Assembly (NCBI RefSeq): GCF_001904745.1
Contig: NZ_MRCD01000008.1
Coordinates: 110,300-174,299, forward strand
Direction: 5' to 3'
Source: Calothrix sp. HK-06
GTDB lineage: Bacteria > Cyanobacteriota > Cyanobacteriia > Cyanobacteriales > Nostocaceae
DNA length: 64,000 nt
A program made the position numbers and the translations under genes. The notes beneath the pieces are model-generated. The model searched no databases, was not told the DNA's origin, and saw only the letters and a list, made by a program, of their open reading frames with translations. Shown one piece after another: positions 1 to 64,000 of the stretch. Positions within the stretch are counted from its first letter, which is position 1, and every line of letters begins with the position of its first letter.

Positions 1-16
1 AAATTTACTGAATTAT

Positions 17-32
17 AGAAATCGGGCTTCTT
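17..32. repeat. Arm of an AGAAACCGGGCTTCTT-type dispersed repeat
   Basis: Sixteen bases here match, with one change, an arm of the hairpin at 58671-58738. It lies in the short spacer 3' of the large kinase gene. A weaker related stretch follows near 84-95. It is probably a degenerate member of the dispersed palindrome family; no function can be read from it. Confidence 0.5.
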
Positions 33-99
33 CGTTGAAATATTGTAATAAAAACGATAATTTGTCTGCGACAATGAATGCGTAGAAACCCAGTTTGTG

Positions 100-3000
100 T
101 TATACAGGAATAGAAATTACAAAAGCAGTTCCTTCTCCAATTGTAGAATTTACCTCAATAGTTCCTCCATGCTTTTCTACTACTATTTGACGTACTATGG
201 TAAGTCCTAACCCTGTTCCTTTGCCAACACCTTTAGTAGTAAATAAGTGGTCGAATATTTTGGCTTTGGTTTCTAGTGTCATTCCTGTTCCATTATCTCT
301 AATCGTAATCACAACGTGACTTTTATTGTTGTTCAAGCTGGTAGACACTGTAATTAGATTAGGTGATTGCATAATCTCGTTAAAAGTACGTCCTGCATTT
401 GATTCTTCTAATGCGTCGATAGCATTAGCTAATAAATTCATAAACACTTGATTTAGTTGTCCAGGAAAACCATTAATTTGAGGTAAATCAGCATAGTTTT
501 TGACTACTTGAATTTCTGGATGACTTTCTGACGCTTTTAAACGGTGTTTGAGAAGCATTAAGGTGCTGTCGAGACCCTCATGAATATTAAATAAAATCTT
601 TTTACGAGTATCTGCTCTAGAAAAAGTACGTAAACTAATACTTATCTCGTAAATTCGGTCAACAGCTTGTTGCATTGAAGCAATTACTTTTGGTAAATCT
701 TCTTGTATATACTCAAAGTCTATAGCTCTAAATTCTTTTACAATTTCTGTAACTGGATTCGGGTAATGATTTTGGTACAAGTTGATTAATGAAAGTAAAT
801 CTTGTACATAGTCATGTGCAGGTTTTAAATTGCCGATTAAAAAATTAATTGGATTATTAATTTCATGTCCTATTCCTGCAACTAAATTTCCTAAAGCAGT
901 CATTTTCTCGCTTTGTACCAGTTGTAACTGTGCTTGTTTTAGACTTTCAATCGACGACTCTAGTTTTTGAGCATAATCTTGAGACTGTTGATATAACCTC
1001 GCATTCTCTAAGGAAATCGCAACTTGAGAACATAGTAGTTTGATAAAATTTAGTCGGGTGTCTGTAAATACTCCTGCTGTTAGAGTGTTTTCAAGGTATA
1101 AAATTGCAACTAATTTTCCTTGACTTAATATTGGGTTACATAGTAAACTTTGCGGTTTTTCCCCAAGTATATATTCGTCTTCATAACTTGTGAGTTCGAC
1201 TGTTGCGTTATGAAAAACTATGTCTTCTTTTGTGCGTGAAACATAGTTAATCAAACTTACTGGTATTTCTCGACTTTCTTCGATTGGAATTGACTGTAAT
1301 AATGATGTGACTTCTTTTGTTGATAAACCAATCGCTTCTATTACTAATTTATCAAGCTTTGGTAATATCAGAACTGCTTTGGAGGCGCCTGCATTTTCAA
1401 TCAGCACTTGCATTAAACTAACCAGTAGCTTTTTTATCTCAATTTCGCTACTGATGACTTGGGATACTTTAACTAAACTAAGTAAATCCAATGAATTGGA
1501 AACATTAGAACTACTTCCAGTCATGGTGAAACTAGTACTATTGGTAGTAAAAGCAATAGTTTCGTGAGAATTTAAGTTATAACTACGCTCTTTAATTGAA
1601 CCTAGTAAGTGCGGATAACGTGTTTCTAAATCTTGGATTTTTGCCGACGCACCCCATCGTGCATAGCAGTAGTAAGCATTAATTAGATAAGTTTGAGCAA
1701 TCGTGGTTTTGTTCCATCCTAAATAAAATTTTGCTGCAAGTTCGTTAGCTAATGCCTCTTCTTGTATATAATTATGTTGTTTGGCACACGCTATTGCTTG
1801 CTCATAACACTCCATTGCCACTAGTTTGTTATCTAATACTCGATGTCGTTCAGCTTCGACGAGATAATATTTGTGCAGAAAATTCATTGGTGCATGATTT
1901 GACCAATGCTGCATTTTCTCTTGGTTATTACCGACTTTTTCCAAAATTTCACTTTGCTGCAATGGCACCATCTCTGAGTATACCGCCAACCTGACCAATG
2001 AATCATAAAAGTAAAAGGCCGGAAAAATTACTAACCCTGTTAAACCACCCAAGTATTGCTCTGCTTTCACTACATACTCTAAGGCAATATCAGATTTATC
2101 AACCAAATAATTTAGTACACATTTATTAAAATATACCATACATATTGCCGTGATGTCATTCATCTCTTCGTGTTGCGGCAACATTTCTTGTTCATTATAT
2201 ACTGTCCCAACTAAACTACATACGTCATTGCCATGATTCATTAAATTCAAAACTGTTTGCTGCCAAATTTGCACGTAGCTAAGACCTGTTTTTTGTTTGA
2301 GTTGTCTAAGAGTCTCAGAATATATGGACATTTCCTTCTCAAGTCCAATTAATTCTTGACCTGTTAAGTACGAACCAAACGAGTAATTGTGCAATGCGTA
2401 GGAAGCAAATTCCAAATCCCCAGTTTCTAAACCAATTCTGTAAACTTCTTGTAATGGTTTCAAAAAGTCGCGTGCGTGATTTTTCCAATGTCCCACCAAG
2501 CTATTATAAAGGAGTAAAGTTTTGGCTTGCAGTGAAGCAACGTTAGTTTTGGATAAAACGTTTAAAGATAGTTGAGCAAACTCATAACCTGTCTCAATAT
2601 CACCAATGACACAACACAATAAAAATCCATACGTACAGTATCCGTTTGCAGAAAGTCCTGTATTACCATACTGAATCGATAAGTCAACCATTTTTAGGGT
2701 GACTAAAGGAACAAATTCGGGACTACCAAGATAAGCAGCAGAAAACATACTCGACAAAATACGCATAGCTGCTAAAATCCTAGGGTCGCTCATTTCGGGT
2801 AGATTAATTAAGTCAGCAACATTTCTACCTGCCAATAATTCTGCTGTAGTTTGAAACGCTTGTTGAATGTCTGACTGTTTTGGCGCCAAAGGAAATTCAA
2901 TGTTAAGTAATTTTAGCACATCAAGGCTAATATTTAAGCCCTCAATTAATTTATTTTGTACAATTTGAGCTTGAATAATGATTTCGTAAACTCGAATTTT

Positions 3001-5553
3001 ATCTAAAACTGTCTCTCCCCGATTAATGACTTGCTGTGCGAACTCCTCCATTTTGTCATAGTCACCACATAGATATGCTGTATCACATGCTTCTTCATAT
3101 AAAGCTAATACTAACTCATATTGTTCGCAATCATAGTCACCGAGTATTTCGAGAGCAACATCAAAGTAACGAGATGCGGCAATATTTGCTGTTGAAGCTT
3201 TAGCTTTACGTCCAGCATTTAAATTTAACTGCGCTAGTTCTAAAAGTTGTTGTGGGTCATTGATTAATTTGATTCCATAATTTAATTGATTGACAATATC
3301 AAAAATTTTCTCTTCTTGTTGACTTGTTGGAGTATTCTGTAATAATAATTTCCCAATATTTAGGTGAGTTAATTGTTTATCTGTTTCAGGAATGAGAGAA
3401 TAAGCAGCTTGCTGTACACGGTCATGGACAAATTTATAAGTAACTAACGTTTGATGCTTACTAGCAATTGATAGTTTATCATCTTCAGCTAAATCTTCTT
3501 GGAAAAACTTGTAAATTTCATTTGTTGGAATCACGAGTTCTTCCTGCAGTGCTTTCCATAGATAAAATGCAGTTGCAGCTTGAGTTTTACCATTCACGAT
3601 AGATAAACTTGGTAAATCGAATTGATTACCAATGCACGCTGCAAGTTTGAGAACTGACTGTGTAGCAAATGGCAATTTTTTTAATTGTACTGCCATAAAT
3701 TCTACAACGTTATCGGTAAATGCCAATTCTTTAATTTTGGAAAGATTACACTCCCATCCTCCCCGCTTCTGTAAATGATATTCATCTATATTAAACGATA
3801 TCAAACCGTCTTCGTATAGCGATTTTAAAAATTGACTGCTAAAAAAAGGATTACCCTGTGTTTTCTGATAAATTATACTTGTTAACGGCGCCGCATTTTC
3901 TAAACTGCAATTTAATGTGTCTGCGACTAAATGCGTTAACTCATTTACAGATAAAGGACTTAATTTAATTGTATTAATTTTGACATGTTCTTTCTGAATC
4001 TCATCCAGCGTTAATAAAAGTGGATGTGCAGCAGAAACTTCATTATCTCGATAGGCGCCAATAAATAATAAATGTTCAATGTCAGTATTTGCAAGGGACT
4101 GCAACAATTTTAAAGAAGCAAAGTCCGACCACTGCAAATCATCCAGAAAAATAACCAAAGGATGCTTGTGGCATGTAAAAACTTGAATAAATTTCTGAAA
4201 TAATAAATTAAAACGGTTTGTGGCAGCACTACCAGTAAGCTTTGCACATGCAGGTTGTTCCCCAATAATGCGCTCTAATTCTGGAATAAACTCAATAATA
4301 ACCTGACCTTGTTCCCCCAAAGCTGCCAAAATTCGAGTTTTCCAATAAATTAATTGCGTATCGCTTTCACTACTTAATTGCTCCATCAAGTCACGAAACG
4401 CTTGCAAAAACCCTGAAAATGGAATATTCCGCTGAAACTGGTCGTATTTACCTTTAATAAAATAACCTCGTTGTCGCACGATAGGTTTATGTACTTCGTT
4501 AACAACGGCAGTTTTACCAATACCAGATAACCCTGCAACCATCACTATTTCAACTGCTCTTGGCTTTTTCGCAAACGTCGAAGGGTGGGGATTTGCAACT
4601 CGCTCAAACGCAGCAAGAAGAGTTTTTACCTCATTAGAGCGACCATAAAGTTTTTCGGGTATTGCAAAACGGTCAGATGTATCTCGCTGTCCCAACTCAA
4701 AGTATTTATTAACCTGAGAATTAACGTGATAACTTGCTTGTTCCAAGTCATACTTGAGTCCCAAAGCACTTTGATAACGGTCTTCGGCATTTTTCGCCAT
4801 CAGTTTGGCGATAATATTAGAGAGAATAATTGGAACATCACTATTAATACTGTAAACTGACGGGGGATGCTTGGCGATATGGGAATACACCAACTCCATC
4901 GGATCTTGACAAGTAAAGGGTAATTCCCCAGTGAGAAGTTCAAAGAAAGTTACACCTAACGAGTAAAAATCGCTACGCCAATCTACTAAACGGTTCATAC
5001 GTCCAGTTTGTTCTGGAGAAATATAACTAAGAGTACCTTCTAAAAAATTGGAGTATTTTAGAGTCTCCATGTCTTTGGGCAATAAAGAGGCAATACTAAA
5101 ATCTATAATTTTTACTTGTTTTGTAATTGGGTTAATAAGAATATTGGCGGGTTTAATATCTTTATGAATAATTCGGTTGCAGTATAATCCATGAAGGGAT
5201 GTAACAGTTTGTATCGCAACGTCAAAAAAATCTTGTAGACGAATGCGGTTTGTCTCTAAATCTCGTAAACACCAGTTTTTGAGCGAAATTCCCCCAAAAT
5301 CTTCCATTATCAACGCATAACTATTTTGGTAAGGTTCCAAGCTATAAGTTTTGATAACACCTGGGAGATTAAGATTTTTAGCAATGGTGTACTGGTTGCG
5401 AAACTGGACGAGTTCGCTAAAGGTAGGATATTCGTGTCGTAATAGCTTAATTACAACAGGCTTAGAGTCAGACTTCCTAACAGCACGATATACTGATGTT
5501 CTCACACCAGAATATATTTGCTCAAAAGTCTCATAACCAGGTAGTGTAATCAT
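100..5553 (-). CDS. Trifunctional Ser/Thr kinase – AAA-type ATPase – GAF – histidine kinase
   Basis: This 1817-residue signalling protein has the architecture of the HstK family of filamentous cyanobacteria. Residues 7-270 are a Ser/Thr kinase with Lys36, the catalytic loop HKDIKPANIL (130-139, HKD instead of HRD), DFS at 151-153 in place of DFG, and SPEQTGR at 179-185. An AAA/STAND-like ATPase follows, with P-loop GLSGIGKT (341-348) and Walker B ending in FLDDLQW (about 469-475), then a long helical TPR-like middle. A GAF domain lies at about 1358-1520. A histidine kinase with phospho-acceptor His1563 (GIGHEINNP) and an ATPase domain ending GTGLGLTIV finishes the protein. No receiver domain or transmembrane segment is seen, so it should be cytosolic. 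It stands alone; its ligand and target are unknown. The assignment is firm, the specific role is not. Confidence 0.93.
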   Translation of the reverse strand: MITLPGYETFEQIYSGVRTSVYRAVRKSDSKPVVIKLLRHEYPTFSELVQFRNQYTIAKNLNLPGVIKTYSLEPYQNSYALIMEDFGGISLKNWCLRDLETNRIRLQDFFDVAIQTVTSLHGLYCNRIIHKDIKPANILINPITKQVKIIDFSIASLLPKDMETLKYSNFLEGTLSYISPEQTGRMNRLVDWRSDFYSLGVTFFELLTGELPFTCQDPMELVYSHIAKHPPSVYSINSDVPIILSNIIAKLMAKNAEDRYQSALGLKYDLEQASYHVNSQVNKYFELGQRDTSDRFAIPEKLYGRSNEVKTLLAAFERVANPHPSTFAKKPRAVEIVMVAGLSGIGKTAVVNEVHKPIVRQRGYFIKGKYDQFQRNIPFSGFLQAFRDLMEQLSSESDTQLIYWKTRILAALGEQGQVIIEFIPELERIIGEQPACAKLTGSAATNRFNLLFQKFIQVFTCHKHPLVIFLDDLQWSDFASLKLLQSLANTDIEHLLFIGAYRDNEVSAAHPLLLTLDEIQKEHVKINTIKLSPLSVNELTHLVADTLNCSLENAAPLTSIIYQKTQGNPFFSSQFLKSLYEDGLISFNIDEYHLQKRGGWECNLSKIKELAFTDNVVEFMAVQLKKLPFATQSVLKLAACIGNQFDLPSLSIVNGKTQAATAFYLWKALQEELVIPTNEIYKFFQEDLAEDDKLSIASKHQTLVTYKFVHDRVQQAAYSLIPETDKQLTHLNIGKLLLQNTPTSQQEEKIFDIVNQLNYGIKLINDPQQLLELAQLNLNAGRKAKASTANIAASRYFDVALEILGDYDCEQYELVLALYEEACDTAYLCGDYDKMEEFAQQVINRGETVLDKIRVYEIIIQAQIVQNKLIEGLNISLDVLKLLNIEFPLAPKQSDIQQAFQTTAELLAGRNVADLINLPEMSDPRILAAMRILSSMFSAAYLGSPEFVPLVTLKMVDLSIQYGNTGLSANGYCTYGFLLCCVIGDIETGYEFAQLSLNVLSKTNVASLQAKTLLLYNSLVGHWKNHARDFLKPLQEVYRIGLETGDLEFASYALHNYSFGSYLTGQELIGLEKEMSIYSETLRQLKQKTGLSYVQIWQQTVLNLMNHGNDVCSLVGTVYNEQEMLPQHEEMNDITAICMVYFNKCVLNYLVDKSDIALEYVVKAEQYLGGLTGLVIFPAFYFYDSLVRLAVYSEMVPLQQSEILEKVGNNQEKMQHWSNHAPMNFLHKYYLVEAERHRVLDNKLVAMECYEQAIACAKQHNYIQEEALANELAAKFYLGWNKTTIAQTYLINAYYCYARWGASAKIQDLETRYPHLLGSIKERSYNLNSHETIAFTTNSTSFTMTGSSSNVSNSLDLLSLVKVSQVISSEIEIKKLLVSLMQVLIENAGASKAVLILPKLDKLVIEAIGLSTKEVTSLLQSIPIEESREIPVSLINYVSRTKEDIVFHNATVELTSYEDEYILGEKPQSLLCNPILSQGKLVAILYLENTLTAGVFTDTRLNFIKLLCSQVAISLENARLYQQSQDYAQKLESSIESLKQAQLQLVQSEKMTALGNLVAGIGHEINNPINFLIGNLKPAHDYVQDLLSLINLYQNHYPNPVTEIVKEFRAIDFEYIQEDLPKVIASMQQAVDRIYEISISLRTFSRADTRKKILFNIHEGLDSTLMLLKHRLKASESHPEIQVVKNYADLPQINGFPGQLNQVFMNLLANAIDALEESNAGRTFNEIMQSPNLITVSTSLNNNKSHVVITIRDNGTGMTLETKAKIFDHLFTTKGVGKGTGLGLTIVRQIVVEKHGGTIEVNSTIGEGTAFVISIPV

Positions 5554-5746
5554 ATTAGCCCCTGCTCAACTGATAATTCATCTTGTGTCACATAGATATA
5601 GGTATTATTCCCATTCATTAGTCAGATGCAACATAGCACGTTCTTTTTCTTCTACAATATTGGCACCTGTAATCCCTGATACTACATTAATTTTATTTGT
5701 AATTATTTTTACCTAAAATATTTTGGTTAAAAATAAGCTGTTTTTT

Positions 5747-5775
5747 TACTACAGAGAGGCAGAGTACACAGAGAC
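5747..5775. repeat. ACAGAGA-type dispersed repeat in the 5554-5931 spacer
   Basis: This copy of the CACAGAGA-rich dispersed repeat also occurs at 20894-21015, near 25419 and at 51145-51220. The rest of the 380-base spacer is AT-rich and holds the 5' regions of the divergent kinase and hydrolase genes. A 71-codon minus-strand ORF running through it (5693-5908) looks accidental because it translates the repeat. Confidence 0.6.
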
Positions 5776-5931
5776 AGCTTTGGTGGTGAAGATTAAGCAT
5801 ATTATCAATTTTTAACCCAATTGTGAACAGGCGCCTTTTTTGACGATTAAAAGGAACAAAATTACCATAATTAAGTCTGACAAACAGGTGTGTCAACGCG
5901 CGTGTCATCTATAATAATTATGGTTTTATTT

Positions 5932-7575
5932 ATGAGTTCTATTCATCGGCAGAAAAAGGTATCTTTTTTCCAGGGGTTTTTGTGCAGCTTAAGTATAATT
6001 TGCAGTTGGGGTACGGTGGCGCCTGCGATTGCAGCAGAATCTATTACTATACAGTTGGGACCATTCGAGCAAAAAATCGATGTTGATGATTTGGAAAATT
6101 TCGCCAAGAACGGGAAATTACCTAAAGAGCTACAAGTATTTTCGTCCTTTTTAACACCACAAGTCAAGGAAGTATTGAATCAAACGTTGAAGTTAAATCC
6201 AGAATTTGCCGATAATTTTATTGATGGACTTGCCAAAACTCCTCAAGGTCAGCGATTAATTTCTTCTTTAGGTGGGATAATACCCGGTAGTACGGCTCAA
6301 AGTCTTAAGGATACTCTCAATTTAACTGCTCGTCGTTTTAATGGTTTAACGGTTTTAGGATTTCTACGTTCCTATCCTGGTGAGAACATTACCGTTGATG
6401 CGACAAAAGCGATTGGTTTATCACTCGAAATGAATGCAAATAATTTACAGAGTCAAGCGTTCGCTGCCTTGCTCGAACGTGAGTTACCCAAAAATGATAT
6501 AATATCATTACCTAGAAATATCAATCCAGGTAGAAGAGGAAACGAGCAAGTACAATTAACTAGTTTTACATTCCAAGACCGTCAAAGAAATCGCATTCTG
6601 CCAGTTGATATTTATTCTACTACGGGTATAACACAGAAACCATTAGTTGTAATATCTCATGGTTTCGGAGCAAACAGGCGCCATTTACAGTATCTAGCGC
6701 AGCATTTAGCTTCGTATGGTTTTACTGTCGCAGCTTTAGAGCATCCTGGTAGTAATGCAGTCGCAGTTAACCGTGTCACCAATAGTAGTTCTGACTTATC
6801 AAAACTTATTAGCGCAAAAGAATTTATCGACCGTCCCCAAGATGTCACCTTTTTACTCAACGAACTTTCAAAGTTAAACCTACAACCCAGTCAACTCCAA
6901 AATAAACTCAATACCGATAATGTCACCGTTGTTGGTCACTCTTTGGGAGGTTATACTGCGTTAGCTTTAGCTGGAGGTAAATTGGACTTAGATAGTCTAC
7001 GTAAATTCTGTAAAAATTCACTCTTATTTGGTGAGGCACCTGGAGACTGGTTACAATGTGCAGCAGTGGAACTTAAAGATAGTGATATCCGAACCCCACT
7101 TCAAGATAAACGTATTAAAGGCGCCATTGTTTTAAACCCACTAGTAGGTAATTTATTTGGTAGAAAAGGTTTAGAAAATATTAATACCCCAGTATTAATG
7201 TTAGCAAGTAGTGATGATGCTTTAACACCAGCATTAAAACACCAATTTGCACCATTCACAGAATTAAGAGGCAATAAATATTTAATTACAGCAATTGGAG
7301 GTACACATTTAAGCGTCAGTGACCCCACATACCAAACAGCCGATATTACCAATATAGTAAAAGAACGGCGCGGTGCCGAAACAAACAACTTGCGTGAATT
7401 AGTATCTGGAGTCAGTGTAGCGTTTATTAAACAGCAAACCGATGAAGCAAAAACCTATCAACCGTTTTTAACCCCCCTCTACGCGAAATCACTATCCACA
7501 ACACAGCTACCCCTACGCTTAGTATCAGAACTACCAGGTAACTTGAAAAAATGGGCAGAGTTCGCGGCAAATTGA
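5932..7575 (+). CDS. Secreted alpha/beta hydrolase with DUF1400-like N-terminus
   Basis: A 547-residue protein if begun at ATG 5932; ATG 5920 and GTG 5890 are in frame upstream, and no clear ribosome site decides between them. The N-terminus has a basic stretch (RQKK) and a hydrophobic segment ending in an Ala-rich AIAAES cleavage-like site, so export is likely. About 150 residues resembling the cyanobacterial DUF1400 region precede an alpha/beta hydrolase fold. The nucleophile elbow GHSLGG places catalytic Ser337; an oxyanion-type HGFG motif precedes it and a GGTHLS segment supplies a likely catalytic His. The family includes lipases and platelet-activating-factor acetylhydrolase-like enzymes. 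The substrate is unknown. Confidence 0.85.
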   Translation: MSSIHRQKKVSFFQGFLCSLSIICSWGTVAPAIAAESITIQLGPFEQKIDVDDLENFAKNGKLPKELQVFSSFLTPQVKEVLNQTLKLNPEFADNFIDGLAKTPQGQRLISSLGGIIPGSTAQSLKDTLNLTARRFNGLTVLGFLRSYPGENITVDATKAIGLSLEMNANNLQSQAFAALLERELPKNDIISLPRNINPGRRGNEQVQLTSFTFQDRQRNRILPVDIYSTTGITQKPLVVISHGFGANRRHLQYLAQHLASYGFTVAALEHPGSNAVAVNRVTNSSSDLSKLISAKEFIDRPQDVTFLLNELSKLNLQPSQLQNKLNTDNVTVVGHSLGGYTALALAGGKLDLDSLRKFCKNSLLFGEAPGDWLQCAAVELKDSDIRTPLQDKRIKGAIVLNPLVGNLFGRKGLENINTPVLMLASSDDALTPALKHQFAPFTELRGNKYLITAIGGTHLSVSDPTYQTADITNIVKERRGAETNNLRELVSGVSVAFIKQQTDEAKTYQPFLTPLYAKSLSTTQLPLRLVSELPGNLKKWAEFAAN

Positions 7576-7690
7576 GCCATCTTGTGATAAGAACTTTACA
7601 ATATCAACTTATTAGACTTAAAGTAGGGCACAATCTACGTGTTGTCCCATAAACGATATAATTCCTCAAACACCATTCTAAGGAGTATAC

Positions 7691-8545
7691 ATGGAAGCAT
7701 TTGCAGCTATTGTGTTAGTGCTTATCGGCTATGCATTAGGTTCGGCTAAACTAATTAATGAAGGAAACGAAGCACTTGTAGAGCGGTTAGGTCGATACCA
7801 CCGTAAGCTTCGACCCGGAATGAACTTTATTGTTCCCCTTATCGATTCCATTGTGATGGAAGATACAACAAGGGAACAAATACTGGATATCAAACCCCAA
7901 AACGTCATTACCGCTGATAACGTTTACATCGAAGTTGACGGTGTGATATTCTGGCGTATCAATGATATGGAGAGAAGCTTCTACCGAATTGATGATATTC
8001 AAGTAGCACTAGGTAATTTAATTCAAGTTGAACTGCGTGCAAACCTTGCAGAACGTACCTTTGAACAAGTAATTGCCTCACGTACCGAAGTCAACCAAGC
8101 TTTACTCAAAACAGTAAACGTAACTGCTGCTGACTGGGGAGTGCAAATTATTCGGGTAGACATTCAAAGCATCACACCTCCAGAAAGCGTTCAAAAATCT
8201 ATGGCAGACCAAAACGCTGCTGTAATTAGAAAACGTGCAGCAATTACAGCAGCAGAAGGTGAGCAAGAAGCAGCTATTAAACGCGCACAAGCAACTAGAA
8301 CATCCGTTCAAATTCTTTCCGAAGCATTGCGTACCAACCCTGAAAGCAAAGAGATTTTAAAATACTTGGTAGCTCAAGAACAGGTAGAAGCAAGTCATAG
8401 GTTAGGTACAAGCACCAACGCAAAAGTTGTTTTCCTCAACCCTGGTGTTAACTCAGATGCTTATGCTCAAATGGTTGGTGACATTGGTAGTAGCGATGTA
8501 GCAGAGAATAATAACCCCCCTGAAAATGGTTCTGCAACCGCATAA
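7691..8545 (+). CDS. SPFH/band 7 (stomatin/paraslipin-like) membrane protein
   Basis: The 284-residue protein starts at an ATG preceded by AAGGAG at good spacing. One N-terminal hydrophobic segment (about 1-18) anchors it. An SPFH/prohibitin-homology domain follows, recognisable by VERLGRYHRKLRPGMNF and by the later Ala/Glu-rich coiled coil (AAEGEQEAAIKRAQA). Length and order match the paraslipin branch of the stomatin family, which forms large membrane-bound rings. Many paraslipins pair with NfeD proteases, but no nfeD gene is adjacent. A role in membrane quality control is inference from the family. Confidence 0.92.
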   Translation: MEAFAAIVLVLIGYALGSAKLINEGNEALVERLGRYHRKLRPGMNFIVPLIDSIVMEDTTREQILDIKPQNVITADNVYIEVDGVIFWRINDMERSFYRIDDIQVALGNLIQVELRANLAERTFEQVIASRTEVNQALLKTVNVTAADWGVQIIRVDIQSITPPESVQKSMADQNAAVIRKRAAITAAEGEQEAAIKRAQATRTSVQILSEALRTNPESKEILKYLVAQEQVEASHRLGTSTNAKVVFLNPGVNSDAYAQMVGDIGSSDVAENNNPPENGSATA

Positions 8546-8547
8546 AT

Positions 8548-8599
8548 GTAGAGACGTGATTAATCCCTACGGGAAATCCTGCGGATTACACGTCTCTAC
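8548..8599. repeat. GTAGAGACGTG hairpin repeat at a convergent gene junction
   Basis: The arms 8548-8566 and 8583-8599 pair (GTAGAGACGTG against CACGTCTCTAC plus inner bases). The element lies between two converging genes and its right arm contains the TAG stop codon of folP (8596-8598). Relatives are at 13426-13449, 27263-27300 and a half copy near 36170. It probably acts as a bidirectional terminator or 3'-end stabiliser. Confidence 0.75.
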
Positions 8600-9444
8600 G
8601 ACGTGTTTCTGACTAGTGCGTCTGTAACTAGGCAAACATCGCGTATTTCTTTGACATCGTGAACTCTAACGATATCAGCACCTTGAAAAATAGCAGCACT
8701 ACATGCTGCTGCTGTTCCCATCAGGCGCCCTTTGGGGTCAGGTTGGTTTAGAATACGACCAATGAAACTTTTACGCGATGGGCCTATTAATATCGGACAA
8801 TCAAGTTGATGCAATTCTTTTAAACGATGAAATATTTCTAGGTTTTGCTCGTAGTTTTTCGCAAATCCTATTCCTGGGTCTATTATTATTTGATTACGTT
8901 TTATACCAGTGTTTACAGCGATTTCTATTTGCCCCTTCAAAAAGCTAATTATTTCCCCCACTACATCATCATAATTTGTTAACTTTTGCATCGTTGCGGG
9001 TGTGCCCCTGATATGCATTAAAATAATAGGCGCCTGCATAGAAAAAGCAACTTTAAATATTTCAGGGTCATATGTACCGCCCGAAATATCATTTATAATA
9101 TCTCCGCCAGCTTCTATTGCTAATTCTGCTACTTCTGACCTAGTTGTATCTACTGAAATTATTTTATCTGTAACTGTACGAATTGCAGTGATTACAGGTA
9201 TAACTCGATTTAATTCTTCTTGTAAAGTAATTTGTTCGGTGCCAGGTTTTGTGGACTGTCCACCAATATCAATTATATCGGCACCTGATGATACCATTTC
9301 TTGAGCTTGAATTACAGCAGCATCAACGCTGTTAAATTCACCACCATCACTAAAACTATCGGGCGTAACATTTAATACACCCATAATATAAGTTTTAGCT
9401 CCCCAATCAAAAGTATGATTACGTATATGTAGTTGACTGGACAT
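8596..9444 (-). CDS. folP: Dihydropteroate synthase
   Basis: The 282-residue enzyme joins p-aminobenzoate to hydroxymethyl-dihydropterin pyrophosphate in folate synthesis, in the cytosol. Family signatures are clear: MGVLNVTPDSFSDGG at residues 21-35, DIGGQSTKPG at 59-68, and the C-terminal GPSRKSFIG loop that binds the pterin phosphate. Length is normal for bacterial DHPS. It lies 41 bases downstream of tpiA on the same strand and may be cotranscribed with it. Its stop codon lies inside a dispersed hairpin repeat, so the last residues may have been changed by the repeat's arrival. Confidence 0.97.
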   Translation of the reverse strand: MSSQLHIRNHTFDWGAKTYIMGVLNVTPDSFSDGGEFNSVDAAVIQAQEMVSSGADIIDIGGQSTKPGTEQITLQEELNRVIPVITAIRTVTDKIISVDTTRSEVAELAIEAGGDIINDISGGTYDPEIFKVAFSMQAPIILMHIRGTPATMQKLTNYDDVVGEIISFLKGQIEIAVNTGIKRNQIIIDPGIGFAKNYEQNLEIFHRLKELHQLDCPILIGPSRKSFIGRILNQPDPKGRLMGTAAACSAAIFQGADIVRVHDVKEIRDVCLVTDALVRNTS

Positions 9445-9485
9445 AAAAATAAATTTTGCCTAGGGTTTGACCCCTAGGATATGTA

Positions 9486-10211
9486 TTATTGATAATTGAC
9501 AATTCTGGCAAAGCTGTCTGCTTCGAGACTTGCACCTCCTACCAAAACCCCGTCTATTTCGGGTTGTGCCATAATTTCGTCGATGTTATTTGGTTTGACT
9601 GAACCACCGTATTGAATGGGAACGTTTTGGTTTGTTAATTGGTTACGAATCATTCCAATCATATGGTTTGCTTCTTTTGTTTCGCAGGTGTCACCAGTTC
9701 CAATAGCCCAAATTGGTTCGTAAGCAATAATTAAATTACTTTGGTCAACATCTACTAAGTCTTTTTTGAGTTGCATCGATATCAACGCTTCTGCTTCTCC
9801 TGCATCACGCTGCTGTTTGGTTTCACCGACACACAAAATTGGTGTTAACCCGTATTTTTGTGCTGCTCTCAAACGTAAATTAACTGTTTCGTCGGTTTCT
9901 CCAAAGAATTGGCGCCTTTCGCTATGCCCGATAATAACGTAGCGTACACCAATTTCTGTCAGCATTTCGCCCGAAATCTCACCTGTATAGGCACCGTTTT
10001 CTGCCCAGTGGACATTTTGGGCACCAAGTTGGACTCGACTACCATGTAGATTTCTCGATAATACGTTCAAATCTGTGAAGGGGACGCACAAAATTACTTC
10101 GCGCGCTTCGGGTGTTTCCTCCAACGTAGGCAGAAATCCTTTTAAAAACATTTCGGACTCTGCCTGGGTTTTGAACATTTTCCAGTTACCAGCAAGAACT
10201 TTCTTTCGCAC
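9486..10211 (-). CDS. tpiA: Triosephosphate isomerase
   Basis: TIM interconverts dihydroxyacetone phosphate and glyceraldehyde 3-phosphate in glycolysis and the Calvin cycle. I start it at the GTG giving [11 protein letters not shown]: this yields 241 residues, the usual length, and a GAAGG lies just upstream. An in-frame GTG at 10292 would add 27 residues unlike the family. From the chosen start, Lys11 of the GNWK loop, His96 (IIGHSERR) and Glu165 ([11 protein letters not shown]) are the catalytic residues, and YGGSVKPNN is the C-terminal phosphate loop. folP follows after a short gap. Confidence 0.96.
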
Positions 10212-10347
10212 AGGCGCCTTCGTCAAGATTAAATTAATATTAAATGCATCTTTTACTTTAAACCATGACGTTACACGTGCGCTAGCTTTCACCCGATGCG
10301 GTTATGATTAGCTCCTATAAATACAAATTAACGAACAAATTTTGATT

Positions 10348-10695
10348 ATGAAGTTACCTAATCATCAGCAGCTACGCGAATTCGTCAACATGAGTTGTTT
10401 ACTCACTTCTCATAAATTCACGCTGAATATGATTACCACTGACGAGATGACTATGAATGTCTTAATTCTCGCAGGTGATCAGTTGGAGATACTTATACCC
10501 CCAGATGGTCATGTTTATTACAATACGACTCTCAGTGATGATAATACAGGTAAGTTGGAACTAAAAAATTATGTTCTGCGACACCGAGAGCAGATGAATG
10601 AGATACATAAGCTGTGTGAAGCAATAAAGATGGACGCTAAACCTTTAGACGCACATGATTTTATCGAGATTTTGCATCGTCAAAGTCAATCTTAA
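10348..10695 (+). CDS. Hypothetical small protein
   Basis: The 115-residue product runs from ATG 10348; a TTG two codons earlier is possible. It has no signal peptide or membrane segment. The sequence mixes beta-like stretches (MNVLILAGDQLEILIPPDG) with a helical C-terminus. I do not recognise the family. It is transcribed away from tpiA and toward the convergent MATE gene with only 12 bases between stops. It is probably real because it is compact and fills the gap between known genes, but no function is assigned. Confidence 0.55.
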   Translation: MKLPNHQQLREFVNMSCLLTSHKFTLNMITTDEMTMNVLILAGDQLEILIPPDGHVYYNTTLSDDNTGKLELKNYVLRHREQMNEIHKLCEAIKMDAKPLDAHDFIEILHRQSQS

Positions 10696-10707
10696 TTAAA
10701 TGTATGA

Positions 10708-12084
10708 TTAACTTTCCAATTTTACAATCAAACGACGCAGGCGCCAAATGAACGCTCCTGCTGATGTACCAACACCAATAGCTTGTCCTATCCACAAACC
10801 TACACCATCTAAACCCAAGTGGAATCCTAGAAAATAACCGCTTGCTAACCCAACTAGCCAAAATGCAGCGAAACTTAATAACATTGGTACTTGTGTATCT
10901 TTAAGTCCACGCAAGGCGCCTTGTGCTGTGGTCTGCACTCCATCTAAAATTTGTGATACTGCTGCCACAGCTAACATTGATGTAACTAATGGTATCAATT
11001 TTGCGTTCTCTGGGTTGTTAATATCTAAGTAAAGACTAATAATCGAGCGTGGAAATGCTAGTAATAACACTGTCATTAAAGTCATAAATACTGCACCCAT
11101 ACACATACTAATATTAGCTGTACATCGCACTCCATCATAATTATTTTGTCCATTCCACCATCCCACTCTAATTGTTGTGGCAAAGGATATTCCTAAAGGA
11201 ACCATGAATAGTACAGCAATAGTTTGAAATACAATTTGGTGTGCAGCAAGTGTTTCAGTACCTAATAACCCCATTAAATACGTTGTAATACTAAACAATC
11301 CCACCTCAAAACCAAATGATATACCAATCGGCGCCCCAATCCATATCATTTCACATAATATCTTGGGTTCAATTTGATATAACTTTTTAAATAACCGAAA
11401 ACTTCTCAGTTCCCTGTGCTTGAGCGTATAAACAATCAAAGACACTAGCATTATCCACTGTGATAATACACTTGCTATGGCAATTCCTGATAACCCCAGC
11501 GCTGGAAATCCTAACTTGCCAAAACCTAGTATATAGTTACCAATAGCATTGAACAGAGTTCCGATAACAACAATAGTAATGATGGGTCGAACTTGAGAAA
11601 GTGAAGATAAAACGCTTTTGAGCATTGAAAAAGTTAAAGCTGGCAGAAAACCCCAAACGATAAAATCGAGGTAATTTTTTGCTAAACTTACAACTTGTGG
11701 CGCCTGACCCAATTGCAACATCAGCGAATCAGCATGTGCAAGTAGTATCATCAAAGGTATCGATAAAAGTAAACATAACCAAAATCCTTGTCGTGTAACT
11801 TGTTGAATTTTGGCATTATTACCACTCCCAAACGCTTCTGCAACTAGGGGACTAACACCCACAACCACACCTGTTGCCATAACCAACAACGTCGTAAACG
11901 TAGTAGTTGCCAAACCTCCTGCTGCAAGAGTTTCTTGTCCTAACCAACCCATCATCACAGTATCAACAAAACCAGTAGCAGCTTGAGCTATTTGTGCAGA
12001 TGCCAAAGGAATAGACAAATGTAACAGTGAACTAATTTCTGTACGAGTATTAGGTTTTATAGGTTTAACAGGTAAATGCACCAT
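10708..12084 (-). CDS. MATE family multidrug/Na+ efflux transporter
   Basis: The product has about 458 residues from ATG 12084; a TTG at 12114 would add ten residues. Twelve hydrophobic segments in two repeated halves fit the multi-antimicrobial extrusion family (NorM-like). Signature stretches are the N-terminal IPLASAQIAQAATGFVDTVM with MMGWLG, and the equivalent second-half region around IWIGAPIGISFGFE. Such proteins export cationic drugs or metabolites in exchange for Na+ or H+ across the plasma membrane. It has no obvious operon partner, and the substrate is not predictable. Confidence 0.93.
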   Translation of the reverse strand: MVHLPVKPIKPNTRTEISSLLHLSIPLASAQIAQAATGFVDTVMMGWLGQETLAAGGLATTTFTTLLVMATGVVVGVSPLVAEAFGSGNNAKIQQVTRQGFWLCLLLSIPLMILLAHADSLMLQLGQAPQVVSLAKNYLDFIVWGFLPALTFSMLKSVLSSLSQVRPIITIVVIGTLFNAIGNYILGFGKLGFPALGLSGIAIASVLSQWIMLVSLIVYTLKHRELRSFRLFKKLYQIEPKILCEMIWIGAPIGISFGFEVGLFSITTYLMGLLGTETLAAHQIVFQTIAVLFMVPLGISFATTIRVGWWNGQNNYDGVRCTANISMCMGAVFMTLMTVLLLAFPRSIISLYLDINNPENAKLIPLVTSMLAVAAVSQILDGVQTTAQGALRGLKDTQVPMLLSFAAFWLVGLASGYFLGFHLGLDGVGLWIGQAIGVGTSAGAFIWRLRRLIVKLES

Positions 12085-12103
12085 AATTATCGAAATAATA
12101 AAA

Positions 12104-12289
12104 TTGCGATACAACTCTTATATTTTTGCAGGGGCGCCGCAAGTTGATCTAGATGCTGATATAGTTAACGAAAGCTTACGCGAGCAAATTAACCGGGACT
12201 TGAGAGTTGAAGAAAAAGAGCTTGAAGACGACATTAAAGGATTTAAATTTTATCCAGTTGTTTCAGTAGGTGTTTCGTATCAGTTCTAG
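12104..12289 (+). pseudogene. C-terminal remnant of an outer-membrane beta-barrel-like protein
   Basis: The open frame encodes about 50 charged residues followed by a beta strand ending SVGVSYQF, with the terminal Phe typical of outer-membrane beta-barrel proteins. It has no plausible start region: its upstream end overlaps the 5' end of the divergent MATE gene. I read it as the surviving 3' end of a larger gene cut off by rearrangement. A short real gene is less likely. A dispersed hairpin follows directly after the stop. Confidence 0.5.
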
Positions 12290-12348
12290 GCAACGGATAA
12301 AACGGATGTAACGCATGAGTTAAAATACATCCGTTGTAATCTGTTGCC
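12289..12348. repeat. GGCAACGGAT hairpin repeat, copy 1
   Basis: An imperfect inverted repeat built from GGCAACGGAT, ACGGATGTAACG and their complements, ending TGTTGCC. It fills the space between a plus-strand remnant and the minus-strand ferredoxin gene. A closely related copy sits in the same convergent setting at 52355-52417. It probably folds as a strong hairpin serving both 3' ends. Confidence 0.75.
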
Positions 12349-12352
12349 AATG

Positions 12353-12757
12353 TTATAAGTTTGTAGAAATTGCCTGTACTGGACAAGTAGGTATACATTG
12401 TTCGCAAACGATGCAACGTGAGCGTGTAAATACTAGTTTATAAGTTTCTGGGTTGAGGGTCAGCGCTTCTGTAGGACAAACCCCTGTACATAACCCGCAG
12501 TCTACACAAATGCCTTCATCTACATATATTTCGCCAAGTGTCAACGATACAGCAATATTTTGAGCGCGCATCCAGTCTATTGCTGCGTCTAACTGGTCAA
12601 TATCTCCCGAAAGCTCTACTACTAGTTTACCGATTTGATTTGGCGCCACTTGTGCGCGAATGATATTTGCCGCAACGTTAAAGTCTTTTGCCAGTCGGTA
12701 TGTAACAGGCATTTGCACTGCGCGTTTGGGAAAGGTGAGAGTAACTCGTTTTTTCAT
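12353..12757 (-). CDS. NIL-domain ferredoxin with two 4Fe-4S clusters
   Basis: A 134-residue protein. Residues 1-75 form an NIL domain (an ACT-like regulatory fold first seen in methionine transporter ATPases), with LSGDIDQLDAAIDWM typical. Residues 80-134 carry two cluster motifs, CVDCGLCTGVCP and CIVCEQCIPTCP, each of the CxxCxxCxxxCP type. This NIL–ferredoxin fusion is widespread in cyanobacteria and is probably a soluble electron carrier or redox-linked sensor. It is divergent from txlA with a 65-base spacer, which may mean a shared redox-linked control region (inference). Confidence 0.9.
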   Translation of the reverse strand: MKKRVTLTFPKRAVQMPVTYRLAKDFNVAANIIRAQVAPNQIGKLVVELSGDIDQLDAAIDWMRAQNIAVSLTLGEIYVDEGICVDCGLCTGVCPTEALTLNPETYKLVFTRSRCIVCEQCIPTCPVQAISTNL

Positions 12758-12822
12758 ATATATATGTATATTTCGTTAAACTAAATGATGATAGTACCTT
12801 AATATGTTTTAATAATTTTGCT

Positions 12823-13407
12823 ATGGCTGGTGAAGAGCAAATTAATACGCAGCAAAGCGCTGTGTCAGTAACGCGCGTTAGAAATTTCCTAATTGCAATC
12901 GTAGCAATTGTTTTGAGTGTTGCGCTAGTTTTGGGTTTACGTACTGAAACAACTACTGCAACATTGACTACTTTAGGTGAACAGTCTACACCATTGGATG
13001 TGGCATTGAGTAACGGTAAACCTTCTATGGTAGAGTTTTATGCTAACTGGTGTACTGTTTGTCAAAAAATGGCGCCGGATATTGCAGCGCTAGAGAAAGA
13101 GTACGCAGGCAAACTTAATTTTGTGATGCTGAATGTAGATAATACTAAGTGGTTGCCCGAAATGCTGCGCTACCGAGTAGATGGTATACCTCATTTTGTG
13201 TTTCTTGATAAAAATGGAGAAGCACTTGCTCAAGCAATTGGCGACCAACCCCGCGTTATTATGGCTAATAATCTTAGTGCATTAGCCAATAACTCTCCTT
13301 TACCTTACGCTACTGCTAGTGGAGAAGTTTCTAAATTTTCTGCTCCTGTGACCCCTACTGGTAGCGAAGAAGACCCTCGCAGTCACGGAAGTCAAGTTGT
13401 AAATTAG
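12823..13407 (+). CDS. txlA: Thioredoxin-like membrane protein TxlA (HCF164-like)
   Basis: A 194-residue protein with one transmembrane helix at about 21-40 and a thioredoxin domain beyond it. The active site is WCTVC (Cys77 and Cys80), in VEFYANWCTVCQKMAPD. A cis-Pro loop follows (DGIPHFVFLD). Size and order match cyanobacterial TxlA and the plant thylakoid protein HCF164, which pass reducing power across the thylakoid membrane for c-type cytochrome assembly. The C-terminal 30 residues are Ser/Pro/Thr-rich and probably unstructured. It is encoded alone, divergent from the NIL-ferredoxin. Confidence 0.92.
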   Translation: MAGEEQINTQQSAVSVTRVRNFLIAIVAIVLSVALVLGLRTETTTATLTTLGEQSTPLDVALSNGKPSMVEFYANWCTVCQKMAPDIAALEKEYAGKLNFVMLNVDNTKWLPEMLRYRVDGIPHFVFLDKNGEALAQAIGDQPRVIMANNLSALANNSPLPYATASGEVSKFSAPVTPTGSEEDPRSHGSQVVN

Positions 13408-13425
13408 TCAACGAATAACTAATTA

Positions 13426-13449
13426 AGAGACGTGATTTATCACGTCTCT
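13426..13449. repeat. AGAGACGTGAT perfect hairpin between convergent genes
   Basis: Two 11-base arms (13426-13436 and 13439-13449) are exact complements with a two-base loop. It sits between the txlA stop and the stop of the next minus-strand gene. It is a short member of the GTAGAGACGTG family and a likely bidirectional transcription end. Confidence 0.75.
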
Positions 13450-13462
13450 ACGAGGATTGATT

Positions 13463-14125
13463 TTATTGATTTTGACATTTTTTTAGAGTGTCGCGGTCAA
13501 TTTTGCTCATTTGATCAATTTGATGAAAATCGCGCAACGCTATTGAGTAAGCATAGCTTGTTGGTTCGTCTGTGTTGAGTTTGGGTTCTTCTTGGTCTGT
13601 AGCAACTTCAGTTTGACCACTTTCTGATGCGTTAGGGTTAACTGTCATTGCTATTTCTCCTGATTCGTCAACGCTACCGTTAAAACAGCTATATTCTGAG
13701 TCTGGCATATATAAGGCGCCAACTACGCGACCTTGTTTTTTCTCGAACACTACATAACCTTGTCCCAATTGTCCTGGTTGAGGTGATTGTCCGTAAAGAT
13801 ATATCCCGTCTTGTTGAGGATAATTACTGCTAGTTCTAACTGTTGACTTGCTTCTAGGAGTCTCGACTTCGGGAACAATTGCTGTTACCATTGACTGTTC
13901 CGGGTTAGGCACATTTTGAGCTAGAGTTGAGGGTTGGTCTTTCCAGGTTTCAAAATATGCTCCTGAGTCAGGTAGTTGCACTCTATAAGAATATGGGTCG
14001 TTATCGAGTTGATTACTAAATACTGGTTTTGAGCGGTCTGTTACTATGCCCAATACCAATGCTAATCCGACTAAAGGAAGTCCCCAACGACGAAATAATT
14101 TTGTGTTCTGTGTAAATTTTCGCAC
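13463..14125 (-). CDS. Conserved cyanobacterial membrane-anchored or secreted hypothetical protein
   Basis: About 220 residues. The GTG at 14125 is preferred over the GTG at 14134, because the GAGGAG ribosome site then lies nine bases upstream instead of touching the start. A basic N-terminus and one hydrophobic segment (GLPLVGLALVLGIV) indicate a membrane anchor or uncleaved signal. A Pro/Ser/Thr-rich linker leads to a compact domain (YLYGQSPQPGQLGQGYVVFE, then ALYMPDSEYSCFNG). A helical tail has a Cys near the end, so a disulphide with the central Cys is possible. I do not know the function. Confidence 0.72.
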   Translation of the reverse strand: MRKFTQNTKLFRRWGLPLVGLALVLGIVTDRSKPVFSNQLDNDPYSYRVQLPDSGAYFETWKDQPSTLAQNVPNPEQSMVTAIVPEVETPRSKSTVRTSSNYPQQDGIYLYGQSPQPGQLGQGYVVFEKKQGRVVGALYMPDSEYSCFNGSVDESGEIAMTVNPNASESGQTEVATDQEEPKLNTDEPTSYAYSIALRDFHQIDQMSKIDRDTLKKCQNQ

Positions 14126-14512
14126 CCTCGGCACCTCCTCACAAATCTATATCTAAACTTTTAAGCCTTTACATTAGACTTTATATGTTTTTGTTTTAAC
14201 TTACATAAATATACCTAAGTTAATGTACGTAGACACTCGGTCTAAGGTTTGATATTTTATTCTCTCAAAAAAAGAATTTTAGCAGGTAAACTTTTTGTAA
14301 TATTTTGACGATAATGATTAAAATACCATGTTTTTAGGTTTTTTTTGCTGTTCCCGCACGATTATTTACACAACAACCAGCTTTACTTAAAAAATGATTA
14401 GTTATTTAAATATTTCAACCAATTACGTAATTCTTTTTAATGAAAAATATTTATATTTTCTTCAGATTTTTTAAATAAATATCTTCAAAAATCTATTAAA
14501 AGACAGTTTTTA
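14126..14512. other. AT-rich spacer without a gene
   Basis: About 390 bases of AT-rich sequence between the membrane-anchored hypothetical gene and the sigma-factor terminator. No open frame of substance and no repeat-family copy are seen. It includes the upstream region of the 13463-14125 gene. Confidence 0.6.
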
Positions 14513-14548
14513 CAAAAAAACCATAGGCTTCACTTAGCCTATGGGTTA
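14513..14548 (-). terminator. Rho-independent terminator of the sigma factor gene
   Basis: On the minus strand, CCCATAGGC and GCCTATGG form a stem with an eight-base loop (14521-14546), followed at once by a run of seven T. It lies about 40 bases past the sigma-factor stop codon, the usual place for an intrinsic terminator. Confidence 0.88.
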
Positions 14549-14582
14549 ATTAATTAAGCGTAGTGGGGCTTTGCCCAAAAAT

Positions 14583-15569
14583 CTAGCTAGCTACATACTC
14601 TTTAACGTTAGCTCGGCGCCGACGTAAGTGAGCAAGAGCTTGATGCTCTAATTGACGGACTCGCTCACGACTTAAATTTAAACGTTCGCCAACTTTGGCA
14701 AGCGATAATTCGTGACCGTCTTCTAAACCAAAACGTAAAGCAAGAACTTCGCGCTGCTGAGGAGTTAACTCAGAAAGCAAATTGTTTAAATCTTGGCGTA
14801 GGAACTCTTGAGTAGTGTAATACTCAGGTGATGGGCCATCATCCTCAAGCATTTCTTGCAACTCAGTATCTTGGTTGTCACCAACTCGCACATCTAAAGA
14901 AACTGGCTGACGAGCCATATTCATGTACTCGCGGATTTGCGCTGGCTCTAATTCGAGTTCCTTGGCAATTTCCCCAGGTGTTGGGGAGCGGCCTAGCTGC
15001 TGCGCTAACTCTCGTTGTACTTTTTTGATTTTGTTGAGTTTTTCGGTGATGTGAATTGGCAAGCGAATAGTACGTCCTTGCTGGGCAATAGCACGGGTAA
15101 TAGCTTGACGAATCCACCAGTAAGCGTAGGTAGAGAATTTATAACCGCGAGTAGGGTCAAATTTCTCAACTCCTCGCTCTAAACCAAGCGTTCCTTCCTG
15201 AATCAAATCCAGAAATTCCATATTCCGCTTTTGGTATTTTTTAGCAATAGCTACTACCAAGCGCAAATTGGCTTCTATCATCTTCTGCTTGGCTCGCTTA
15301 CCTTGATGCACAGTCTGCTTGACATCAGCTTCTGGCTGTTTGACATGTTCTGCCCATTCTTTTAAGCTAGCTTCGCGATGTAGTTTTTTCTCTAAAGCTT
15401 CTTTGGCTTCAACAAGCGTCATCATTTGCTGGACTTGCTTACCGAAAACAATTTCTTGCTCGCGGGTTAATAACGGTACACGACCAATCTCGCGCAGATA
15501 GGTTCGCACCATATCAGCCGTGAATTTGGCGTTCGTATTTTCTTCGGTTGAAATGTTTACTATAGGCAT
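14583..15569 (-). CDS. Group 2 RNA polymerase sigma-70 factor (SigB/SigD type)
   Basis: A 328-residue RpoD-like sigma factor lacking region 1.1, hence group 2. Region 1.2 is at about 18-50 ([19 protein letters not shown]). Region 2 contains [21 protein letters not shown] and [18 protein letters not shown], with region 3 next. Region 4 ends with the -35-binding helix-turn-helix [21 protein letters not shown]. Cyanobacterial group 2 sigmas redirect transcription under nitrogen, carbon, light or salt stress; which paralogue this is cannot be settled here. A strong intrinsic terminator follows. The upstream spacer is long (about 790 bases to the next gene), leaving room for complex control. Confidence 0.95.
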
Positions 15570-16289
15570 TGGTGCGCTTTTCCTCTACTCGCATTAAAGA
15601 ATAAATATTGAATTATTAAGGCTGGTTGGGAAAGGCAGTTATAATCTTACGCAGCTGTTGGATAACACGGGTGTGACAAGAGTGTCTATACAGGTTTTGT
15701 CAAGACGAGCGGTTATCCAAATTTGTTCCCCTACTTTCCCACTAGTTGAAAATTATTTAGAAGCACGCTGTATTTCGTTTAAGAGTATCTATAGCTCTTG
15801 GTCGCTGGCGGCGACGGTAAAATACGAAGTCAGTATGAGTTTTGCTTTAATCTAATAGTACGACAAATTTTAGCGTTAGTAAAGTAGCATAGCCAAAACT
15901 TCTTATTATAGTTTAAAAAGTGTACTTACCAAAAAATCTGGTTGAGAAAATACAGTTCCTCATAACTCACTATATATATACTGACGTGAAAATTCCTAGT
16001 TCCATACTTACTCTCTATCCGGATAACCGTAATGATAAAGCTGGAATATGGGGGGGATGTTACTAAACATACGAATTCTGGAATTGCTTATGGTGGTGTT
16101 GTAGTTTATAGACTTTTACACTAAACATTTTTACTAAGATTTATAAAGAAACTTCTCTGCCTTCAGAGTGGTTTATTCTCTAAACTGTTCCCGCTTTTCT
16201 ATGTAATCGCTCTCACGCGCGTTTTTGAGGGTAGGGTATATAACTTTTGGCGTAGAATGTACGGCGCCATTACAAAATTTTAATTAGAT
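15570..16289. other. Long spacer upstream of the sigma factor
   Basis: About 720 bases separate the sigma-factor start from a hairpin repeat that follows the metallo-beta-lactamase-fold gene. The only plus-strand open frames (65 codons at 15658 and 16288) have no recognisable character and look accidental. The span probably holds the sigma-factor promoter and a long 5' leader. I see no repeat or RNA motif I can name. Confidence 0.5.
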
Positions 16290-16351
16290 GGTGCGTGAAA
16301 GCACTTTAATTTCGTCGTTTCACTTTTTGATTGTAATGGCTTTCACGCACC
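16290..16351. repeat. GGTGCGTGAAAGC inverted repeat
   Basis: Thirteen-base arms at 16290-16302 and 16339-16351 are complementary around a 36-base loop, just past the stop of the minus-strand metallohydrolase gene. It is related to the GGTGCGTGACGC repeats at 44928-44986 and 56995-57054. Confidence 0.75.
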
Positions 16352-16356
16352 CTACT

Positions 16357-17133
16357 TTATGTACCAATTGCGTGAAAAAGCTCAACTTCAAAGCGTTGAC
16401 CTGGTGCCACTTCTATTACTTTTGTGTTCATATTTTTCTGTGCGAGAAGATTACGCAGTTCTGCGGCGCCTCCTTTTGCTCGTAGTGCTGATGCTAACAA
16501 CCCATCAAATTTGACATCTCCACCTGCTGCTGTATTCATTATTACTTGTGGTTTTAGCCATTCGATTAATTCTAGGGCACTACTTACACCTTTAATAAAT
16601 GACCCAAGTAATACTATTTCTATATCTATTATTGGAGTTATTACTACATCGATTGGCGCTAGTTTTTTGAGGATCGGTGAGTGATAACCATGAGGTTCGT
16701 AGTATAAACTAGTTTGATTACTTGTATCTACCAACACATAACCGTTTTCTGTGAGCATTGGTCCAATTGGTGAACCTGGAGTCGCTTTGATAGTGACTTT
16801 ATCTGCAAAAGTAAATGATTCTCCATGCGCTAGGGTTGTGATTTTGGTGTAACCCAATTTTGATACTACCTTGGCTGCATTTACAGAAGCAATAACTGGT
16901 ATGTTACGGTCAAGCTGTTCTAATGTTGGTGGATGAGCGTGGTCTTCTAAACCTTGTGATAATAAAATTAAGTCTATTTTTTCTGGTATTGAACGTTGTT
17001 GGGTTCGTTCTCCTTTGAAAAACCAAGGTGCATTCCCAAACACTAATGGCCCAACTAACCAAGGGTCAAGCAAAATTTTTAAATCAGCTATTTCAATTAA
17101 CCATGAGTTGCTATCAAGCCAAGTTAAATGCAT
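16357..17133 (-). CDS. Metallo-beta-lactamase-fold protein with degenerate metal motif
   Basis: A 258-residue protein of the metallo-beta-lactamase superfamily. The opening HLTWLDSNSWLIEIADLKILLDPWL is typical of the UlaG/Lactamase_B_3 branch. The usual THxHxDH metal motif reads SQGLEDH here: the first two His are replaced and only Asp-His remain. Hydrolase activity is therefore uncertain; it may bind one metal or none. I recall similar proteins with this change in cyanobacteria and plants, so it may be conserved, not decayed. No operon partner. Confidence 0.82.
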   Translation of the reverse strand: MHLTWLDSNSWLIEIADLKILLDPWLVGPLVFGNAPWFFKGERTQQRSIPEKIDLILLSQGLEDHAHPPTLEQLDRNIPVIASVNAAKVVSKLGYTKITTLAHGESFTFADKVTIKATPGSPIGPMLTENGYVLVDTSNQTSLYYEPHGYHSPILKKLAPIDVVITPIIDIEIVLLGSFIKGVSSALELIEWLKPQVIMNTAAGGDVKFDGLLASALRAKGGAAELRNLLAQKNMNTKVIEVAPGQRFEVELFHAIGT

Positions 17134-17339
17134 ATTGTTGTGCTTTTTGCTAGTGGTTGCTAAAAGTAATTAATAAACAATTAACACAAATTGTGTAGTT
17201 TTGTAACTTGTACGGTAATTAGTATACGAACGGTTGTGAAATCCAGACGCGCGCTGTCTGGGCTGTAAGTGTTACTCTAGGAATAATAGAGCAATGACTA
17301 TATACGCCACTTTATATATTAATTTGGAATTTTAGTACT

Positions 17340-17843
17340 ATGGCGCCTTCAGATAACAAACCTATACGCTCTTATACCCAAGAAGACATACAGCAAATTC
17401 TTCACCTGGCAATTACACGTCAAGCTTCAGACCAGGAAAAAGAGTTTAGTTACGAACAATTACGAGAAATTGCCTCAGAATTAGAAATTTCTCCAGAATT
17501 GCTAAAGCTTGCTGAAGGTGACTGGATAGTTCAACAAGGTGATGTACAGCAACGACTCGCATTTTCTAAGTACCGTCAAAAACAGTTTCATAAACGTATA
17601 GGTAATTATGCTATAGTAAATGCGTTCTTTTTAATGGTGGATTTTGTCGGTGGTTGGAATATTTCTTGGGCCCTATATCCTTTGCTAATATCAGTATTGG
17701 CAGTTGGACTAGACGGATGGAACAACTTTAACAAAAATACCGAAGAGTACGAGTTGGAGTTTCAGAAGTGGAATCGTAGACACCAACTCAAAAAGTCATT
17801 TAATACTTTGCTGTCAAAGTTTATCCGAATCGTGAATGGATAA
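17340..17843 (+). CDS. 2TM domain-containing membrane protein
   Basis: A 167-residue protein. Residues 1-70 are a soluble, acidic helical region (YTQEDIQQILHLAITRQ, and a segment resembling a helix-turn-helix, LREIASELEISPELLKLAE). The C-terminal half has a paired hydrophobic hairpin (NYAIVNAFFLMVDFVGG and WALYPLLISVLAVGLDGW) with flanking charged helices, characteristic of the 2TM domain. The N-terminal region is like that of cyanobacterial proteins proposed to link DNA or protein binding to the membrane. The function is unknown. Confidence 0.8.
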   Translation: MAPSDNKPIRSYTQEDIQQILHLAITRQASDQEKEFSYEQLREIASELEISPELLKLAEGDWIVQQGDVQQRLAFSKYRQKQFHKRIGNYAIVNAFFLMVDFVGGWNISWALYPLLISVLAVGLDGWNNFNKNTEEYELEFQKWNRRHQLKKSFNTLLSKFIRIVNG

Positions 17844-17990
17844 TATTAAACAATTAATGGATAATAGTTAGACGGCTAATTGTCGATAGCTAATTGGCGA
17901 TAGAGAGTTAACACGTTAATTCTTTATCTGTCTAGTCGCCTATGACATCAAAGCCATTTTTTAATGTAGTGTTTAGATATAATCAAGCCT

Positions 17991-18455
17991 GTGACCACAA
18001 TCGATGGAAAAAAATCTGTAGATGTTGCCGCGTCTGAAACGTTTTACCCCACTTTAAGCGCGCTAGTTTCTGCATATCATGCATACCGCAGTTATTCTGA
18101 TGCTCACGTTCGTCAGCTTGGTTTAACTTCGTCCCAATTCGATGTGATTTGCACTCTGGGCAATACTTCAGGTATGACTTTTAATAAGTTAGCAAAGAAA
18201 ACCCTAACAACTAAGGGTGAGTTAACTGGTATTATCGACCGTCTGGAAAAAAAAGGTTTGGTGCGTCGCGAGGTTCCCCCAAATGACCGTCGTAGCTTTT
18301 TAGCTGTTTTGACTCCAGAGGGTGAGCAAATATTTGAAGAAGTTTTCCCTGCACACACCGAATATCTTAAGGAGTGCTTCGCGACTCTCGAAATTCAAGA
18401 ACTTGAAGAAATTCGTCTGGCCATAGAAAAACTCAGAAGCTTTTTCCCTAACTAA
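17991..18455 (+). CDS. MarR family transcriptional regulator
   Basis: A 154-residue winged-helix repressor-type protein starting at GTG. The DNA-binding core is visible: LTSSQFDVICTLGNTSGMTFNKLAKKTLTTKGELTG with the wing RLEKKGLVRREVPPNDRRSF, followed by a dimerisation helix. MarR proteins usually sense small aromatic or oxidising ligands and repress adjacent genes. The nearest downstream gene on the same strand is the type II NADH dehydrogenase, 218 bases away, a possible target (inference). Confidence 0.92.
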   Translation: MTTIDGKKSVDVAASETFYPTLSALVSAYHAYRSYSDAHVRQLGLTSSQFDVICTLGNTSGMTFNKLAKKTLTTKGELTGIIDRLEKKGLVRREVPPNDRRSFLAVLTPEGEQIFEEVFPAHTEYLKECFATLEIQELEEIRLAIEKLRSFFPN

Positions 18456-18673
18456 CTCTAGCTTATATCCTCCCTTCCCTCTCTGTTAATGTTCGTATCA
18501 TTTATATCTATACACTTAGGTAATTAGACTTATGTATCTAGCTGTATTGATTGTAAATACTCGAAATTTCCCAGTTGCGGAATTACTCCTTAGCACATAA
18601 GATTACTCGTAAGAACAATAATTATTGTTTGAGCTATGTGGAAATTTTTTAAGCATTTGGTGTTGGGGGAATA

Positions 18674-19969
18674 ATGGCACGTCAAAGGGTTGTGATTGTA
18701 GGAGCTGGGTTTGCTGGACTATCAGCAGCACGCGCTTTAGGAAATTCCCCTTGTGAGGTGCTGCTAGTCAATCGCGAAAACTATCATACTTTTGTACCTT
18801 TACTGCATCAAGTGGCAACCTGTGGACTGGCGCCGGAACACATTGTTTGCTCGATTCGGAATTTAATCAAAAAATATAGCAATATTAAATTTGTTACTAG
18901 CGAAGTTGACAAAATAGATTTAGGAAACAAAATTATTGAAGTCAATGGTGTCCTAATTACCTATGATTACTTGATTTTAGCCTGTGGCAGTACTTCGCGT
19001 TTTTTTGGAGTTCCTGGTGCTTACGAGCATTCATTAACGCTAAAATCTTTGCAAAAATCAGTAAATATACGTAATCATATATTACATTGTTTTGAGATAG
19101 CGCAAGAGGAAGTACGGGTATCTCGACAACAACAGCAATTGACATTTACAATTGTGGGAGGAGGCGCCACTGGGGTTGAGATGGCAGGAGAGTTAGCGAC
19201 CTTAGTTTACGGAACGCTAAGTAAAGATTATCCAACTTTAGATTTTCGTAGAGTTAGAGTTTTATTACTGCACTCAGGAGAAGGACTACTTCCAGATATG
19301 CCAACTCGTTTGAGTAATTATACTGCGCGACAATTACGGCAGTTGGGAGTAGAAGTACAATTAAATTCTCGTGTCACTGGGGTGACAGAAAACGCGGTTT
19401 ATTTAGAAGACTCGCGCGTTATTCCTTGCCATACAGTAATATGGACTGGGGGAGTTGAGGGAGATAATAAAGTTAATAAATGGGGACTGTTAACAAATCG
19501 CAACAATCAAGTGAAGGTTTTCTCCACATTACAGGTTCCCGAACATCCCCAAGTATATGCCGTTGGAGATTTAGCAGCACTACACGATAAACAATTACCT
19601 TCTTTGGCGCCAGTAGCAATACAGCAAGGAATAGCTGCCGCAAATAATATTTTACGGCAAATCAAAGGTAAAAATCCTCAACCACTGCACTATCAACACC
19701 AAGGTTCAATGGTCATCATCGGGCGCCATATTGCAGTGGCTCATATTGGTAAAGTTAAATTAACAGGGTTTCCTGCTTGGTTGTTGTGGTTAGTAATTCA
19801 CCTCGCTTGTTTACCAGGATATTTAAATCGTTTACACGTTTTAATTAGCTGGGGATGGATATACTTTTTGCGCGAACATCCTATGCGGTTAATCTTTAGG
19901 CAAGATAATTTAGCTAAATATAATGATGTCCCACTTCCTAACCTCGACCGTGTACAGGGGAAGGATTGA
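18674..19969 (+). CDS. Type II NADH dehydrogenase (NDH-2 family)
   Basis: A 431-residue flavoprotein that passes electrons from NAD(P)H to quinone without pumping protons. The N-terminal FAD loop is VVIVGAGFAGLSAARAL (residues 5-21). The second dinucleotide loop is FTIVGGGATGVEMAGELA. The FAD-contacting AVGDLA motif lies at about 295-300. The C-terminal region has hydrophobic helices (PAWLLWLVIHLACLPGY) that fit monotopic membrane attachment. A GGGGGAA run precedes the ATG. Its 3' end overlaps the convergent lactonase-like gene by 32 bases. Confidence 0.93.
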   Translation: MARQRVVIVGAGFAGLSAARALGNSPCEVLLVNRENYHTFVPLLHQVATCGLAPEHIVCSIRNLIKKYSNIKFVTSEVDKIDLGNKIIEVNGVLITYDYLILACGSTSRFFGVPGAYEHSLTLKSLQKSVNIRNHILHCFEIAQEEVRVSRQQQQLTFTIVGGGATGVEMAGELATLVYGTLSKDYPTLDFRRVRVLLLHSGEGLLPDMPTRLSNYTARQLRQLGVEVQLNSRVTGVTENAVYLEDSRVIPCHTVIWTGGVEGDNKVNKWGLLTNRNNQVKVFSTLQVPEHPQVYAVGDLAALHDKQLPSLAPVAIQQGIAAANNILRQIKGKNPQPLHYQHQGSMVIIGRHIAVAHIGKVKLTGFPAWLLWLVIHLACLPGYLNRLHVLISWGWIYFLREHPMRLIFRQDNLAKYNDVPLPNLDRVQGKD

Positions 19970-20789
19970 TTTTTTTGGCAGTATCAAATTCAATGGCATC
20001 ATGACTACAAAACAAACGTACCTCATTACTATGTGCTACAGATAACGCACGTAATCGTTCTTGATTCAAAAGTCGAGTTTTGCGGTCAACTTCCATAAAC
20101 CACTGATAAGCGCGTAAACCAGGTGTACAGTTTGGTTTATTTGTTCCGACTTCATCTCGGTAAAAATAAGCATCACCTGCGTGTAAAAGCCAACCTGAAG
20201 ATGTTTCAATAGCAATACCAGCATGACCGCGCGTATGACCTGCCAAAGGAATCATTAAAATAGATTCAGGTAATCCATCGAGGTCGCGAACTGCTTCAAA
20301 ACCATACCAAGATTCACCTTTGGCACTATATAACTTCCACTGTTTAACTTCATCCCATTGATTTGGACGGTAGCGTTGCGATGATATAAAACCTTTTCGT
20401 TCCTGCGCTGCATCAAGCTCTGCTTGCATTACGTGTATAGTCGCTTCTGGAAAATCTTCTAAACCCCCTGCATGGTCAAAGTCTAAATGCGTAAGCACAA
20501 TATGACGTACATCACTTGTTTTAAATCCTAACTGCTCTATTTGAGCGCGCGCGGTATATTTTTCTTCAAACTGAATTCTATTTAAATTCATGAAAAATGG
20601 GCTGAGTCGTGATAGAGGCGCCTTAACGTCACGTTGCCCAAATCCGGTATCAATAAGAACTAAGCCCTGATTAGTCTCAACTAGCAAACAGTGACAAACA
20701 AGACTCGCAGTAAGTCCACGACTAAAACCGTCAAAAAGGGCGCCGCCTATAGGGCACATACAACCGCAGTTTAAATGGTGAATACGCAT
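19938..20789 (-). CDS. Metallo-beta-lactamase-fold hydrolase, AHL-lactonase-like
   Basis: A 283-residue enzyme with a complete dinuclear zinc site: HTHLDFDHAGG (HxHxDH), a later His in PLAGHTRGH, Asp in LLHAGDAYF, and a C-terminal His in FCSHD. The order and the N-terminal LVIDTGFG match the AiiA/AttM group that opens N-acyl-homoserine lactones, but related family members hydrolyse other esters and lactones, so quorum quenching is only a possibility. The sequence CGCMCPIGG at the N-terminus is Cys-rich. Its 3' end overlaps the NDH-2 gene by 32 bases. Confidence 0.85.
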   Translation of the reverse strand: MRIHHLNCGCMCPIGGALFDGFSRGLTASLVCHCLLVETNQGLVLIDTGFGQRDVKAPLSRLSPFFMNLNRIQFEEKYTARAQIEQLGFKTSDVRHIVLTHLDFDHAGGLEDFPEATIHVMQAELDAAQERKGFISSQRYRPNQWDEVKQWKLYSAKGESWYGFEAVRDLDGLPESILMIPLAGHTRGHAGIAIETSSGWLLHAGDAYFYRDEVGTNKPNCTPGLRAYQWFMEVDRKTRLLNQERLRALSVAHSNEVRLFCSHDAIEFDTAKKINPSPVHGRG

Positions 20790-20893
20790 GAAGCAATCCT
20801 TCTATAATTCACAACTCCTACATTGCATTCAGAAAAAGAGCATTACATCTAACTACTGGGGGATAGGATGCGTAGGTTTTGAATTTTGATTTA

Positions 20894-21015
20894 TTTTGAC
20901 CACAGAGACTTCTACGGCACAGAGAGAAGAGTGTAAGAGAGATAAAATAAATCTACAGAATTTTACATAACTTCTCAGTTATAAATCATGTAACTTTGTG
21001 TCTCTGTGGTCAAAA
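20894..21015. repeat. Inverted pair of ACCACAGAGA repeats
   Basis: Fifteen-base arms (20894-20908 and 21001-21015; TTTTGACCACAGAGA and its complement) are exact, separated by 92 bases. The pair lies in the spacer before the DUF4079-like gene. Each half belongs to the CACAGAGA repeat family seen elsewhere in the window. Confidence 0.75.
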
Positions 21016-21055
21016 TCTCTTCCACCTTGAATTAATAACATACACCAGGAGTTTT

Positions 21056-21445
21056 ATGCAATTAACAGATTTTCTTGGACTAGTTTATCCTGTACTTGCT
21101 GTTTTCTTTGTTTTCCCCTTAGTTGGTATCGTAGTTAACTATGCATGGGCAACACGTCAGCGTCGTTTACAAGCTAAAAGTGAGAATAAAAATAAAATTC
21201 CTGCTTCTTCTGGTTTGGAACACAAGCGGTTAGGAAGTTGGCTAACGGGTGCAGTTGTTGGTGTGATATTAGTAGGAGTGCTATTTCCCATTGGCAAAAA
21301 TATTATCACGAATCGAGTTTGGGACAAGGCGCCATTTCAAGTAATTTTCATCCTATTTCTGATGTGGGTGTTTCTATTTTATTTATTTGCTATCAATACT
21401 TTATTTTTATATTATTTCCGGTTTATAAAAATCTATAGCGAATGA
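21056..21445 (+). CDS. DUF4079-like integral membrane protein
   Basis: A 129-residue protein from ATG 21056, chosen because AGGAG lies just upstream and because the longer frame (from 20996) would translate a dispersed repeat. Three or four hydrophobic segments are visible: LVYPVLAVFFVFPLVGIVV at the start, then TGAVVGVILVGVLFPIG, then a long FILFLMWVFLFYLFAINTLF stretch. The layout resembles DUF4079 proteins of cyanobacteria and chloroplasts. No function is known. It stands alone. Confidence 0.72.
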   Translation: MQLTDFLGLVYPVLAVFFVFPLVGIVVNYAWATRQRRLQAKSENKNKIPASSGLEHKRLGSWLTGAVVGVILVGVLFPIGKNIITNRVWDKAPFQVIFILFLMWVFLFYLFAINTLFLYYFRFIKIYSE

Positions 21446-21540
21446 TTTGTTTACGTTGGTGCATTAATAACTTTGAGCAAGTTGCAATCATGAGTTAGTG
21501 CGTGATTACTAGTTAGTGTGTGACGCTACTAGTTTAATAA

Positions 21541-21720
21541 TTACACTTCCACTCTTCTAATCTCATCTAAAAACTTTAGCTGCTGGTATATGCAACTAAT
21601 TTGCGGTAAATTCACACCTAATAAATGAGCTTTCCGTAATGGGTTTCCAAAAATTGCTTCTACTTCTAAAGGGCGCCTTTCATCATAATCAATTTTCATA
21701 CTGGTACGATAAGGCTTCAT
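21541..21720 (-). pseudogene. C-terminal remnant of a ketopantoate reductase-family gene
   Basis: A 59-codon frame reads MKPYRTSMKIDYDERRPLEV and goes on to NPLRKAHLLGVNLPQIS. This is the helical C-terminal region of 2-dehydropantoate 2-reductase (ApbA/PanE), including the conserved SM…D…RPLE and G…P positions. An in-frame stop a few codons upstream and the missing NADP-binding domain show that it is a fragment left after deletion. The enzyme would reduce ketopantoate in pantothenate synthesis; this piece cannot. The rest of the 490-base spacer shows nothing else. Confidence 0.78.
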
Positions 21721-21986
21721 TTTTACAGTTTTAAGAGTAATAATATTTTTACTCTACCGGAAAACTATATTACAAAAAAATTATTTAATTAAATACAGTA
21801 TTTAATTAAACCATAAAGGTTACAAAGAACACAAAGAAAAATATCTAACCATGTTTTTATGCAGATACAATTAATTTAAACCTACTATGGTGTTCCTATA
21901 TTCACTGAAACTCTTCTTTTCTTGCTCTATGCCCTTTGTATGCTTTGTGGTTTAAAATATCTTTAACCATATGTATCTACTTGTAT

Positions 21987-22856
21987 ATGTTTACACAAAT
22001 ATTGATTTGTACAGACTTTTCCGACGGTTTACATCGCCTAGCGCATTTTGCCCCTAGCTTAGAAAAAGCAGGAGTAAAGCAAATAGTGTTTCTCCATACT
22101 GTAGCATTATCTGATAAAGGAGTTATAGTACGAGTCGATAGTGCCAAAATAGAGCAAGCTCAAACTCGATTAGCAGAAGCTATCGGTGAAAGTCGTGCTG
22201 GTATAGAAGTAAAAATAGAAGTTCAATCAGGGAAACCAGTAGATACAATTCTTAAAGTAGCTCGAACATATCAATCGCAATTAATTATAGTGGGTTCGCA
22301 AAGCCGTAGTTCTATAACCGAGAAATTCGTAGGTAGTACAATGGCTGATTTATCGCGTCAAACCAAGATTCCTTTATTAGTACTACGTCCGCAATTAATC
22401 GCTGCATATACAAATGAAGAACTAGCGCTTCGCTGTCAACATCTTTTTCGTTCCTTACTAATTCCCTATAATCAAAGTCAAGTAGCAGATATTTTAATCC
22501 AACAAATCAAGCAATTAGCTCAAAAACCTGGAGAATATCTGCAAAAATGTAAGCTTTGCTGGGTTTTAGAATCTAGTGGTCGTCGAGACGCACCAGTAAA
22601 AGTCTCACCGCAGCAAGCACAAGAAACTTTATCTAAAATTAAAGCTGATTTAGAGAAACTTAATTTACACGTGGACACAGAAGTGCGGGAAGGAAGCTCT
22701 GTTGCTACCATTTTAGATATAGCTGTAATGGAAGATATTACTGCTATTGCAATCTCATCAGGAACAATAGGTAAACTCCAAGAATGGCTTGTTTCCAGTT
22801 TTGCTGCTGAAATTTTACGACAAAGTTGGTACCCTGTTTTATTTTTTCCATCTTAA
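21987..22856 (+). CDS. Tandem universal stress protein (two UspA domains)
   Basis: A 289-residue protein from ATG 21987, chosen because the UspA fold starts right there (MFTQILICTDFSDG). Two UspA domains are present: residues 1-135, with ATP-loop-like GSQSRSSITEKFVGSTM, and residues about 150-289, with a weaker GTIGKLQEWLVSSFAAE loop. Such proteins respond to starvation, oxidative or respiratory stress. The next gene starts 60 bases downstream and encodes a heme-binding sensor-like protein, followed by a ParA-like ATPase. A stress or redox operon is possible (inference). Confidence 0.88.
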   Translation: MFTQILICTDFSDGLHRLAHFAPSLEKAGVKQIVFLHTVALSDKGVIVRVDSAKIEQAQTRLAEAIGESRAGIEVKIEVQSGKPVDTILKVARTYQSQLIIVGSQSRSSITEKFVGSTMADLSRQTKIPLLVLRPQLIAAYTNEELALRCQHLFRSLLIPYNQSQVADILIQQIKQLAQKPGEYLQKCKLCWVLESSGRRDAPVKVSPQQAQETLSKIKADLEKLNLHVDTEVREGSSVATILDIAVMEDITAIAISSGTIGKLQEWLVSSFAAEILRQSWYPVLFFPS

Positions 22857-22916
22857 ATTGCATAAGTTATGAAGCGCCGGATATAGAGATATTACAGACA
22901 GTTGGTACTAAACAAA

Positions 22917-23972
22917 ATGGTACGACGTTTAAATCTCGCGTCTCAATTTACACTGATATTATCAATAATCTTCGTTATTGGAATTTTTATCGGTGGTTTG
23001 TCGTTATCAAAAGCCCTTGAAAACAAGGCTCAAATCGAAATGACCTACCGCGCACAGTTGGCAATGCAATTAGTCAACGCCGTTAAAAGTTATACCAGTA
23101 ATGATATAGCACCGTTGCTAGCTTCGGTGACGAATCCAGAATCGCGTTTTTTTCCCGAAACTGTCCCAAGTTTGAGTGGGAGAAGAGTTTTTGAGCGGTT
23201 TAAACAAGATTGGAAATACAAAGACTTAATATATAAGGATGCAGCATTAAACCCTACAAACCCCCATGATAAAGCTGATTTATTTGAAGCTAATTTAGTC
23301 GAAAAGTTTGAACAGAACAGAGATACTAAAAATTTTTCTGGGTTTAGGTCTGTAAAGGGTGAACAATTATTTTACAGCGCACAACCACTAACCGTTAATA
23401 GCCTCACTTGCTTAAAATGCCATTCTACACTAGAAATGGCGCCGAAAAGTCACGTTAAGCTGTACGGTACTAAAAATGGATATGGATGGAAACTCAATCA
23501 AATTATTGGCACACAGATAATTTATGTACCTGCTAGCGAATTATTTGAAAACGCACACAAAGCACTTTTAATGTTTGTTGGCATATTTATCATAATTTTT
23601 GCATTAGTTATAGTCTGTATTAATTATTTACTTAAATGGAGAGTAATTCAACCTTTAAAACCAATGGCTCAACTTGCTTCACAAATGACTCAAGATGCAG
23701 CAATGAAAAGCGAAATTTGGGCACAAGAGCGTTCCGTACTAAATAAAATAGCCAAACGCACTGATGAATTTGGATATTTAGGAAGAGTATTTCAAAAAAT
23801 GATGCATGAAATTTACCTGCGTGAACAACAATTAACACAACAGCTACAACAATTACAAGTTGAAATAGACCATAGCAAACGTCAACGTGAAGTAGCAGAA
23901 ATTGAAGAAAGCGATTATTTTAAAAATCTTCAAAAAACAGCAAAAGAAATTCGTAACCAGTGGGATAAATAA
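22917..23972 (+). CDS. c-type heme protein with Tll0287-like sensor domain and HAMP
   Basis: A 351-residue membrane protein from ATG 22917 (a TTG five codons earlier is possible). A transmembrane helix near residues 14-32 leads into a periplasmic DUF3365/Tll0287-like domain. That domain has one heme motif, CLKCH (Cys165 to His169), and the motif around ESRFFPETVPS. A second transmembrane helix (about 215-240) is followed by a HAMP-like linker (RVIQPLKPMAQLASQM) and a coiled coil. There is no kinase or cyclase output domain, so the signal must go to a partner. The ParA-like ATPase begins 16 bases after its stop. Confidence 0.88.
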   Translation: MVRRLNLASQFTLILSIIFVIGIFIGGLSLSKALENKAQIEMTYRAQLAMQLVNAVKSYTSNDIAPLLASVTNPESRFFPETVPSLSGRRVFERFKQDWKYKDLIYKDAALNPTNPHDKADLFEANLVEKFEQNRDTKNFSGFRSVKGEQLFYSAQPLTVNSLTCLKCHSTLEMAPKSHVKLYGTKNGYGWKLNQIIGTQIIYVPASELFENAHKALLMFVGIFIIIFALVIVCINYLLKWRVIQPLKPMAQLASQMTQDAAMKSEIWAQERSVLNKIAKRTDEFGYLGRVFQKMMHEIYLREQQLTQQLQQLQVEIDHSKRQREVAEIEESDYFKNLQKTAKEIRNQWDK

Positions 23973-23988
23973 CAGGACGTTCAGGACA

Positions 23989-24804
23989 ATGACTAAAATT
24001 ATATCAATTCATTCTTTCCGTGGTGGTACAGGAAAATCAAACATTACCGCTAACTTAGCAACAATGATTGCGCGGTCTGGCTACCGTGTTGGTATAGTAG
24101 ATACAGACATTCAATCTCCAGGTATTCATGTTCCCTTTGGCTTAGACGACACCCAAATTAAATCCACTCTCAATGATTACTTGTGGGGGAAGTGTAAACT
24201 CGAAGCAGCTACCTACGACGTTAGCTCAGTTTTTACCACTCGACAAAAAACTGGCTGGTTCAGCAATAATAAAGGCAAAATATATTTAATCCCATCAAGC
24301 ATAAAAACCAACGAGATATCGAAAATTTTACGTGAAGGATACGACGCACGTTTACTTAACGATGGGTTTCGTTATCTTACACAACAACTCAAACTAGATT
24401 ACTTATTTATAGATACCCACCCAGGAATAAACGAAGAAACCCTGCTCTCAGTAATTATCTCCGATATACTAATAGTCATTTTGCGTCCCGACAAACAAGA
24501 TTACCAAGGAACCGCAGTAACTATAGATGTCGCACGCAAACTAGAAGTCCCAAAAATGCTTTTAGTCGTAAATAAAGTATTACCAAGCATCAACCAAGAA
24601 GCGCTGCGAAATCAAGTACAAAAAAACTACAATGCCACCGTCGCGGGAATTTTACCAGTATGTGATGAAATGTTTCAACTAGCAAGCAGCGATATTTTCT
24701 CACTGCGTTACCCAGAACATGTTTGGACACAAACCGTAAGTTCAATAGCCAAACAATTAACTGATAAACAACTTGCTACAAAACTTTATAAAGAAGCGCG
24801 CTAA
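23989..24804 (+). CDS. ParA/MinD-family ATPase
   Basis: A 271-residue P-loop ATPase. The deviant Walker A motif FRGGTGKSN directly follows the first strand MTKIISIHS, which fixes the start at ATG 23989. DTDIQSPG (A'-type) and FIDTHPGI (Walker B) follow. This class positions proteins or DNA on membranes or nucleoids. With no parB or minE nearby, and with a heme sensor immediately upstream (16 bases), it is more likely an output partner of that sensor than a partition protein (inference). No transmembrane segment. Confidence 0.85.
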   Translation: MTKIISIHSFRGGTGKSNITANLATMIARSGYRVGIVDTDIQSPGIHVPFGLDDTQIKSTLNDYLWGKCKLEAATYDVSSVFTTRQKTGWFSNNKGKIYLIPSSIKTNEISKILREGYDARLLNDGFRYLTQQLKLDYLFIDTHPGINEETLLSVIISDILIVILRPDKQDYQGTAVTIDVARKLEVPKMLLVVNKVLPSINQEALRNQVQKNYNATVAGILPVCDEMFQLASSDIFSLRYPEHVWTQTVSSIAKQLTDKQLATKLYKEAR

Positions 24805-24854
24805 AATTGTGGGCTAAAATATTGTGGAATGGGCATCCTTGCCCGTAATTAATA

Positions 24855-25268
24855 TCAAGGACAAAGCTTATTAGTCCAAACTTGGCTGACTTTTCCTCTT
24901 GCACACTTATTTTGCTCCCCAACCCAAACAACCCGCCATTTATTTTGACTGCGTTGCATCTCAACCCTTCTTCGTATAGCAGCTACAGAATCATCTGCCA
25001 AACCTTCTTTAGTCATCACAACTACTGCTGTATCGCGCGTTGGGTACTTAACTTCAACATTTTCTGATTTTCTTCCCTCTGCTTCATCAGTATCAGCAAA
25101 TAATTTAACCGCAACTTGATTTGGATTTGAGGTAGATATTTGATTTTGAGCAACAAACTTTTTCACGTCTACCACCCGATAACCAGAACGGGCAGAACTT
25201 TGAGCAGTTGCAGCAACAGAAACAAGAGTAACAGCCAACGTTGTTAACACAACTGATTGTTTTAACAT
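24855..25268 (-). CDS. Small secreted hypothetical protein
   Basis: About 137 residues from ATG 25268 (GTG 25277 is an alternative). A signal peptide is clear: MLKQSVVLTTLAVTLVSVAATAQS with an A-T-A cleavage-like site. The mature part of about 115 residues is basic and has a Cys pair near the C-terminus (NKCARGK and NKLCP) that could form a disulphide. I recognise similar cyanobacterial exported proteins but no named family. It is convergent with the ParA-like gene. Confidence 0.7.
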   Translation of the reverse strand: MLKQSVVLTTLAVTLVSVAATAQSSARSGYRVVDVKKFVAQNQISTSNPNQVAVKLFADTDEAEGRKSENVEVKYPTRDTAVVVMTKEGLADDSVAAIRRRVEMQRSQNKWRVVWVGEQNKCARGKVSQVWTNKLCP

Positions 25269-27254
<1,986 letters not shown>

Positions 27255-27262
27255 TATTTAAA

Positions 27263-27300
27263 CCCATGTAGAGACGTGACATGTCACGTCTCTACATGGG
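27263..27300. repeat. 38-bp perfect palindrome, GTAGAGACGTG family
   Basis: The whole 38-base stretch equals its own reverse complement (CCCATGTAGAGACGTGAC on the left). It lies eight bases after the pgm stop. It is the longest member of the GTAGAGACGTG family in this window and a likely transcription or RNA 3' end element. Confidence 0.85.
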
Positions 27301-27383
27301 CAATCAACCAGACACAGTATAATGTCATCTCGAAAAACGAAATATAATGTCATGCTGAGGAACGTAAACGTAGTTTTCCCAAA

Positions 27384-27410
27384 GGGTAGGGTAGGGTAGG
27401 GTAGGGTAGC
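27384..27410 (+). repeat. (GGGTA)5 tandem repeat, G-quadruplex-like
   Basis: Five GGG runs at 27384, 27389, 27394, 27399 and 27404 are each separated by TA. Four or more G3 tracts with two-base loops are the textbook pattern for a stable intramolecular G-quadruplex. It lies in the gene-poor stretch after pgm. The rest of 27301-27625 holds only two very short frames (27426-27569 and the following 20 codons) without recognisable character. Confidence 0.85.
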
Positions 27411-27625
27411 ATCTAAAAAATTTAAATGCTTATTACAAGTAAAATTTTAATCCATATTTCTGATAAATTAAAAAATTTACATGATAAGCAAGGATTGATT
27501 GATAAAGAGGTCAGTGATGATTTTTTATCACTCTATAGCGTTGCTAAAATGACAGTAGCAGATGTATGACAGAACTAACAAATGCTTTAGGACAAAAGTT
27601 TAGATTTTACCCGTTTACAGTATAA

Positions 27626-28285
27626 TTAAGCTCCTTTAAACAACATCTCTGTTTGATATTCATCTTTTGACTGATGATGCATAGCTAAAAAGGCGCCACC
27701 AATTTTATCAGGGTCAAATGGAGTATCAGGAGCAACTTGACCCATAATACTGACCATACCAATACGAACATTAGTATTAGCAAGTTCTTGTGAAAGGGTA
27801 AATGCCAAACTACGCAGTCCAGCTTTACCAATACTTATAGAAGCAGCTTCATCCCAAGGATAATGTGCCCAACCACCACCTGTAAACAAAATACTACCAC
27901 TTCCTTGAGAAATCATAGCTGGCACAACAGCTTTTACTGCAACCAAGGCGCCTACAACATTAGCACGAAAATCTTGAACAACTTGCTCGGCGCCTAAGCT
28001 TGTGGGTTTACCATATGTTGGGGATACGACATTGTAAATTAAGACTTCTGCCTTTTGAGATTGCTGAAGTTTAGTAATAGCATCTGTAAGCGAGTGTTCA
28101 TCTGCAACATCAGCAGTTTCAAAAGTCGCATCAATACCTGCTTCTGTTAGAGATTGTAAGGCGCCAGTATATTTAGAAGGATTTCGAGCAATTAATCCTA
28201 ATTGAAAACCCGCTTGACCAAATGCGCGCGCAACACCTAAACCAACACCTGTCCCAAATCCAACAATAATGCAAAGTGGCTTCAT
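27626..28285 (-). CDS. Short-chain dehydrogenase-like protein lacking the catalytic Tyr
   Basis: A 219-residue Rossmann protein of the short-chain dehydrogenase/reductase family. The cofactor loop is GFGTGVGLGVARAF (about 9-22), and the YNVVSP and GSGSILFTGG segments stand where NNAG and the catalytic-Ser strand usually are. The normal YxxxK reads ISIGK here, so the catalytic Tyr is replaced by Ile while Lys stays. It may bind NADP(H) without classical dehydrogenase activity. It is the last gene of the five-gene minus-strand operon ending at this locus, 11 bases after the previous stop. Confidence 0.85.
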   Translation of the reverse strand: MKPLCIIVGFGTGVGLGVARAFGQAGFQLGLIARNPSKYTGALQSLTEAGIDATFETADVADEHSLTDAITKLQQSQKAEVLIYNVVSPTYGKPTSLGAEQVVQDFRANVVGALVAVKAVVPAMISQGSGSILFTGGGWAHYPWDEAASISIGKAGLRSLAFTLSQELANTNVRIGMVSIMGQVAPDTPFDPDKIGGAFLAMHHQSKDEYQTEMLFKGA

Positions 28286-28296
28286 TTGATTTTTAC

Positions 28297-28602
28297 CTAT
28301 TTTACAAAAGCAATGGAAGTTTGATTGTAATGCTGCATTTCTTGTATCTGTGGAATATAAGGCTGAACAAGACCAAAGAAACCTTTAAATTCTTCACTGT
28401 TGCGGAATACTGTGAGATGTTCTTCTGTAGAAGTCCAAAGAATTCGCAGAATATAACGTTGAGGTTCTTCTTCGCAATGCGTCAAATCATAGCCTAAACA
28501 AACCGAAGATGCTCTCAAAAATTCAGCAGCTTTAGCATAATCAGATTCAAATTGCGTGTTTAATCCAGATGGTAAATTGTAGCGAATATATTCAACAATC
28601 AT
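28297..28602 (-). CDS. ABM-like small monooxygenase
   Basis: A 101-residue dimeric alpha-beta barrel protein, start supported by an AGGAG. The fold pattern is MIVEYIRYNL (strand), a helix ending KAAEFLRAS, then LGYDLTHCEEEPQRYILRILW and a C-terminal helix. It resembles antibiotic-biosynthesis monooxygenase/quinol monooxygenase domains, which oxidise aromatics without a cofactor, although several relatives are not enzymes. It is part of the tight operon 27626-30974, nine bases from its upstream neighbour. Confidence 0.8.
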   Translation of the reverse strand: MIVEYIRYNLPSGLNTQFESDYAKAAEFLRASSVCLGYDLTHCEEEPQRYILRILWTSTEEHLTVFRNSEEFKGFFGLVQPYIPQIQEMQHYNQTSIAFVK

Positions 28603-28611
28603 AAATAGCTC

Positions 28612-29469
28612 CTAATTTAAGATAGTTGGGGCATAATATTGAGAAAATTCATCATAGGAAGTTGCTTTTTTATTGGTGATTTGAGCAATAGTATCGTTTA
28701 CAACACTGCCTGCACCTTGTTCCCAGCAGGCACATAATTCTAATTCCGCATTCAAATACCATTCTGGTTCGCCATTGGCAAGTCGTGCTGCTTTCAAATC
28801 TGCGGGTGGAAGGTCAACGTAGTTTACAGACCGACCTAACGCTTTACCCAAAATATCAGCAACTTCGTTAAATGTAATTGCTTTATCGCCAGTCAAAACA
28901 TAACTTCTGTTTTCATGTCCTGTTTCAGTTAAGCAAACCCCTGCCACTGCCGCAACGTCGCGCGCATCAACGTGAGAAATTTTAGCATCACCAACACAAT
29001 TATAAAAGGCGCCATTTTGAGCAATAGTCTCTGTAAACCATCGCATGTTTTGCATTAACATATTCGGTTGAAGATGCGTCCATGCAATACCTGACTGTTC
29101 TAACTGCACTTCAATCTCACGATGCCATTTTTGAAAAGTACTAGGCAACTCACCTGCACCCATAACAGAAAGCTTGATAATGTGCTTTACTCCTGAATGT
29201 TTTGCCGCTTCAATAAAATTGCATTCTAGTTCAACTTGATTTGGTAAATTAGAAGATACAAGAAATGCCTTTTCAATACCTTGGAATGCCATGTCAAGAC
29301 TTTTAGATTGCGAAAAATCCCCTTGAGCTAGTTCTACACCTTGTTCAGATAATTTGGCACCTTTCTTCAAGTCCCGAACTAATCCACGAATAGGAACATT
29401 CTGACCAAGTAAATGTTGAATAAGCTCACCACCAATATTCCCAGTGGCACCAGTAATAAGAATCGTCAT
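28612..29469 (-). CDS. NmrA-like NAD(P)-binding atypical SDR
   Basis: A 285-residue protein beginning MTILITGATGNIGGELIQHL, the GxxGxxG cofactor loop of atypical short-chain dehydrogenases. The whole length resembles NmrA/QOR2-like proteins, which act as quinone reductases or redox sensors. Typical later segments are AFLVSSNLPNQVELECNFIE and QPNMLMQNMRW. No YxxxK of classical SDRs is seen. An AAAGGAA sequence precedes the start. Operon neighbours are two ABM-like monooxygenases, which favours a role in quinone or aromatic turnover (inference). Confidence 0.88.
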   Translation of the reverse strand: MTILITGATGNIGGELIQHLLGQNVPIRGLVRDLKKGAKLSEQGVELAQGDFSQSKSLDMAFQGIEKAFLVSSNLPNQVELECNFIEAAKHSGVKHIIKLSVMGAGELPSTFQKWHREIEVQLEQSGIAWTHLQPNMLMQNMRWFTETIAQNGAFYNCVGDAKISHVDARDVAAVAGVCLTETGHENRSYVLTGDKAITFNEVADILGKALGRSVNYVDLPPADLKAARLANGEPEWYLNAELELCACWEQGAGSVVNDTIAQITNKKATSYDEFSQYYAPTILN

Positions 29470-29478
29470 AATTTTCCT

Positions 29479-30039
29479 TTAGATTTTTGGATATAACCAT
29501 CCTGCAAACAATTTAGTTACACGTGGCATTACCACATAAGTCATTAAAGATAACAACACAACCGTTGTAATCAAGCTACGAAGGAGTGGAGGAAGAATAA
29601 CTAACAATGGTTGCAGAATAAGATTAATTAGATTGAGCGTTGGGAATGCCGCTACACAGGTTATAACTAACATCTTATAACGAGGTGGCGGCACAATCGC
29701 GCGCTGTGTTGGTAACGTAAACCAAGTTTCTAAACCAGTCAGAACTTGCATTTTGCGCGAACCCATCGTCAATTTTTCTGCTCGCTGTAACCAAGTGCTA
29801 CGAATTGCAGAATTTTCCCACCGTCGCAAGTTACTCAAATGGTCAAACTTAAAAACAATTCGATATTCAGGGTGTGTAAAATCTGTAGGACGAAAAACAT
29901 TTACCCCTAAATGTCCGTCAAAGGTTTTTGCAGCTTCTGTTAATCCTAATAATATTTCTTCAAAAGCTTGTTCACAACCAGGTTTTACCTCTTGAATTAC
30001 ATCAACAGTTGTTGGTGGGTCGTTAGAATTTGAAATCAT
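29479..30039 (-). CDS. Membrane-anchored ABM-type monooxygenase
   Basis: A 186-residue protein. Residues 10-110 form an antibiotic-biosynthesis-monooxygenase fold (TVDVIQEVKPGCEQAFEEIL through a second strand HPEYRIVFKFDHLSNLRRWE). The C-terminal 70 residues contain two to three hydrophobic segments (YKMLVITCVAAFPTLNLINL and LLRSLITTVVLLSLMTYVVM). This ABM-plus-membrane-tail type is widespread. The substrate is unknown; the operon suggests a lipophilic aromatic or quinone. Start ATG follows a GGTGG. Confidence 0.86.
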   Translation of the reverse strand: MISNSNDPPTTVDVIQEVKPGCEQAFEEILLGLTEAAKTFDGHLGVNVFRPTDFTHPEYRIVFKFDHLSNLRRWENSAIRSTWLQRAEKLTMGSRKMQVLTGLETWFTLPTQRAIVPPPRYKMLVITCVAAFPTLNLINLILQPLLVILPPLLRSLITTVVLLSLMTYVVMPRVTKLFAGWLYPKI

Positions 30040-30047
30040 GGCGCCAC

Positions 30048-30974
30048 CTACGGTTGCAATTTTAAAGATAAACCAACGGTGCCTACATCAAGACAGACAA
30101 CTTTTCCACTTTCAATTCCGGTAGCAGGTGGCAGCGACATACCCCCATTAGTAACAACATATACCTTTGTTTGCTCACCTTCAATTCGACCAAAAGCTAA
30201 AGCAGTAGTACCGATCATTCCTTGTTCGGCTTGAGCAATAGTAATAATACTGCCATCTGGGGTAATTTTAACAACGCTATTGTAAACATGCGTGGTACCG
30301 TAGAGATTACCATCGACATCAAAAGCGAAATCATCAAGATTGATATTTTGCAGAAATATCTCTGGTGTACCAGGTTGACCATTAAATTGCAATGGTATTT
30401 TCACCAATTGCATCTTTTCAGTAACGGAAGCGTATAAAATATTATCATAAATCTTCAATCCATTTACTGCTGGAAAGACACTCTCAGAAGAACTTCGTGC
30501 TAACATCGGATGTTCCAACCATATCCCCACTGTTTTAAAAACTACATTCAATTTCCAAATGGCACCACGATAAGAATCAGCAATTAAGTAAATATCATCT
30601 TTAAGATAAGTAAGTCCATTTAAAAAAATGGCATCAGGCAGCGTCACTAACACCTCCGCTTTTCCTTGCGGAGAAACTATAAACACAGTGGGAACATCTT
30701 GGTCATCCCAAGCACTAAGTAATAAAGTACCATCTTCTTTAACAGCTAGCCCAGTTGCTTTTCCAGCAATTGCTGCATGTAAAACAGGTACACCGTCTGC
30801 ACCAATCCGAAATATTTTTCCATCGTAGTGACTGGTAACAAACAGAGTGTTATCTTTTCCAACAGCAATGCTTTCCAAAAAAGTATTAACTGGAAACTCA
30901 GCAATTTGGCGCGCTGGAACCAGAGCAATTGGGATTTCTGCAAATATTGGCGGTAATCCTGGTGGGGTGGACAT
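30048..30974 (-). CDS. SMP-30/gluconolactonase-like beta-propeller
   Basis: A 308-residue protein with six blade-like repeats (for example FLESIAVGKDNTLFVTSHYD, ATGLAVKEDGTLLLSAWDD, NLDDFAFDVDGNLYGTTH). It resembles the SMP-30/gluconolactonase/strictosidine synthase-like group, which hydrolyse lactones or phosphotriesters. No signal peptide is seen. A strong GAAGGAG ribosome site precedes the ATG. It is the first gene of the five-gene operon 27626-30974 and is divergent from the LysR gene, the likely controller. Confidence 0.85.
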   Translation of the reverse strand: MSTPPGLPPIFAEIPIALVPARQIAEFPVNTFLESIAVGKDNTLFVTSHYDGKIFRIGADGVPVLHAAIAGKATGLAVKEDGTLLLSAWDDQDVPTVFIVSPQGKAEVLVTLPDAIFLNGLTYLKDDIYLIADSYRGAIWKLNVVFKTVGIWLEHPMLARSSSESVFPAVNGLKIYDNILYASVTEKMQLVKIPLQFNGQPGTPEIFLQNINLDDFAFDVDGNLYGTTHVYNSVVKITPDGSIITIAQAEQGMIGTTALAFGRIEGEQTKVYVVTNGGMSLPPATGIESGKVVCLDVGTVGLSLKLQP

Positions 30975-31023
30975 TGAAACTCCTTCGATTTTAGGTTTTT
31001 CTACGATATAACGAACCGGAATA

Positions 31024-31044
31024 GCCTAGGGTTTCAACCCTAGG
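31024..31044. repeat. CCTAGGGTTTCAACCCTAGG hairpin in a divergent promoter region
   Basis: A near-perfect inverted repeat of nine-base arms around a short loop. A relative (CCTAGGGTTTGACCCCTAGG) lies at 9459-9478 between tpiA and folP. Here it lies between the LysR gene and the operon it probably controls, so it could be an operator-like site or merely a dispersed element. Confidence 0.55.
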
Positions 31045-31183
31045 GGAGCAAAGGACACTGCATAAAGAAAAGAAGTACTTTTTTGACTTTTAGTGTTGCT
31101 GAGTATTTTTTACTTACAGCTAACTACAAACTTATCAAGATGTTGTACATTAATCAAATCGATTGCAAAAATGTGATATATCA

Positions 31184-32101
31184 ATGAAATCAATTGACTT
31201 AGCGTCCATCGATTTAAATTTGCTTGTTGCTTTTGAAGCGTTGTTTGAGGAACGAAGTGTGACGGCAGCAGCCAAACGGCTTTATCTAGGGCAACCTGCA
31301 ATGAGTGCGGCATTAAGGCGCCTAAGAATCTTGTTCAACGACGAACTATTTATTCGCATCGGTCGAGAAATGCAGCCCACGAGTAAAGCATCTGCAATTG
31401 CACCGGGAATTTTTGCTGCACTTGGACAAATTCGTGCTTCTATCGAGTCTAGTCAAAGTTTTGACCCCAGTTCAGCACAACGATATTTTACAATTGGCAG
31501 TGCTGATTACATTAGCTTTGTGATTCTGCCAAAATTATTAGAATATTGTCGCGCAAAGGCGCCTTTGCTAAACTTTCGGATGATTGGATTTGACAAAGAC
31601 AGTGTGGGTGAGATGTTAGAACAAGGTACGATTCACGTAGCATTGGGTGTTTTTCCAAATCCACCTCGGCAAACAATTTGTGTACCACTATTTCAAGAAC
31701 ATTTCATCGGAATCGCGCGTCAAAAACACCCAGCAATCACGGATAAACCAATTTCTCTGGAGACATTCGCCAATTTATCCCATGCATTAGTCACGATCCG
31801 GCAAGATGCAACAGGTGAAATTGATAAAATCCTGGCAACTCACAACCTCCAACGCCATATTCTGTTAACCACACCACATATGTTAGTTCTACCAGCAATT
31901 ATTTCATCAAGCGATATAGTTGCCGCAGTACCGTATCGAATTGGCGCCCATTTCTCTAATAATAGTAGCATAAAGCTTTTTGAACTCCCACTGGAGATGC
32001 AACCTTGGACTGTCTCAATGATGTGGAGTCAATTAACCGACAAGGATGATGCAAATCACTGGCTACGGGAAACGCTTAAAACCGTATGCGAACACATCTA
32101 A
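31184..32101 (+). CDS. LysR family transcriptional regulator
   Basis: A 305-residue regulator from ATG 31184; the N-terminal helix-turn-helix begins at once (DLNLLVAFEALFEERSVTAA and AKRLYLGQPAMSAALRRLR). The effector-binding domain follows from about residue 95. The gene is divergent from the five-gene operon 27626-30974, the classic layout for a LysR protein and its target. Just upstream lies AATCGATT within a possible T-N11-A box at about 31150-31170; this is only suggestive. The ligand is unknown; a lactone, quinone or aromatic would suit the operon. Confidence 0.93.
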   Translation: MKSIDLASIDLNLLVAFEALFEERSVTAAAKRLYLGQPAMSAALRRLRILFNDELFIRIGREMQPTSKASAIAPGIFAALGQIRASIESSQSFDPSSAQRYFTIGSADYISFVILPKLLEYCRAKAPLLNFRMIGFDKDSVGEMLEQGTIHVALGVFPNPPRQTICVPLFQEHFIGIARQKHPAITDKPISLETFANLSHALVTIRQDATGEIDKILATHNLQRHILLTTPHMLVLPAIISSSDIVAAVPYRIGAHFSNNSSIKLFELPLEMQPWTVSMMWSQLTDKDDANHWLRETLKTVCEHI

Positions 32102-32761
32102 ATACAGTTTCATTGGTGAAAGTTGCATATCTCTTAAGAAACGCACTTTCTTAGGGAATATTGTACTATTCACTTTATAGCTATTAATCTTTATAATCAT
32201 ATATTCTATATATATTTAATTATTATTTAATAATTAAAGTTATAAGTTTTGTATATTTTTTTCTTCGTTTCCACATTTCAATATTTATTTGCTATAACTT
32301 AGTATCATAAGCATCTACGTCAAGCAAGCAACGGTATTGTTCTGCTGTAAAAAGTATGTACAGCGAATCAAAATCAGATGTTTTTTATACAATTCTGCTG
32401 TCTGTTATTAAAACAACGCTGTACTAGTAACTGTGTCATTTAATTATCATAATCTTGGCAAAAATTAGACAAAATGATCTGAAAATAACTGCATATTAGT
32501 ATCTTAAAATATATGCAAAAATTCTGATTGCGTGAGCGTAATAGTTGCTGCTGGCGCTGTAGTTATTTTGCACTTTATTTAAGATTTTATAATTTGTAAA
32601 AAAATGTTACACAGTTTATATTCATATATATTGTGAATATTAATAAAGACATATAAGTTGTGCTTTTACAGGCAATATGTGTGTTTTGAATGTGTGTAAA
32701 CTATTTGTTTTTTTCAGCGCATTTAGTGAAAAAATAGAGAATACAAATTTTACTACACAGC
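32102..32761. other. 660-bp AT-rich gene-free spacer
   Basis: Very AT-rich sequence between the LysR gene and the HAD–M28 gene. I see local palindromes such as TTATTATTTAATAATTAAAG near 32220, but no open frame, repeat-family copy or RNA fold I can name. It must hold the promoter of the following gene. Confidence 0.5.
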
Positions 32762-34678
32762 ATGGAAAATATTTCAACACCTGTAATTTTTTTTGATATT
32801 GGCGATACTTTAGGTATGCCGATAATTTCAGCTTCGTCTTACCGTCTAGAAAACTTGAATCTTTACGCTTACATCCCTTCTGTATTGCAGCAGTTGCGCT
32901 CTCGTAATGTTCGCATTGGGATTATTTCAAATATTGGAGAAGATTCACCTGAAAATATTAAGCGAGTGTTACAAGACAGCAATATTCACGAGTTTTTTGA
33001 TCCAGAGTTATTAATCTATGGAGAAAAAAACTCCTTGTCCATATTTGAACGTGCTGCACGTCAAGCGGGTTATGCAAACAACCCAAACCAATGTCTATTT
33101 GTTGGGGAGGATAGCCAAGAACGAAGTTATGCGCTGCAAGCAGGTTTTAGGGTAGCTCCTCATCCTTGTTTGGCTTTAGATGTACTGAATGGAAGTTACT
33201 TAAAATATATTCGCATTAAGGTTCCTAGCGAAGAAAGCGAACGAAACTGGCGTTCGACAATTACAGAGTTATCTGTTGTGCCATTGTACGTGACAGGTAC
33301 CCAAGGAAATCAAGTGTATGCCATAGCTACTGCAAATGCAGCAGCAAGACTCGATGATTTAGGTTTCGAGGTAGATAGGCTTGGTTTTGAAAATCAGCCG
33401 CTGACAACAGAGGTGTATTTACTGCGAGATGACCGCCAAACGCGCACGGGTTTTTTGGCGCCGCAAGGTCATTCAGCAGAATTCTTTCACCAGGACGAAG
33501 AGTCGAAATGGGTGTTATCTTCATCGCGTGAAGGGTTACACATTGCCTTACCTGCCGGACGTTCGATAGAGGAATATCACTTTGAGGAAGCACATCACGG
33601 GCATAACCTGAAGCTGATGGCTGACATGAGCTTACTTTCTCATCAAGGAGAGGGGACAGGGGTGAGGTCAAGTTTTTTAAACATCTCAACAGCAGAACCA
33701 GCTTTAACGGCAGACGAATTAAAACATTTTCAAGAAATTACTCCAGAAATCATCAGTGAATACCTTGACCGTTATAGTGGAGTTAAAGCATTAGACGCGG
33801 AAGGAAAAATCCAAATCAAAAGCCGTCATATTCAACATCCAGATAATGCCATAGCTACAGAAGCACTAGCAAAAGATTTTCTCGATATCGGTGGCGATAG
33901 CTTCACTGTTAGGCTTTATCCATTTATTCACGAAGGTCGTCTGCTGCATAATGTTGAAGCCCAATTGCAGGGTCAACAATCGAATGAACTTGTTTTAATT
34001 ACCGCGCATTTAGATTCTACCGCTGCCTTTAGTGACCACTTTGAACCCCATGCAGATATTGCTCCGGGTAGAGATGATGATGCAAGCGGTGTTGCAGCAG
34101 TTTTAGCAGTCGCAAGTGTGATTAAAAAATTAGCTGCTATCAAACCACCTAAGCGTTCAATTCGTTTCGTTTTATTTAATGCCGAAGAACACGGTTTAAT
34201 TGGCAGTAAAGCTTATGCACGCGGACAAGCTGCTATTAAGGCGCCGATTGTAGGAGTTTACCAAATGGACATGATTGGCTACAACGTCAATCCACCCCGT
34301 TCTTTTGAAGTTCATGTCGGCTATTTACCTTCGCAAGATGTTCAAACTCGCTCTCTATTTTTGGCAAAACGTCTGGCAAGCGTAACCGAACAAATATCAC
34401 CTGACCTAAAACCATTACAAATTTATACAAGTTCGGGTTGGGCAGATAAAGATAGAGACCCAGCAGAAGGTAGGAGCGACCACGCTAGTTTTCATGAGCG
34501 TGGATATGCCGCATGTGTAGTTTCTGAAGACTTTTTTGCTGGACCAAACCCAGATTCACCCCCTTCAGAAGCAAATCCTCACTACCACATGAAAACCGAC
34601 ACTTTCGTTGATGCAGAATACGCAAGCGATATTGCTCGTGTAATAGGGGCAGCAACTTGGGTAACGGCAAATTTGTAA
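32762..34678 (+). CDS. HAD-like domain fused to an M28 zinc aminopeptidase
   Basis: A 638-residue two-part protein. Residues 1-140 look like a haloacid-dehalogenase phosphatase: FFDIGDT (Asp12 and Asp15), IISNIG as motif II, and FVGEDSQERSYALQAGF as the C-terminal motif. Residues about 370-638 are an M28 peptidase with ligands in TAHLDST (His416), GRDDDASG, NAEEHGLIGS, MDMIGYN and RSDHASF. M28 enzymes remove N-terminal residues using two zinc ions. There is no signal peptide, so it is probably cytosolic or exported by a non-Sec route. The HAD–peptidase fusion is unusual. The M4-like peptidase follows 162 bases later. Confidence 0.87.
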   Translation: MENISTPVIFFDIGDTLGMPIISASSYRLENLNLYAYIPSVLQQLRSRNVRIGIISNIGEDSPENIKRVLQDSNIHEFFDPELLIYGEKNSLSIFERAARQAGYANNPNQCLFVGEDSQERSYALQAGFRVAPHPCLALDVLNGSYLKYIRIKVPSEESERNWRSTITELSVVPLYVTGTQGNQVYAIATANAAARLDDLGFEVDRLGFENQPLTTEVYLLRDDRQTRTGFLAPQGHSAEFFHQDEESKWVLSSSREGLHIALPAGRSIEEYHFEEAHHGHNLKLMADMSLLSHQGEGTGVRSSFLNISTAEPALTADELKHFQEITPEIISEYLDRYSGVKALDAEGKIQIKSRHIQHPDNAIATEALAKDFLDIGGDSFTVRLYPFIHEGRLLHNVEAQLQGQQSNELVLITAHLDSTAAFSDHFEPHADIAPGRDDDASGVAAVLAVASVIKKLAAIKPPKRSIRFVLFNAEEHGLIGSKAYARGQAAIKAPIVGVYQMDMIGYNVNPPRSFEVHVGYLPSQDVQTRSLFLAKRLASVTEQISPDLKPLQIYTSSGWADKDRDPAEGRSDHASFHERGYAACVVSEDFFAGPNPDSPPSEANPHYHMKTDTFVDAEYASDIARVIGAATWVTANL

Positions 34679-34840
34679 ATTTATGTTTCTATCTGTTTTC
34701 AAGACTTGAGTTTTTGAATTACTCGTCTGGAAATTAAGGTCGAGAACTTGTTGCCTAAATAAGCAGATAGGTATAAGTAAGCGCCGTTCGTGCTGACTAC
34801 GAACCAGTCAAAAATTGTTATACCTTCAAGGAGAATTACC

Positions 34841-36136
34841 ATGACTAAATCAATTACTAAATCAGATAGAACTGCGGCAATCGAAACATTTCAACAAGTT
34901 GCAAAACAGAAAGGGAGGGTGCGCGCTATCGCAGAAAAAATGTTGGAATTGCCTCCACAAGTAGACCCACCAGTTGTTGGTTCGCGATTACGCATTTGGA
35001 AGCAAGACCCGTCAGTTAAAGGCATAGACACACCAAGAACTATTTACGTTCACACTCAGGTAAATGATGGCCCGAGTGACTCCCAAATTACTATCCAGGG
35101 TATTCCTTCTGTCCCTGCGGATTTAAATCGAGACTTTTTACTCGAACCTGCTGCGAACGTAGATGCTTTTGATGCAGTTCATACATACGCGATTGTTCGC
35201 CAAGTGTTGACTATGTATCAGCGGGTTTTAGGTAAAAAAATGGATTGGCAGTGGAATAGTGATACTCACGAGGAAACTATTAAGGTTTATCCCCACGCTG
35301 GAGAAACAGAAAACGCTTACTATAGCCGTGAAGAAAAAGCTCTTAAATTCTTCTATTTCACACCACCTAGAGATTCGGGCTTAACAGCAAAAGTTTATAC
35401 ATGCCGTTCAATAGATGTTGTTGCTCACGAAGCCGGACACGCTGTACTGGACTCGTTAAAACCACAATGGCTATCATTTTCATCACCAGCACAAACAGGC
35501 GCCTTGCATGAATCATTCGGCGATTTGACATCTCTGTTTTTGATTTTGTCCCAAATGGATCAGGTAGAGTATATTGTGGCTCAAACCAAAGCCGATTTGC
35601 ATCAAAAGAGCATACTTTCTCAACTAGCAGAAGAATTTGGGTTAGCATTCAAACTGACCAATGGCTTGCGAAATGCAGATAACGACCTGAAACTGAGTCA
35701 GGTGACATTGGAAGTACACAGTTTGTCGCAAGTCTTTACAGGCGCCATTTATGATGTAATTGCGGATTTATTCACCGCAGGTAGAGACCCTTATGTACGC
35801 GATAGCGCTGATGTTCTCTACCAAGTAGGAAAGTACATGGTTGGGTTAACAGTAAAAGCTTTTATCAAAGCACCAGATACTAATGCTACCTTTGCTGATG
35901 TTGCAAACGCCATGATTGAACTAGCGAAAGCAGACGGAAGAGAGGACTGCGCTAAATTTGTTCAAAAGCATTTTGAATTTCGGGAAGTATTAGGGGCAAA
36001 AGCGTTTATTGCTCAGTTTGACTTATCAAATTTTGGGCTATATGCAAGTCGTCGTGGATGCTGCGGAACAATGCAACATCCACAGTATCAACATCAACAT
36101 TCTTCTGAGAATGGTAAAAACGGTAAGTCGAATTAA
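34841..36136 (+). CDS. M4-like (thermolysin-type) zinc metallopeptidase
   Basis: A 431-residue protein from ATG 34841, supported by CAAGGAG at proper spacing; the frame continues upstream to 34790 without a ribosome site. The zinc motif is His196-Glu197-Ala-Gly-His200. The third ligand is Glu224 in GALHESFGDL, the gluzincin arrangement of thermolysin. There is no signal peptide or propeptide typical of secreted M4 enzymes, so it may act inside the cell or leave by another route. The C-terminal tail (CC, then a His/Gln-rich stretch) is odd. It sits next to the M28 peptidase and may share its transcript. Confidence 0.83.
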   Translation: MTKSITKSDRTAAIETFQQVAKQKGRVRAIAEKMLELPPQVDPPVVGSRLRIWKQDPSVKGIDTPRTIYVHTQVNDGPSDSQITIQGIPSVPADLNRDFLLEPAANVDAFDAVHTYAIVRQVLTMYQRVLGKKMDWQWNSDTHEETIKVYPHAGETENAYYSREEKALKFFYFTPPRDSGLTAKVYTCRSIDVVAHEAGHAVLDSLKPQWLSFSSPAQTGALHESFGDLTSLFLILSQMDQVEYIVAQTKADLHQKSILSQLAEEFGLAFKLTNGLRNADNDLKLSQVTLEVHSLSQVFTGAIYDVIADLFTAGRDPYVRDSADVLYQVGKYMVGLTVKAFIKAPDTNATFADVANAMIELAKADGREDCAKFVQKHFEFREVLGAKAFIAQFDLSNFGLYASRRGCCGTMQHPQYQHQHSSENGKNGKSN

Positions 36137-36213
36137 TGTTGTTGAAATTTGAATTTCTTGTAGAGACGTAAGAGGTTGTTTGAAAAGTATCGTAATTGTA
36201 GGCGCCTTGCTAT

Positions 36214-36256
36214 TAAAAAAAACTAAGTACAGTTAACCAGACTAACTGTACTTAGT
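36214..36256 (-). terminator. Rho-independent terminator after the phospholipase gene
   Basis: On the minus strand, two exact 14-base arms (36243-36256 and 36222-36235) with a seven-base loop are followed by eight T. It ends transcription of the 36367-37134 gene about 110 bases past its stop. Confidence 0.9.
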
Positions 36257-36366
36257 ATTCCATGTCATTAATTTTGGTAGGTACGTAGTAGTGCTTTAGG
36301 GCACGAAAACGCCGAAACAAAATTTATGACAGTCAGTAGCGCCTGTTAATAGCATTGACTCAAAGC

Positions 36367-37134
36367 TTACTTGAATGCTTTAACAGCAGAATTAAGCGCC
36401 CACTTGACTACATTAGAGGTTCGTCCTTGGCGATTGCTCAATAGTGCCCGTTCTGATTTACTAGCAAACGTCCAAGTTTTAGAAAAAGAATTTCGATTGT
36501 TATAGTTAGGCGCGTCTGCGTGTGCCCATTCCTGGCTAAAAGCATAGTATCTCCAGGGTTCTGCAAATCCTGGGTCTTGTCGATTAATGTTATTAAAGTT
36601 AGGCTTCCAGTTAGATAAAGCCATAAATTCAAAGTTGTCAAATTCCGTAAGATTTCCTTGATGGTAAACCTTATTTGCGTGCGCGGGCACTCCCATATCT
36701 TCAATCATGTGAAGCATAACACCTAAGAGGAAGTACGCTTGTTGTTTATTACCTTGACGGTAAGCATTCAAACTATCTTGCCACCACCCTTGAATATCAT
36801 CGCAGCCTTCGTTTGTGCCTTTATGTTGTATCCGTTTAGCATTTAAATCAATACCATACTTTGTTCCTGATACTGGAAGTTCATGTAGTTCCGCGTTGGC
36901 GCCTTCAATTATCTGTTTGCGGAACTGCTGTAATTCTGGCGCCCCCGCTTTGAGTTGATCAATCGCCCATTCTGTTATGTAAGTATGGGTCGGATGAGTA
37001 GGATTCTTCGATGAATCACTGTCCCAAGCCGAAGCAGCAGGAACAAACAAGCTACTATTTGTAAATAGTAATGAAGCGGAGATTAAAACTGCTTTTAATA
37101 TATGATTATTATTCTTAAATGACTTGGTTCTCAT
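36367..37134 (-). CDS. Secreted zinc-dependent phospholipase C-like protein
   Basis: A 255-residue protein from ATG 37134, which has AAGGAG just upstream (the frame reaches 37167 without one). A signal peptide (LKAVLISASLLFTNSSLFVP then ASAW) is followed by a mature N-terminal Trp. That is the hallmark of the Bacillus PC-phospholipase C/S1-P1 nuclease fold, in which Trp1 ligates zinc. Matching ligands are HPTHTYITEWAID, LLGVMLHMIEDMGVPAH (HxxxEDxxxPxH) and the later EWAHAD. It could cleave phospholipids outside the cell; a nuclease role is less likely. A strong terminator follows. Confidence 0.82.
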   Translation of the reverse strand: MRTKSFKNNNHILKAVLISASLLFTNSSLFVPAASAWDSDSSKNPTHPTHTYITEWAIDQLKAGAPELQQFRKQIIEGANAELHELPVSGTKYGIDLNAKRIQHKGTNEGCDDIQGWWQDSLNAYRQGNKQQAYFLLGVMLHMIEDMGVPAHANKVYHQGNLTEFDNFEFMALSNWKPNFNNINRQDPGFAEPWRYYAFSQEWAHADAPNYNNRNSFSKTWTFASKSERALLSNRQGRTSNVVKWALNSAVKAFK

Positions 37135-37413
37135 AAAGCTCCTTGAGCAAGTATATTTTGACTCCAAACTTTTATTATCATATTTTTATCAAAACGATTT
37201 ATAAGAATTATTATCGCTTATCACCTGAGCGCGCTTATTGGCACCACCTTCTTAAGGTTTATTGAACAAAAAAGAGGCACCGCTACATCTGTATTAATAT
37301 TTATTGCAAAAATTACTCTTAGCTGGCAATTTTCTTAAACGGGATTCAAAATAAAGGTATGAACTTTTTTTGGGCGCCCGTAGTCCCTAGTTCAAGAGAA
37401 AGGAGGTTTAAAA

Positions 37414-37626
37414 ATGAATGAAAAAGTATATCTCCTGATTTCAGCAGCCATCTTTGCTTTTATTGCGATATTACATATTATTCGGCTAGTTAATCATTGG
37501 TCGCTTAATATTGGAGCGATTGCTGTTCCGTTATGGGGTTCATGGTTAGGACTCGCAATTGCAGCTGCACTAAGCATCTGGGCTTTTCGTCTGGTAGCCA
37601 AGTGGAATGCTAGCCATCAGCAATAG
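37414..37626 (+). CDS. Small two-helix membrane protein
   Basis: A 70-residue protein with an excellent AAAGGAGG ribosome site. Two hydrophobic helices (VYLLISAAIFAFIAILHIIR and GSWLGLAIAAALSIWAFRL) are joined by a short loop and followed by a polar tail. It resembles small cyanobacterial two-TM proteins of unknown role. It stands alone between the phospholipase-like and SulP genes, all in different orientations. The function is unknown. Confidence 0.75.
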   Translation: MNEKVYLLISAAIFAFIAILHIIRLVNHWSLNIGAIAVPLWGSWLGLAIAAALSIWAFRLVAKWNASHQQ

Positions 37627-37846
37627 TTCTTTACAATCTAATTATAAATAAGTAAAAAAAGCTTTTTTTGGTGACAGGCGCCAATTGGTTATATACCAGT
37701 GGCGCTTTCAGATTTTACTTTTATAATCTGAGTTTGTAAGCTTTTAAAATTTAGTACTTAATTTTATCCTAATTGAATTTACAATTAAAGAATAAACATT
37801 CCCTCATAGCTTGTTAGCGAATGTTGTTGTGTTAAGCATCAAATAG

Positions 37847-39541
37847 TTAATGGCGCTCGCGCGTTTGGAATGCAGCGATTGCAGTGTGTAAGGTAAGAAA
37901 AATATGTTCAGAACCAATCTGAAGTAGAAGCTGCGACCGCTTCAATTGCCTATATAAATCTTGTTTGACACGTGTCATGGCAAAGGTAATACCCCTGGCG
38001 GCTAGTTCGCTATGCAATTCTGTTAATGTATCGATAGCAGTAATATCAACTTCAACAATTGCTTCTGTGTTCAGCACAAACCACTCTACAGGTGTTGTTT
38101 CTGCCTCAATTGCTTCCAATGCTCGTTGTTTGAAATGTTCTACATTAGCAAAGCAAAGGGGAGCGTCATACCGATAAATTACCAATCCTGGGATAGTTTT
38201 AGCTCCTTCCCAATCTTCAATATCGTGTAATCCTGGTAAACCCGGCACTTCACCCAAAACTGCATCATGGGGTCGTGCTACCCTTGCAAATAAATCAATA
38301 ACAGATAAACCCACCGCTACACCAACACCGACCAAAATATCTGTGAACAGAACTCCAACAGTTGTAGCTAGAGCTAAGAATAGCTCAGTGCGTCGGAATT
38401 TTGTCAACCTGAGAAATTCTGGTATTTCAATAAGTTTGGTAGCTGCATAAATGACAATGGCGCCTAACGCTGCCTTGGGGAACTGTGCCAGCAACGGTCG
38501 TAGAAATAACAAAACCAAGATGACTACAAATAGGGCAACTAAAGAGAACACTTGACTTTTACTTCCTAATGAGTTCGCGATTGCAGTGCGACTACCACTA
38601 CTACTAATAGGAAAACCCTGCATCAATCCGTTTGCCAAGTTGGAGGCTCCTAGTGCCAATAGTTCTTGGTTAGCATCAATTTTGTAGTGGTTGCGGGTAG
38701 CAAATGCTCTTGCTGTTAGGACATTATCTGAATAGCTAACAACCGCAATCCCAATGGCTGAAGCTAGAAATTTTGATATTTCTCTAATCGATAACTGAGG
38801 TAAACTAAAATGCGGTAAGCCAGATGGAATTTCTCCTACAACACCTACTCCTTGTCGGTCGAGATGGAGTAAACTGACACTAGCCGTTGCCAGTAACACC
38901 GCCAACAGCGGACCAGGTGCATTTGGGAAGCGGCGCTGAATTATAAATAAAAAAGCTAAAACTATAATTCCTAAAATCAGAGTTGGTTGGTGAATTTGAT
39001 TCAGCTTTCCCAAAAATTCACTCAGTTCCCCGAAAACAGTATTCGCTTCAATATTAATGCCACCTATTTTACCTAACTGCCCAGCAATCATAATTACGGC
39101 AACCCCTGTCATATAACCAACTAAAATTGGTTTAGACAGCAAATTTGCAAGAAAACCCAGACGGGCAATGTAGCCAATAATGCATATAGCACCAACCATT
39201 AAAGCCAGCAGAGAAGCAAGATTGGCATAGTTACCACCATTGGATGCAACCAAAGGAGCAATTGTTGCCGCTGTCATTACCGCAGTCGTCGATTCTGGTC
39301 CCACTGAAATTTGTGGCGATGACCCAAGCATTGTATAAATAATCATTGGCGGTAAAATTGCCCACAATCCCACTACAGGTTCCAATCCTGCTAACTCACC
39401 ATAAGCCATGCACTGTGGTATCAAGTAAGCTGCTACCGTTACACCCGCTAGTATGTCTCCACGCAACCATGCTCGCTGGTAAGATAGTAAGCGTTTCAAC
39501 CCTGGTATACGTGGTAAGTTTATTCGGTGCTTTTTCAACAT
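37847..39541 (-). CDS. SulP-family anion transporter with STAS domain
   Basis: About 564 residues from ATG 39541 (GTG 39550 is an alternative). Ten or more transmembrane segments start with RGDILAGVTVAAYLIPQCMAY, the SulP signature, and include ISVGPESTTAV and the GFPISSSGSRTAIANSLGSK core. A cytosolic STAS domain at about 440-555 follows. In cyanobacteria the family covers Na+-dependent bicarbonate uptake (BicA) and sulfate transport; the sequence alone does not settle which. No operon partner is seen. Confidence 0.92.
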   Translation of the reverse strand: MLKKHRINLPRIPGLKRLLSYQRAWLRGDILAGVTVAAYLIPQCMAYGELAGLEPVVGLWAILPPMIIYTMLGSSPQISVGPESTTAVMTAATIAPLVASNGGNYANLASLLALMVGAICIIGYIARLGFLANLLSKPILVGYMTGVAVIMIAGQLGKIGGINIEANTVFGELSEFLGKLNQIHQPTLILGIIVLAFLFIIQRRFPNAPGPLLAVLLATASVSLLHLDRQGVGVVGEIPSGLPHFSLPQLSIREISKFLASAIGIAVVSYSDNVLTARAFATRNHYKIDANQELLALGASNLANGLMQGFPISSSGSRTAIANSLGSKSQVFSLVALFVVILVLLFLRPLLAQFPKAALGAIVIYAATKLIEIPEFLRLTKFRRTELFLALATTVGVLFTDILVGVGVAVGLSVIDLFARVARPHDAVLGEVPGLPGLHDIEDWEGAKTIPGLVIYRYDAPLCFANVEHFKQRALEAIEAETTPVEWFVLNTEAIVEVDITAIDTLTELHSELAARGITFAMTRVKQDLYRQLKRSQLLLQIGSEHIFLTLHTAIAAFQTRERH

Positions 39542-39550
39542 GGCATTCAC

Positions 39551-39878
39551 AGATAGGACTGGGGCTTAGTTCAAGAAAACATTAACTAGAGTATAAGAAA
39601 AGTTTATGGTAATATTTTAGCTAAAAACAGGGGCCGGATTGGTTAAACTTGCCCGAAGCTGAAAGTAAATCATTGCAACTAACACTTTGTAAGTGGCGCT
39701 AGCAAAAGTCGAACGAACTCGCTGATATCGCGTGCTTGCTGATGCAAGCATTACAAATAAATCAGCAAAACTAAAAATACACTATCTGTGAAGCACCATC
39801 TCTAACATCCCTACCCCTGGCGCCTTCAGAAAAATAGAGCGAAAATATAATCTGGTACAGTTGAATGGTGGGGGCAGT
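39551..39878. other. Spacer between SulP and the retron-associated genes
   Basis: About 330 bases without a gene, containing one GGCGCC copy at 39819. It must hold the promoters of the divergent SulP gene and of the ARM gene. I see no named repeat or RNA motif. Confidence 0.45.
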
Positions 39879-42800
39879 ATGAAATTAATTAAGCGGACAA
39901 CGCTGCATTATCGTGAAGGTACATCTGACAAGGTTTATGAAGTAGATATTTGCCAAACTGGTGAAGTACAGTATGTTGTTAACTTTCGTTACGGGAAACG
40001 CGGCGCCAATTTAAAAGAGGGTGTAAAAACGACTCAAGCTGTACCCTTAAATGAAGCAGAGCGAGTATTCGACAAGCTTGTTCAAGAAAAAACTAAAAAG
40101 GGATATCAAGATGTATCCACTCCTGCACCTACAGATCAAACACAACCAGTAGTAACGAACAAAACTCGCGAAGAAGCTATATTAACTCGTCTTGCTAACA
40201 ACCAACCAAGTAAATGGAAGTTAGAAAGAGCAATATGGCGCGCGGGTGAGCTTAAAATAAAAGAAGCGGCGCCTCTACTCATCAAGCTTATTGGAACAGG
40301 CGAGCCTTTACGTGATTATTGTATAGCTTGGGCATTAGGATATTGTGGAAGTCAAGAAGCTATCCCTATACTTATTCAACTTTATCAAAACGCATCTTCA
40401 CCTGAATTTGTAAGTCGAATAGCATTTGAAGCCCTATTGCAACTTAGTGACGCTAGCACCAAAGCTGAGTTACAAGCAGAAATGATAGAGTTTTTGCCCA
40501 AAAATTTACAAAAATTAGCGCGTAATGGTTCGGCAGAAAAATTTGCATCTGAACTCGACCATTATTTTAAGCGTGGAGATTACAAAAGTTTTGCTGTTCT
40601 AGATAAACTCTATCAAATAGATAATAATCATATTCGTCCAGTATTACTAGAAATCTTACGCACAGCCCCATATAAACCTAATTATTTCAAGTATTTGCGA
40701 CATATATTTAAAATGGCAGAGTATCGTAATGATGCCGAAGTATACAGTATTTTTGCTTATCGATTTGAAAAAGAACCAGGAACATTTGAGAATGATAGTA
40801 ACTATTGGGAATGGAATCCTACTACTCAAAGGTATAGTAAAGTTGATAAAAAACGCTATGAAGAGGAACTAAAAAGTCCAACCTCAACAAAAGCATATAG
40901 TAATCAAACTCAAGCGTACTTGCAGCGAAGAATTTGGCGTACACTCAAACAATTGGGAGAAGAAGGCGCCGTAGAATATGTAAATATGGCAGCTAGCGTC
41001 TTGCTTCAATATTCTGATGCAGACGCAGAACCAATTAGAGAGACTACTTTTCACCGTTGGAATTATTCTAATTGGACTCGAACGGAATTTCGCAATACGT
41101 GGGATGCATATGCTGGTTACATAACTTTTAATCATATACTTTATGAGAACAGCGCGCGTTACGAATTAAAAACAAACTCCAAAGCATGGAAATGTAAAGC
41201 AGGATATAAACCAGGTACACCAGAACCAAAACGCGAAGAAGCATTTCCACAACTATGGGAACAACACCCGCAGGTATTATTTAGACTATTACTAGAAAGT
41301 CAATGCTCTCCAGTTCACGAGTTTGCTGTCAAAGCACTGCGAACATGTACCAGCTTTTGTACATCTATAAATATAGATAATATTATTCAACTACTGCAAA
41401 AGCCCTATGAAGTTACTGCACAGTTTGCATGTGAATTAGCACAGTCTAAATATAACGAGCAAGAACCTAATATCGAACTTGTCTTAGCTGTAATTAACAG
41501 CGCATCTCAAACTGCAAGAAGTTTAGCCTATCAATGGGTAGAAAGTAACCGAGAGTTTTTCTTACGAGATACCAACTTTATCACAGCTTTAATCGTCAAT
41601 CCACATGATGACACCCGTAACTTTGCGAAAAAACTTTTAAGTGCAACAGTAATTAATGACACAACCGCGCGAGTTATCCTAGGAAGAATAATTATTGAAC
41701 TGTTAGCATTTACACCCGAAGTATCGGCTGAAATTATTAAAGAAATTAGCGAAATATTACTTATAAGCTTTGCTCCCCAACTGCGAACATTAGGGATGAG
41801 TGTAATTAATGACTTACTAGCACATCCAGTATTAGAAATTCAAGAATTAGGCGCCAGTATTTTACTCAACCACCAAACCAGTGCCGAAAACCTACCCAGC
41901 AATATTATAAAATCATTACTAGCATCATCATACGAAACATTGCGAGTTATAGGAATTCGATTATTTGGACAACTACCCGATGCCAAACTGTTAGAAGACA
42001 GTACCTTAATTATTGCAATGGCAGTAAATGGCAACTCTGAAATACGCAATGCCATCAAACCAATTATCCATAGATTAGGCGCCGCTTATCCAGACTTCCA
42101 AATAGATGTAGCACATGAAATTATCGAAATATTACTTACTCCAGAACAACACGAAGGAGTGCATAGTTACCTACTCCACCTCCTCCAAGAACAACCAGGA
42201 TGGATGACAAGTATTACTAAAGACACAGCATTACCCTTACTCCAAACCAAATCATCAGCAGCACAAGAACTTGGAGGACTAATACTTCAAGCCAACCTAA
42301 CCGCATGGGTATCTCAATTTACAACCAGCGAAATAGTTAAGCTGAGTAACCATGAAATAATGGCAGTTCGGCAAGTAGCGCAACAAATGCTATCGCACAA
42401 CGTAGAAAAACTTCGCAACAACCCCCAAGAACTAGCTATTGCGGTCAAAACACTAGAAGCAAAATGGCAAGACACACGCGACTTCGCATTTAATATATTT
42501 ACTACCCAATTCGGCGCCCAACAATTCACCCCCCAAGTGTTAATCTCCATCTGCGACAGCGTAAGAGAAGAAACCAGAAAATTTGGTAGAGACTTACTAA
42601 CGCAAAACTTCCAAACCCAAGACGCAGAACAATACCTACTCAAATTTAGTGAACACCCATCTTCCGACATGCAAACCTTAGTCACCAACTACCTAGAAAA
42701 CCACGCCAAAGACAACCCACAACGCCTACAGCAACTAACACCATACTTCACCACAGTACTATCAAACATCAACCGTAGCCGAACAGCCAAACAACGCATC

Positions 42801-42998
42801 TTCCAATTCCTCAAAACCGAATCACAAAAAAGCGAACAAGCAGCGCAAATAGTAGCAGAAATAATGACCCGTCAATCCCTCACCATAGCAAAACAAGACA
42901 AAGCCACCACCCTGCAAATAATGCTAACAATCCGTAAAAAATACCCTCACCTAACCCTCCCCCTCAACATCCTTACACTGACCGAAACCAGAATATAA
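39879..42998 (+). CDS. WGR-domain HEAT/ARM-repeat protein, retron-associated (ARM component)
   Basis: About 1039 residues from ATG 39879, preceded by GGTGGGGG; a TTG at 39861 would add six residues. Residues 1-80 are a WGR domain (YEVDICQTGEVQYVVNFRYG), a nucleic-acid-linked fold. The remainder is a solenoid of HEAT/armadillo-like helical pairs, with repeats such as LIKLIGTGEPLRDYCIAWAL near residue 130. The WHSWIM gene starts 21 bases after the stop, with the retron RNA and reverse transcriptase beyond. From memory, ARM plus WHSWIM is the accessory pair of type XIII retrons. An alternative reading is MolR-like, as WGR/ARM proteins also occur with SWIM and MoxR genes. Confidence 0.82.
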   Translation: MKLIKRTTLHYREGTSDKVYEVDICQTGEVQYVVNFRYGKRGANLKEGVKTTQAVPLNEAERVFDKLVQEKTKKGYQDVSTPAPTDQTQPVVTNKTREEAILTRLANNQPSKWKLERAIWRAGELKIKEAAPLLIKLIGTGEPLRDYCIAWALGYCGSQEAIPILIQLYQNASSPEFVSRIAFEALLQLSDASTKAELQAEMIEFLPKNLQKLARNGSAEKFASELDHYFKRGDYKSFAVLDKLYQIDNNHIRPVLLEILRTAPYKPNYFKYLRHIFKMAEYRNDAEVYSIFAYRFEKEPGTFENDSNYWEWNPTTQRYSKVDKKRYEEELKSPTSTKAYSNQTQAYLQRRIWRTLKQLGEEGAVEYVNMAASVLLQYSDADAEPIRETTFHRWNYSNWTRTEFRNTWDAYAGYITFNHILYENSARYELKTNSKAWKCKAGYKPGTPEPKREEAFPQLWEQHPQVLFRLLLESQCSPVHEFAVKALRTCTSFCTSINIDNIIQLLQKPYEVTAQFACELAQSKYNEQEPNIELVLAVINSASQTARSLAYQWVESNREFFLRDTNFITALIVNPHDDTRNFAKKLLSATVINDTTARVILGRIIIELLAFTPEVSAEIIKEISEILLISFAPQLRTLGMSVINDLLAHPVLEIQELGASILLNHQTSAENLPSNIIKSLLASSYETLRVIGIRLFGQLPDAKLLEDSTLIIAMAVNGNSEIRNAIKPIIHRLGAAYPDFQIDVAHEIIEILLTPEQHEGVHSYLLHLLQEQPGWMTSITKDTALPLLQTKSSAAQELGGLILQANLTAWVSQFTTSEIVKLSNHEIMAVRQVAQQMLSHNVEKLRNNPQELAIAVKTLEAKWQDTRDFAFNIFTTQFGAQQFTPQVLISICDSVREETRKFGRDLLTQNFQTQDAEQYLLKFSEHPSSDMQTLVTNYLENHAKDNPQRLQQLTPYFTTVLSNINRSRTAKQRIFQFLKTESQKSEQAAQIVAEIMTRQSLTIAKQDKATTLQIMLTIRKKYPHLTLPLNILTLTETRI

Positions 42999-43019
42999 AA
43001 TTAACCTAAAACAAAAACA

Positions 43020-44660
43020 ATGCAATTTAACTACACCTACAAAAACAACACAACCGTCCAAGAAAATGGCGCCAACACCCAAATGTCATTTTCACCTGAC
43101 ACCACCCGTCCCCCAACATACTTCATCGGCGAACTACGACAAAACATAGCATTTCGCGAAGCAATAAGCGCCCTACATGATGTTGTCATCTCCGACCTAC
43201 GTTTCAAACCCAAAGACAAAACAGCATACAAAGAATGGCGCCAACAACAAGAAGACCTCAACTGGGACTTAATAGCAGCAATGCGTCAAGACGTAACAGC
43301 AAAAATTCAAACCCTGCAACAAGAATACAACCAACTAACCAAACAAAGTTACGAAAGAATGGCGCCATTTTACACAGCCAGACAAAAATACTTTAACTAC
43401 CTATACGAAAAAGACCTAGACGCATGGTTTGTCCTCGACCCAGTAATCACAGTACATCCAGACGAAGTATTCTTTGAATGTTTTAGTATAGACGAATCAA
43501 GCTACGGGCGCCTAAGTGCCAGCTACGAAGTCTTTAAAAACATCAACGAATTTGCTTGCGGAACAACCAACGTAGACTACTCAGCAGCACTATACGAAGA
43601 ATTTCAAAAAATCCGTACCTACAAAACCACCGAACTCAAAGTAGACCCATCTGGCTTTGAAATAGAAACCACCAACGAAGAAGCATACAAAGAAGTAAAA
43701 ATAGACTTACCCGACACCTGGGTACGAGGGTTTCTACAAGTAAGTTCAGCAATGTGCTTACCTACAATCCAATTCGACCTACACCCAACTGACATCTATA
43801 ATATGTGCTTTATACTGCGGCGCCATAAAGAAAAACAAGGCCCCCGCAGTATGCGCTACCATCTCGAACCAGGGAAACCCATCCGTATCGTATTTGAACC
43901 GTGGAACATCGAAGTAATCTGTCCCCGTTCACCATACCTTGGTTCAGAACCACAAACAATAAGAGTATGGGGACGTAGGCGCCTCTTAATCCTCGAACGT
44001 CTCATACCCATAGCCAAAAAATTCACCGTTCATCTACTAGGAACAGGAATGCCATCATTTTACATCTCTGACTTGGGCGACATGTCATTCACCCTAGGAC
44101 TATCAGGATGGACAGCAAACGACTGGTCAACATCAGGAAACTTCGACTTGATGGCACCGCGCGCAGATGTAGACGAATGGACACAAAAACAAATCTTTAA
44201 CGCGCTACATGAAAACTGGGTAGAAACAGCAGACGATTTAGCAAAACGACTAAAATTAAGTCGCGCCGCTATTACAGGCGCATTAAGTGTTTACACACAA
44301 GCAGGACGTGTAATATACGACTTAAATAAAAAAGTTTATCGTATTCGTGAACTTAGTCGTGACCCCTTACCAATGGACAGATTACGCTTTGCAAACGAAC
44401 GAGAAGAAGGCGCCACAAAGTTTTTAGCGAACAACGCCATTCAAATAACATCAGTCGATGACAGCAATAATAGACTAACAATACAAGGTAATGTTAAAGA
44501 TAAACAAAAAACTTACACACCATCTTTGACGATTGATAATGACGAGCGTATAATTGGAGCAGAGTGTACTTGTAACTGGCACCAACAAAACAAACTGTTC
44601 AAAGGGCCATGCGAGCATATTCTGGCACTACGAATGCAACATAGTCGTGGGCGCCAATAG
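43020..44660 (+). CDS. Winged-helix–SWIM zinc-finger protein, retron-associated (WHSWIM component)
   Basis: A 546-residue protein. The first 390 residues are mixed alpha-beta and unnamed. A winged helix follows at about 395-455 (QIFNALHENWVETADDLAKR and AAITGALSVYTQAGRVIYDL). The C-terminal SWIM motif is complete: Cys516-x-Cys518, then Cys531-x-His533 in GPCEHILALR. SWIM fingers bind DNA or proteins. It lies 21 bases after the ARM-repeat gene (probable operon). Its stop is only eight bases before the first retron RNA, so the RNA may come from the same transcript. The pairing agrees with type XIII retrons as I remember them. Enzymatic activity is not evident. Confidence 0.83.
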   Translation: MQFNYTYKNNTTVQENGANTQMSFSPDTTRPPTYFIGELRQNIAFREAISALHDVVISDLRFKPKDKTAYKEWRQQQEDLNWDLIAAMRQDVTAKIQTLQQEYNQLTKQSYERMAPFYTARQKYFNYLYEKDLDAWFVLDPVITVHPDEVFFECFSIDESSYGRLSASYEVFKNINEFACGTTNVDYSAALYEEFQKIRTYKTTELKVDPSGFEIETTNEEAYKEVKIDLPDTWVRGFLQVSSAMCLPTIQFDLHPTDIYNMCFILRRHKEKQGPRSMRYHLEPGKPIRIVFEPWNIEVICPRSPYLGSEPQTIRVWGRRRLLILERLIPIAKKFTVHLLGTGMPSFYISDLGDMSFTLGLSGWTANDWSTSGNFDLMAPRADVDEWTQKQIFNALHENWVETADDLAKRLKLSRAAITGALSVYTQAGRVIYDLNKKVYRIRELSRDPLPMDRLRFANEREEGATKFLANNAIQITSVDDSNNRLTIQGNVKDKQKTYTPSLTIDNDERIIGAECTCNWHQQNKLFKGPCEHILALRMQHSRGRQ

Positions 44661-44667
44661 ATAAATA

Positions 44668-44901
44668 ATCGTGTAAGCGCGCTGGTAAAGATTCCTTGCA
44701 AATTGGGCGGTGTATCGCCGTCCGTGCATTCAGTCTAAACGCGCATCACTAGTCTACTCTTGACTGTGCGGTCTTACAGCACTACCCGTTATTCCGGTGT
44801 GACTTTCATAAAGTGAATGAAACGGGTAGTGCTGTGACCGCTTGAGTTGAGTAACCTAGTCCCCAGAGATTTACGAAGGGAAACCAGCGCACCTGCACGA
44901 T
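44668..44901 (+). ncRNA. Retron msr-msd RNA, copy A
   Basis: The copy is defined by comparison with 47290-47535. The ends pair as a1 (44668-44686) with a2 (44883-44901): 19 positions with a few mismatches. The msr core 44695-44772 is 61/78 identical, ungapped, to 47321-47398. It keeps two small hairpins, one around GGTGTAT and one around CACTAGTC. The msd hairpin has a 5' arm 44768-44790 and a 3' arm 44821-44841: a six-base foot, a TT bulge, a 15-base stem and a 30-base loop. The 3' flank 44837-44878 is 36/42 identical to copy B. It has no adjacent reverse transcriptase of its own. Confidence 0.86.
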
Positions 44902-44927
44902 ATTTTCGTAAGTTATTTTAATCGTAG

Positions 44928-44986
44928 GGTGCGTGACGCAACGAAAAAATTTCAACCTAGTTATAAGACTTGTAGCGTCACGCACC
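44928..44986. repeat. GGTGCGTGACGC inverted repeat
   Basis: Exact 12-base arms (44928-44939 and 44975-44986) around a 35-base spacer, just after retron RNA copy A and before the convergent peptidoglycan-binding gene. It belongs to the same family as 16290-16351 and 56995-57054 and could serve as a terminator for both flanking transcripts. Confidence 0.8.
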
Positions 44987-45002
44987 GCTCTTGTAATTAT
45001 GA

Positions 45003-45512
45003 TTAACACCCACCATAATAAGTAGCAAAACAGCGCTCAACATGAGAATCAAGTTTAATTAAAGCATCCCAAGACTTAGCGCCAACAACACCATCAGCAG
45101 TTAAACCAGCATAAGCTTGAAAATCCTTCACAGCTTGCACAGTCTTAGCCCCAAGCACACCATCAATAGCACCATTATAAAAACCAGCCGCAGACAAAGC
45201 TTCTTGAAGAGACTTCACAACACTTCCAGAACTATTTAACTTCAAAACAGGTAAACTAGCGGCGCCATCGCAAATAAAATTCCAAGTAGCAGCATCAGTA
45301 ACGCCAGTATTATTAATAAAACCAAGACATTGTAAATATCTAACAGCAGTCTCAGTTCCGGCGCCAAAATCACCATCAACATCAATTTCCAAAGCAGGAC
45401 TATAAATAGCAGCCAAACGTTGATTCAAACGCTTTTGCATCTCCTTAACATCTTGACCATTATTACCAAGTCTTAAAGTAGGCTTAAAAGTAGGGCATTG
45501 AATAGCAGTCAT
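45003..45512 (-). CDS. Double peptidoglycan-binding-domain (PG_binding_1) protein
   Basis: A 169-residue protein with two tandem PG_binding_1 three-helix domains. The first (about 13-80) has LRLGNNGQDVKEMQKRLNQR and DGDFGAGTETAVRYLQ. The second (about 88-152) has LNSSGSVVKSLQEALSAAGF and DGVLGAKTVQAVKDFQ. There is no catalytic domain and no signal peptide, so it is not an obvious exported wall hydrolase. The short C-terminus has two Cys (RCFATYYGGC). It lies on the minus strand between the two retron RNAs, 110 bases after the Tudor-knot-like gene, and looks inserted into the retron locus. Confidence 0.87.
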   Translation of the reverse strand: MTAIQCPTFKPTLRLGNNGQDVKEMQKRLNQRLAAIYSPALEIDVDGDFGAGTETAVRYLQCLGFINNTGVTDAATWNFICDGAASLPVLKLNSSGSVVKSLQEALSAAGFYNGAIDGVLGAKTVQAVKDFQAYAGLTADGVVGAKSWDALIKLDSHVERCFATYYGGC

Positions 45513-45587
45513 GATTTTAATCTCAACAAGTTTTTAATTTACATAACTAAACTACAAGCACCCTCAAGACAATTCCAGAAAAATAAT

Positions 45588-45605
45588 GGTACCCTCAAGG
45601 GTACC
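45588..45605 (-). terminator. Hairpin terminator of the Tudor-knot-like gene
   Basis: Exact seven-base arms GGTACCC and GGGTACC around a four-base loop, followed on the minus strand by ATTATTTTT. It lies 18 bases past the stop of the 45623-46933 gene, the proper place for an intrinsic terminator. Confidence 0.78.
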
Positions 45606-45622
45606 TTACTGTTTAATAAAAA

Positions 45623-46933
45623 TTAGCACATTTCATCCAAATCAACCCATTCATCGTAAGATGAATCGTAACCAATATACTGCACAAAATATTGCTGACC
45701 TTGGGTTTTTCCAATAATTGCTGAATACCAATCTTCATTATCTTCATCCCAAACTTTGACTTTATCACCGACCGCGTACCCATTTTCATCAGAGGAACTT
45801 TGGTTACGAATACGGATATCTTCCTCATCAACCCATTCATCACCAGATGAACCTTGACCAACGTAATGTACAAAAAACCGCTTCTCTTCCATTTTCTCAA
45901 TCGTTGCTCGGTACCAATCCTCTTCTTCTGAATCCCAAACCTCTATTGTTTGACCTAACGCATACTTATTGGTTGTATCTGAGCTTGCAGCAGATAAAAC
46001 ATCTTGTGGAGCTTTTGGAACTGCTTGAATTTCTGCCTTGGCTAAAGCATGAGCTTGCAAAATCAACTTACGAGCTACTGTTTGAATTCCTGTATGTTCG
46101 TAATAATTAGTAGTTTGGTCTAAGAATGCAGCTACAAAATCTAAGTTATCATCTGCAATTTGAATAAAATTACCCAAATTGCTAAAAATGGATTGGGGTG
46201 TTACACCTGTCTTAGAAACTAAATTACCCATCCAACCCTGTACCGAGTTAAAACCCTGAGTCACAAAACCCAGTTTATCAGAAGGGCTACCACCTGGAAG
46301 AGAACTGCTAATAGTTGAGAAAAGAGGATTTTGAGTAATTACGCTTGTATCGGCGCCTTGTATAATTTCTTGAATTTTGGTGAGAAAATCAGGACCTAAA
46401 GGTAAAATTCCATCAAGACAAACCAAAGCAACCATCCGCATTAAAGACGCATCTTGGTAGTGATTGCCGAGAGAATTAGCAAATTCTTGTGGATTTGGTT
46501 GTGGAATACCGTTGAGTTTGGAAAAAGCAATGATTTCAATTGCGATTTTTAAAACTAAATCAATTGTTTGAGTTACATCTGCCTTGGGAGTAATGTTGCT
46601 CAAAAAAGAGAGAAAGCCAATTTTTTCGCCAACTTTATTTGCTAAGGCAGCCGTTGCCATCGCCGTATCAGCTTTATCAATCGTTTGATACAATCTTACC
46701 GCTGTTTGGTAGCCTTGTTGTGGGTCTTCATACAAGCTAACAGCGTTCTGACGAATTTTTTGAATTACATTAGCATCGGTTTCTCCCGTAATAGTACGGA
46801 TACTATTGTCAAATCCCAGCAAATTACTCCACTGACCTGGCGCCACAAAATCAAGAGCCTTTAATACTTTGACAGTAATATTATCATTGGGTAACTCATC
46901 AATCAATTGAATTATAGATTTATCCATAGCCAA
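45623..46933 (-). CDS. Helical protein with two C-terminal Tudor-knot/Agenet-like domains
   Basis: A 436-residue protein. Residues 1-310 are mainly helical with Ile/Leu-rich amphipathic stretches; I do not recognise a family. The C-terminal 110 residues hold two copies of a barrel of about 50 residues: IEVWDSEEEDWYRATIEK…FFVHYVGQGSSGDEWVDEED and VKVWDEDNEDWYSAIIGK…YFVQYIGYDSSYDEWVDLDE. This WDxxxxDWYxAxI…Y.G…DEWV pattern is that of Tudor-knot/Agenet/chromo-barrel domains, which in eukaryotes bind modified histones or RNA. It sits between the two retron RNAs on the opposite strand. A link to retron RNA is speculative. Confidence 0.78.
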   Translation of the reverse strand: MAMDKSIIQLIDELPNDNITVKVLKALDFVAPGQWSNLLGFDNSIRTITGETDANVIQKIRQNAVSLYEDPQQGYQTAVRLYQTIDKADTAMATAALANKVGEKIGFLSFLSNITPKADVTQTIDLVLKIAIEIIAFSKLNGIPQPNPQEFANSLGNHYQDASLMRMVALVCLDGILPLGPDFLTKIQEIIQGADTSVITQNPLFSTISSSLPGGSPSDKLGFVTQGFNSVQGWMGNLVSKTGVTPQSIFSNLGNFIQIADDNLDFVAAFLDQTTNYYEHTGIQTVARKLILQAHALAKAEIQAVPKAPQDVLSAASSDTTNKYALGQTIEVWDSEEEDWYRATIEKMEEKRFFVHYVGQGSSGDEWVDEEDIRIRNQSSSDENGYAVGDKVKVWDEDNEDWYSAIIGKTQGQQYFVQYIGYDSSYDEWVDLDEMC

Positions 46934-47289
46934 TTATTAAATCCTCACATAGTGTTTACTATCACAATCAAATTCAGGCGTGTCCAGAAAGTAACACAAT
47001 TAACTGAACCTATTACTAGGGTTCCCATATATGGAAGCAAAATAACTTTTTATTACTAATTTTAAGATTCATTACAAACAACCTGTAATATAATAATACA
47101 TCTGTAAAATAATCCTATTTTCTATTGGGCATGTGCTGCCATAAATTCAAAGGCGCCAATAATCTAACAATCTTCTTATAAAATGATTGAAACTAAAATG
47201 ATTGAAACCTAGAAGCATATTTATAGTTGTGAAAAAAATATTTTTCCTCCACACCTACCCAAAATAGGGAGACTGCGAATACACTGGAT
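46934..47289. other. Spacer upstream of retron RNA copy B
   Basis: About 350 bases between the divergent Tudor-knot-like gene and retron RNA B. It holds a 14-base direct repeat (47181-47194 and 47195-47208, AAATGATTGAAAC-like) and an A/T-run palindrome near 47229-47246. The promoter for the RNA and RT presumably lies here. No gene is seen. Confidence 0.5.
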
Positions 47290-47535
47290 AAAGCTCACGC
47301 GGATTATCAGCGAGTAACAACTTGCAACCCGGACGGTGTATCGTCGTCCATGCATTAAGCCCTAACATACTTCACTAGTCTGTTCTTTACTGTGCGGTAC
47401 TTCACCTAGGGGTGACATATACAGTTCGATTTCCTAGAAATTATAATGTCACCCCTAGGTGGTACCGCTTGAGTTGACCAGCCTAGTCCCCAGTAACTTA
47501 CGAAGATAAACTTGCTAATAACCCGCGTCAGCTTT
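47290..47535 (+). ncRNA. Retron msr-msd RNA, copy B (next to the reverse transcriptase)
   Basis: The a1 end (47290-47314) pairs with a2 (47511-47535) over 25 positions with few mismatches. The msr core 47321-47398 keeps the GGACG…CGTCC hairpin and the CACTAGT…ACTGTG hairpin. The msd hairpin has a 5' arm 47394-47418 and a 3' arm 47446-47468, with the perfect foot GCGGTAC/GTACCGC, a TT bulge at the same place as in copy A, a 16-base stem and a 27-base loop. The 3' flank 47464-47505 is shared with copy A. The RT starts 121 bases downstream. The branching G was not assigned. The folded ends, conserved core and variable hairpin are the marks of a retron RNA. Confidence 0.9.
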
Positions 47536-47656
47536 ACTCTATATTTGCTTATATATACATCTTTCTGTACGGGCGGGTTAACCTAAATTTTTCATTATAA
47601 AGCAGGATATAGATAAACCCGCCCCCAACAATAACTCTTCATTCTGCACTACCGTT

Positions 47657-49063
47657 ATGTCTGACCAACCTCGCACCCGTCAGGAACTCTACGACCGCAT
47701 TCGCCAAACAGGAAAAGACGAATTTATCCTGGAAGAAATGATACGTTTCGGATTTTGGGCGCCCCAAGGCACAATACCCGAAGACCCAGCAGACGAAATT
47801 CGGCGCCAAGGAGAAATACGACGCGAGTTAGAAACACTACGTCAGCAAAGTAGTCAGCTTCGCAATGAAAAAGAATTGCGAAAGCAAATGTTAAAGCAGC
47901 GTTTAGAAGAGTCGCGACGTAAGCAGAAAGAAACCAAAGAGCGACGCGAACAAGAGCGCCTCGAACGCGCAGCAGCATGGCAAGAGAAAAGACAGAAAGA
48001 TATCATCTACCTTGGGGAAGATGTATCAGGCGGGTTAAATAACACTGAAGCAAACATCGAAAGATTGCAAAGTCATAACTTACCACTTTGCAACACAGCC
48101 CTAGAAATTGCAGAAGCAATGGGAGTCACTATTGGCAAACTCCGTTTCTTAGCCTTCAACCGTAAAACTTCCACAATATCTCATTATATTCGCTTCAAAG
48201 TTCCCAAAAAAACAGGTGGAGAAAGACTAATATCGGCGCCAATGCCTAACCTCAAGCAAGCACAATACTGGATATTAGAAAACATACTTAATAAACTCGA
48301 AGTACACGATGCTGCACATGGGTTTCGCGAAAATCGTTCTATTATCACCAACGCAACCCCCCACGTCGGCGCCGATGTTATCATAAACTTCGACCTCAAA
48401 GACTTTTTCCCATCAATATCTTACAAACGTGTCAAAGGACTATTTCAAAGCTTTGGTTACTCAGAAGCAGCAGCAACAATTTTTGGCTTAATTTGTACCG
48501 CTGCCGAAATTGAACAAGTCGAACTCGACGGTACAACATATTACGTAGCTTTAGATGACAGACACCTTCCCCAAGGTTCACCCGCAAGTCCAGCCATTAC
48601 TAACTTACTCTGTCGTCGTTTAGACCGACGTTTACAAGGTATGGCAGAAAATATTGGATTTACCTATAGTCGTTACGCGGATGATTTAACCTTCTCAGCC
48701 AAAAGCGAAAATCGGCACCACATATGTAATATCATGAGACGCACAGAATCAATAGTAACCCACGAAGGTTTCAACATAAATCACGATAAAACTCGCGTTC
48801 TGCGTAACACAAATCAGCAAGAAGTTACAGGCATCATCGTCAACGACAAATTAAATATATCCAAAAAAGTCCTCAAGAAATTTCGTGCCACCTTACACCA
48901 AATCGAACAAGAAGGACTTCAAGGAAAATATTGGGGCACTTCCCATGATACACTTGCAGCAATCACCGGATTTGCCAACTTCGTTGCAATGGTCAACCCC
49001 GAAAAAGGCGCCGAATTTCAACAGCAAGTGCAACGCATCAAAAAGAAATATAAACGCAAATAA
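47657..49063 (+). CDS. Retron reverse transcriptase
   Basis: A 468-residue protein. Residues 1-135 are an extra N-terminal region with a charged coiled coil (RRELETLRQQSSQLRNEKEL). The RT follows: motif A NFDLKDFFPS (Asp246), QGSPASPAITN at 306-316, the catalytic YADDLTFS (Tyr340-Asp343), and the retron-specific VTGIIVND starting at Val390. The polymerase makes msDNA by copying the msd part of its RNA, primed from a branching G. RNA copy B lies directly upstream; the ARM and WHSWIM genes lie further up. It contains five GGCGCC copies, so it is well adapted to this genome. The usual retron role, phage defence, is inference. Confidence 0.93.
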   Translation: MSDQPRTRQELYDRIRQTGKDEFILEEMIRFGFWAPQGTIPEDPADEIRRQGEIRRELETLRQQSSQLRNEKELRKQMLKQRLEESRRKQKETKERREQERLERAAAWQEKRQKDIIYLGEDVSGGLNNTEANIERLQSHNLPLCNTALEIAEAMGVTIGKLRFLAFNRKTSTISHYIRFKVPKKTGGERLISAPMPNLKQAQYWILENILNKLEVHDAAHGFRENRSIITNATPHVGADVIINFDLKDFFPSISYKRVKGLFQSFGYSEAAATIFGLICTAAEIEQVELDGTTYYVALDDRHLPQGSPASPAITNLLCRRLDRRLQGMAENIGFTYSRYADDLTFSAKSENRHHICNIMRRTESIVTHEGFNINHDKTRVLRNTNQQEVTGIIVNDKLNISKKVLKKFRATLHQIEQEGLQGKYWGTSHDTLAAITGFANFVAMVNPEKGAEFQQQVQRIKKKYKRK

Positions 49064-49204
49064 CTCAAAATCCTGAATAGCTACGTTCGAGAGGCTCGTT
49101 TTTATCCATAGTTTTGATAATCTGCCTCGCATGTTACCTTTGTCAAGCCCCTAAGACCAACTGCAACATTTTTCATATACTTTTTTATTTAATTTTTTTG
49201 GCAC

Positions 49205-49227
49205 AGTGACCCCCTTTGGGGGTCACT
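49205..49227. repeat. Perfect 10-bp hairpin after the retron
   Basis: AGTGACCCCC and GGGGGTCACT flank a three-base loop. It lies between the reverse transcriptase and the convergent TMEM43-like gene. Neither side has a T-run in the right direction, so it is not a standard intrinsic terminator, although it should block or stabilise RNA ends. Confidence 0.75.
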
Positions 49228-49299
49228 CGCTTAAGCTTTTAGGAAGGAGACACCCACTGGCGATCTGAATCCTTACAACAATAATAACAGAACTTTTCC

Positions 49300-50499
49300 T
49301 TAATTAAGATAATTTTTTCTAATTTTTTTGACTCCAGAGAAAGCTATAAGTGTTGTAATAATGGCGACTATGAGTATAAGAGGATGATGTAAAAGTTGAG
49401 AAACGAGTATTGTGACCATTGTGAGGATGAATGCAATAAAGAAGCTTAAACTTAGCGATATTTCTTCTACCCATTCACCTACAAATGGTATTAACTTAAG
49501 TAAGGTATTTATTGGTTGTAGTGCGAATATTATTCCAAAGGACATTGCCGCAAACCCGATAAGTCGAAGTACCCATGTCCAAACAGTATACTCAGAGTTT
49601 AAAATTTTTATTGCTTCATTTCGACTAGTGGCAAATAATTGGTAAAATTTGGTGTTTTTGGGAGCGTTATAAACAGTTATTTGATTCGATGGTGCAAGTT
49701 TACCAAAAACTGTTACGGTTGAGTTAGACGGTATCACATTATAGCAAATACGTACATCTCCAATACTAGGATTTTCAGGCACCCCTTTTCCTTTGAAAAG
49801 ATAATTATTCGTTAATTTAACGTCGTCACCACTTGATTTAATTGACTGTGCAGATAATTGTAATCTACTGTTACTATTTAAATAAATACCTTCTGCTGTT
49901 GGATATGACAATGCAGTTGAGTTACTATCGCATGAGGTTTTACGTTGCATTACCTCTTTAAAATCAGTCATGTTAATATCGTATAACCCAACTTTGGCGC
50001 CGGATGCAGTATAATGTTGGTCTGAATATGCTTTCTTAGGATTGTAATGTGTTTGCGAATAGTTGAAATCACTTGAATCGCTAGGCTCGTTTGTCCATCC
50101 TTTGGTATATTTATAAGTAGTTGTCTTAGTCACTTTACCGTCTAACATACTTTTTCTTTCTTCTGTTCGCTTCTCCTCTCTCCAAGCAAACATTTCAACG
50201 GTTCGATCTACAACGCTATATGAACCTGGGATTAAAAATAAATTATCACCTAAAGCTTGATTTGATTTAATCGTTCCAGTTGTAGAAATAAATTTTCCTA
50301 TTGCCTTTTGATTTGGTTGCGTTGCTGAAATTTCCACAGCAGTTTTAGCAATTTCTGATAAATTTAATCTACCCTCGTTCCAGAATAGCAAAATAAAAGA
50401 TCCAAAAAATAAGATAAGCCCTAAAATTACTGCAAATAGAGAGCTACCGAACCTATCACCCCAACTATTGTCTACGACCTCTGTATATTCTTCGCTCAT
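49300..50499 (-). CDS. TMEM43 family membrane protein
   Basis: A 399-residue protein with a strong AGGAGG ribosome site. One transmembrane helix is near residues 18-42 (SSLFAVILGLILFFGSFILL). A long soluble domain contains LFLIPGSYSVVDRTVEMFAW and a repeated-Tyr central part (TTTYKYTKGWTNEPS). Two to three helices end the protein (LRLIGFAAMSFGIIFALQPI; SLSFFIAFILTMVTILV). This layout matches the TMEM43/LUMA family, found in bacteria and in the animal nuclear envelope, with no proven function. It is convergent with the retron RT gene. Confidence 0.85.
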   Translation of the reverse strand: MSEEYTEVVDNSWGDRFGSSLFAVILGLILFFGSFILLFWNEGRLNLSEIAKTAVEISATQPNQKAIGKFISTTGTIKSNQALGDNLFLIPGSYSVVDRTVEMFAWREEKRTEERKSMLDGKVTKTTTYKYTKGWTNEPSDSSDFNYSQTHYNPKKAYSDQHYTASGAKVGLYDINMTDFKEVMQRKTSCDSNSTALSYPTAEGIYLNSNSRLQLSAQSIKSSGDDVKLTNNYLFKGKGVPENPSIGDVRICYNVIPSNSTVTVFGKLAPSNQITVYNAPKNTKFYQLFATSRNEAIKILNSEYTVWTWVLRLIGFAAMSFGIIFALQPINTLLKLIPFVGEWVEEISLSLSFFIAFILTMVTILVSQLLHHPLILIVAIITTLIAFSGVKKIRKNYLN

Positions 50500-50681
50500 T
50501 GATAACCTCCTGTCAATATAACTAAAACTCTAAATTATATCTACACAGCGTCAAAATAATTTTTAGCATAACTACCGAAAACTTCTACAAACTTTATAAT
50601 GTTAAGTATTATTGCGCGATTCACCTTAATAAGAGAAAATTATTAAGTTAGTTTAATTACACTTCAAGGAATATACTGATA

Positions 50682-51125
50682 ATGCCTCGCCTTACTGCAA
50701 TTATTTTTGGAATATTTTTGATTTTGGCAAGTATAGCACTTCCTGCTGATGCTTTAGGAATCAACGAGGGTCATCTTGAAAATTGTCCAGCTTCTCAAAA
50801 CTGTGTCGTTAGTCAAGATGCTGACATCAAACACACAATTGACCCAATTTCCTATCATATAGACCGCAACAAAGCAAGAGAAACAGTATTAAAAGTTTTG
50901 ACAGTTGTTCCACGTACAGAAATTGTAGAACAAACAGATAACTACATCCATGCTCTTTCCAAAAGTCGTATCTTTCGTTTTGTTGATGATGTAGAATTTT
51001 ATTTTCCTGAAAACGAAAATTTAATTCATATACGTTCAGCATCTCGTTTAGGAGAATCTGACCTTGGAGTTAACCGCAGACGTATGGAGCAAATTAGACT
51101 TGCGCTACGCGACCTAAATATTTAA
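50682..51125 (+). CDS. DUF1499 family exported protein
   Basis: A 147-residue protein with an AAGGAA ribosome site. A signal peptide (TAIIFGIFLILASIALPADA) precedes a mature domain with CPASQNCVVSQ and the conserved DUF1499 segments HALSKSRIFRFVDDVEFYF and IHIRSASRLGESDLGVNRRR. The two Cys may form a disulphide. The family occurs in bacteria and plant chloroplasts; its role is unknown. It is monocistronic. Confidence 0.88.
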   Translation: MPRLTAIIFGIFLILASIALPADALGINEGHLENCPASQNCVVSQDADIKHTIDPISYHIDRNKARETVLKVLTVVPRTEIVEQTDNYIHALSKSRIFRFVDDVEFYFPENENLIHIRSASRLGESDLGVNRRRMEQIRLALRDLNI

Positions 51126-51144
51126 CAAACTGCCATAAACTTCC

Positions 51145-51220
51145 ATCTCTTTCTCTGCGCTCTCTGCGTCTCTGTGGTAAAAAATATATCACCACAGAGA
51201 CTATTAGGACACAGAGGTTA
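51145..51220. repeat. Inverted CACAGAGAC repeats after the DUF1499 gene
   Basis: GTCTCTGTGGT at 51168-51178 and its complement at 51191-51201 flank a 12-base loop, with further CTCTGCG/ACACAGAGG sequence on both sides. It is a full inverted copy of the CACAGAGA family, in the spacer between DUF1499 and the beta-helix gene. The remaining spacer to 51430 is AT-rich without a gene. Confidence 0.8.
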
Positions 51221-51430
51221 GAAGTTACATCAAAATATATTTATATAATTTCGTAATTTCGTAGTTTCGTTTTTATGATTATGATTTACTTTTTTCTTTA
51301 CTAGTTATTTGTACTTAAATACTTAGAAACATGTAATAAATATCTAAAAGATATTCGTGGATATTACTCAGGTTACTATAATAATCATACGAATAAAGTA
51401 GCTACATTCATTCTCACACACTCAGCTACT

Positions 51431-52348
51431 ATGAATTTCAAATCGCTTCTCAAGCAAGTAAATTATTCAACCGTAGTATTACTAAGTTTAATTAACATTT
51501 CTAAAGTAAACGCACAAACATTGGCGCCTACCAACACTCCACCACAAGTTATATTATACGTGAATCCACAGGTAGGAACAGATGGCGCCACTACAGGAAA
51601 AAGTGAAACGACACCCTATCGAAGCATCTCATACGCACTCACACAAGCAACACCTGGAAGCATTATCCAGCTAGCATCAGGACGTTATTACAGCGAAACT
51701 TTTCCCCTCATCATCAAATCAGGTGTCATTCTCAAAGGTAATGAAAACACCCAAGGTCAAGGAGTAGAAATCATCGGTGGAGATTCCTACATGAGTCGAA
51801 CCTTTGCAAAACAAAACGTAACACTCGTTGCACAAGACAACTCTCAAATAGCAGGTATTACCGTTACCAATCCAAACGTGCGTGGTACTGGTGTTTGGGT
51901 AGAATTCGGACAACCCATCATTCGTAACAATAATTTTATTAACAGCAAACGCGAAGGAGTATTTATTACAGGTAACGCGGCGCCTACAATAGAAAATAAC
52001 CGATTTTTTCGTAATGATGCAAACGGAGTTTCCGTTACCTCCGAAGCAAAAGGTGAAATTCGTAACAACATCTTTGATAATACAGGTTTCGGAGTTGCAA
52101 TTGGTGGCAAATCAACACCCTTACTATCCGATAATCAAATCCGTGGAAACCGCAATGGTATAGTACTAACAGACTCATCTCATCCCAAACTATTATCCAA
52201 CTTAATTGAAAACAATAGCGATTACGGTTTAGTAATAATCGGACAATCCGAACCTAGCTTAGATAGAAACACCTTCAAAGACAACAAAAAGCAAGACCAA
52301 TTTCGTGTTATTCCAACATTACAACCAGAGGCACCCATCGAACAATAG
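51431..52348 (+). CDS. Secreted right-handed beta-helix (DUF1565-type) protein
   Basis: A 305-residue protein. Residues 1-28 act as a signal peptide (STVVLLSLINISKVNAQ). The start of the mature part (LYVNPQVGTDGATTGKSETT and PYRSISYALTQATPGS) is the DUF1565 signature. The remainder is a parallel beta-helix of about 22-residue coils (for example NNNFINSKREGVFITGNAAP, ENNRFFRNDANGVSVTSEAK) as in pectate lyase-like and NosD proteins. It may bind or cut polysaccharide on the cell surface; no catalytic residues can be named. No ribosome site is evident. Confidence 0.88.
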   Translation: MNFKSLLKQVNYSTVVLLSLINISKVNAQTLAPTNTPPQVILYVNPQVGTDGATTGKSETTPYRSISYALTQATPGSIIQLASGRYYSETFPLIIKSGVILKGNENTQGQGVEIIGGDSYMSRTFAKQNVTLVAQDNSQIAGITVTNPNVRGTGVWVEFGQPIIRNNNFINSKREGVFITGNAAPTIENNRFFRNDANGVSVTSEAKGEIRNNIFDNTGFGVAIGGKSTPLLSDNQIRGNRNGIVLTDSSHPKLLSNLIENNSDYGLVIIGQSEPSLDRNTFKDNKKQDQFRVIPTLQPEAPIEQ

Positions 52349-52354
52349 CAACGT

Positions 52355-52417
52355 GGCAACGGATAGAACGGATGTAACGGATAGCTCATCCGCTACATCC
52401 GTTTATAATCCGTTGCC
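52355..52417. repeat. GGCAACGGAT hairpin repeat, copy 2
   Basis: An inverted repeat made of GGCAACGGATA, ACGGATGTAACGGAT and their complements, ending ATCCGTTGCC. It exactly fills the space between two converging genes: it starts seven bases after one stop and ends at the base before the other. It is the same family as 12289-12348. Confidence 0.8.
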
Positions 52418-53149
52418 TTATTTACTCGCAGTCGAATTAGAAGAACACAAAGAAACAATAAACTTATCACGTTGTTCTATAAAAGAAGCAGAAGGTTTAT
52501 CAACTTCATACAACGACTGCAACGCATCCGACCAAGGAAGATAAGTTCTATCGCTGTTTTGATGTTTGATTTGATAATCTAAGAAATAGTGTGCTTTTTT
52601 GAGCGCAATATCTTCCGGTGATGATTTGGCTAACTTTGAGCTTTGCTCTAATGCTTGTAATCCGCTTTGAATTTTAGCACGTTCAGTTTCGGACATTATT
52701 TGGAATGTTACAGACTCATTAAGTCCTCGTGATTTGTTCACTAACTGCCATTGATAAAGCTTACCTGGTTCCAAAGCTTTTTCGGCGCCATACAAAAGCT
52801 TTTGTGCTGATGTATTAACAGGTTGTCTCCAAACTTCGGTTTGACTATCGTACCCACGTACCACTAAATTAGCGTCTTGGTTTCCTGATGACTTCCATAC
52901 AAATAGTGGACGTTCGTGCCAAAGTAAATATGTTTCAAAGATACCTGGTGTTATTGGGCAAACTCCACCAGAACGTGATGTTCTTGAAACTTTGCGCTCA
53001 TCTTTCCGGCGCCATAACCCAAAGAAATCTGCTACTCTAGGTTGGGCAAATGTTTGAGTTGATGTCAGGTTAGTAAAGCTATCCGTGGTGACAAAACTAG
53101 TTGCGAACAGCAAAATCAACATGAACCGTAGATATTTTTTGTTAAGCAT
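52418..53149 (-). CDS. DUF928 family exported protein
   Basis: A 243-residue protein from ATG 53149, supported by AAGGAGA; the frame extends ten codons upstream without need. A signal peptide (LRFMLILLFATSFVTTDSF) is followed by the DUF928 domain: GVCPITPGIFETYLLWHERP and a FVWKSSG segment, then a helical C-terminal part. DUF928 is restricted mainly to cyanobacteria and commonly follows CHASE2/CHAT genes, as here. The start codon overlaps the end of the CHAT-CHASE2 gene by eight bases, so the two are translationally coupled. Confidence 0.88.
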   Translation of the reverse strand: MLNKKYLRFMLILLFATSFVTTDSFTNLTSTQTFAQPRVADFFGLWRRKDERKVSRTSRSGGVCPITPGIFETYLLWHERPLFVWKSSGNQDANLVVRGYDSQTEVWRQPVNTSAQKLLYGAEKALEPGKLYQWQLVNKSRGLNESVTFQIMSETERAKIQSGLQALEQSSKLAKSSPEDIALKKAHYFLDYQIKHQNSDRTYLPWSDALQSLYEVDKPSASFIEQRDKFIVSLCSSNSTASK

Positions 53150-55520
53150 GGTTTTGTCTCCTTGTTGCAGATAAGACATAAGCTAAAAATACTGATGATG
53201 GTAGGAACCAAGGAAGTAAAAGTGCCGCAGTTACATATAATTGCAACGCTGCTACTCCATATAACACAACTCCTATTAAGCTACCTGTGAGGATTTTCAT
53301 CCTAAGTTTCGGTGTTAAATATGACTTATCTTTGAGAGCATATACAGCAATTTTACTGACTAAAATTGCAAGCGCGATTACCCAAATATCAGGTATTGGA
53401 GTAATTAAATGGCGCCGCATAAAATGGTGAGTTGTATATGCTAAAGATTGACCCCCAGTCATCCACGTCTGTTCCGTCCAATATTTCATTGCTGTCGGTA
53501 TTGGCATTCGGTCAGGTTGACCTGGTGCTTTTCCTAAACGCTCATCGTTTCCTGTAGCTATTAATACAGCTTGTTTTGATATCAATGGAAACTTGTTCGC
53601 GTCTGGATTCTCTATTAATTGCCAAGCAGGTATTTTGGTGTATGCTTTGTCTGGAGGTATAGAAAAATCTATTATTGGTTGCTGTCCAAATAATGGGCGC
53701 CATTGTTTTAAAGCTGTTAAATCACCTTTTTTAGGTAATTTTGTTTTAATTGTATCAAGTAACTGAGTTCTTAAATCAATAGTTCCACCTGTGTTGGGTT
53801 TGGGTAAATCTGTTATTTCTTGGGTCGCTAATTGAGTTAGTGCCATCAAATAAGAAATCGGACATGTTTCCCGACACTCATTTTCAGGCAATTCCACGTA
53901 AGAAGGAAATGATTCTGTGTAACCTTGTAAAGTCCAGTTACGGTTTCTAATTCCGTTAGCATCATTAACACTCGCTTCTTTACCATCGTTTAAAATAGTC
54001 CCAAAAACAACCCATTTATTTTCATTGACTGCACGACTTACTGCTGTTCCTAAGTCTTTATCTGCTGTTGGTGGATACTTTTGCGGTGTATCAATTAAAA
54101 AATCTAAACCTATAACGGGTGCATTTAATTTCCGTACACGTTCCATTAGCTCCGCTATATAACTACGGTTCATTGGTAAAATTTGTGAACTTGGTAGTTT
54201 GCGTTTGGCAATGGACTCACTATCTATTTCTACTAATGCGACTGGTGGCGCCTCATCGGATGGAATTTGATTCGTTGTGTTACGATAAACTGCTTGGGTA
54301 AATACTCTACCATCAAGTAAAAACTCCTGAACAGGAACCATTGTACCAACAGCAATAGTGACAGCTAATGCAACCCCTTCAATAATACTATTAGGTAAAA
54401 CCACCTGCCGAATGCGCTGACTCCACGATAATGAAGGTGGAATTTTATATAACTCGGCGCCTGGATGACAGAATAAAGAAGGCAGTAAATAAGATGATGG
54501 ATAAGTATGGCTTTTATCTAAACGTAAAAATTGCCGTGCTTCCATCATCGACTCGTACACATTTAAGTGTTTACCCAAAGAAAGCAAAAACTTAACTAAA
54601 AATTCCTGTGCGACCAGGTTGTGGACTGGTTCACGCATCACCATTACTTGGCTAAACCCTATGTCTATCAAAGATTCAGCAATATTTAACCCACTGCACG
54701 AATTAAATATAGCAACTTTTAACCGACGTTGACGTGCTGCATTCAAAAGCGTTGCTATTTCTTTTATAGATATTGATACCCCTGGTGCAATTCCTAACTC
54801 ACCTCCAGTTAAATCTGTTTCATTGCTATGTCCAGCAAAGAACAGCACATCCCATCCACGTTCATCAGCTATTGCATTCGTAATATTTTCAATTACCTGT
54901 GAAGCTGTTTGCTTAGGTTGCCACCCGACAAACTCCACATCTGCAATTTTTGATAATTCTTTTAAAGCTTCTCGTTCTGTTTGAAAGTCTAACCCAGTAT
55001 CATCACCCAATATCGTTAAAATACGAGTGCGTCCTTTTTGCTGTAAAGAATGGTTAGGAGCGCTTATTTTTTGAGGAGAACGAATAATTTGAATTTTTCC
55101 TGCACTTTCCCAAGCTTCCCACGGAAATCTATCTAACTCAATAGGTGTACAAGTTAAAAATACCTTTATCGCTTGAGCTTGATTTAAATTACTCCCTTCT
55201 TGATTCAATTGTGCGCGAATCTCGTATAATTCAGCACTACGTAACCAACTATTAAATTCATAAGTCAACCTAGACTCAGCTTTAACTAGTTCTGCGTGCC
55301 AGTCAACCGAAAGCTCCGCAACTCCTCCACCAACTGCCTTTCCCCGCATTTCATCTGACTGGTAAAAGTTTAAATACGCTCTCTTCCAATCTTGATATAT
55401 TTGAGTCAAAACAGTGGGATAATCAACTTGTGCAGCTAACCTTTGTCCCTGTCCCCAGGACAACTCAAACAAGCATATTTGTTCTACTTTTTGAACTTTT
55501 AAATTAAATGAATGTTCCAT
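53142..55520 (-). CDS. CHAT protease-like domain fused to a CHASE2 sensor
   Basis: A 792-residue protein. Residues 150-350 form a CHAT domain, a caspase-like protease fold: His231 in FFAGHSNETD and Cys275 in FNSCSGLN are the expected catalytic pair. A transmembrane segment at about 375-395 leads into an extracytoplasmic CHASE2 sensor (about 400-690; PVALVEIDSESIAKRKLPS is typical). Two or more transmembrane helices end the protein (WVIALAILVSKIAVYAL; GVVLYGVAALQLYVTAALLL). It could thus be a membrane receptor with a protease output facing the cytosol. The genes for DUF1822 and a sigma-like protein precede it and DUF928 follows (overlap). Confidence 0.9.
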   Translation of the reverse strand: MEHSFNLKVQKVEQICLFELSWGQGQRLAAQVDYPTVLTQIYQDWKRAYLNFYQSDEMRGKAVGGGVAELSVDWHAELVKAESRLTYEFNSWLRSAELYEIRAQLNQEGSNLNQAQAIKVFLTCTPIELDRFPWEAWESAGKIQIIRSPQKISAPNHSLQQKGRTRILTILGDDTGLDFQTEREALKELSKIADVEFVGWQPKQTASQVIENITNAIADERGWDVLFFAGHSNETDLTGGELGIAPGVSISIKEIATLLNAARQRRLKVAIFNSCSGLNIAESLIDIGFSQVMVMREPVHNLVAQEFLVKFLLSLGKHLNVYESMMEARQFLRLDKSHTYPSSYLLPSLFCHPGAELYKIPPSLSWSQRIRQVVLPNSIIEGVALAVTIAVGTMVPVQEFLLDGRVFTQAVYRNTTNQIPSDEAPPVALVEIDSESIAKRKLPSSQILPMNRSYIAELMERVRKLNAPVIGLDFLIDTPQKYPPTADKDLGTAVSRAVNENKWVVFGTILNDGKEASVNDANGIRNRNWTLQGYTESFPSYVELPENECRETCPISYLMALTQLATQEITDLPKPNTGGTIDLRTQLLDTIKTKLPKKGDLTALKQWRPLFGQQPIIDFSIPPDKAYTKIPAWQLIENPDANKFPLISKQAVLIATGNDERLGKAPGQPDRMPIPTAMKYWTEQTWMTGGQSLAYTTHHFMRRHLITPIPDIWVIALAILVSKIAVYALKDKSYLTPKLRMKILTGSLIGVVLYGVAALQLYVTAALLLPWFLPSSVFLAYVLSATRRQNHA

Positions 55521-55647
55521 AGCTCAGACGTAAAGGGAAAAAATTATCTTATTATTATGTATTTTTACTTACAGTTATATAACGAAAGTTTAAATTAAAA
55601 TTTAAATTTCCGGTAAGAATTATAATTAATAGTAAACAGAGCGTTAA

Positions 55648-56958
55648 TTAACCTTCTAAGCCAAAAGGCTCAATTTCAAACACACTGGTATCATCAGCAG
55701 TCACCGTCACCCAGAAACGGTCATTCGAGTCACCAACAAGACGAGCGAAAAGAATTTCTTTGCTGCTGTCACCTTCTAGAGTTTGGTCAAACAATTGTTG
55801 CGTTTTATCACGAATTTCCAATCTTAAAGTTTGCGGGACTAGTGAACTTGAAATTGAGCGCACAACTATTAGTAACATCCACTCTGGGTTATCTGATACT
55901 TCATTTAATTCCCATATAATTGCATAAAGTCTTAAAGCCGCACATTCTGAGTTTAAATCACGTGAGGCGCCTTGAGCATTTGAAGGAATGTAAATTTTTT
56001 GTTTTTCTAATGCTTCCCGAATTGGTTGAAAATCTTCACTTGTTCGTAATGCTGATGGTGCTAAAGTAGGCATTAACATCCATCCTAATTCCTCAGCAAC
56101 TATATCAATTTGATTACGTAGCCAACGTCCAACATTGATAAAAGATTGTATTGGCTGACTTTTTGGCACATCTGTAACAACTTCTGCCCGTGTAAGTGCA
56201 TATAACCAATCAATTAAATGAGGATTACTAAACAGTGTTTTCGCTTCATCCACCGTCAAAAACTGTGAAGGATGCTTTCTTAATTCAGATTGTAGCCTAG
56301 TTAACTTTTGCTGTAGGGCTATGGATGTGTCAGTTTGCGTAGTTGGTATACTAGACTCTACAGGTAAATTAATTGCCCTAGTATCTAAACACCGTAAATT
56401 TAGTAGCAGTGCATCAACGTCAAAACTAAGTACCTCATTTGGCAAACAATAAGTGAAATCTTCCTCAACTTGTAACGAAACTTGTTGCTTATAGCTTTGA
56501 AGCTGTGGATAACTCATAAACCCGAACACATTAGCTTGCTGTAATTCTTCCTCAACATGCATCAGCACATAAAAGTGCGCTGCTAATTTAGGCACATCGA
56601 CAACAGCAAAAGGAATACTTTGTAAATCTCCAACCTTACTTGCCGTAATTACACAAACCTTAAAGGCGCCGACTTGAACATTACAGGCAGCAGCAAGTAT
56701 ATTTGAGTAAGCAGGTTGCCAAATAATTGACTTAGACACATCAACTTGTAAATCAGGCGCCCGTTCAACCATCCATTGTTCAAAGCCAATAGTACCTAAA
56801 GCATTAAGGTAAACTTGCCAACTTTGCTCAGGAGCAGATATTCCCAAACTTAATTGTGCCGCACGTTGAATTTGAGATGGCGCCAACTCGGTGCTATCAT
56901 CACCAAGCGAGGAAAAATCGAGCCAGTCAGTGTCTGTAAAGTAAGTAGGTTGGTTCAT
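55648..56958 (-). CDS. DUF1822 family protein
   Basis: A 436-residue protein from ATG 56958; the frame upstream is through duplicated spacer DNA. The family signature is an N-terminal segment (WLDFSSLGDDSTELAPSQIQ), repeated Trp/Asp-rich beta stretches and a C-terminal segment ending RFWVTVTADDTSVFEIEPFG. No membrane helix or catalytic motif is seen. DUF1822 genes lie beside CHAT-CHASE2 and sigma-like genes in many cyanobacteria. The function is unknown. A 23-base duplication just upstream copies the start codon region. Confidence 0.82.
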   Translation of the reverse strand: MNQPTYFTDTDWLDFSSLGDDSTELAPSQIQRAAQLSLGISAPEQSWQVYLNALGTIGFEQWMVERAPDLQVDVSKSIIWQPAYSNILAAACNVQVGAFKVCVITASKVGDLQSIPFAVVDVPKLAAHFYVLMHVEEELQQANVFGFMSYPQLQSYKQQVSLQVEEDFTYCLPNEVLSFDVDALLLNLRCLDTRAINLPVESSIPTTQTDTSIALQQKLTRLQSELRKHPSQFLTVDEAKTLFSNPHLIDWLYALTRAEVVTDVPKSQPIQSFINVGRWLRNQIDIVAEELGWMLMPTLAPSALRTSEDFQPIREALEKQKIYIPSNAQGASRDLNSECAALRLYAIIWELNEVSDNPEWMLLIVVRSISSSLVPQTLRLEIRDKTQQLFDQTLEGDSSKEILFARLVGDSNDRFWVTVTADDTSVFEIEPFGLEG

Positions 56959-56994
56959 AATATGCTGGTATATTGGTTCATAATATGCTAGTAG

Positions 56995-57054
56995 GGTGCA
57001 TGACGCTATTAACAATTCTCATACGAAGCTAGCCATCTAGTAGCGTCACGCACC
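56995..57054. repeat. GGTGCGTGACGC repeat supplying a stop codon
   Basis: Thirteen-base arms (56995-57007 and 57042-57054), one mismatch apart. The right arm holds the last codons and the TGA stop (57046-57048) of the sigma-like gene. The element lies between two genes of the same operon, so it may act as an internal attenuating hairpin. Confidence 0.78.
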
Positions 57055-58470
57055 AGATTGACCAGTTCCCGTTAAACCTCTTTTATCTAAACAAAGACAA
57101 AGACGGTGTGCAAAGAGACTCTTGAGAGGTTGATTCCGAACAGGGTTTCTAGCTTCAGATTCTGCTTGTGCAATAATTTTATTAATTTGCTCATCTAGTG
57201 CTTCGTTAATTTTTTGGTCTAAGCATTGTAATTGTTCGATATCGGTAAATTGTTTTGCTATATCAATAACCTTGCTACGTAAAATCATTAATAATCTTTG
57301 TCGAACATCCGCACGCAAATCATTAAGTTTTAATAACCGTGTTACTTTATACTGTTGTTCGACTCCAATTTGCCGTGCAATTTGAGTCATACACTCACCT
57401 CGACAGTGAAACAACTCTAAACCTTTAATAAATGGTTCAACTTCAGACGGGCGCCGACGCTGCACTTTTATGATAAATTCTTCAATAACTTGAGCAAGTG
57501 CTTGGTCTAAAGATTCTATCAATTGTTGTTGATATAAATGAATAAACTCATTTTCTTCTTGGTCTTGATTATTGGACATTACTTGTTGACGCTCAAAAAT
57601 AGGCTCAACTTCCTCTTGGTGATAAGATAACGTTTTAATGGCGCCACCTCGTGCAATAATTCGGTACTCTCGTAACTTAGCAGCAACAAACTGTAATTGC
57701 TTTAAAACACCTTCATTACTAAAAGTTTTTCCCGTTCGAGTTTTTAAATCTTCGGCAATACGAGATAACTGCTCACCAGTTGGAGGTTGACAGGGTAACG
57801 TCGAACCCGCAAGAAACTGTAAACGGTCTGCACGGTATACTGCATGATAGCTAACCAGCAACTCACAAGCTTGTTGAACCTCAAACGTAGCTAAATAATA
57901 CATCCCTGTTAAAATACGCTGTAATTCTTTAAGATTTGTATCATTCAACAATGCCCAATCGCTAACTAAAAACACACCATGCTGAAGTAAAAAATGCTTT
58001 AACTCTGAATGCTGTTTTACATAGCGACTCACCCAAGTATTAAGAGAACCTTTATCAGGGTTATACGTCCTTAATATCGTCGTTGCCAAAGATTGGTAAG
58101 AACCAGTTTCCTTTTGATGCTTAAAACTTTGTAGCACCTCATCTCCCAATACAATCGGTAATAAATCGTTATGATTAAAACCGTGTTGCCTGCCAAACTT
58201 AACGCCTAAATCAACGCAAGTCTGATAAATTTGATGAGAGATATAGCAGCGCAAACAAATTTCAGCCATGCTGTTACTTGCTTGCTGTTCGCGCATTAAA
58301 TGCCAAAATTGTCGCTGTAATGCAACATCCGAGTCATCAGCAAGCGTAGGAAACTGTTTGTGTAAGTAGTCTTTAGCTGCGTTAACCATTTCCCTAGAGG
58401 GACTACCATCATTGGATAGCTTGACAAATTCACAATACTTAGATATAAGAGCCACAGTGATTTTACTCAA
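57046..58470 (-). CDS. Sigma-70-like protein of the DUF1822/CHAT-CHASE2 cluster
   Basis: About 474 residues from a TTG start at 58470; GTG 58455 is also possible. A good AGGAGGTG lies 25 bases too far upstream, where it would serve a five-codon out-of-frame reading. Residues about 125-165 (TTILRTYNPDKGSLNTWVSR) resemble sigma region 2. Residues about 370-420 (CRGECMTQIARQIGVEQQYK) resemble a region 4 helix-turn-helix. The rest is helical, acidic in the middle. The last residues and the stop come from a dispersed repeat. Its position in front of DUF1822 and CHAT-CHASE2 suggests the module's transcription factor (inference). Confidence 0.7.
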   Translation of the reverse strand: MSKITVALISKYCEFVKLSNDGSPSREMVNAAKDYLHKQFPTLADDSDVALQRQFWHLMREQQASNSMAEICLRCYISHQIYQTCVDLGVKFGRQHGFNHNDLLPIVLGDEVLQSFKHQKETGSYQSLATTILRTYNPDKGSLNTWVSRYVKQHSELKHFLLQHGVFLVSDWALLNDTNLKELQRILTGMYYLATFEVQQACELLVSYHAVYRADRLQFLAGSTLPCQPPTGEQLSRIAEDLKTRTGKTFSNEGVLKQLQFVAAKLREYRIIARGGAIKTLSYHQEEVEPIFERQQVMSNNQDQEENEFIHLYQQQLIESLDQALAQVIEEFIIKVQRRRPSEVEPFIKGLELFHCRGECMTQIARQIGVEQQYKVTRLLKLNDLRADVRQRLLMILRSKVIDIAKQFTDIEQLQCLDQKINEALDEQINKIIAQAESEARNPVRNQPLKSLFAHRLCLCLDKRGLTGTGQSGA

Positions 58471-58609
58471 CGCTAATCATTATCAATTGTTTCACCTCCT
58501 TCTAAGAATTGCAATTTGTACTATGACACCCTTGTGGGCGCCTGTTAATGCTCTATTTCTGGCAACATTAAGCTTATGCAGTTTTTTCCAAAACATCTTG
58601 CAGCTTGTG

Positions 58610-58738
58610 GCACAGGCATCCTGCCTGTGCAGTACATGTGTTTACTTTTACACCACAGCAACAAGCCTAAAGAAACCGGGCTTCTGTACAAAAAATCAAC
58701 GTTTTATGGCAACATCTTTGGCAAGAAGCCCGGTTTCT
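58610..58738. repeat. Two dispersed hairpins (GCACAGGCA and AGAAACCGGGCTTCT)
   Basis: GCACAGGCA/TGCCTGTGC arms at 58610-58618 and 58622-58630 form a tight hairpin. A second inverted repeat at 58671-58738 pairs AGAAACCGGGCTTCT with AGAAGCCCGGTTTCT around 36 bases. Plus-strand frames of 60 and 124 codons through here are by-products of the repeats. Confidence 0.8.
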
Positions 58739-58832
58739 GTTCAAGCTGCAAAATGTAAGAAGAGGCAATTCCGGAATTTAAGCTAAATTAGGCGTAATCA
58801 GATTTTACCGATTTTAACTATTTATACTATCT

Positions 58833-59237
58833 ATGGCGCCAGTTCTGATATTTTGGCTATATAACAGCTTTTTGAGTTTCTACACTGGGGGATTGATTGG
58901 CATTGGATTTATGAGTAGTATTGTAGCTTTACCGAAAGTATTAGTGGCGCCTGTCATTATTTTACTAGGAGACCTGATTGGAGCAGCTTTGTATTGGTTG
59001 TTATTAATAATTTGGGAAATTGTAGAAAATAAATTCAATCTCCCAAAACCACCAGATAACATCGGAACTTTCTTACTTTTTATCATGGCAATTGCAGGTT
59101 TTGGGCTGGCTGGATTAGCTAGTGGTGGTTTTTTAGCTATCTCTTCGCATCCCAAACGCCGCATCTGCTTAATTTTATCTGTAATTGCTTCGTTTATCGT
59201 AGGATTAGCAAATATATTAGAATATAGAATTAAGTAG
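58833..59237 (+). CDS. Small polytopic membrane protein, hypothetical
   Basis: A 134-residue protein with four hydrophobic segments (LIFWLYNSFLSFYTGGLIGI, VLVAPVIILLGDLIGAALYW, LLFIMAIAGFGLAGLASGGF, LILSVIASFIVGLANILEY) joined by short loops; the C-terminus is basic. I do not recognise the family. The start ATG 58833 lacks a clear ribosome site. It stands alone between repeat DNA and the XisH remnant. Confidence 0.68.
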   Translation: MAPVLIFWLYNSFLSFYTGGLIGIGFMSSIVALPKVLVAPVIILLGDLIGAALYWLLLIIWEIVENKFNLPKPPDNIGTFLLFIMAIAGFGLAGLASGGFLAISSHPKRRICLILSVIASFIVGLANILEYRIK

Positions 59238-59317
59238 TTACAAGGTGTAAAGGGCAGTGTAAAAATTTATACTTAGAAAATCATCTAATATCCTGTTCGT
59301 ATAGTAATTTAACAGAT

Positions 59318-59401
59318 ATGGTTAGAGACGCTTTTTATCAACAAGTCAAGAATGCTTTAATTAAGGATGGTTGGAAAATCACTGGTGACCTAATTGTATA
59401 A
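59318..59401 (+). pseudogene. N-terminal remnant of a XisH-family gene
   Basis: A 27-codon frame, MVRDAFYQQVKNALIKDGWK plus a few residues, matches the N-terminus of XisH proteins (…H.AVK.AL.KDGW.IT.DP), which control excision of the fdxN element with XisF and XisI. It stops early and no xisI follows. It is a dead fragment. The rest of the 59238-59588 spacer shows nothing else. Confidence 0.72.
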
Positions 59402-59588
59402 AAAATTTACGTAAACTGGCATTCATGCACTAGTCTTTATATGTAAAAAATTACATATGTATTATAAATAATACCTAAAAATTACGTATGTTTATTGGCG
59501 CCGACTTGATTAGCTATAGGGCTTACGCATTACACTAAGTTCAGAATAACAAAATTTTTGTGCGTAAGTTTTGTATTAAATAAATTTT

Positions 59589-59650
59589 TTAGAGCAATAG
59601 ATTACTAGACCTAACCGACATCGCTATGGTCTAATAATCTATTGCTCTAA
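59589..59650. repeat. Long inverted repeat after the giant repeat protein
   Basis: Twenty-three-base arms (59589-59611 and 59628-59650) with one mismatch around a 16-base loop. It lies 57 bases past the stop of the minus-strand giant gene and is probably its transcription end, although the following T-run is weak. Confidence 0.75.
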
Positions 59651-59707
59651 ACTAGTTGAATACTCTGCTACTTTTGCTCTTTGTAAAGAGGCTAAAGAGA
59701 GTTAAAG

Positions 59708-62700
59708 CTATTTATTTCCTGGTAACTGCTGGGGAACAGAGAGAGGTTTGAAAGCCTTAAATGTGTTGATATCAACGCAGTTGGTATTATCTAGCTTAAC
59801 TCTAAGCTCAGAACTGAAAGTTACTAACTGTTCAACAAGAGCTTGACGATCGGTTAAGCAACCTTTAATAACCATGAGTTCTCCCAAAGTCCACTCATAG
59901 AGATTTCTGTCTGAATTGTTAACGAACACAGTTAACTCATTTCTAATTCTCCAGATTTGGTTGAGCAGCTCGTCCACTTTCACGTTAATCATATTTGCGA
60001 TGTGAATATTGAACGATTCTCTACTACCGATGACAGTAATCAGTTCATCAACGTACTGTCTCACCAGAGCGATGAATGTTTGATTCCACTCATTGCGAAT
60101 GTTCTCAATCTTGATGTCAACATCTGTGTAGATGTTATTAATCTTGTTGTTAATTTCCGTGCTATTGACAACAAAGTTGAGAATTCTATTGTTAATTTCA
60201 GGGCTGTTGATAACAACACTCTCAATCTTTTGGTGAATTTGAGAATTATCGATAAAGATATTCTGGATTTTGTGGGTCAACTGATCATTATTAAAGATTT
60301 GGTTAATGAAGACGTTGTTGTTGGTTACATTGTGGTGTAAGCGTTGGTCAACATACTGGTTCAGTTCCGTATTGTTATTGATGATGTTCTGGGTAATCAG
60401 ACGGATGCTGTTGTGGATGTTATGCTCGAATGAGTTATTAATTTGCTGGCTAACGTACTGATTCATCTCAGTATTGTTATTGACAATACTTTGGGTAATC
60501 AGGTTGATGAATGCTTCTCTACCACCTATGACATTAATCAATTGATCAACTTGCTCTGTCACCAGACTGATAAATGTCTGATGTAAGACGCTCTCAATTT
60601 TGTGGTTAATCTCTGTACTGTTGTTAACGATGTTAACAATATTGTGGTTAACTTCTGTGTTGTTATTAACAGACTGTTGCACACGTTGGTCAAGGTACTG
60701 ATTAAGCTCAGTATTGTTATTGATAATGCTTTGGGTAATCAGGTTAATGAATGCTTCTCTACCACCTATGACATTAATCAATTGATCAACTTGCTCTGTC
60801 ACCAGACTGATAAATGTCTGATGTAAGACGCTCTCAATTTTGTGATTAATCTCTGTACTGTTGTTAACGATGTTAACAATATTGTGGTTAACTTCTGTGT
60901 TGTTATTAACAGTCTGCTGCACACGTTGGTCAAAATACTGATTAAGCTCAGTATTGTTATCAATGATGCTTTGCGTAATCAGGTTAACGTTATTGCGGAT
61001 ATTCTGCTCAAACGAGTTATCTACTTGCTGGCTAACATACTGATTCAACTCAGTGTTGTTATCGATAATGTTCTGCGTAATCAGGTTAATGTTATTGCGG
61101 ATATTCTGCTCAAACGAGTTGTCTACTTGCTGGGTGACATAATGATTCAACTCAGTGTTGTCATTGATGATGCTTTGTGTAATCAGGTTAACGTTGTTGC
61201 GAATATTCTGCTCGAATGAGTTGTCTACTTGCTGGGTGACATACTGGTTCAACTCAGTGTTGTCATTGATGATGCTTTGCGTAATCAGGTTAACGTTGTT
61301 GCGGATATTCTGCTCGAATGAATTATCTAATTGCTGGTTGACATACTGATTCAACTCAGTACTGTTGTTGATGAGATTTTGGGTAATTAGGTTGATATTG
61401 TTGCGGATATTTTGCTCAAACGAGTTATCTACTTGCTGATTAACTTGTTGGTTAATGTGCTGGTTGAGTTCTTGCCTATTAACAATGTTGTTGATAATTA
61501 AAGCAACGTTATTTCTTATCTTTTGCTCGAATGAATTGTCAATTTGCTGATTAACGTGTCGGTCAATGTACTGGTTGAGTTCTTGCTTATTGACAATATT
61601 GTTGATAATTAATTCAACGTTGTTTTTTATCTTTTGCTCGAATGAATTGTCAATTTGCTGATTAACGTGTCGGTCAATGTACTGGTTGAGTTCCTGCCTA
61701 TTAACAATATTATTGATAATTAAACCAACGTTGTTACGTATTCTTTGCTCAAAGGTTTGGTCAACATACTGATTAATTTGCTGATTAATCTTCTTCGATA
61801 TTTCAACATTAATCCTATCTTCCAAAATCTTTTCTAAATACCCAGACCAACCTTGTAATTGCTGATTTAAACTGTACTCGATTTGCTGCAAATAAGCATC
61901 CATCGAAAACCTGACTTTTGCCACTTCTACAGAAAGGTTCTTGAAGTGTTTCTCATAGTTCCTTAGCAACCACTGTTCTAGTTGATCCCAGTACTTAGCT
62001 TCTAGCGTTATATCAGTTTTATTTGTAACATTGATCGAAGTATTAATCTGCTGTAACTGCTCTTCCCACTTCTTCTTAAATTCCTCTTCATTAAAACGGA
62101 AGGTGAATTCTACTGAATTTTTTGCACCTACCAGTTCACGACCTACAGATTGACCATTACTTTCACTTGTTGTGACAGTTCCGGTTGTAACAGTTTTTTC
62201 TGACTTATGTTCACTAACTTGATTATTCTCTTGCTTGCTATATTTCTCAGTTATTTCATCTACAGTTATTGATTCAATCGCTAGAATAATTTGCCCTTCG
62301 TTATCTTCTTTGTAGGTGTCAAAAAATAAACCTGTAAGTGTAGTTTTTTCTTTGACCTCTAAAGTTACTTCATCCTTTAGACCATTTAATGAAACCCAAG
62401 TTTCTTCAATTTCAATGCCAGTCAGTTTTGTAATAAATTTTCCTTCCCTGCACAAAATTAAAGCCCAAGGTTCTATATTAAATTTTTTCTTGTCTGACCA
62501 ATAGCTGGCATTGCCTTCATGAATTTTTATCCGATAATTTCCTGGATTTAATTCAATTGAGTTTGAACCGGATTGTTTGAGAGTAGACAAGTATTTTTCA
62601 TCAAGTAGATAACAGTTGCGTTTGCTGTCTACTGTTAGATTGACGGGATTAAAAAATTGCTTATTACTAGTAATTAACAAGTCAACTGAACCGCCATTAT

Positions 62701-63907
62701 CTTCATTGTTAAAATCAAAGAACAAAGCGCTGAGGACTGCTCTCTCTTTTACTTCTAGCTTTAAAGTATCATTGTACCCATTTAAAGTAGTCCAGGTTGC
62801 ACCTACTTCAAAACCTGTAGTTTTATTTACAAATGTACTACCATTATCTCCATATATCCAAAGTAGGACAAAAGGTTCTCCTTGTGTTTTACTCTTACTG
62901 TAGCTATAACGACCCCCAGCAATCCTAATCTCAAAACTACCTTTTTCAAAGGTAAAAGAGGTTGCAACATTCTGTTGCAAATTACTCATCTGGTTAGCGT
63001 CGATAACATAACAATTAGTTTTGGTATCGATGGTTAGAATGCTCATGTTTTCTTCCCTAACAATTTTACTTTCTTGTGTAACTTTGGTCTTTTCAGGTTT
63101 TTCCTCTGGCTTTACTTTTGGAGTAGTTTCGGGTACTACTGCCGTAGCGGGTTCATAAATACTAATCCCCGCCCAACGACCTATAGGATCGGTTAGGGTA
63201 ACTAAACTTCCTTTACCAGTTTTGGTATTAATACGGATTAATTGACCATCTTTACCTAATTTAAAGAAGTTACCAGTTACGCCGTACAAAACATCATCAA
63301 CAAATTCTAGGCTGGCAACATCAGCGAAGCCTATATCACCGATGATTGTGACTTCACCTGTGTCGAGGTTGCAGCTTGCTAATAGTTTCTTTTTGTCGTA
63401 ACTAATTAAGGTAATATAACCTTTGCCATTAGCATCAAAAGCAACTTCACCACAATTGTAGTCTTTGCCTGCTACTGTTACAGCTGGTGTACCTTTACCA
63501 GTTTCGATATTAATGGCAATCAGTTGTTTGGCAGTTGTAGCGTAGAGGATTTGGCGCTGGCGATTGTATGCTAAACCTGCACAAGGAAAGCCAATATCAC
63601 CGATTGTAATTGCATCACCTGAATTTATGTCGATTTTAACTAATTTCGTTTTGTTACCTTCACGATCTAGTCCATATAGTTGTGAACCTACAAAAGCAAT
63701 GTCAGAAACCTCTGTAAATATCTCACCAAGAAAGCTAGCTTTACCTGTGGTTAAATCCAGAGCATAAAGTTTGCTTAATTCATTGGACACGCAATCTTGG
63801 ATATAAACTTCTCCTGGTTTAAGCTTAATATTAGATGTACGGTTTCCGGATTTTTTATTCATACCTGATCCCTTTTTTCTTTTTTGCATGAACCCAAATA
63901 CTTTCAT
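59708..63907 (-). CDS. Giant repeat protein: propeller-like head, two beta-sandwiches, Asn/Gln-rich helical stalk
   Basis: About 1399 residues; ATG 63907, or a Met 6 or 15 codons later. Residues 30-260 form a propeller-like region of short blades (for example LYALDLTTGKASFLGEI). After a charged linker, residues about 288-420 and 422-550 are two copies of a beta-sandwich (NCYVID and NCYLLD openings, ALFFDFNNEDNGG and GLFFDTYKEDNEG ends). Residues about 600-1290 are a long helical stalk of tandem repeats: three of about 37 residues, five of 34, two of 80. There is no signal peptide. I know no family for the whole. It contains no GGCGCC, unlike all the neighbours, so recent arrival or constraint is likely. 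Confidence 0.85.
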   Translation of the reverse strand: MKVFGFMQKRKKGSGMNKKSGNRTSNIKLKPGEVYIQDCVSNELSKLYALDLTTGKASFLGEIFTEVSDIAFVGSQLYGLDREGNKTKLVKIDINSGDAITIGDIGFPCAGLAYNRQRQILYATTAKQLIAINIETGKGTPAVTVAGKDYNCGEVAFDANGKGYITLISYDKKKLLASCNLDTGEVTIIGDIGFADVASLEFVDDVLYGVTGNFFKLGKDGQLIRINTKTGKGSLVTLTDPIGRWAGISIYEPATAVVPETTPKVKPEEKPEKTKVTQESKIVREENMSILTIDTKTNCYVIDANQMSNLQQNVATSFTFEKGSFEIRIAGGRYSYSKSKTQGEPFVLLWIYGDNGSTFVNKTTGFEVGATWTTLNGYNDTLKLEVKERAVLSALFFDFNNEDNGGSVDLLITSNKQFFNPVNLTVDSKRNCYLLDEKYLSTLKQSGSNSIELNPGNYRIKIHEGNASYWSDKKKFNIEPWALILCREGKFITKLTGIEIEETWVSLNGLKDEVTLEVKEKTTLTGLFFDTYKEDNEGQIILAIESITVDEITEKYSKQENNQVSEHKSEKTVTTGTVTTSESNGQSVGRELVGAKNSVEFTFRFNEEEFKKKWEEQLQQINTSINVTNKTDITLEAKYWDQLEQWLLRNYEKHFKNLSVEVAKVRFSMDAYLQQIEYSLNQQLQGWSGYLEKILEDRINVEISKKINQQINQYVDQTFEQRIRNNVGLIINNIVNRQELNQYIDRHVNQQIDNSFEQKIKNNVELIINNIVNKQELNQYIDRHVNQQIDNSFEQKIRNNVALIINNIVNRQELNQHINQQVNQQVDNSFEQNIRNNINLITQNLINNSTELNQYVNQQLDNSFEQNIRNNVNLITQSIINDNTELNQYVTQQVDNSFEQNIRNNVNLITQSIINDNTELNHYVTQQVDNSFEQNIRNNINLITQNIIDNNTELNQYVSQQVDNSFEQNIRNNVNLITQSIIDNNTELNQYFDQRVQQTVNNNTEVNHNIVNIVNNSTEINHKIESVLHQTFISLVTEQVDQLINVIGGREAFINLITQSIINNNTELNQYLDQRVQQSVNNNTEVNHNIVNIVNNSTEINHKIESVLHQTFISLVTEQVDQLINVIGGREAFINLITQSIVNNNTEMNQYVSQQINNSFEHNIHNSIRLITQNIINNNTELNQYVDQRLHHNVTNNNVFINQIFNNDQLTHKIQNIFIDNSQIHQKIESVVINSPEINNRILNFVVNSTEINNKINNIYTDVDIKIENIRNEWNQTFIALVRQYVDELITVIGSRESFNIHIANMINVKVDELLNQIWRIRNELTVFVNNSDRNLYEWTLGELMVIKGCLTDRQALVEQLVTFSSELRVKLDNTNCVDINTFKAFKPLSVPQQLPGNK
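60481..60960 (-). repeat. Two near-identical 240-bp tandem repeats inside the giant gene
   Basis: Aligning 60481-60720 with 60721-60960 shows the same sequence at a fixed offset of 240 bases with few differences. They encode two 80-residue units of the stalk. Such near-identity means a recent duplication by slippage or unequal crossing-over. Confidence 0.9.
60961..61480 (-). repeat. 102-bp (34-residue) tandem repeats inside the giant gene
   Basis: Positions 60973, 61075, 61177 and 61279 start the same TAATCAGGTTAA-type word at exact 102-base steps. Each unit encodes N-Q-Y-V-x-Q-Q-x-D-N-S-F-E-Q-N-I and a further 18 residues ending NTEL. A related three-copy set of about 111 bases follows at about 61480-61770. 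Confidence 0.9.
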
Positions 63908-64000
63908 AATTACAGAACCTTACAAATTTCCATGTCCATTAATGAAAACGCAAAGTCTTACATATCACCTCGATTATTTTATAAACATTTTATTTGTCCA

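Follow-up and report, generated by a model that had tools for sequence, protein, structure and literature searches.

Two msr-msd RNA genes of different sequence beside one reverse transcriptase gene in a type XIII retron locus of Calothrix sp. HK-06

Results

The stretch of DNA analyzed here (the window) comprises 64,000 nucleotides of Calothrix sp. HK-06 (NZ_MRCD01000008.1, positions 110,300–174,299, forward strand), and all coordinates are positions within it. It contains two structurally intact msr-msd genes of different sequence, copy A and copy B, beside one retron reverse transcriptase (RT) gene. The locus belongs to the type XIII retrons, and we consider it probable, on sequence grounds, that the single RT copies both RNAs, which would yield two msDNAs with different hairpins. 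In both defense biology and genome editing, retrons are treated as one RNA with one RT. Retron msDNA is linked 2′-5′ to a branching G, and anti-phage retrons protect the cell through release of their effectors. The features of the locus are given in Table 1.

Table 1. Protein genes and RNA elements of the type XIII retron locus (positions in the window).
Feature	Position	Strand	Evidence
WGR/HEAT-repeat protein gene, 1045 aa	39861..42998	+	PADLOC WGR_XIII, E = 0, 1258.7 bits; Pfam WGR, HEAT_2
SWIM zinc-finger protein gene, 546 aa	43020..44660	+	PADLOC SWIM_XIII, 816.3 bits; Pfam SWIM, E = 8.6e-4, narrowly below cut-off
ncRNA copy A (a1, msr, msd, a2)	44668..44900	+	immediately 3′ of SWIM stop codon; z = −9.5; R1 192 bits at 44691–44885
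a1 of copy A	44669..44686	+	fold
msd hairpin, copy A	44770..44839	+	foot GGTC/GACC, bulge, long stem, loop; folds and compensated stem pairs
a2 of copy A	44883..44900	+	fold
Peptidoglycan-binding protein gene, 169 aa	45003..45512	-	Pfam PG_binding_1, E = 7.7e-30; in 6/6 congeneric loci
Tudor-knot/Agenet protein gene, 434 aa	45623..46927	-	Pfam Tudor-knot, E = 2.6e-8
ncRNA copy B (a1, msr, msd, a2)	47292..47533	+	ends 123 bases 5′ of RT start codon; z = −8.8; R1 161 bits at 47317–47512
a1 of copy B	47292..47315	+	fold
msd hairpin, copy B	47396..47466	+	foot GGTAC/GTACC, bulge, 16-bp stem, loop; folds
a2 of copy B	47510..47533	+	fold
Retron reverse transcriptase gene, 468 aa	47657..49063	+	PADLOC RT_XIII, 673.3 bits; Pfam RVT_1; YADD, NATPH, VTG motifs

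Type assignment of the locus

PADLOC assigned the locus to the type XIII retrons through WGR_XIII, SWIM_XIII, and RT_XIII, and such a locus is a predicted anti-phage system. The RT scored 673.3 bits against RT_XIII (E = 5.3e-203) and 324.6 bits against the runner-up family. Both partner genes were found (SWIM, 816 bits; WGR, 1259 bits), and SWIM plus WGR/ARM partners make up the type XIII gene set, as the names of the PADLOC models indicate. The classification of retron types is reportedly that of Mestre et al. 2020. The solved structure closest to the RT was that of the retron Ec86 RT (E = 2e-48), and the SWIM protein had no solved-structure match at E ≤ 0.1. All 57 RTs checked contained the three motifs NAXXH, VTG, and YXDD, which take the form NATPH, VTG, and YADD in the window; NAXXH and VTG are described as retron RT motifs in the available text of a review, in which the YXDD motif appears in the title of a reference (PMC6868368). 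Plasmid and phage carriage were both rejected as explanations: 72,556 plasmid records contained a single one with an RT at E ≤ 1e-60, from Methylobacterium and with 49% identity, and only distant RT matches at E ≤ 1e-30 were found on six of 50,697 phage records.

Sequence and structure of the two RNAs

The likeness of the two RNAs had been noticed in a sequence-only reading, and its figures were reproduced exactly: the msr cores (44695–44772 and 47321–47398) are identical without gaps at 61 of 78 positions, and the 3′ flanks (44837–44878 and 47464–47505) at 36 of 42. The msd stretches between them (64 and 65 bases) are unrelated, as had been stated, the alignment score being reached by 119 of 1,000 shuffles, and the folds bear out a separate a1/a2 helix in each copy. 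The covariance-model check that the same reading had proposed gave the scores listed for model R1, which was built from 56 RNAs including copies A and B of the window. In the rest of the window, outside 44601–47700, the best ungapped match to the A core was 36/78 on the plus strand and 35/78 on the minus strand, so chance was rejected as the source of the similarity. When the folds were compared with dinucleotide shuffles (z scores in Table 1), none of 200 shuffles was equally good for either copy.

The msr core, foot, loop region, and a1/a2 pairing common to the family are kept in both RNAs, each of which has the organization of a retron msr-msd RNA, its a1/a2 ends being complementary. A standard cassette has one msr-msd directly upstream of the RT, whereas two RNAs lie beside a single RT here. 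Within the family alignment, at least one double-sided change occurred in 30 of the 42 pairs of the covariance model; alignment A2 holds 56 of the 62 distinct RNAs and is without five long-msd RNAs and a partial match at locus L115. No Rfam family matched the window at its gathering score, and the eight matches obtained, all far under these scores, were to miRNA models, one lncRNA, and one sRNA model. Promoter-like sites and terminators were no more frequent in the region than in shuffles.

Conservation of copy A

Copy A is full-length in all six examined congeneric species with the locus, including that of the window. Across these species, seven pairs of its msd stem are altered on both sides and none is mispaired; there is one single-sided change, from C-G to U-G, and a further pair falls on a gap in the window sequence. 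The last pair before the loop is broken in two of the six sequences, and the a1/a2 helix is retained with a few broken cells, any given pair being broken in at most two of the six. The relatives thus agree with the selection on structure that had been proposed from the window. The earlier reading had also named consistent degradation of A, with unpaired a1/a2 ends, as the outcome that would speak against it; copy A was instead full-length with a persisting helix, and its interpretation as a degraded copy was rejected. The unlike msd hairpins, from which two triggers had been suggested, held up in that A and B are unrelated, but the difference is not peculiar to this pair. Orthologous A copies likewise have different stems between nearly identical flanks, and the A/B hairpin difference alone is therefore no proof of two triggers.

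Copy number and distance between RNA and RT

Paired copies in other genomes, which the earlier reading had proposed to look for, were found: two RNAs per RT occurred in 8 of the 57 loci with an nhmmer-detected ncRNA, in six lineages of the RT tree. Of the RT places listed in the RT search, the locus analysis took in 60, those with the best scores, and did not extend to places with lower scores, in most cases shorter or fused RTs, or to a small number of good ones. The remaining 49 loci have a single copy within the locus, in cyanobacteria usually the SWIM-linked one, and all five Nannocystis type XIII loci have one RNA each, counted within the loci only. Among 80 cyanobacterial genomes chosen for having the system, the RNA was present in all 80, with one RNA in total in 60; RNAs outnumbered RT_XIII matches in 16, including the window genome, where only type XIII RTs were counted. 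In a test of the long-msd RNAs as one clade, without L079, L115, L202, L203, L204, the long L208 copy, and 11 distant rows, the p-AU value was 0.28.

In three assemblies, the RNA and the only RT_XIII gene lie far apart on the same contig: at 1.86 and 3.05 Mb in Calothrix parasitica NIES-267 (G513), at 5.19 and 3.97 Mb in G515, and at 6.87 and 5.45 Mb in G430. Since the RNA is more than 1 Mb from the sole type XIII RT in each case, action of the RT in trans is very likely.

Copy B and alternative explanations

Copy B, not copy A, is the accessory copy. It is intact in three of the six congeneric loci (the window, L036, and L073), and two different deletions have removed it from the other three (L033, L034, and L035), leaving a 5′ remnant; B is therefore not essential. 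In the msr tree, constructed without L079 and L115, the B copies make up a separate clade (100/100) next to the A copies, and all eight rows group together (99/95), the A rows alone not being resolved as a clade. As B is a separate clade, the view of A and B as fresh duplicates was rejected; B is a distinct lineage common to three species of the genus, with a remnant in three others.

The two deletions, the prevalence of single-copy loci, and the usual retention of the SWIM-linked copy in cyanobacteria would fit an explanation in which A alone is functional and B is a by-product of duplication that is being lost and is kept temporarily for want of removal. We regard this as unlikely, because the surviving B copies differ at just 2–3 of 111 sites of the msr and 3′ flank and each folds fully alone, three paired changes in the foot and stem separate the B copies of L036 and L073, two-copy loci recur in six RT lineages, and genomes G107 and G090 both retain both RNA copies. 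Many msd-stem cells were scored as broken in the three-sequence B alignment because the window stem shares no register with the stems of L036 and L073.

The position of B just 5′ of the RT gene would also suit a leader or regulator of that gene, with msDNA made from A only. This is improbable, since B retains a1/a2, the msr, the foot, and the msd hairpin, which is more than a leader requires, and such an RNA is absent from the vicinity of many type XIII RT genes: R1 detected none near the RT in the 53 distinct loci scanned that had no nhmmer match (55 sources with two duplicates, including 12 distant RTs of <40% identity and some contigs that end just before the RT). It is very improbable that each RNA has its own RT. 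The window genome does have two RT_XIII genes, 71% alike, and the second, on contig C25, might serve A or B, which would preserve one RNA per RT. However, the C25 retron carries its own RNA, of the long-msd kind, and A and B occur with one RT_XIII match per genome in G353 (L073) and G390 (L036), which already weakens this explanation.

The genes between A and B vary between loci, and the Tudor-knot gene gave a tblastn match in the window, L033, L034, and L035 and none in L036 and L073. The two RNA copies flank such cargo in the window, L036, L073, L082, L107, and L119, and might thus be direct repeats, doubled at cargo entry and serving mainly as homologous ends for cargo exchange, but we can give this hardly any credence, because copies only 61/78 identical with unrelated msd regions are poor ends for recombination, ORFs also lie between RNA and RT in at least 12 single-RNA loci, and the two-copy loci L069 and L158 have no ATG ORF of ≥ 90 aa between SWIM and RT.

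Turnover of the hairpin stem

Between the window and L073, the A copies differ at 17 of 50 stem and 3 of 111 flank sites, and the B copies at 32 of 61 stem and 3 of 111 flank sites. Between G107 and G090, the stem of the RT-adjacent copy is unchanged (0/48) and that of the unlinked copy differs at 16 of 50 sites. In L033, L034, and L073, the A stem is identical (0/48) despite a fourfold-site divergence of the RT of 0.14–0.19. These comparisons suggest fast stem turnover in three multi-copy lineages; the turnover is uneven, and its link to extra copies was drawn post hoc.

Discussion

If the single RT copies both RNAs, as we think probable, the shared msr and 3′ flank would be what it recognizes, and an RT working in trans would make the distance between RNA and RT irrelevant. 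Each msDNA, together with the RT, may bind the WGR and SWIM proteins and keep both inactive. The conserved loop and foot might serve the system's own proteins, and the variable stem might be the target of phage proteins. An extra copy would leave a stem free to change while the first sensor is retained, and one effector pair could thereby watch more than one trigger. More tentatively, cyanobacterial type XIII retrons in general could be trans-acting multi-sensor systems, in which one RT serves scattered RNA genes with the same msr "handle" and their own fast-changing msd, and duplication frees a copy to build a small repertoire of DNA sensors on one effector pair; we consider this possible but would not presume it.

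If true, a natural RT serving several RNAs that share the msr but vary freely in the msd would offer a ready-made means of multiplex DNA writing. Pairs of close species in which one hairpin has stayed constant and the other has changed would then provide natural experiments on retron sensing. The results are also a warning to annotation tools that search for the RNA solely beside the RT, as many of the examined cyanobacteria have it after a distant SWIM gene.

The locus shares with the type XIII retrons of PADLOC the full set of three proteins and an msr-msd RNA bounded by a1/a2 ends, and it differs from them in having two RNAs with unlike msd regions and one RT; in its relatives, RNA and RT can be separated by more than 1 Mb. 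Judging by their titles, Lampson and Rice 1997 and Lampson 2002 reportedly dealt with msDNA-like repeats and a partial copy in Nannocystis exedens, attributed to retrotransposition. Those repeats are likewise extra msDNA-like sequences in one chromosome, whereas the RNA genes of the window, as far as the titles allow comparison, are full-length and have a1/a2 ends of their own and compensated stems. Retron Kva2 (type IX) is similar as a retron with a DNA-binding partner, and its msdDNA stem-loop, bound by a winged-helix protein and by the phage trigger, is both sensor and docking site; its effectors differ, and the available text describes no second ncRNA for it (PMC13405049). Retron-Sda1 and Retron-Bth1 are also interrupted or rearranged by intervening genes, in these cases a HipA/DUF3037 system or else a group II intron, and a second ncRNA is not mentioned in the accessible part of that report (PMC12548924). 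According to the review, the msr and RT are paired and the msd is free to vary, and Vibrio and E. coli retron RTs can copy non-cognate msr-msd RNAs (PMC6868368). That cross-action takes place between separate related retrons, whereas in the window two RNA genes lie beside one RT.

The type XIII retron and its two RNAs

All three genes by which PADLOC recognizes a type XIII retron are present in the window on one strand, and two msr-msd RNAs, copies A and B, accompany them. The a1 arm of copy A begins 8 bases downstream of the stop codon of the SWIM gene, and 123 bases separate the end of copy B from the RT gene. Of the two genes between the copies, both on the opposite strand, one encodes a peptidoglycan-binding protein and the other a Tudor-knot/Agenet protein. 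The folding z was near -9 for both RNA spans. The sequence-only reading had proposed one retron RT with two different msr-msd RNAs; its identities between copies A and B (61/78 in the msr core and 36/42 in the 3' flank) were reproduced when recomputed, and the base-paired a1/a2 ends that it assigned to each copy reappeared as a separate helix in each predicted fold. In the window, no Rfam model matched at its gathering score, and only far weaker matches lay below it.

Features of the retron locus (window positions)
Feature	Position	Strand	Source
WGR_XIII gene	39861-42998	same as SWIM_XIII and RT_XIII	PADLOC
SWIM_XIII gene	43020-44660	same as WGR_XIII and RT_XIII	PADLOC
Copy A, msr-msd RNA	44668-44900	+	
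Cyanobacterial protein gene within the retron, with Tudor-knot/Agenet/chromo-like matches	45623-46927		
Copy B, msr-msd RNA	47292-47533	+	
RT_XIII gene	47657-49063	same as WGR_XIII and SWIM_XIII	PADLOC

The same genome has a second type XIII retron (G000:C25:2938-4344, L152), with an RT 71% identical and a single long-msd RNA.

Paired RNAs in related loci

To collect relatives, 388 genomes of the order were searched for the RT, 121 of which matched at E ≤ 1e-60, and the best-scoring 60 places were taken; a scan of a genome contig collection supplied 71 loci, and pooling both sets without duplicates gave 113 distinct RT loci. In 57 of these, an iterated nhmmer profile detected one or more RNAs scoring above 50 bits. 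The covariance model R1, built on 56 RNAs including copies A and B (195 positions, 42 pairs), added RNAs in L086, L087, and L088 (60–62 bits) and detected no RNA in the remaining 53 (55 sources, two of them duplicates), 12 of which have distant RTs of < 40% identity and some of which lie near a contig end. Double-sided changes occurred at 30 of the 42 pairs of the RNA alignment.

The search for paired copies that the earlier reading had suggested yielded two full RNAs in 8 of the 57 loci: the window, L073 (on the same contig as L108), L036, L082 (Hassallia), L107, L119, L158, and L069 (a Pyrinomonadaceae MAG with its RNAs in tandem). The copies were folded one by one. These loci fall into six lineages of the RT tree, with eight changes by parsimony; L142, where a second, partial RNA scores a weak 17 bits beside the full one, was left out of the count. 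In both L107 and L158, the copies are of two kinds: one with the usual hairpin of ∼66 bases, the other with an msd that is long (about 110–120 bases) and branched. The same two kinds are paired behind one SWIM gene in genomes G003 and G024. Such short and long pairs (L107, L158, L207, and L208) occur in genomes from four families. In L200 (G520, 3821-13766), the order is a fragmented WGR gene, RNA, WGR, SWIM, a second RNA, and RT, an order suggestive of the entire unit having been partially duplicated.

Copies A and B within the genus

The main RT was present in six of the seven genomes of the genus that were covered. Copy A, for which consistent degradation had been a conceivable outcome, was full-length in all six loci. 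Across the six species, its msr and 3' flank hardly vary (0–8 differences in 111), and four versions of its msd stem occur. Seven pairs of this stem are altered on both sides, one has changed on one side to G-U, and none is mispaired; in the window one pair falls on a gap, and the pair closest to the loop is broken in two of the six. Copy B retains its full length in the window, L036, and L073. In L033, L034, and L035, a deletion has cut it down to its 5' end, with a junction common to the first two and different in L035. The B copies form their own clade (100/100) beside the A copies, which are unresolved among themselves. Judged from these sequences, the B clade and the B remnants place the duplication before the divergence of these species and mark B, rather than A, as the copy open to loss.

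Numbers and locations of RNA and RT genes

R1 was run with stricter filters on 80 of the 89 genomes chosen for a type XIII RT or SWIM match, and an RNA was found in 80/80 of these preselected genomes. RT counts per genome used E limits from 1e-20 to 1e-60 and cover type XIII RTs alone. On this basis, RNAs outnumbered RT_XIII matches in 16 of the 80 genomes: four RNAs to two RTs in the window genome, G000; three to two in G388; three to one in G353 and G390; and two to one in G513, G520, G433, G098, G003, G024, G107, G090, G188, G062, G152, and G276. Two RNAs and two RTs each were found in G392, G150, G125, and G043. In G000, G353, G388, and G390, one RNA is weaker (folds of -65 to -72 kcal/mol), is preceded by a WGR gene that has no SWIM gene with it, and may be worn; setting these RNAs aside lowers the count to 15 of 80, because G388 drops out. 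The extra weaker-folding, type XIII-like RNA of the window genome is at G000:C186:1751-1938 (L202), directly behind the SWIM-less WGR gene, and L203, L204, L205, and L213 have the same arrangement.

In many of the cyanobacteria examined, the WGR-SWIM-RNA unit is separate from the RT. On single contigs, the RNA and RT lie at 1.86 and 3.05 Mb in G513:C1 (Calothrix parasitica NIES-267 by sequence match), 5.19 and 3.97 Mb in G515:C1, and 6.87 and 5.45 Mb in G430:C1, each genome having one RT_XIII at E ≤ 1e-40. They are on different contigs in G032, G055, G074, and G108 (at least 18 kb apart by contig ends) and in G165 (at least 11 kb apart whatever the orientation). The reverse split occurs in G233 (L142 and L199) and G198: the RNA adjoins the RT, and the SWIM gene sits on a separate contig, on which no RNA was found in either case. 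If the retrons with RNA and RT apart work at all, their RT acts in trans, so that a second RNA gene, near or far from the RT, would meet no obstacle.

Turnover of the msd stem

We compared stems, the variable part of the msd hairpin, between loci whose RTs diverge by up to 0.35 at fourfold sites; the comparison was post hoc and includes three multi-copy lineages. In lineages that have one RNA for each type XIII RT (Nannocystis, L135/L136, L044/L111/L112, the L117–L129 group, L037/L039, L052/L109/L113, and L134/L116), ≤ 6 of 48 letters of the stem differ. Within the window's own genus, where single-copy members were pooled with two-copy ones because B was lost there, differences were 0–17 of ∼50 for copy A and 8–32 of ∼50–60 for copy B. 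The two-RNA locus L107 differs from its one-RNA sisters at 17/48, whereas the sisters are fully alike. Between G107 and G090, with two RNAs each, the RT-adjacent copy shows 0/48 stem differences and the unlinked copy 16/50, with 2/111 in the flank. Counter to the trend, the A stem is the same in L033, L034, and L073.

Possible function and precedents

For the type XIII retron, the genes, RNAs, predicted pairing, copy number, and location are established. Earlier papers report that a retron RT recognizes its own msr while the msd is replaceable (PMC6868368), that in a type IX retron the msdDNA stem-loop is where the phage trigger encounters a winged-helix partner protein (PMC13405049), and that for two other retrons, with GATC sites on their RNAs, the trigger is a phage methyltransferase (PMC12548924). 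In the type XIII retron, the conserved foot and loop would be bound by the system's own proteins, the variable msd stem would face the phage, and a second RNA would provide a second sensor.

In seven loci (L046, L115, L117, L120, L121, L127, and L129), an RNase III homologue, assigned by Pfam for L046 alone (Ribonuclease_3 and dsrm) and by blastp for the other six, is encoded between the RNA and RT; an NYN-like gene (Pfam on L117 alone) accompanies it in all but L046. Both proteins are possible RNA-processing partners.

Among the titles and abstract beginnings covered by a literature search, nothing concerned two ncRNAs per retron RT or a retron RNA lying apart from its RT; the retron classification paper and the census were outside its reach, and either may contain an earlier mention. 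The nearest precedent is Nannocystis exedens, in which repeated msDNA-like sequences have reportedly been observed.
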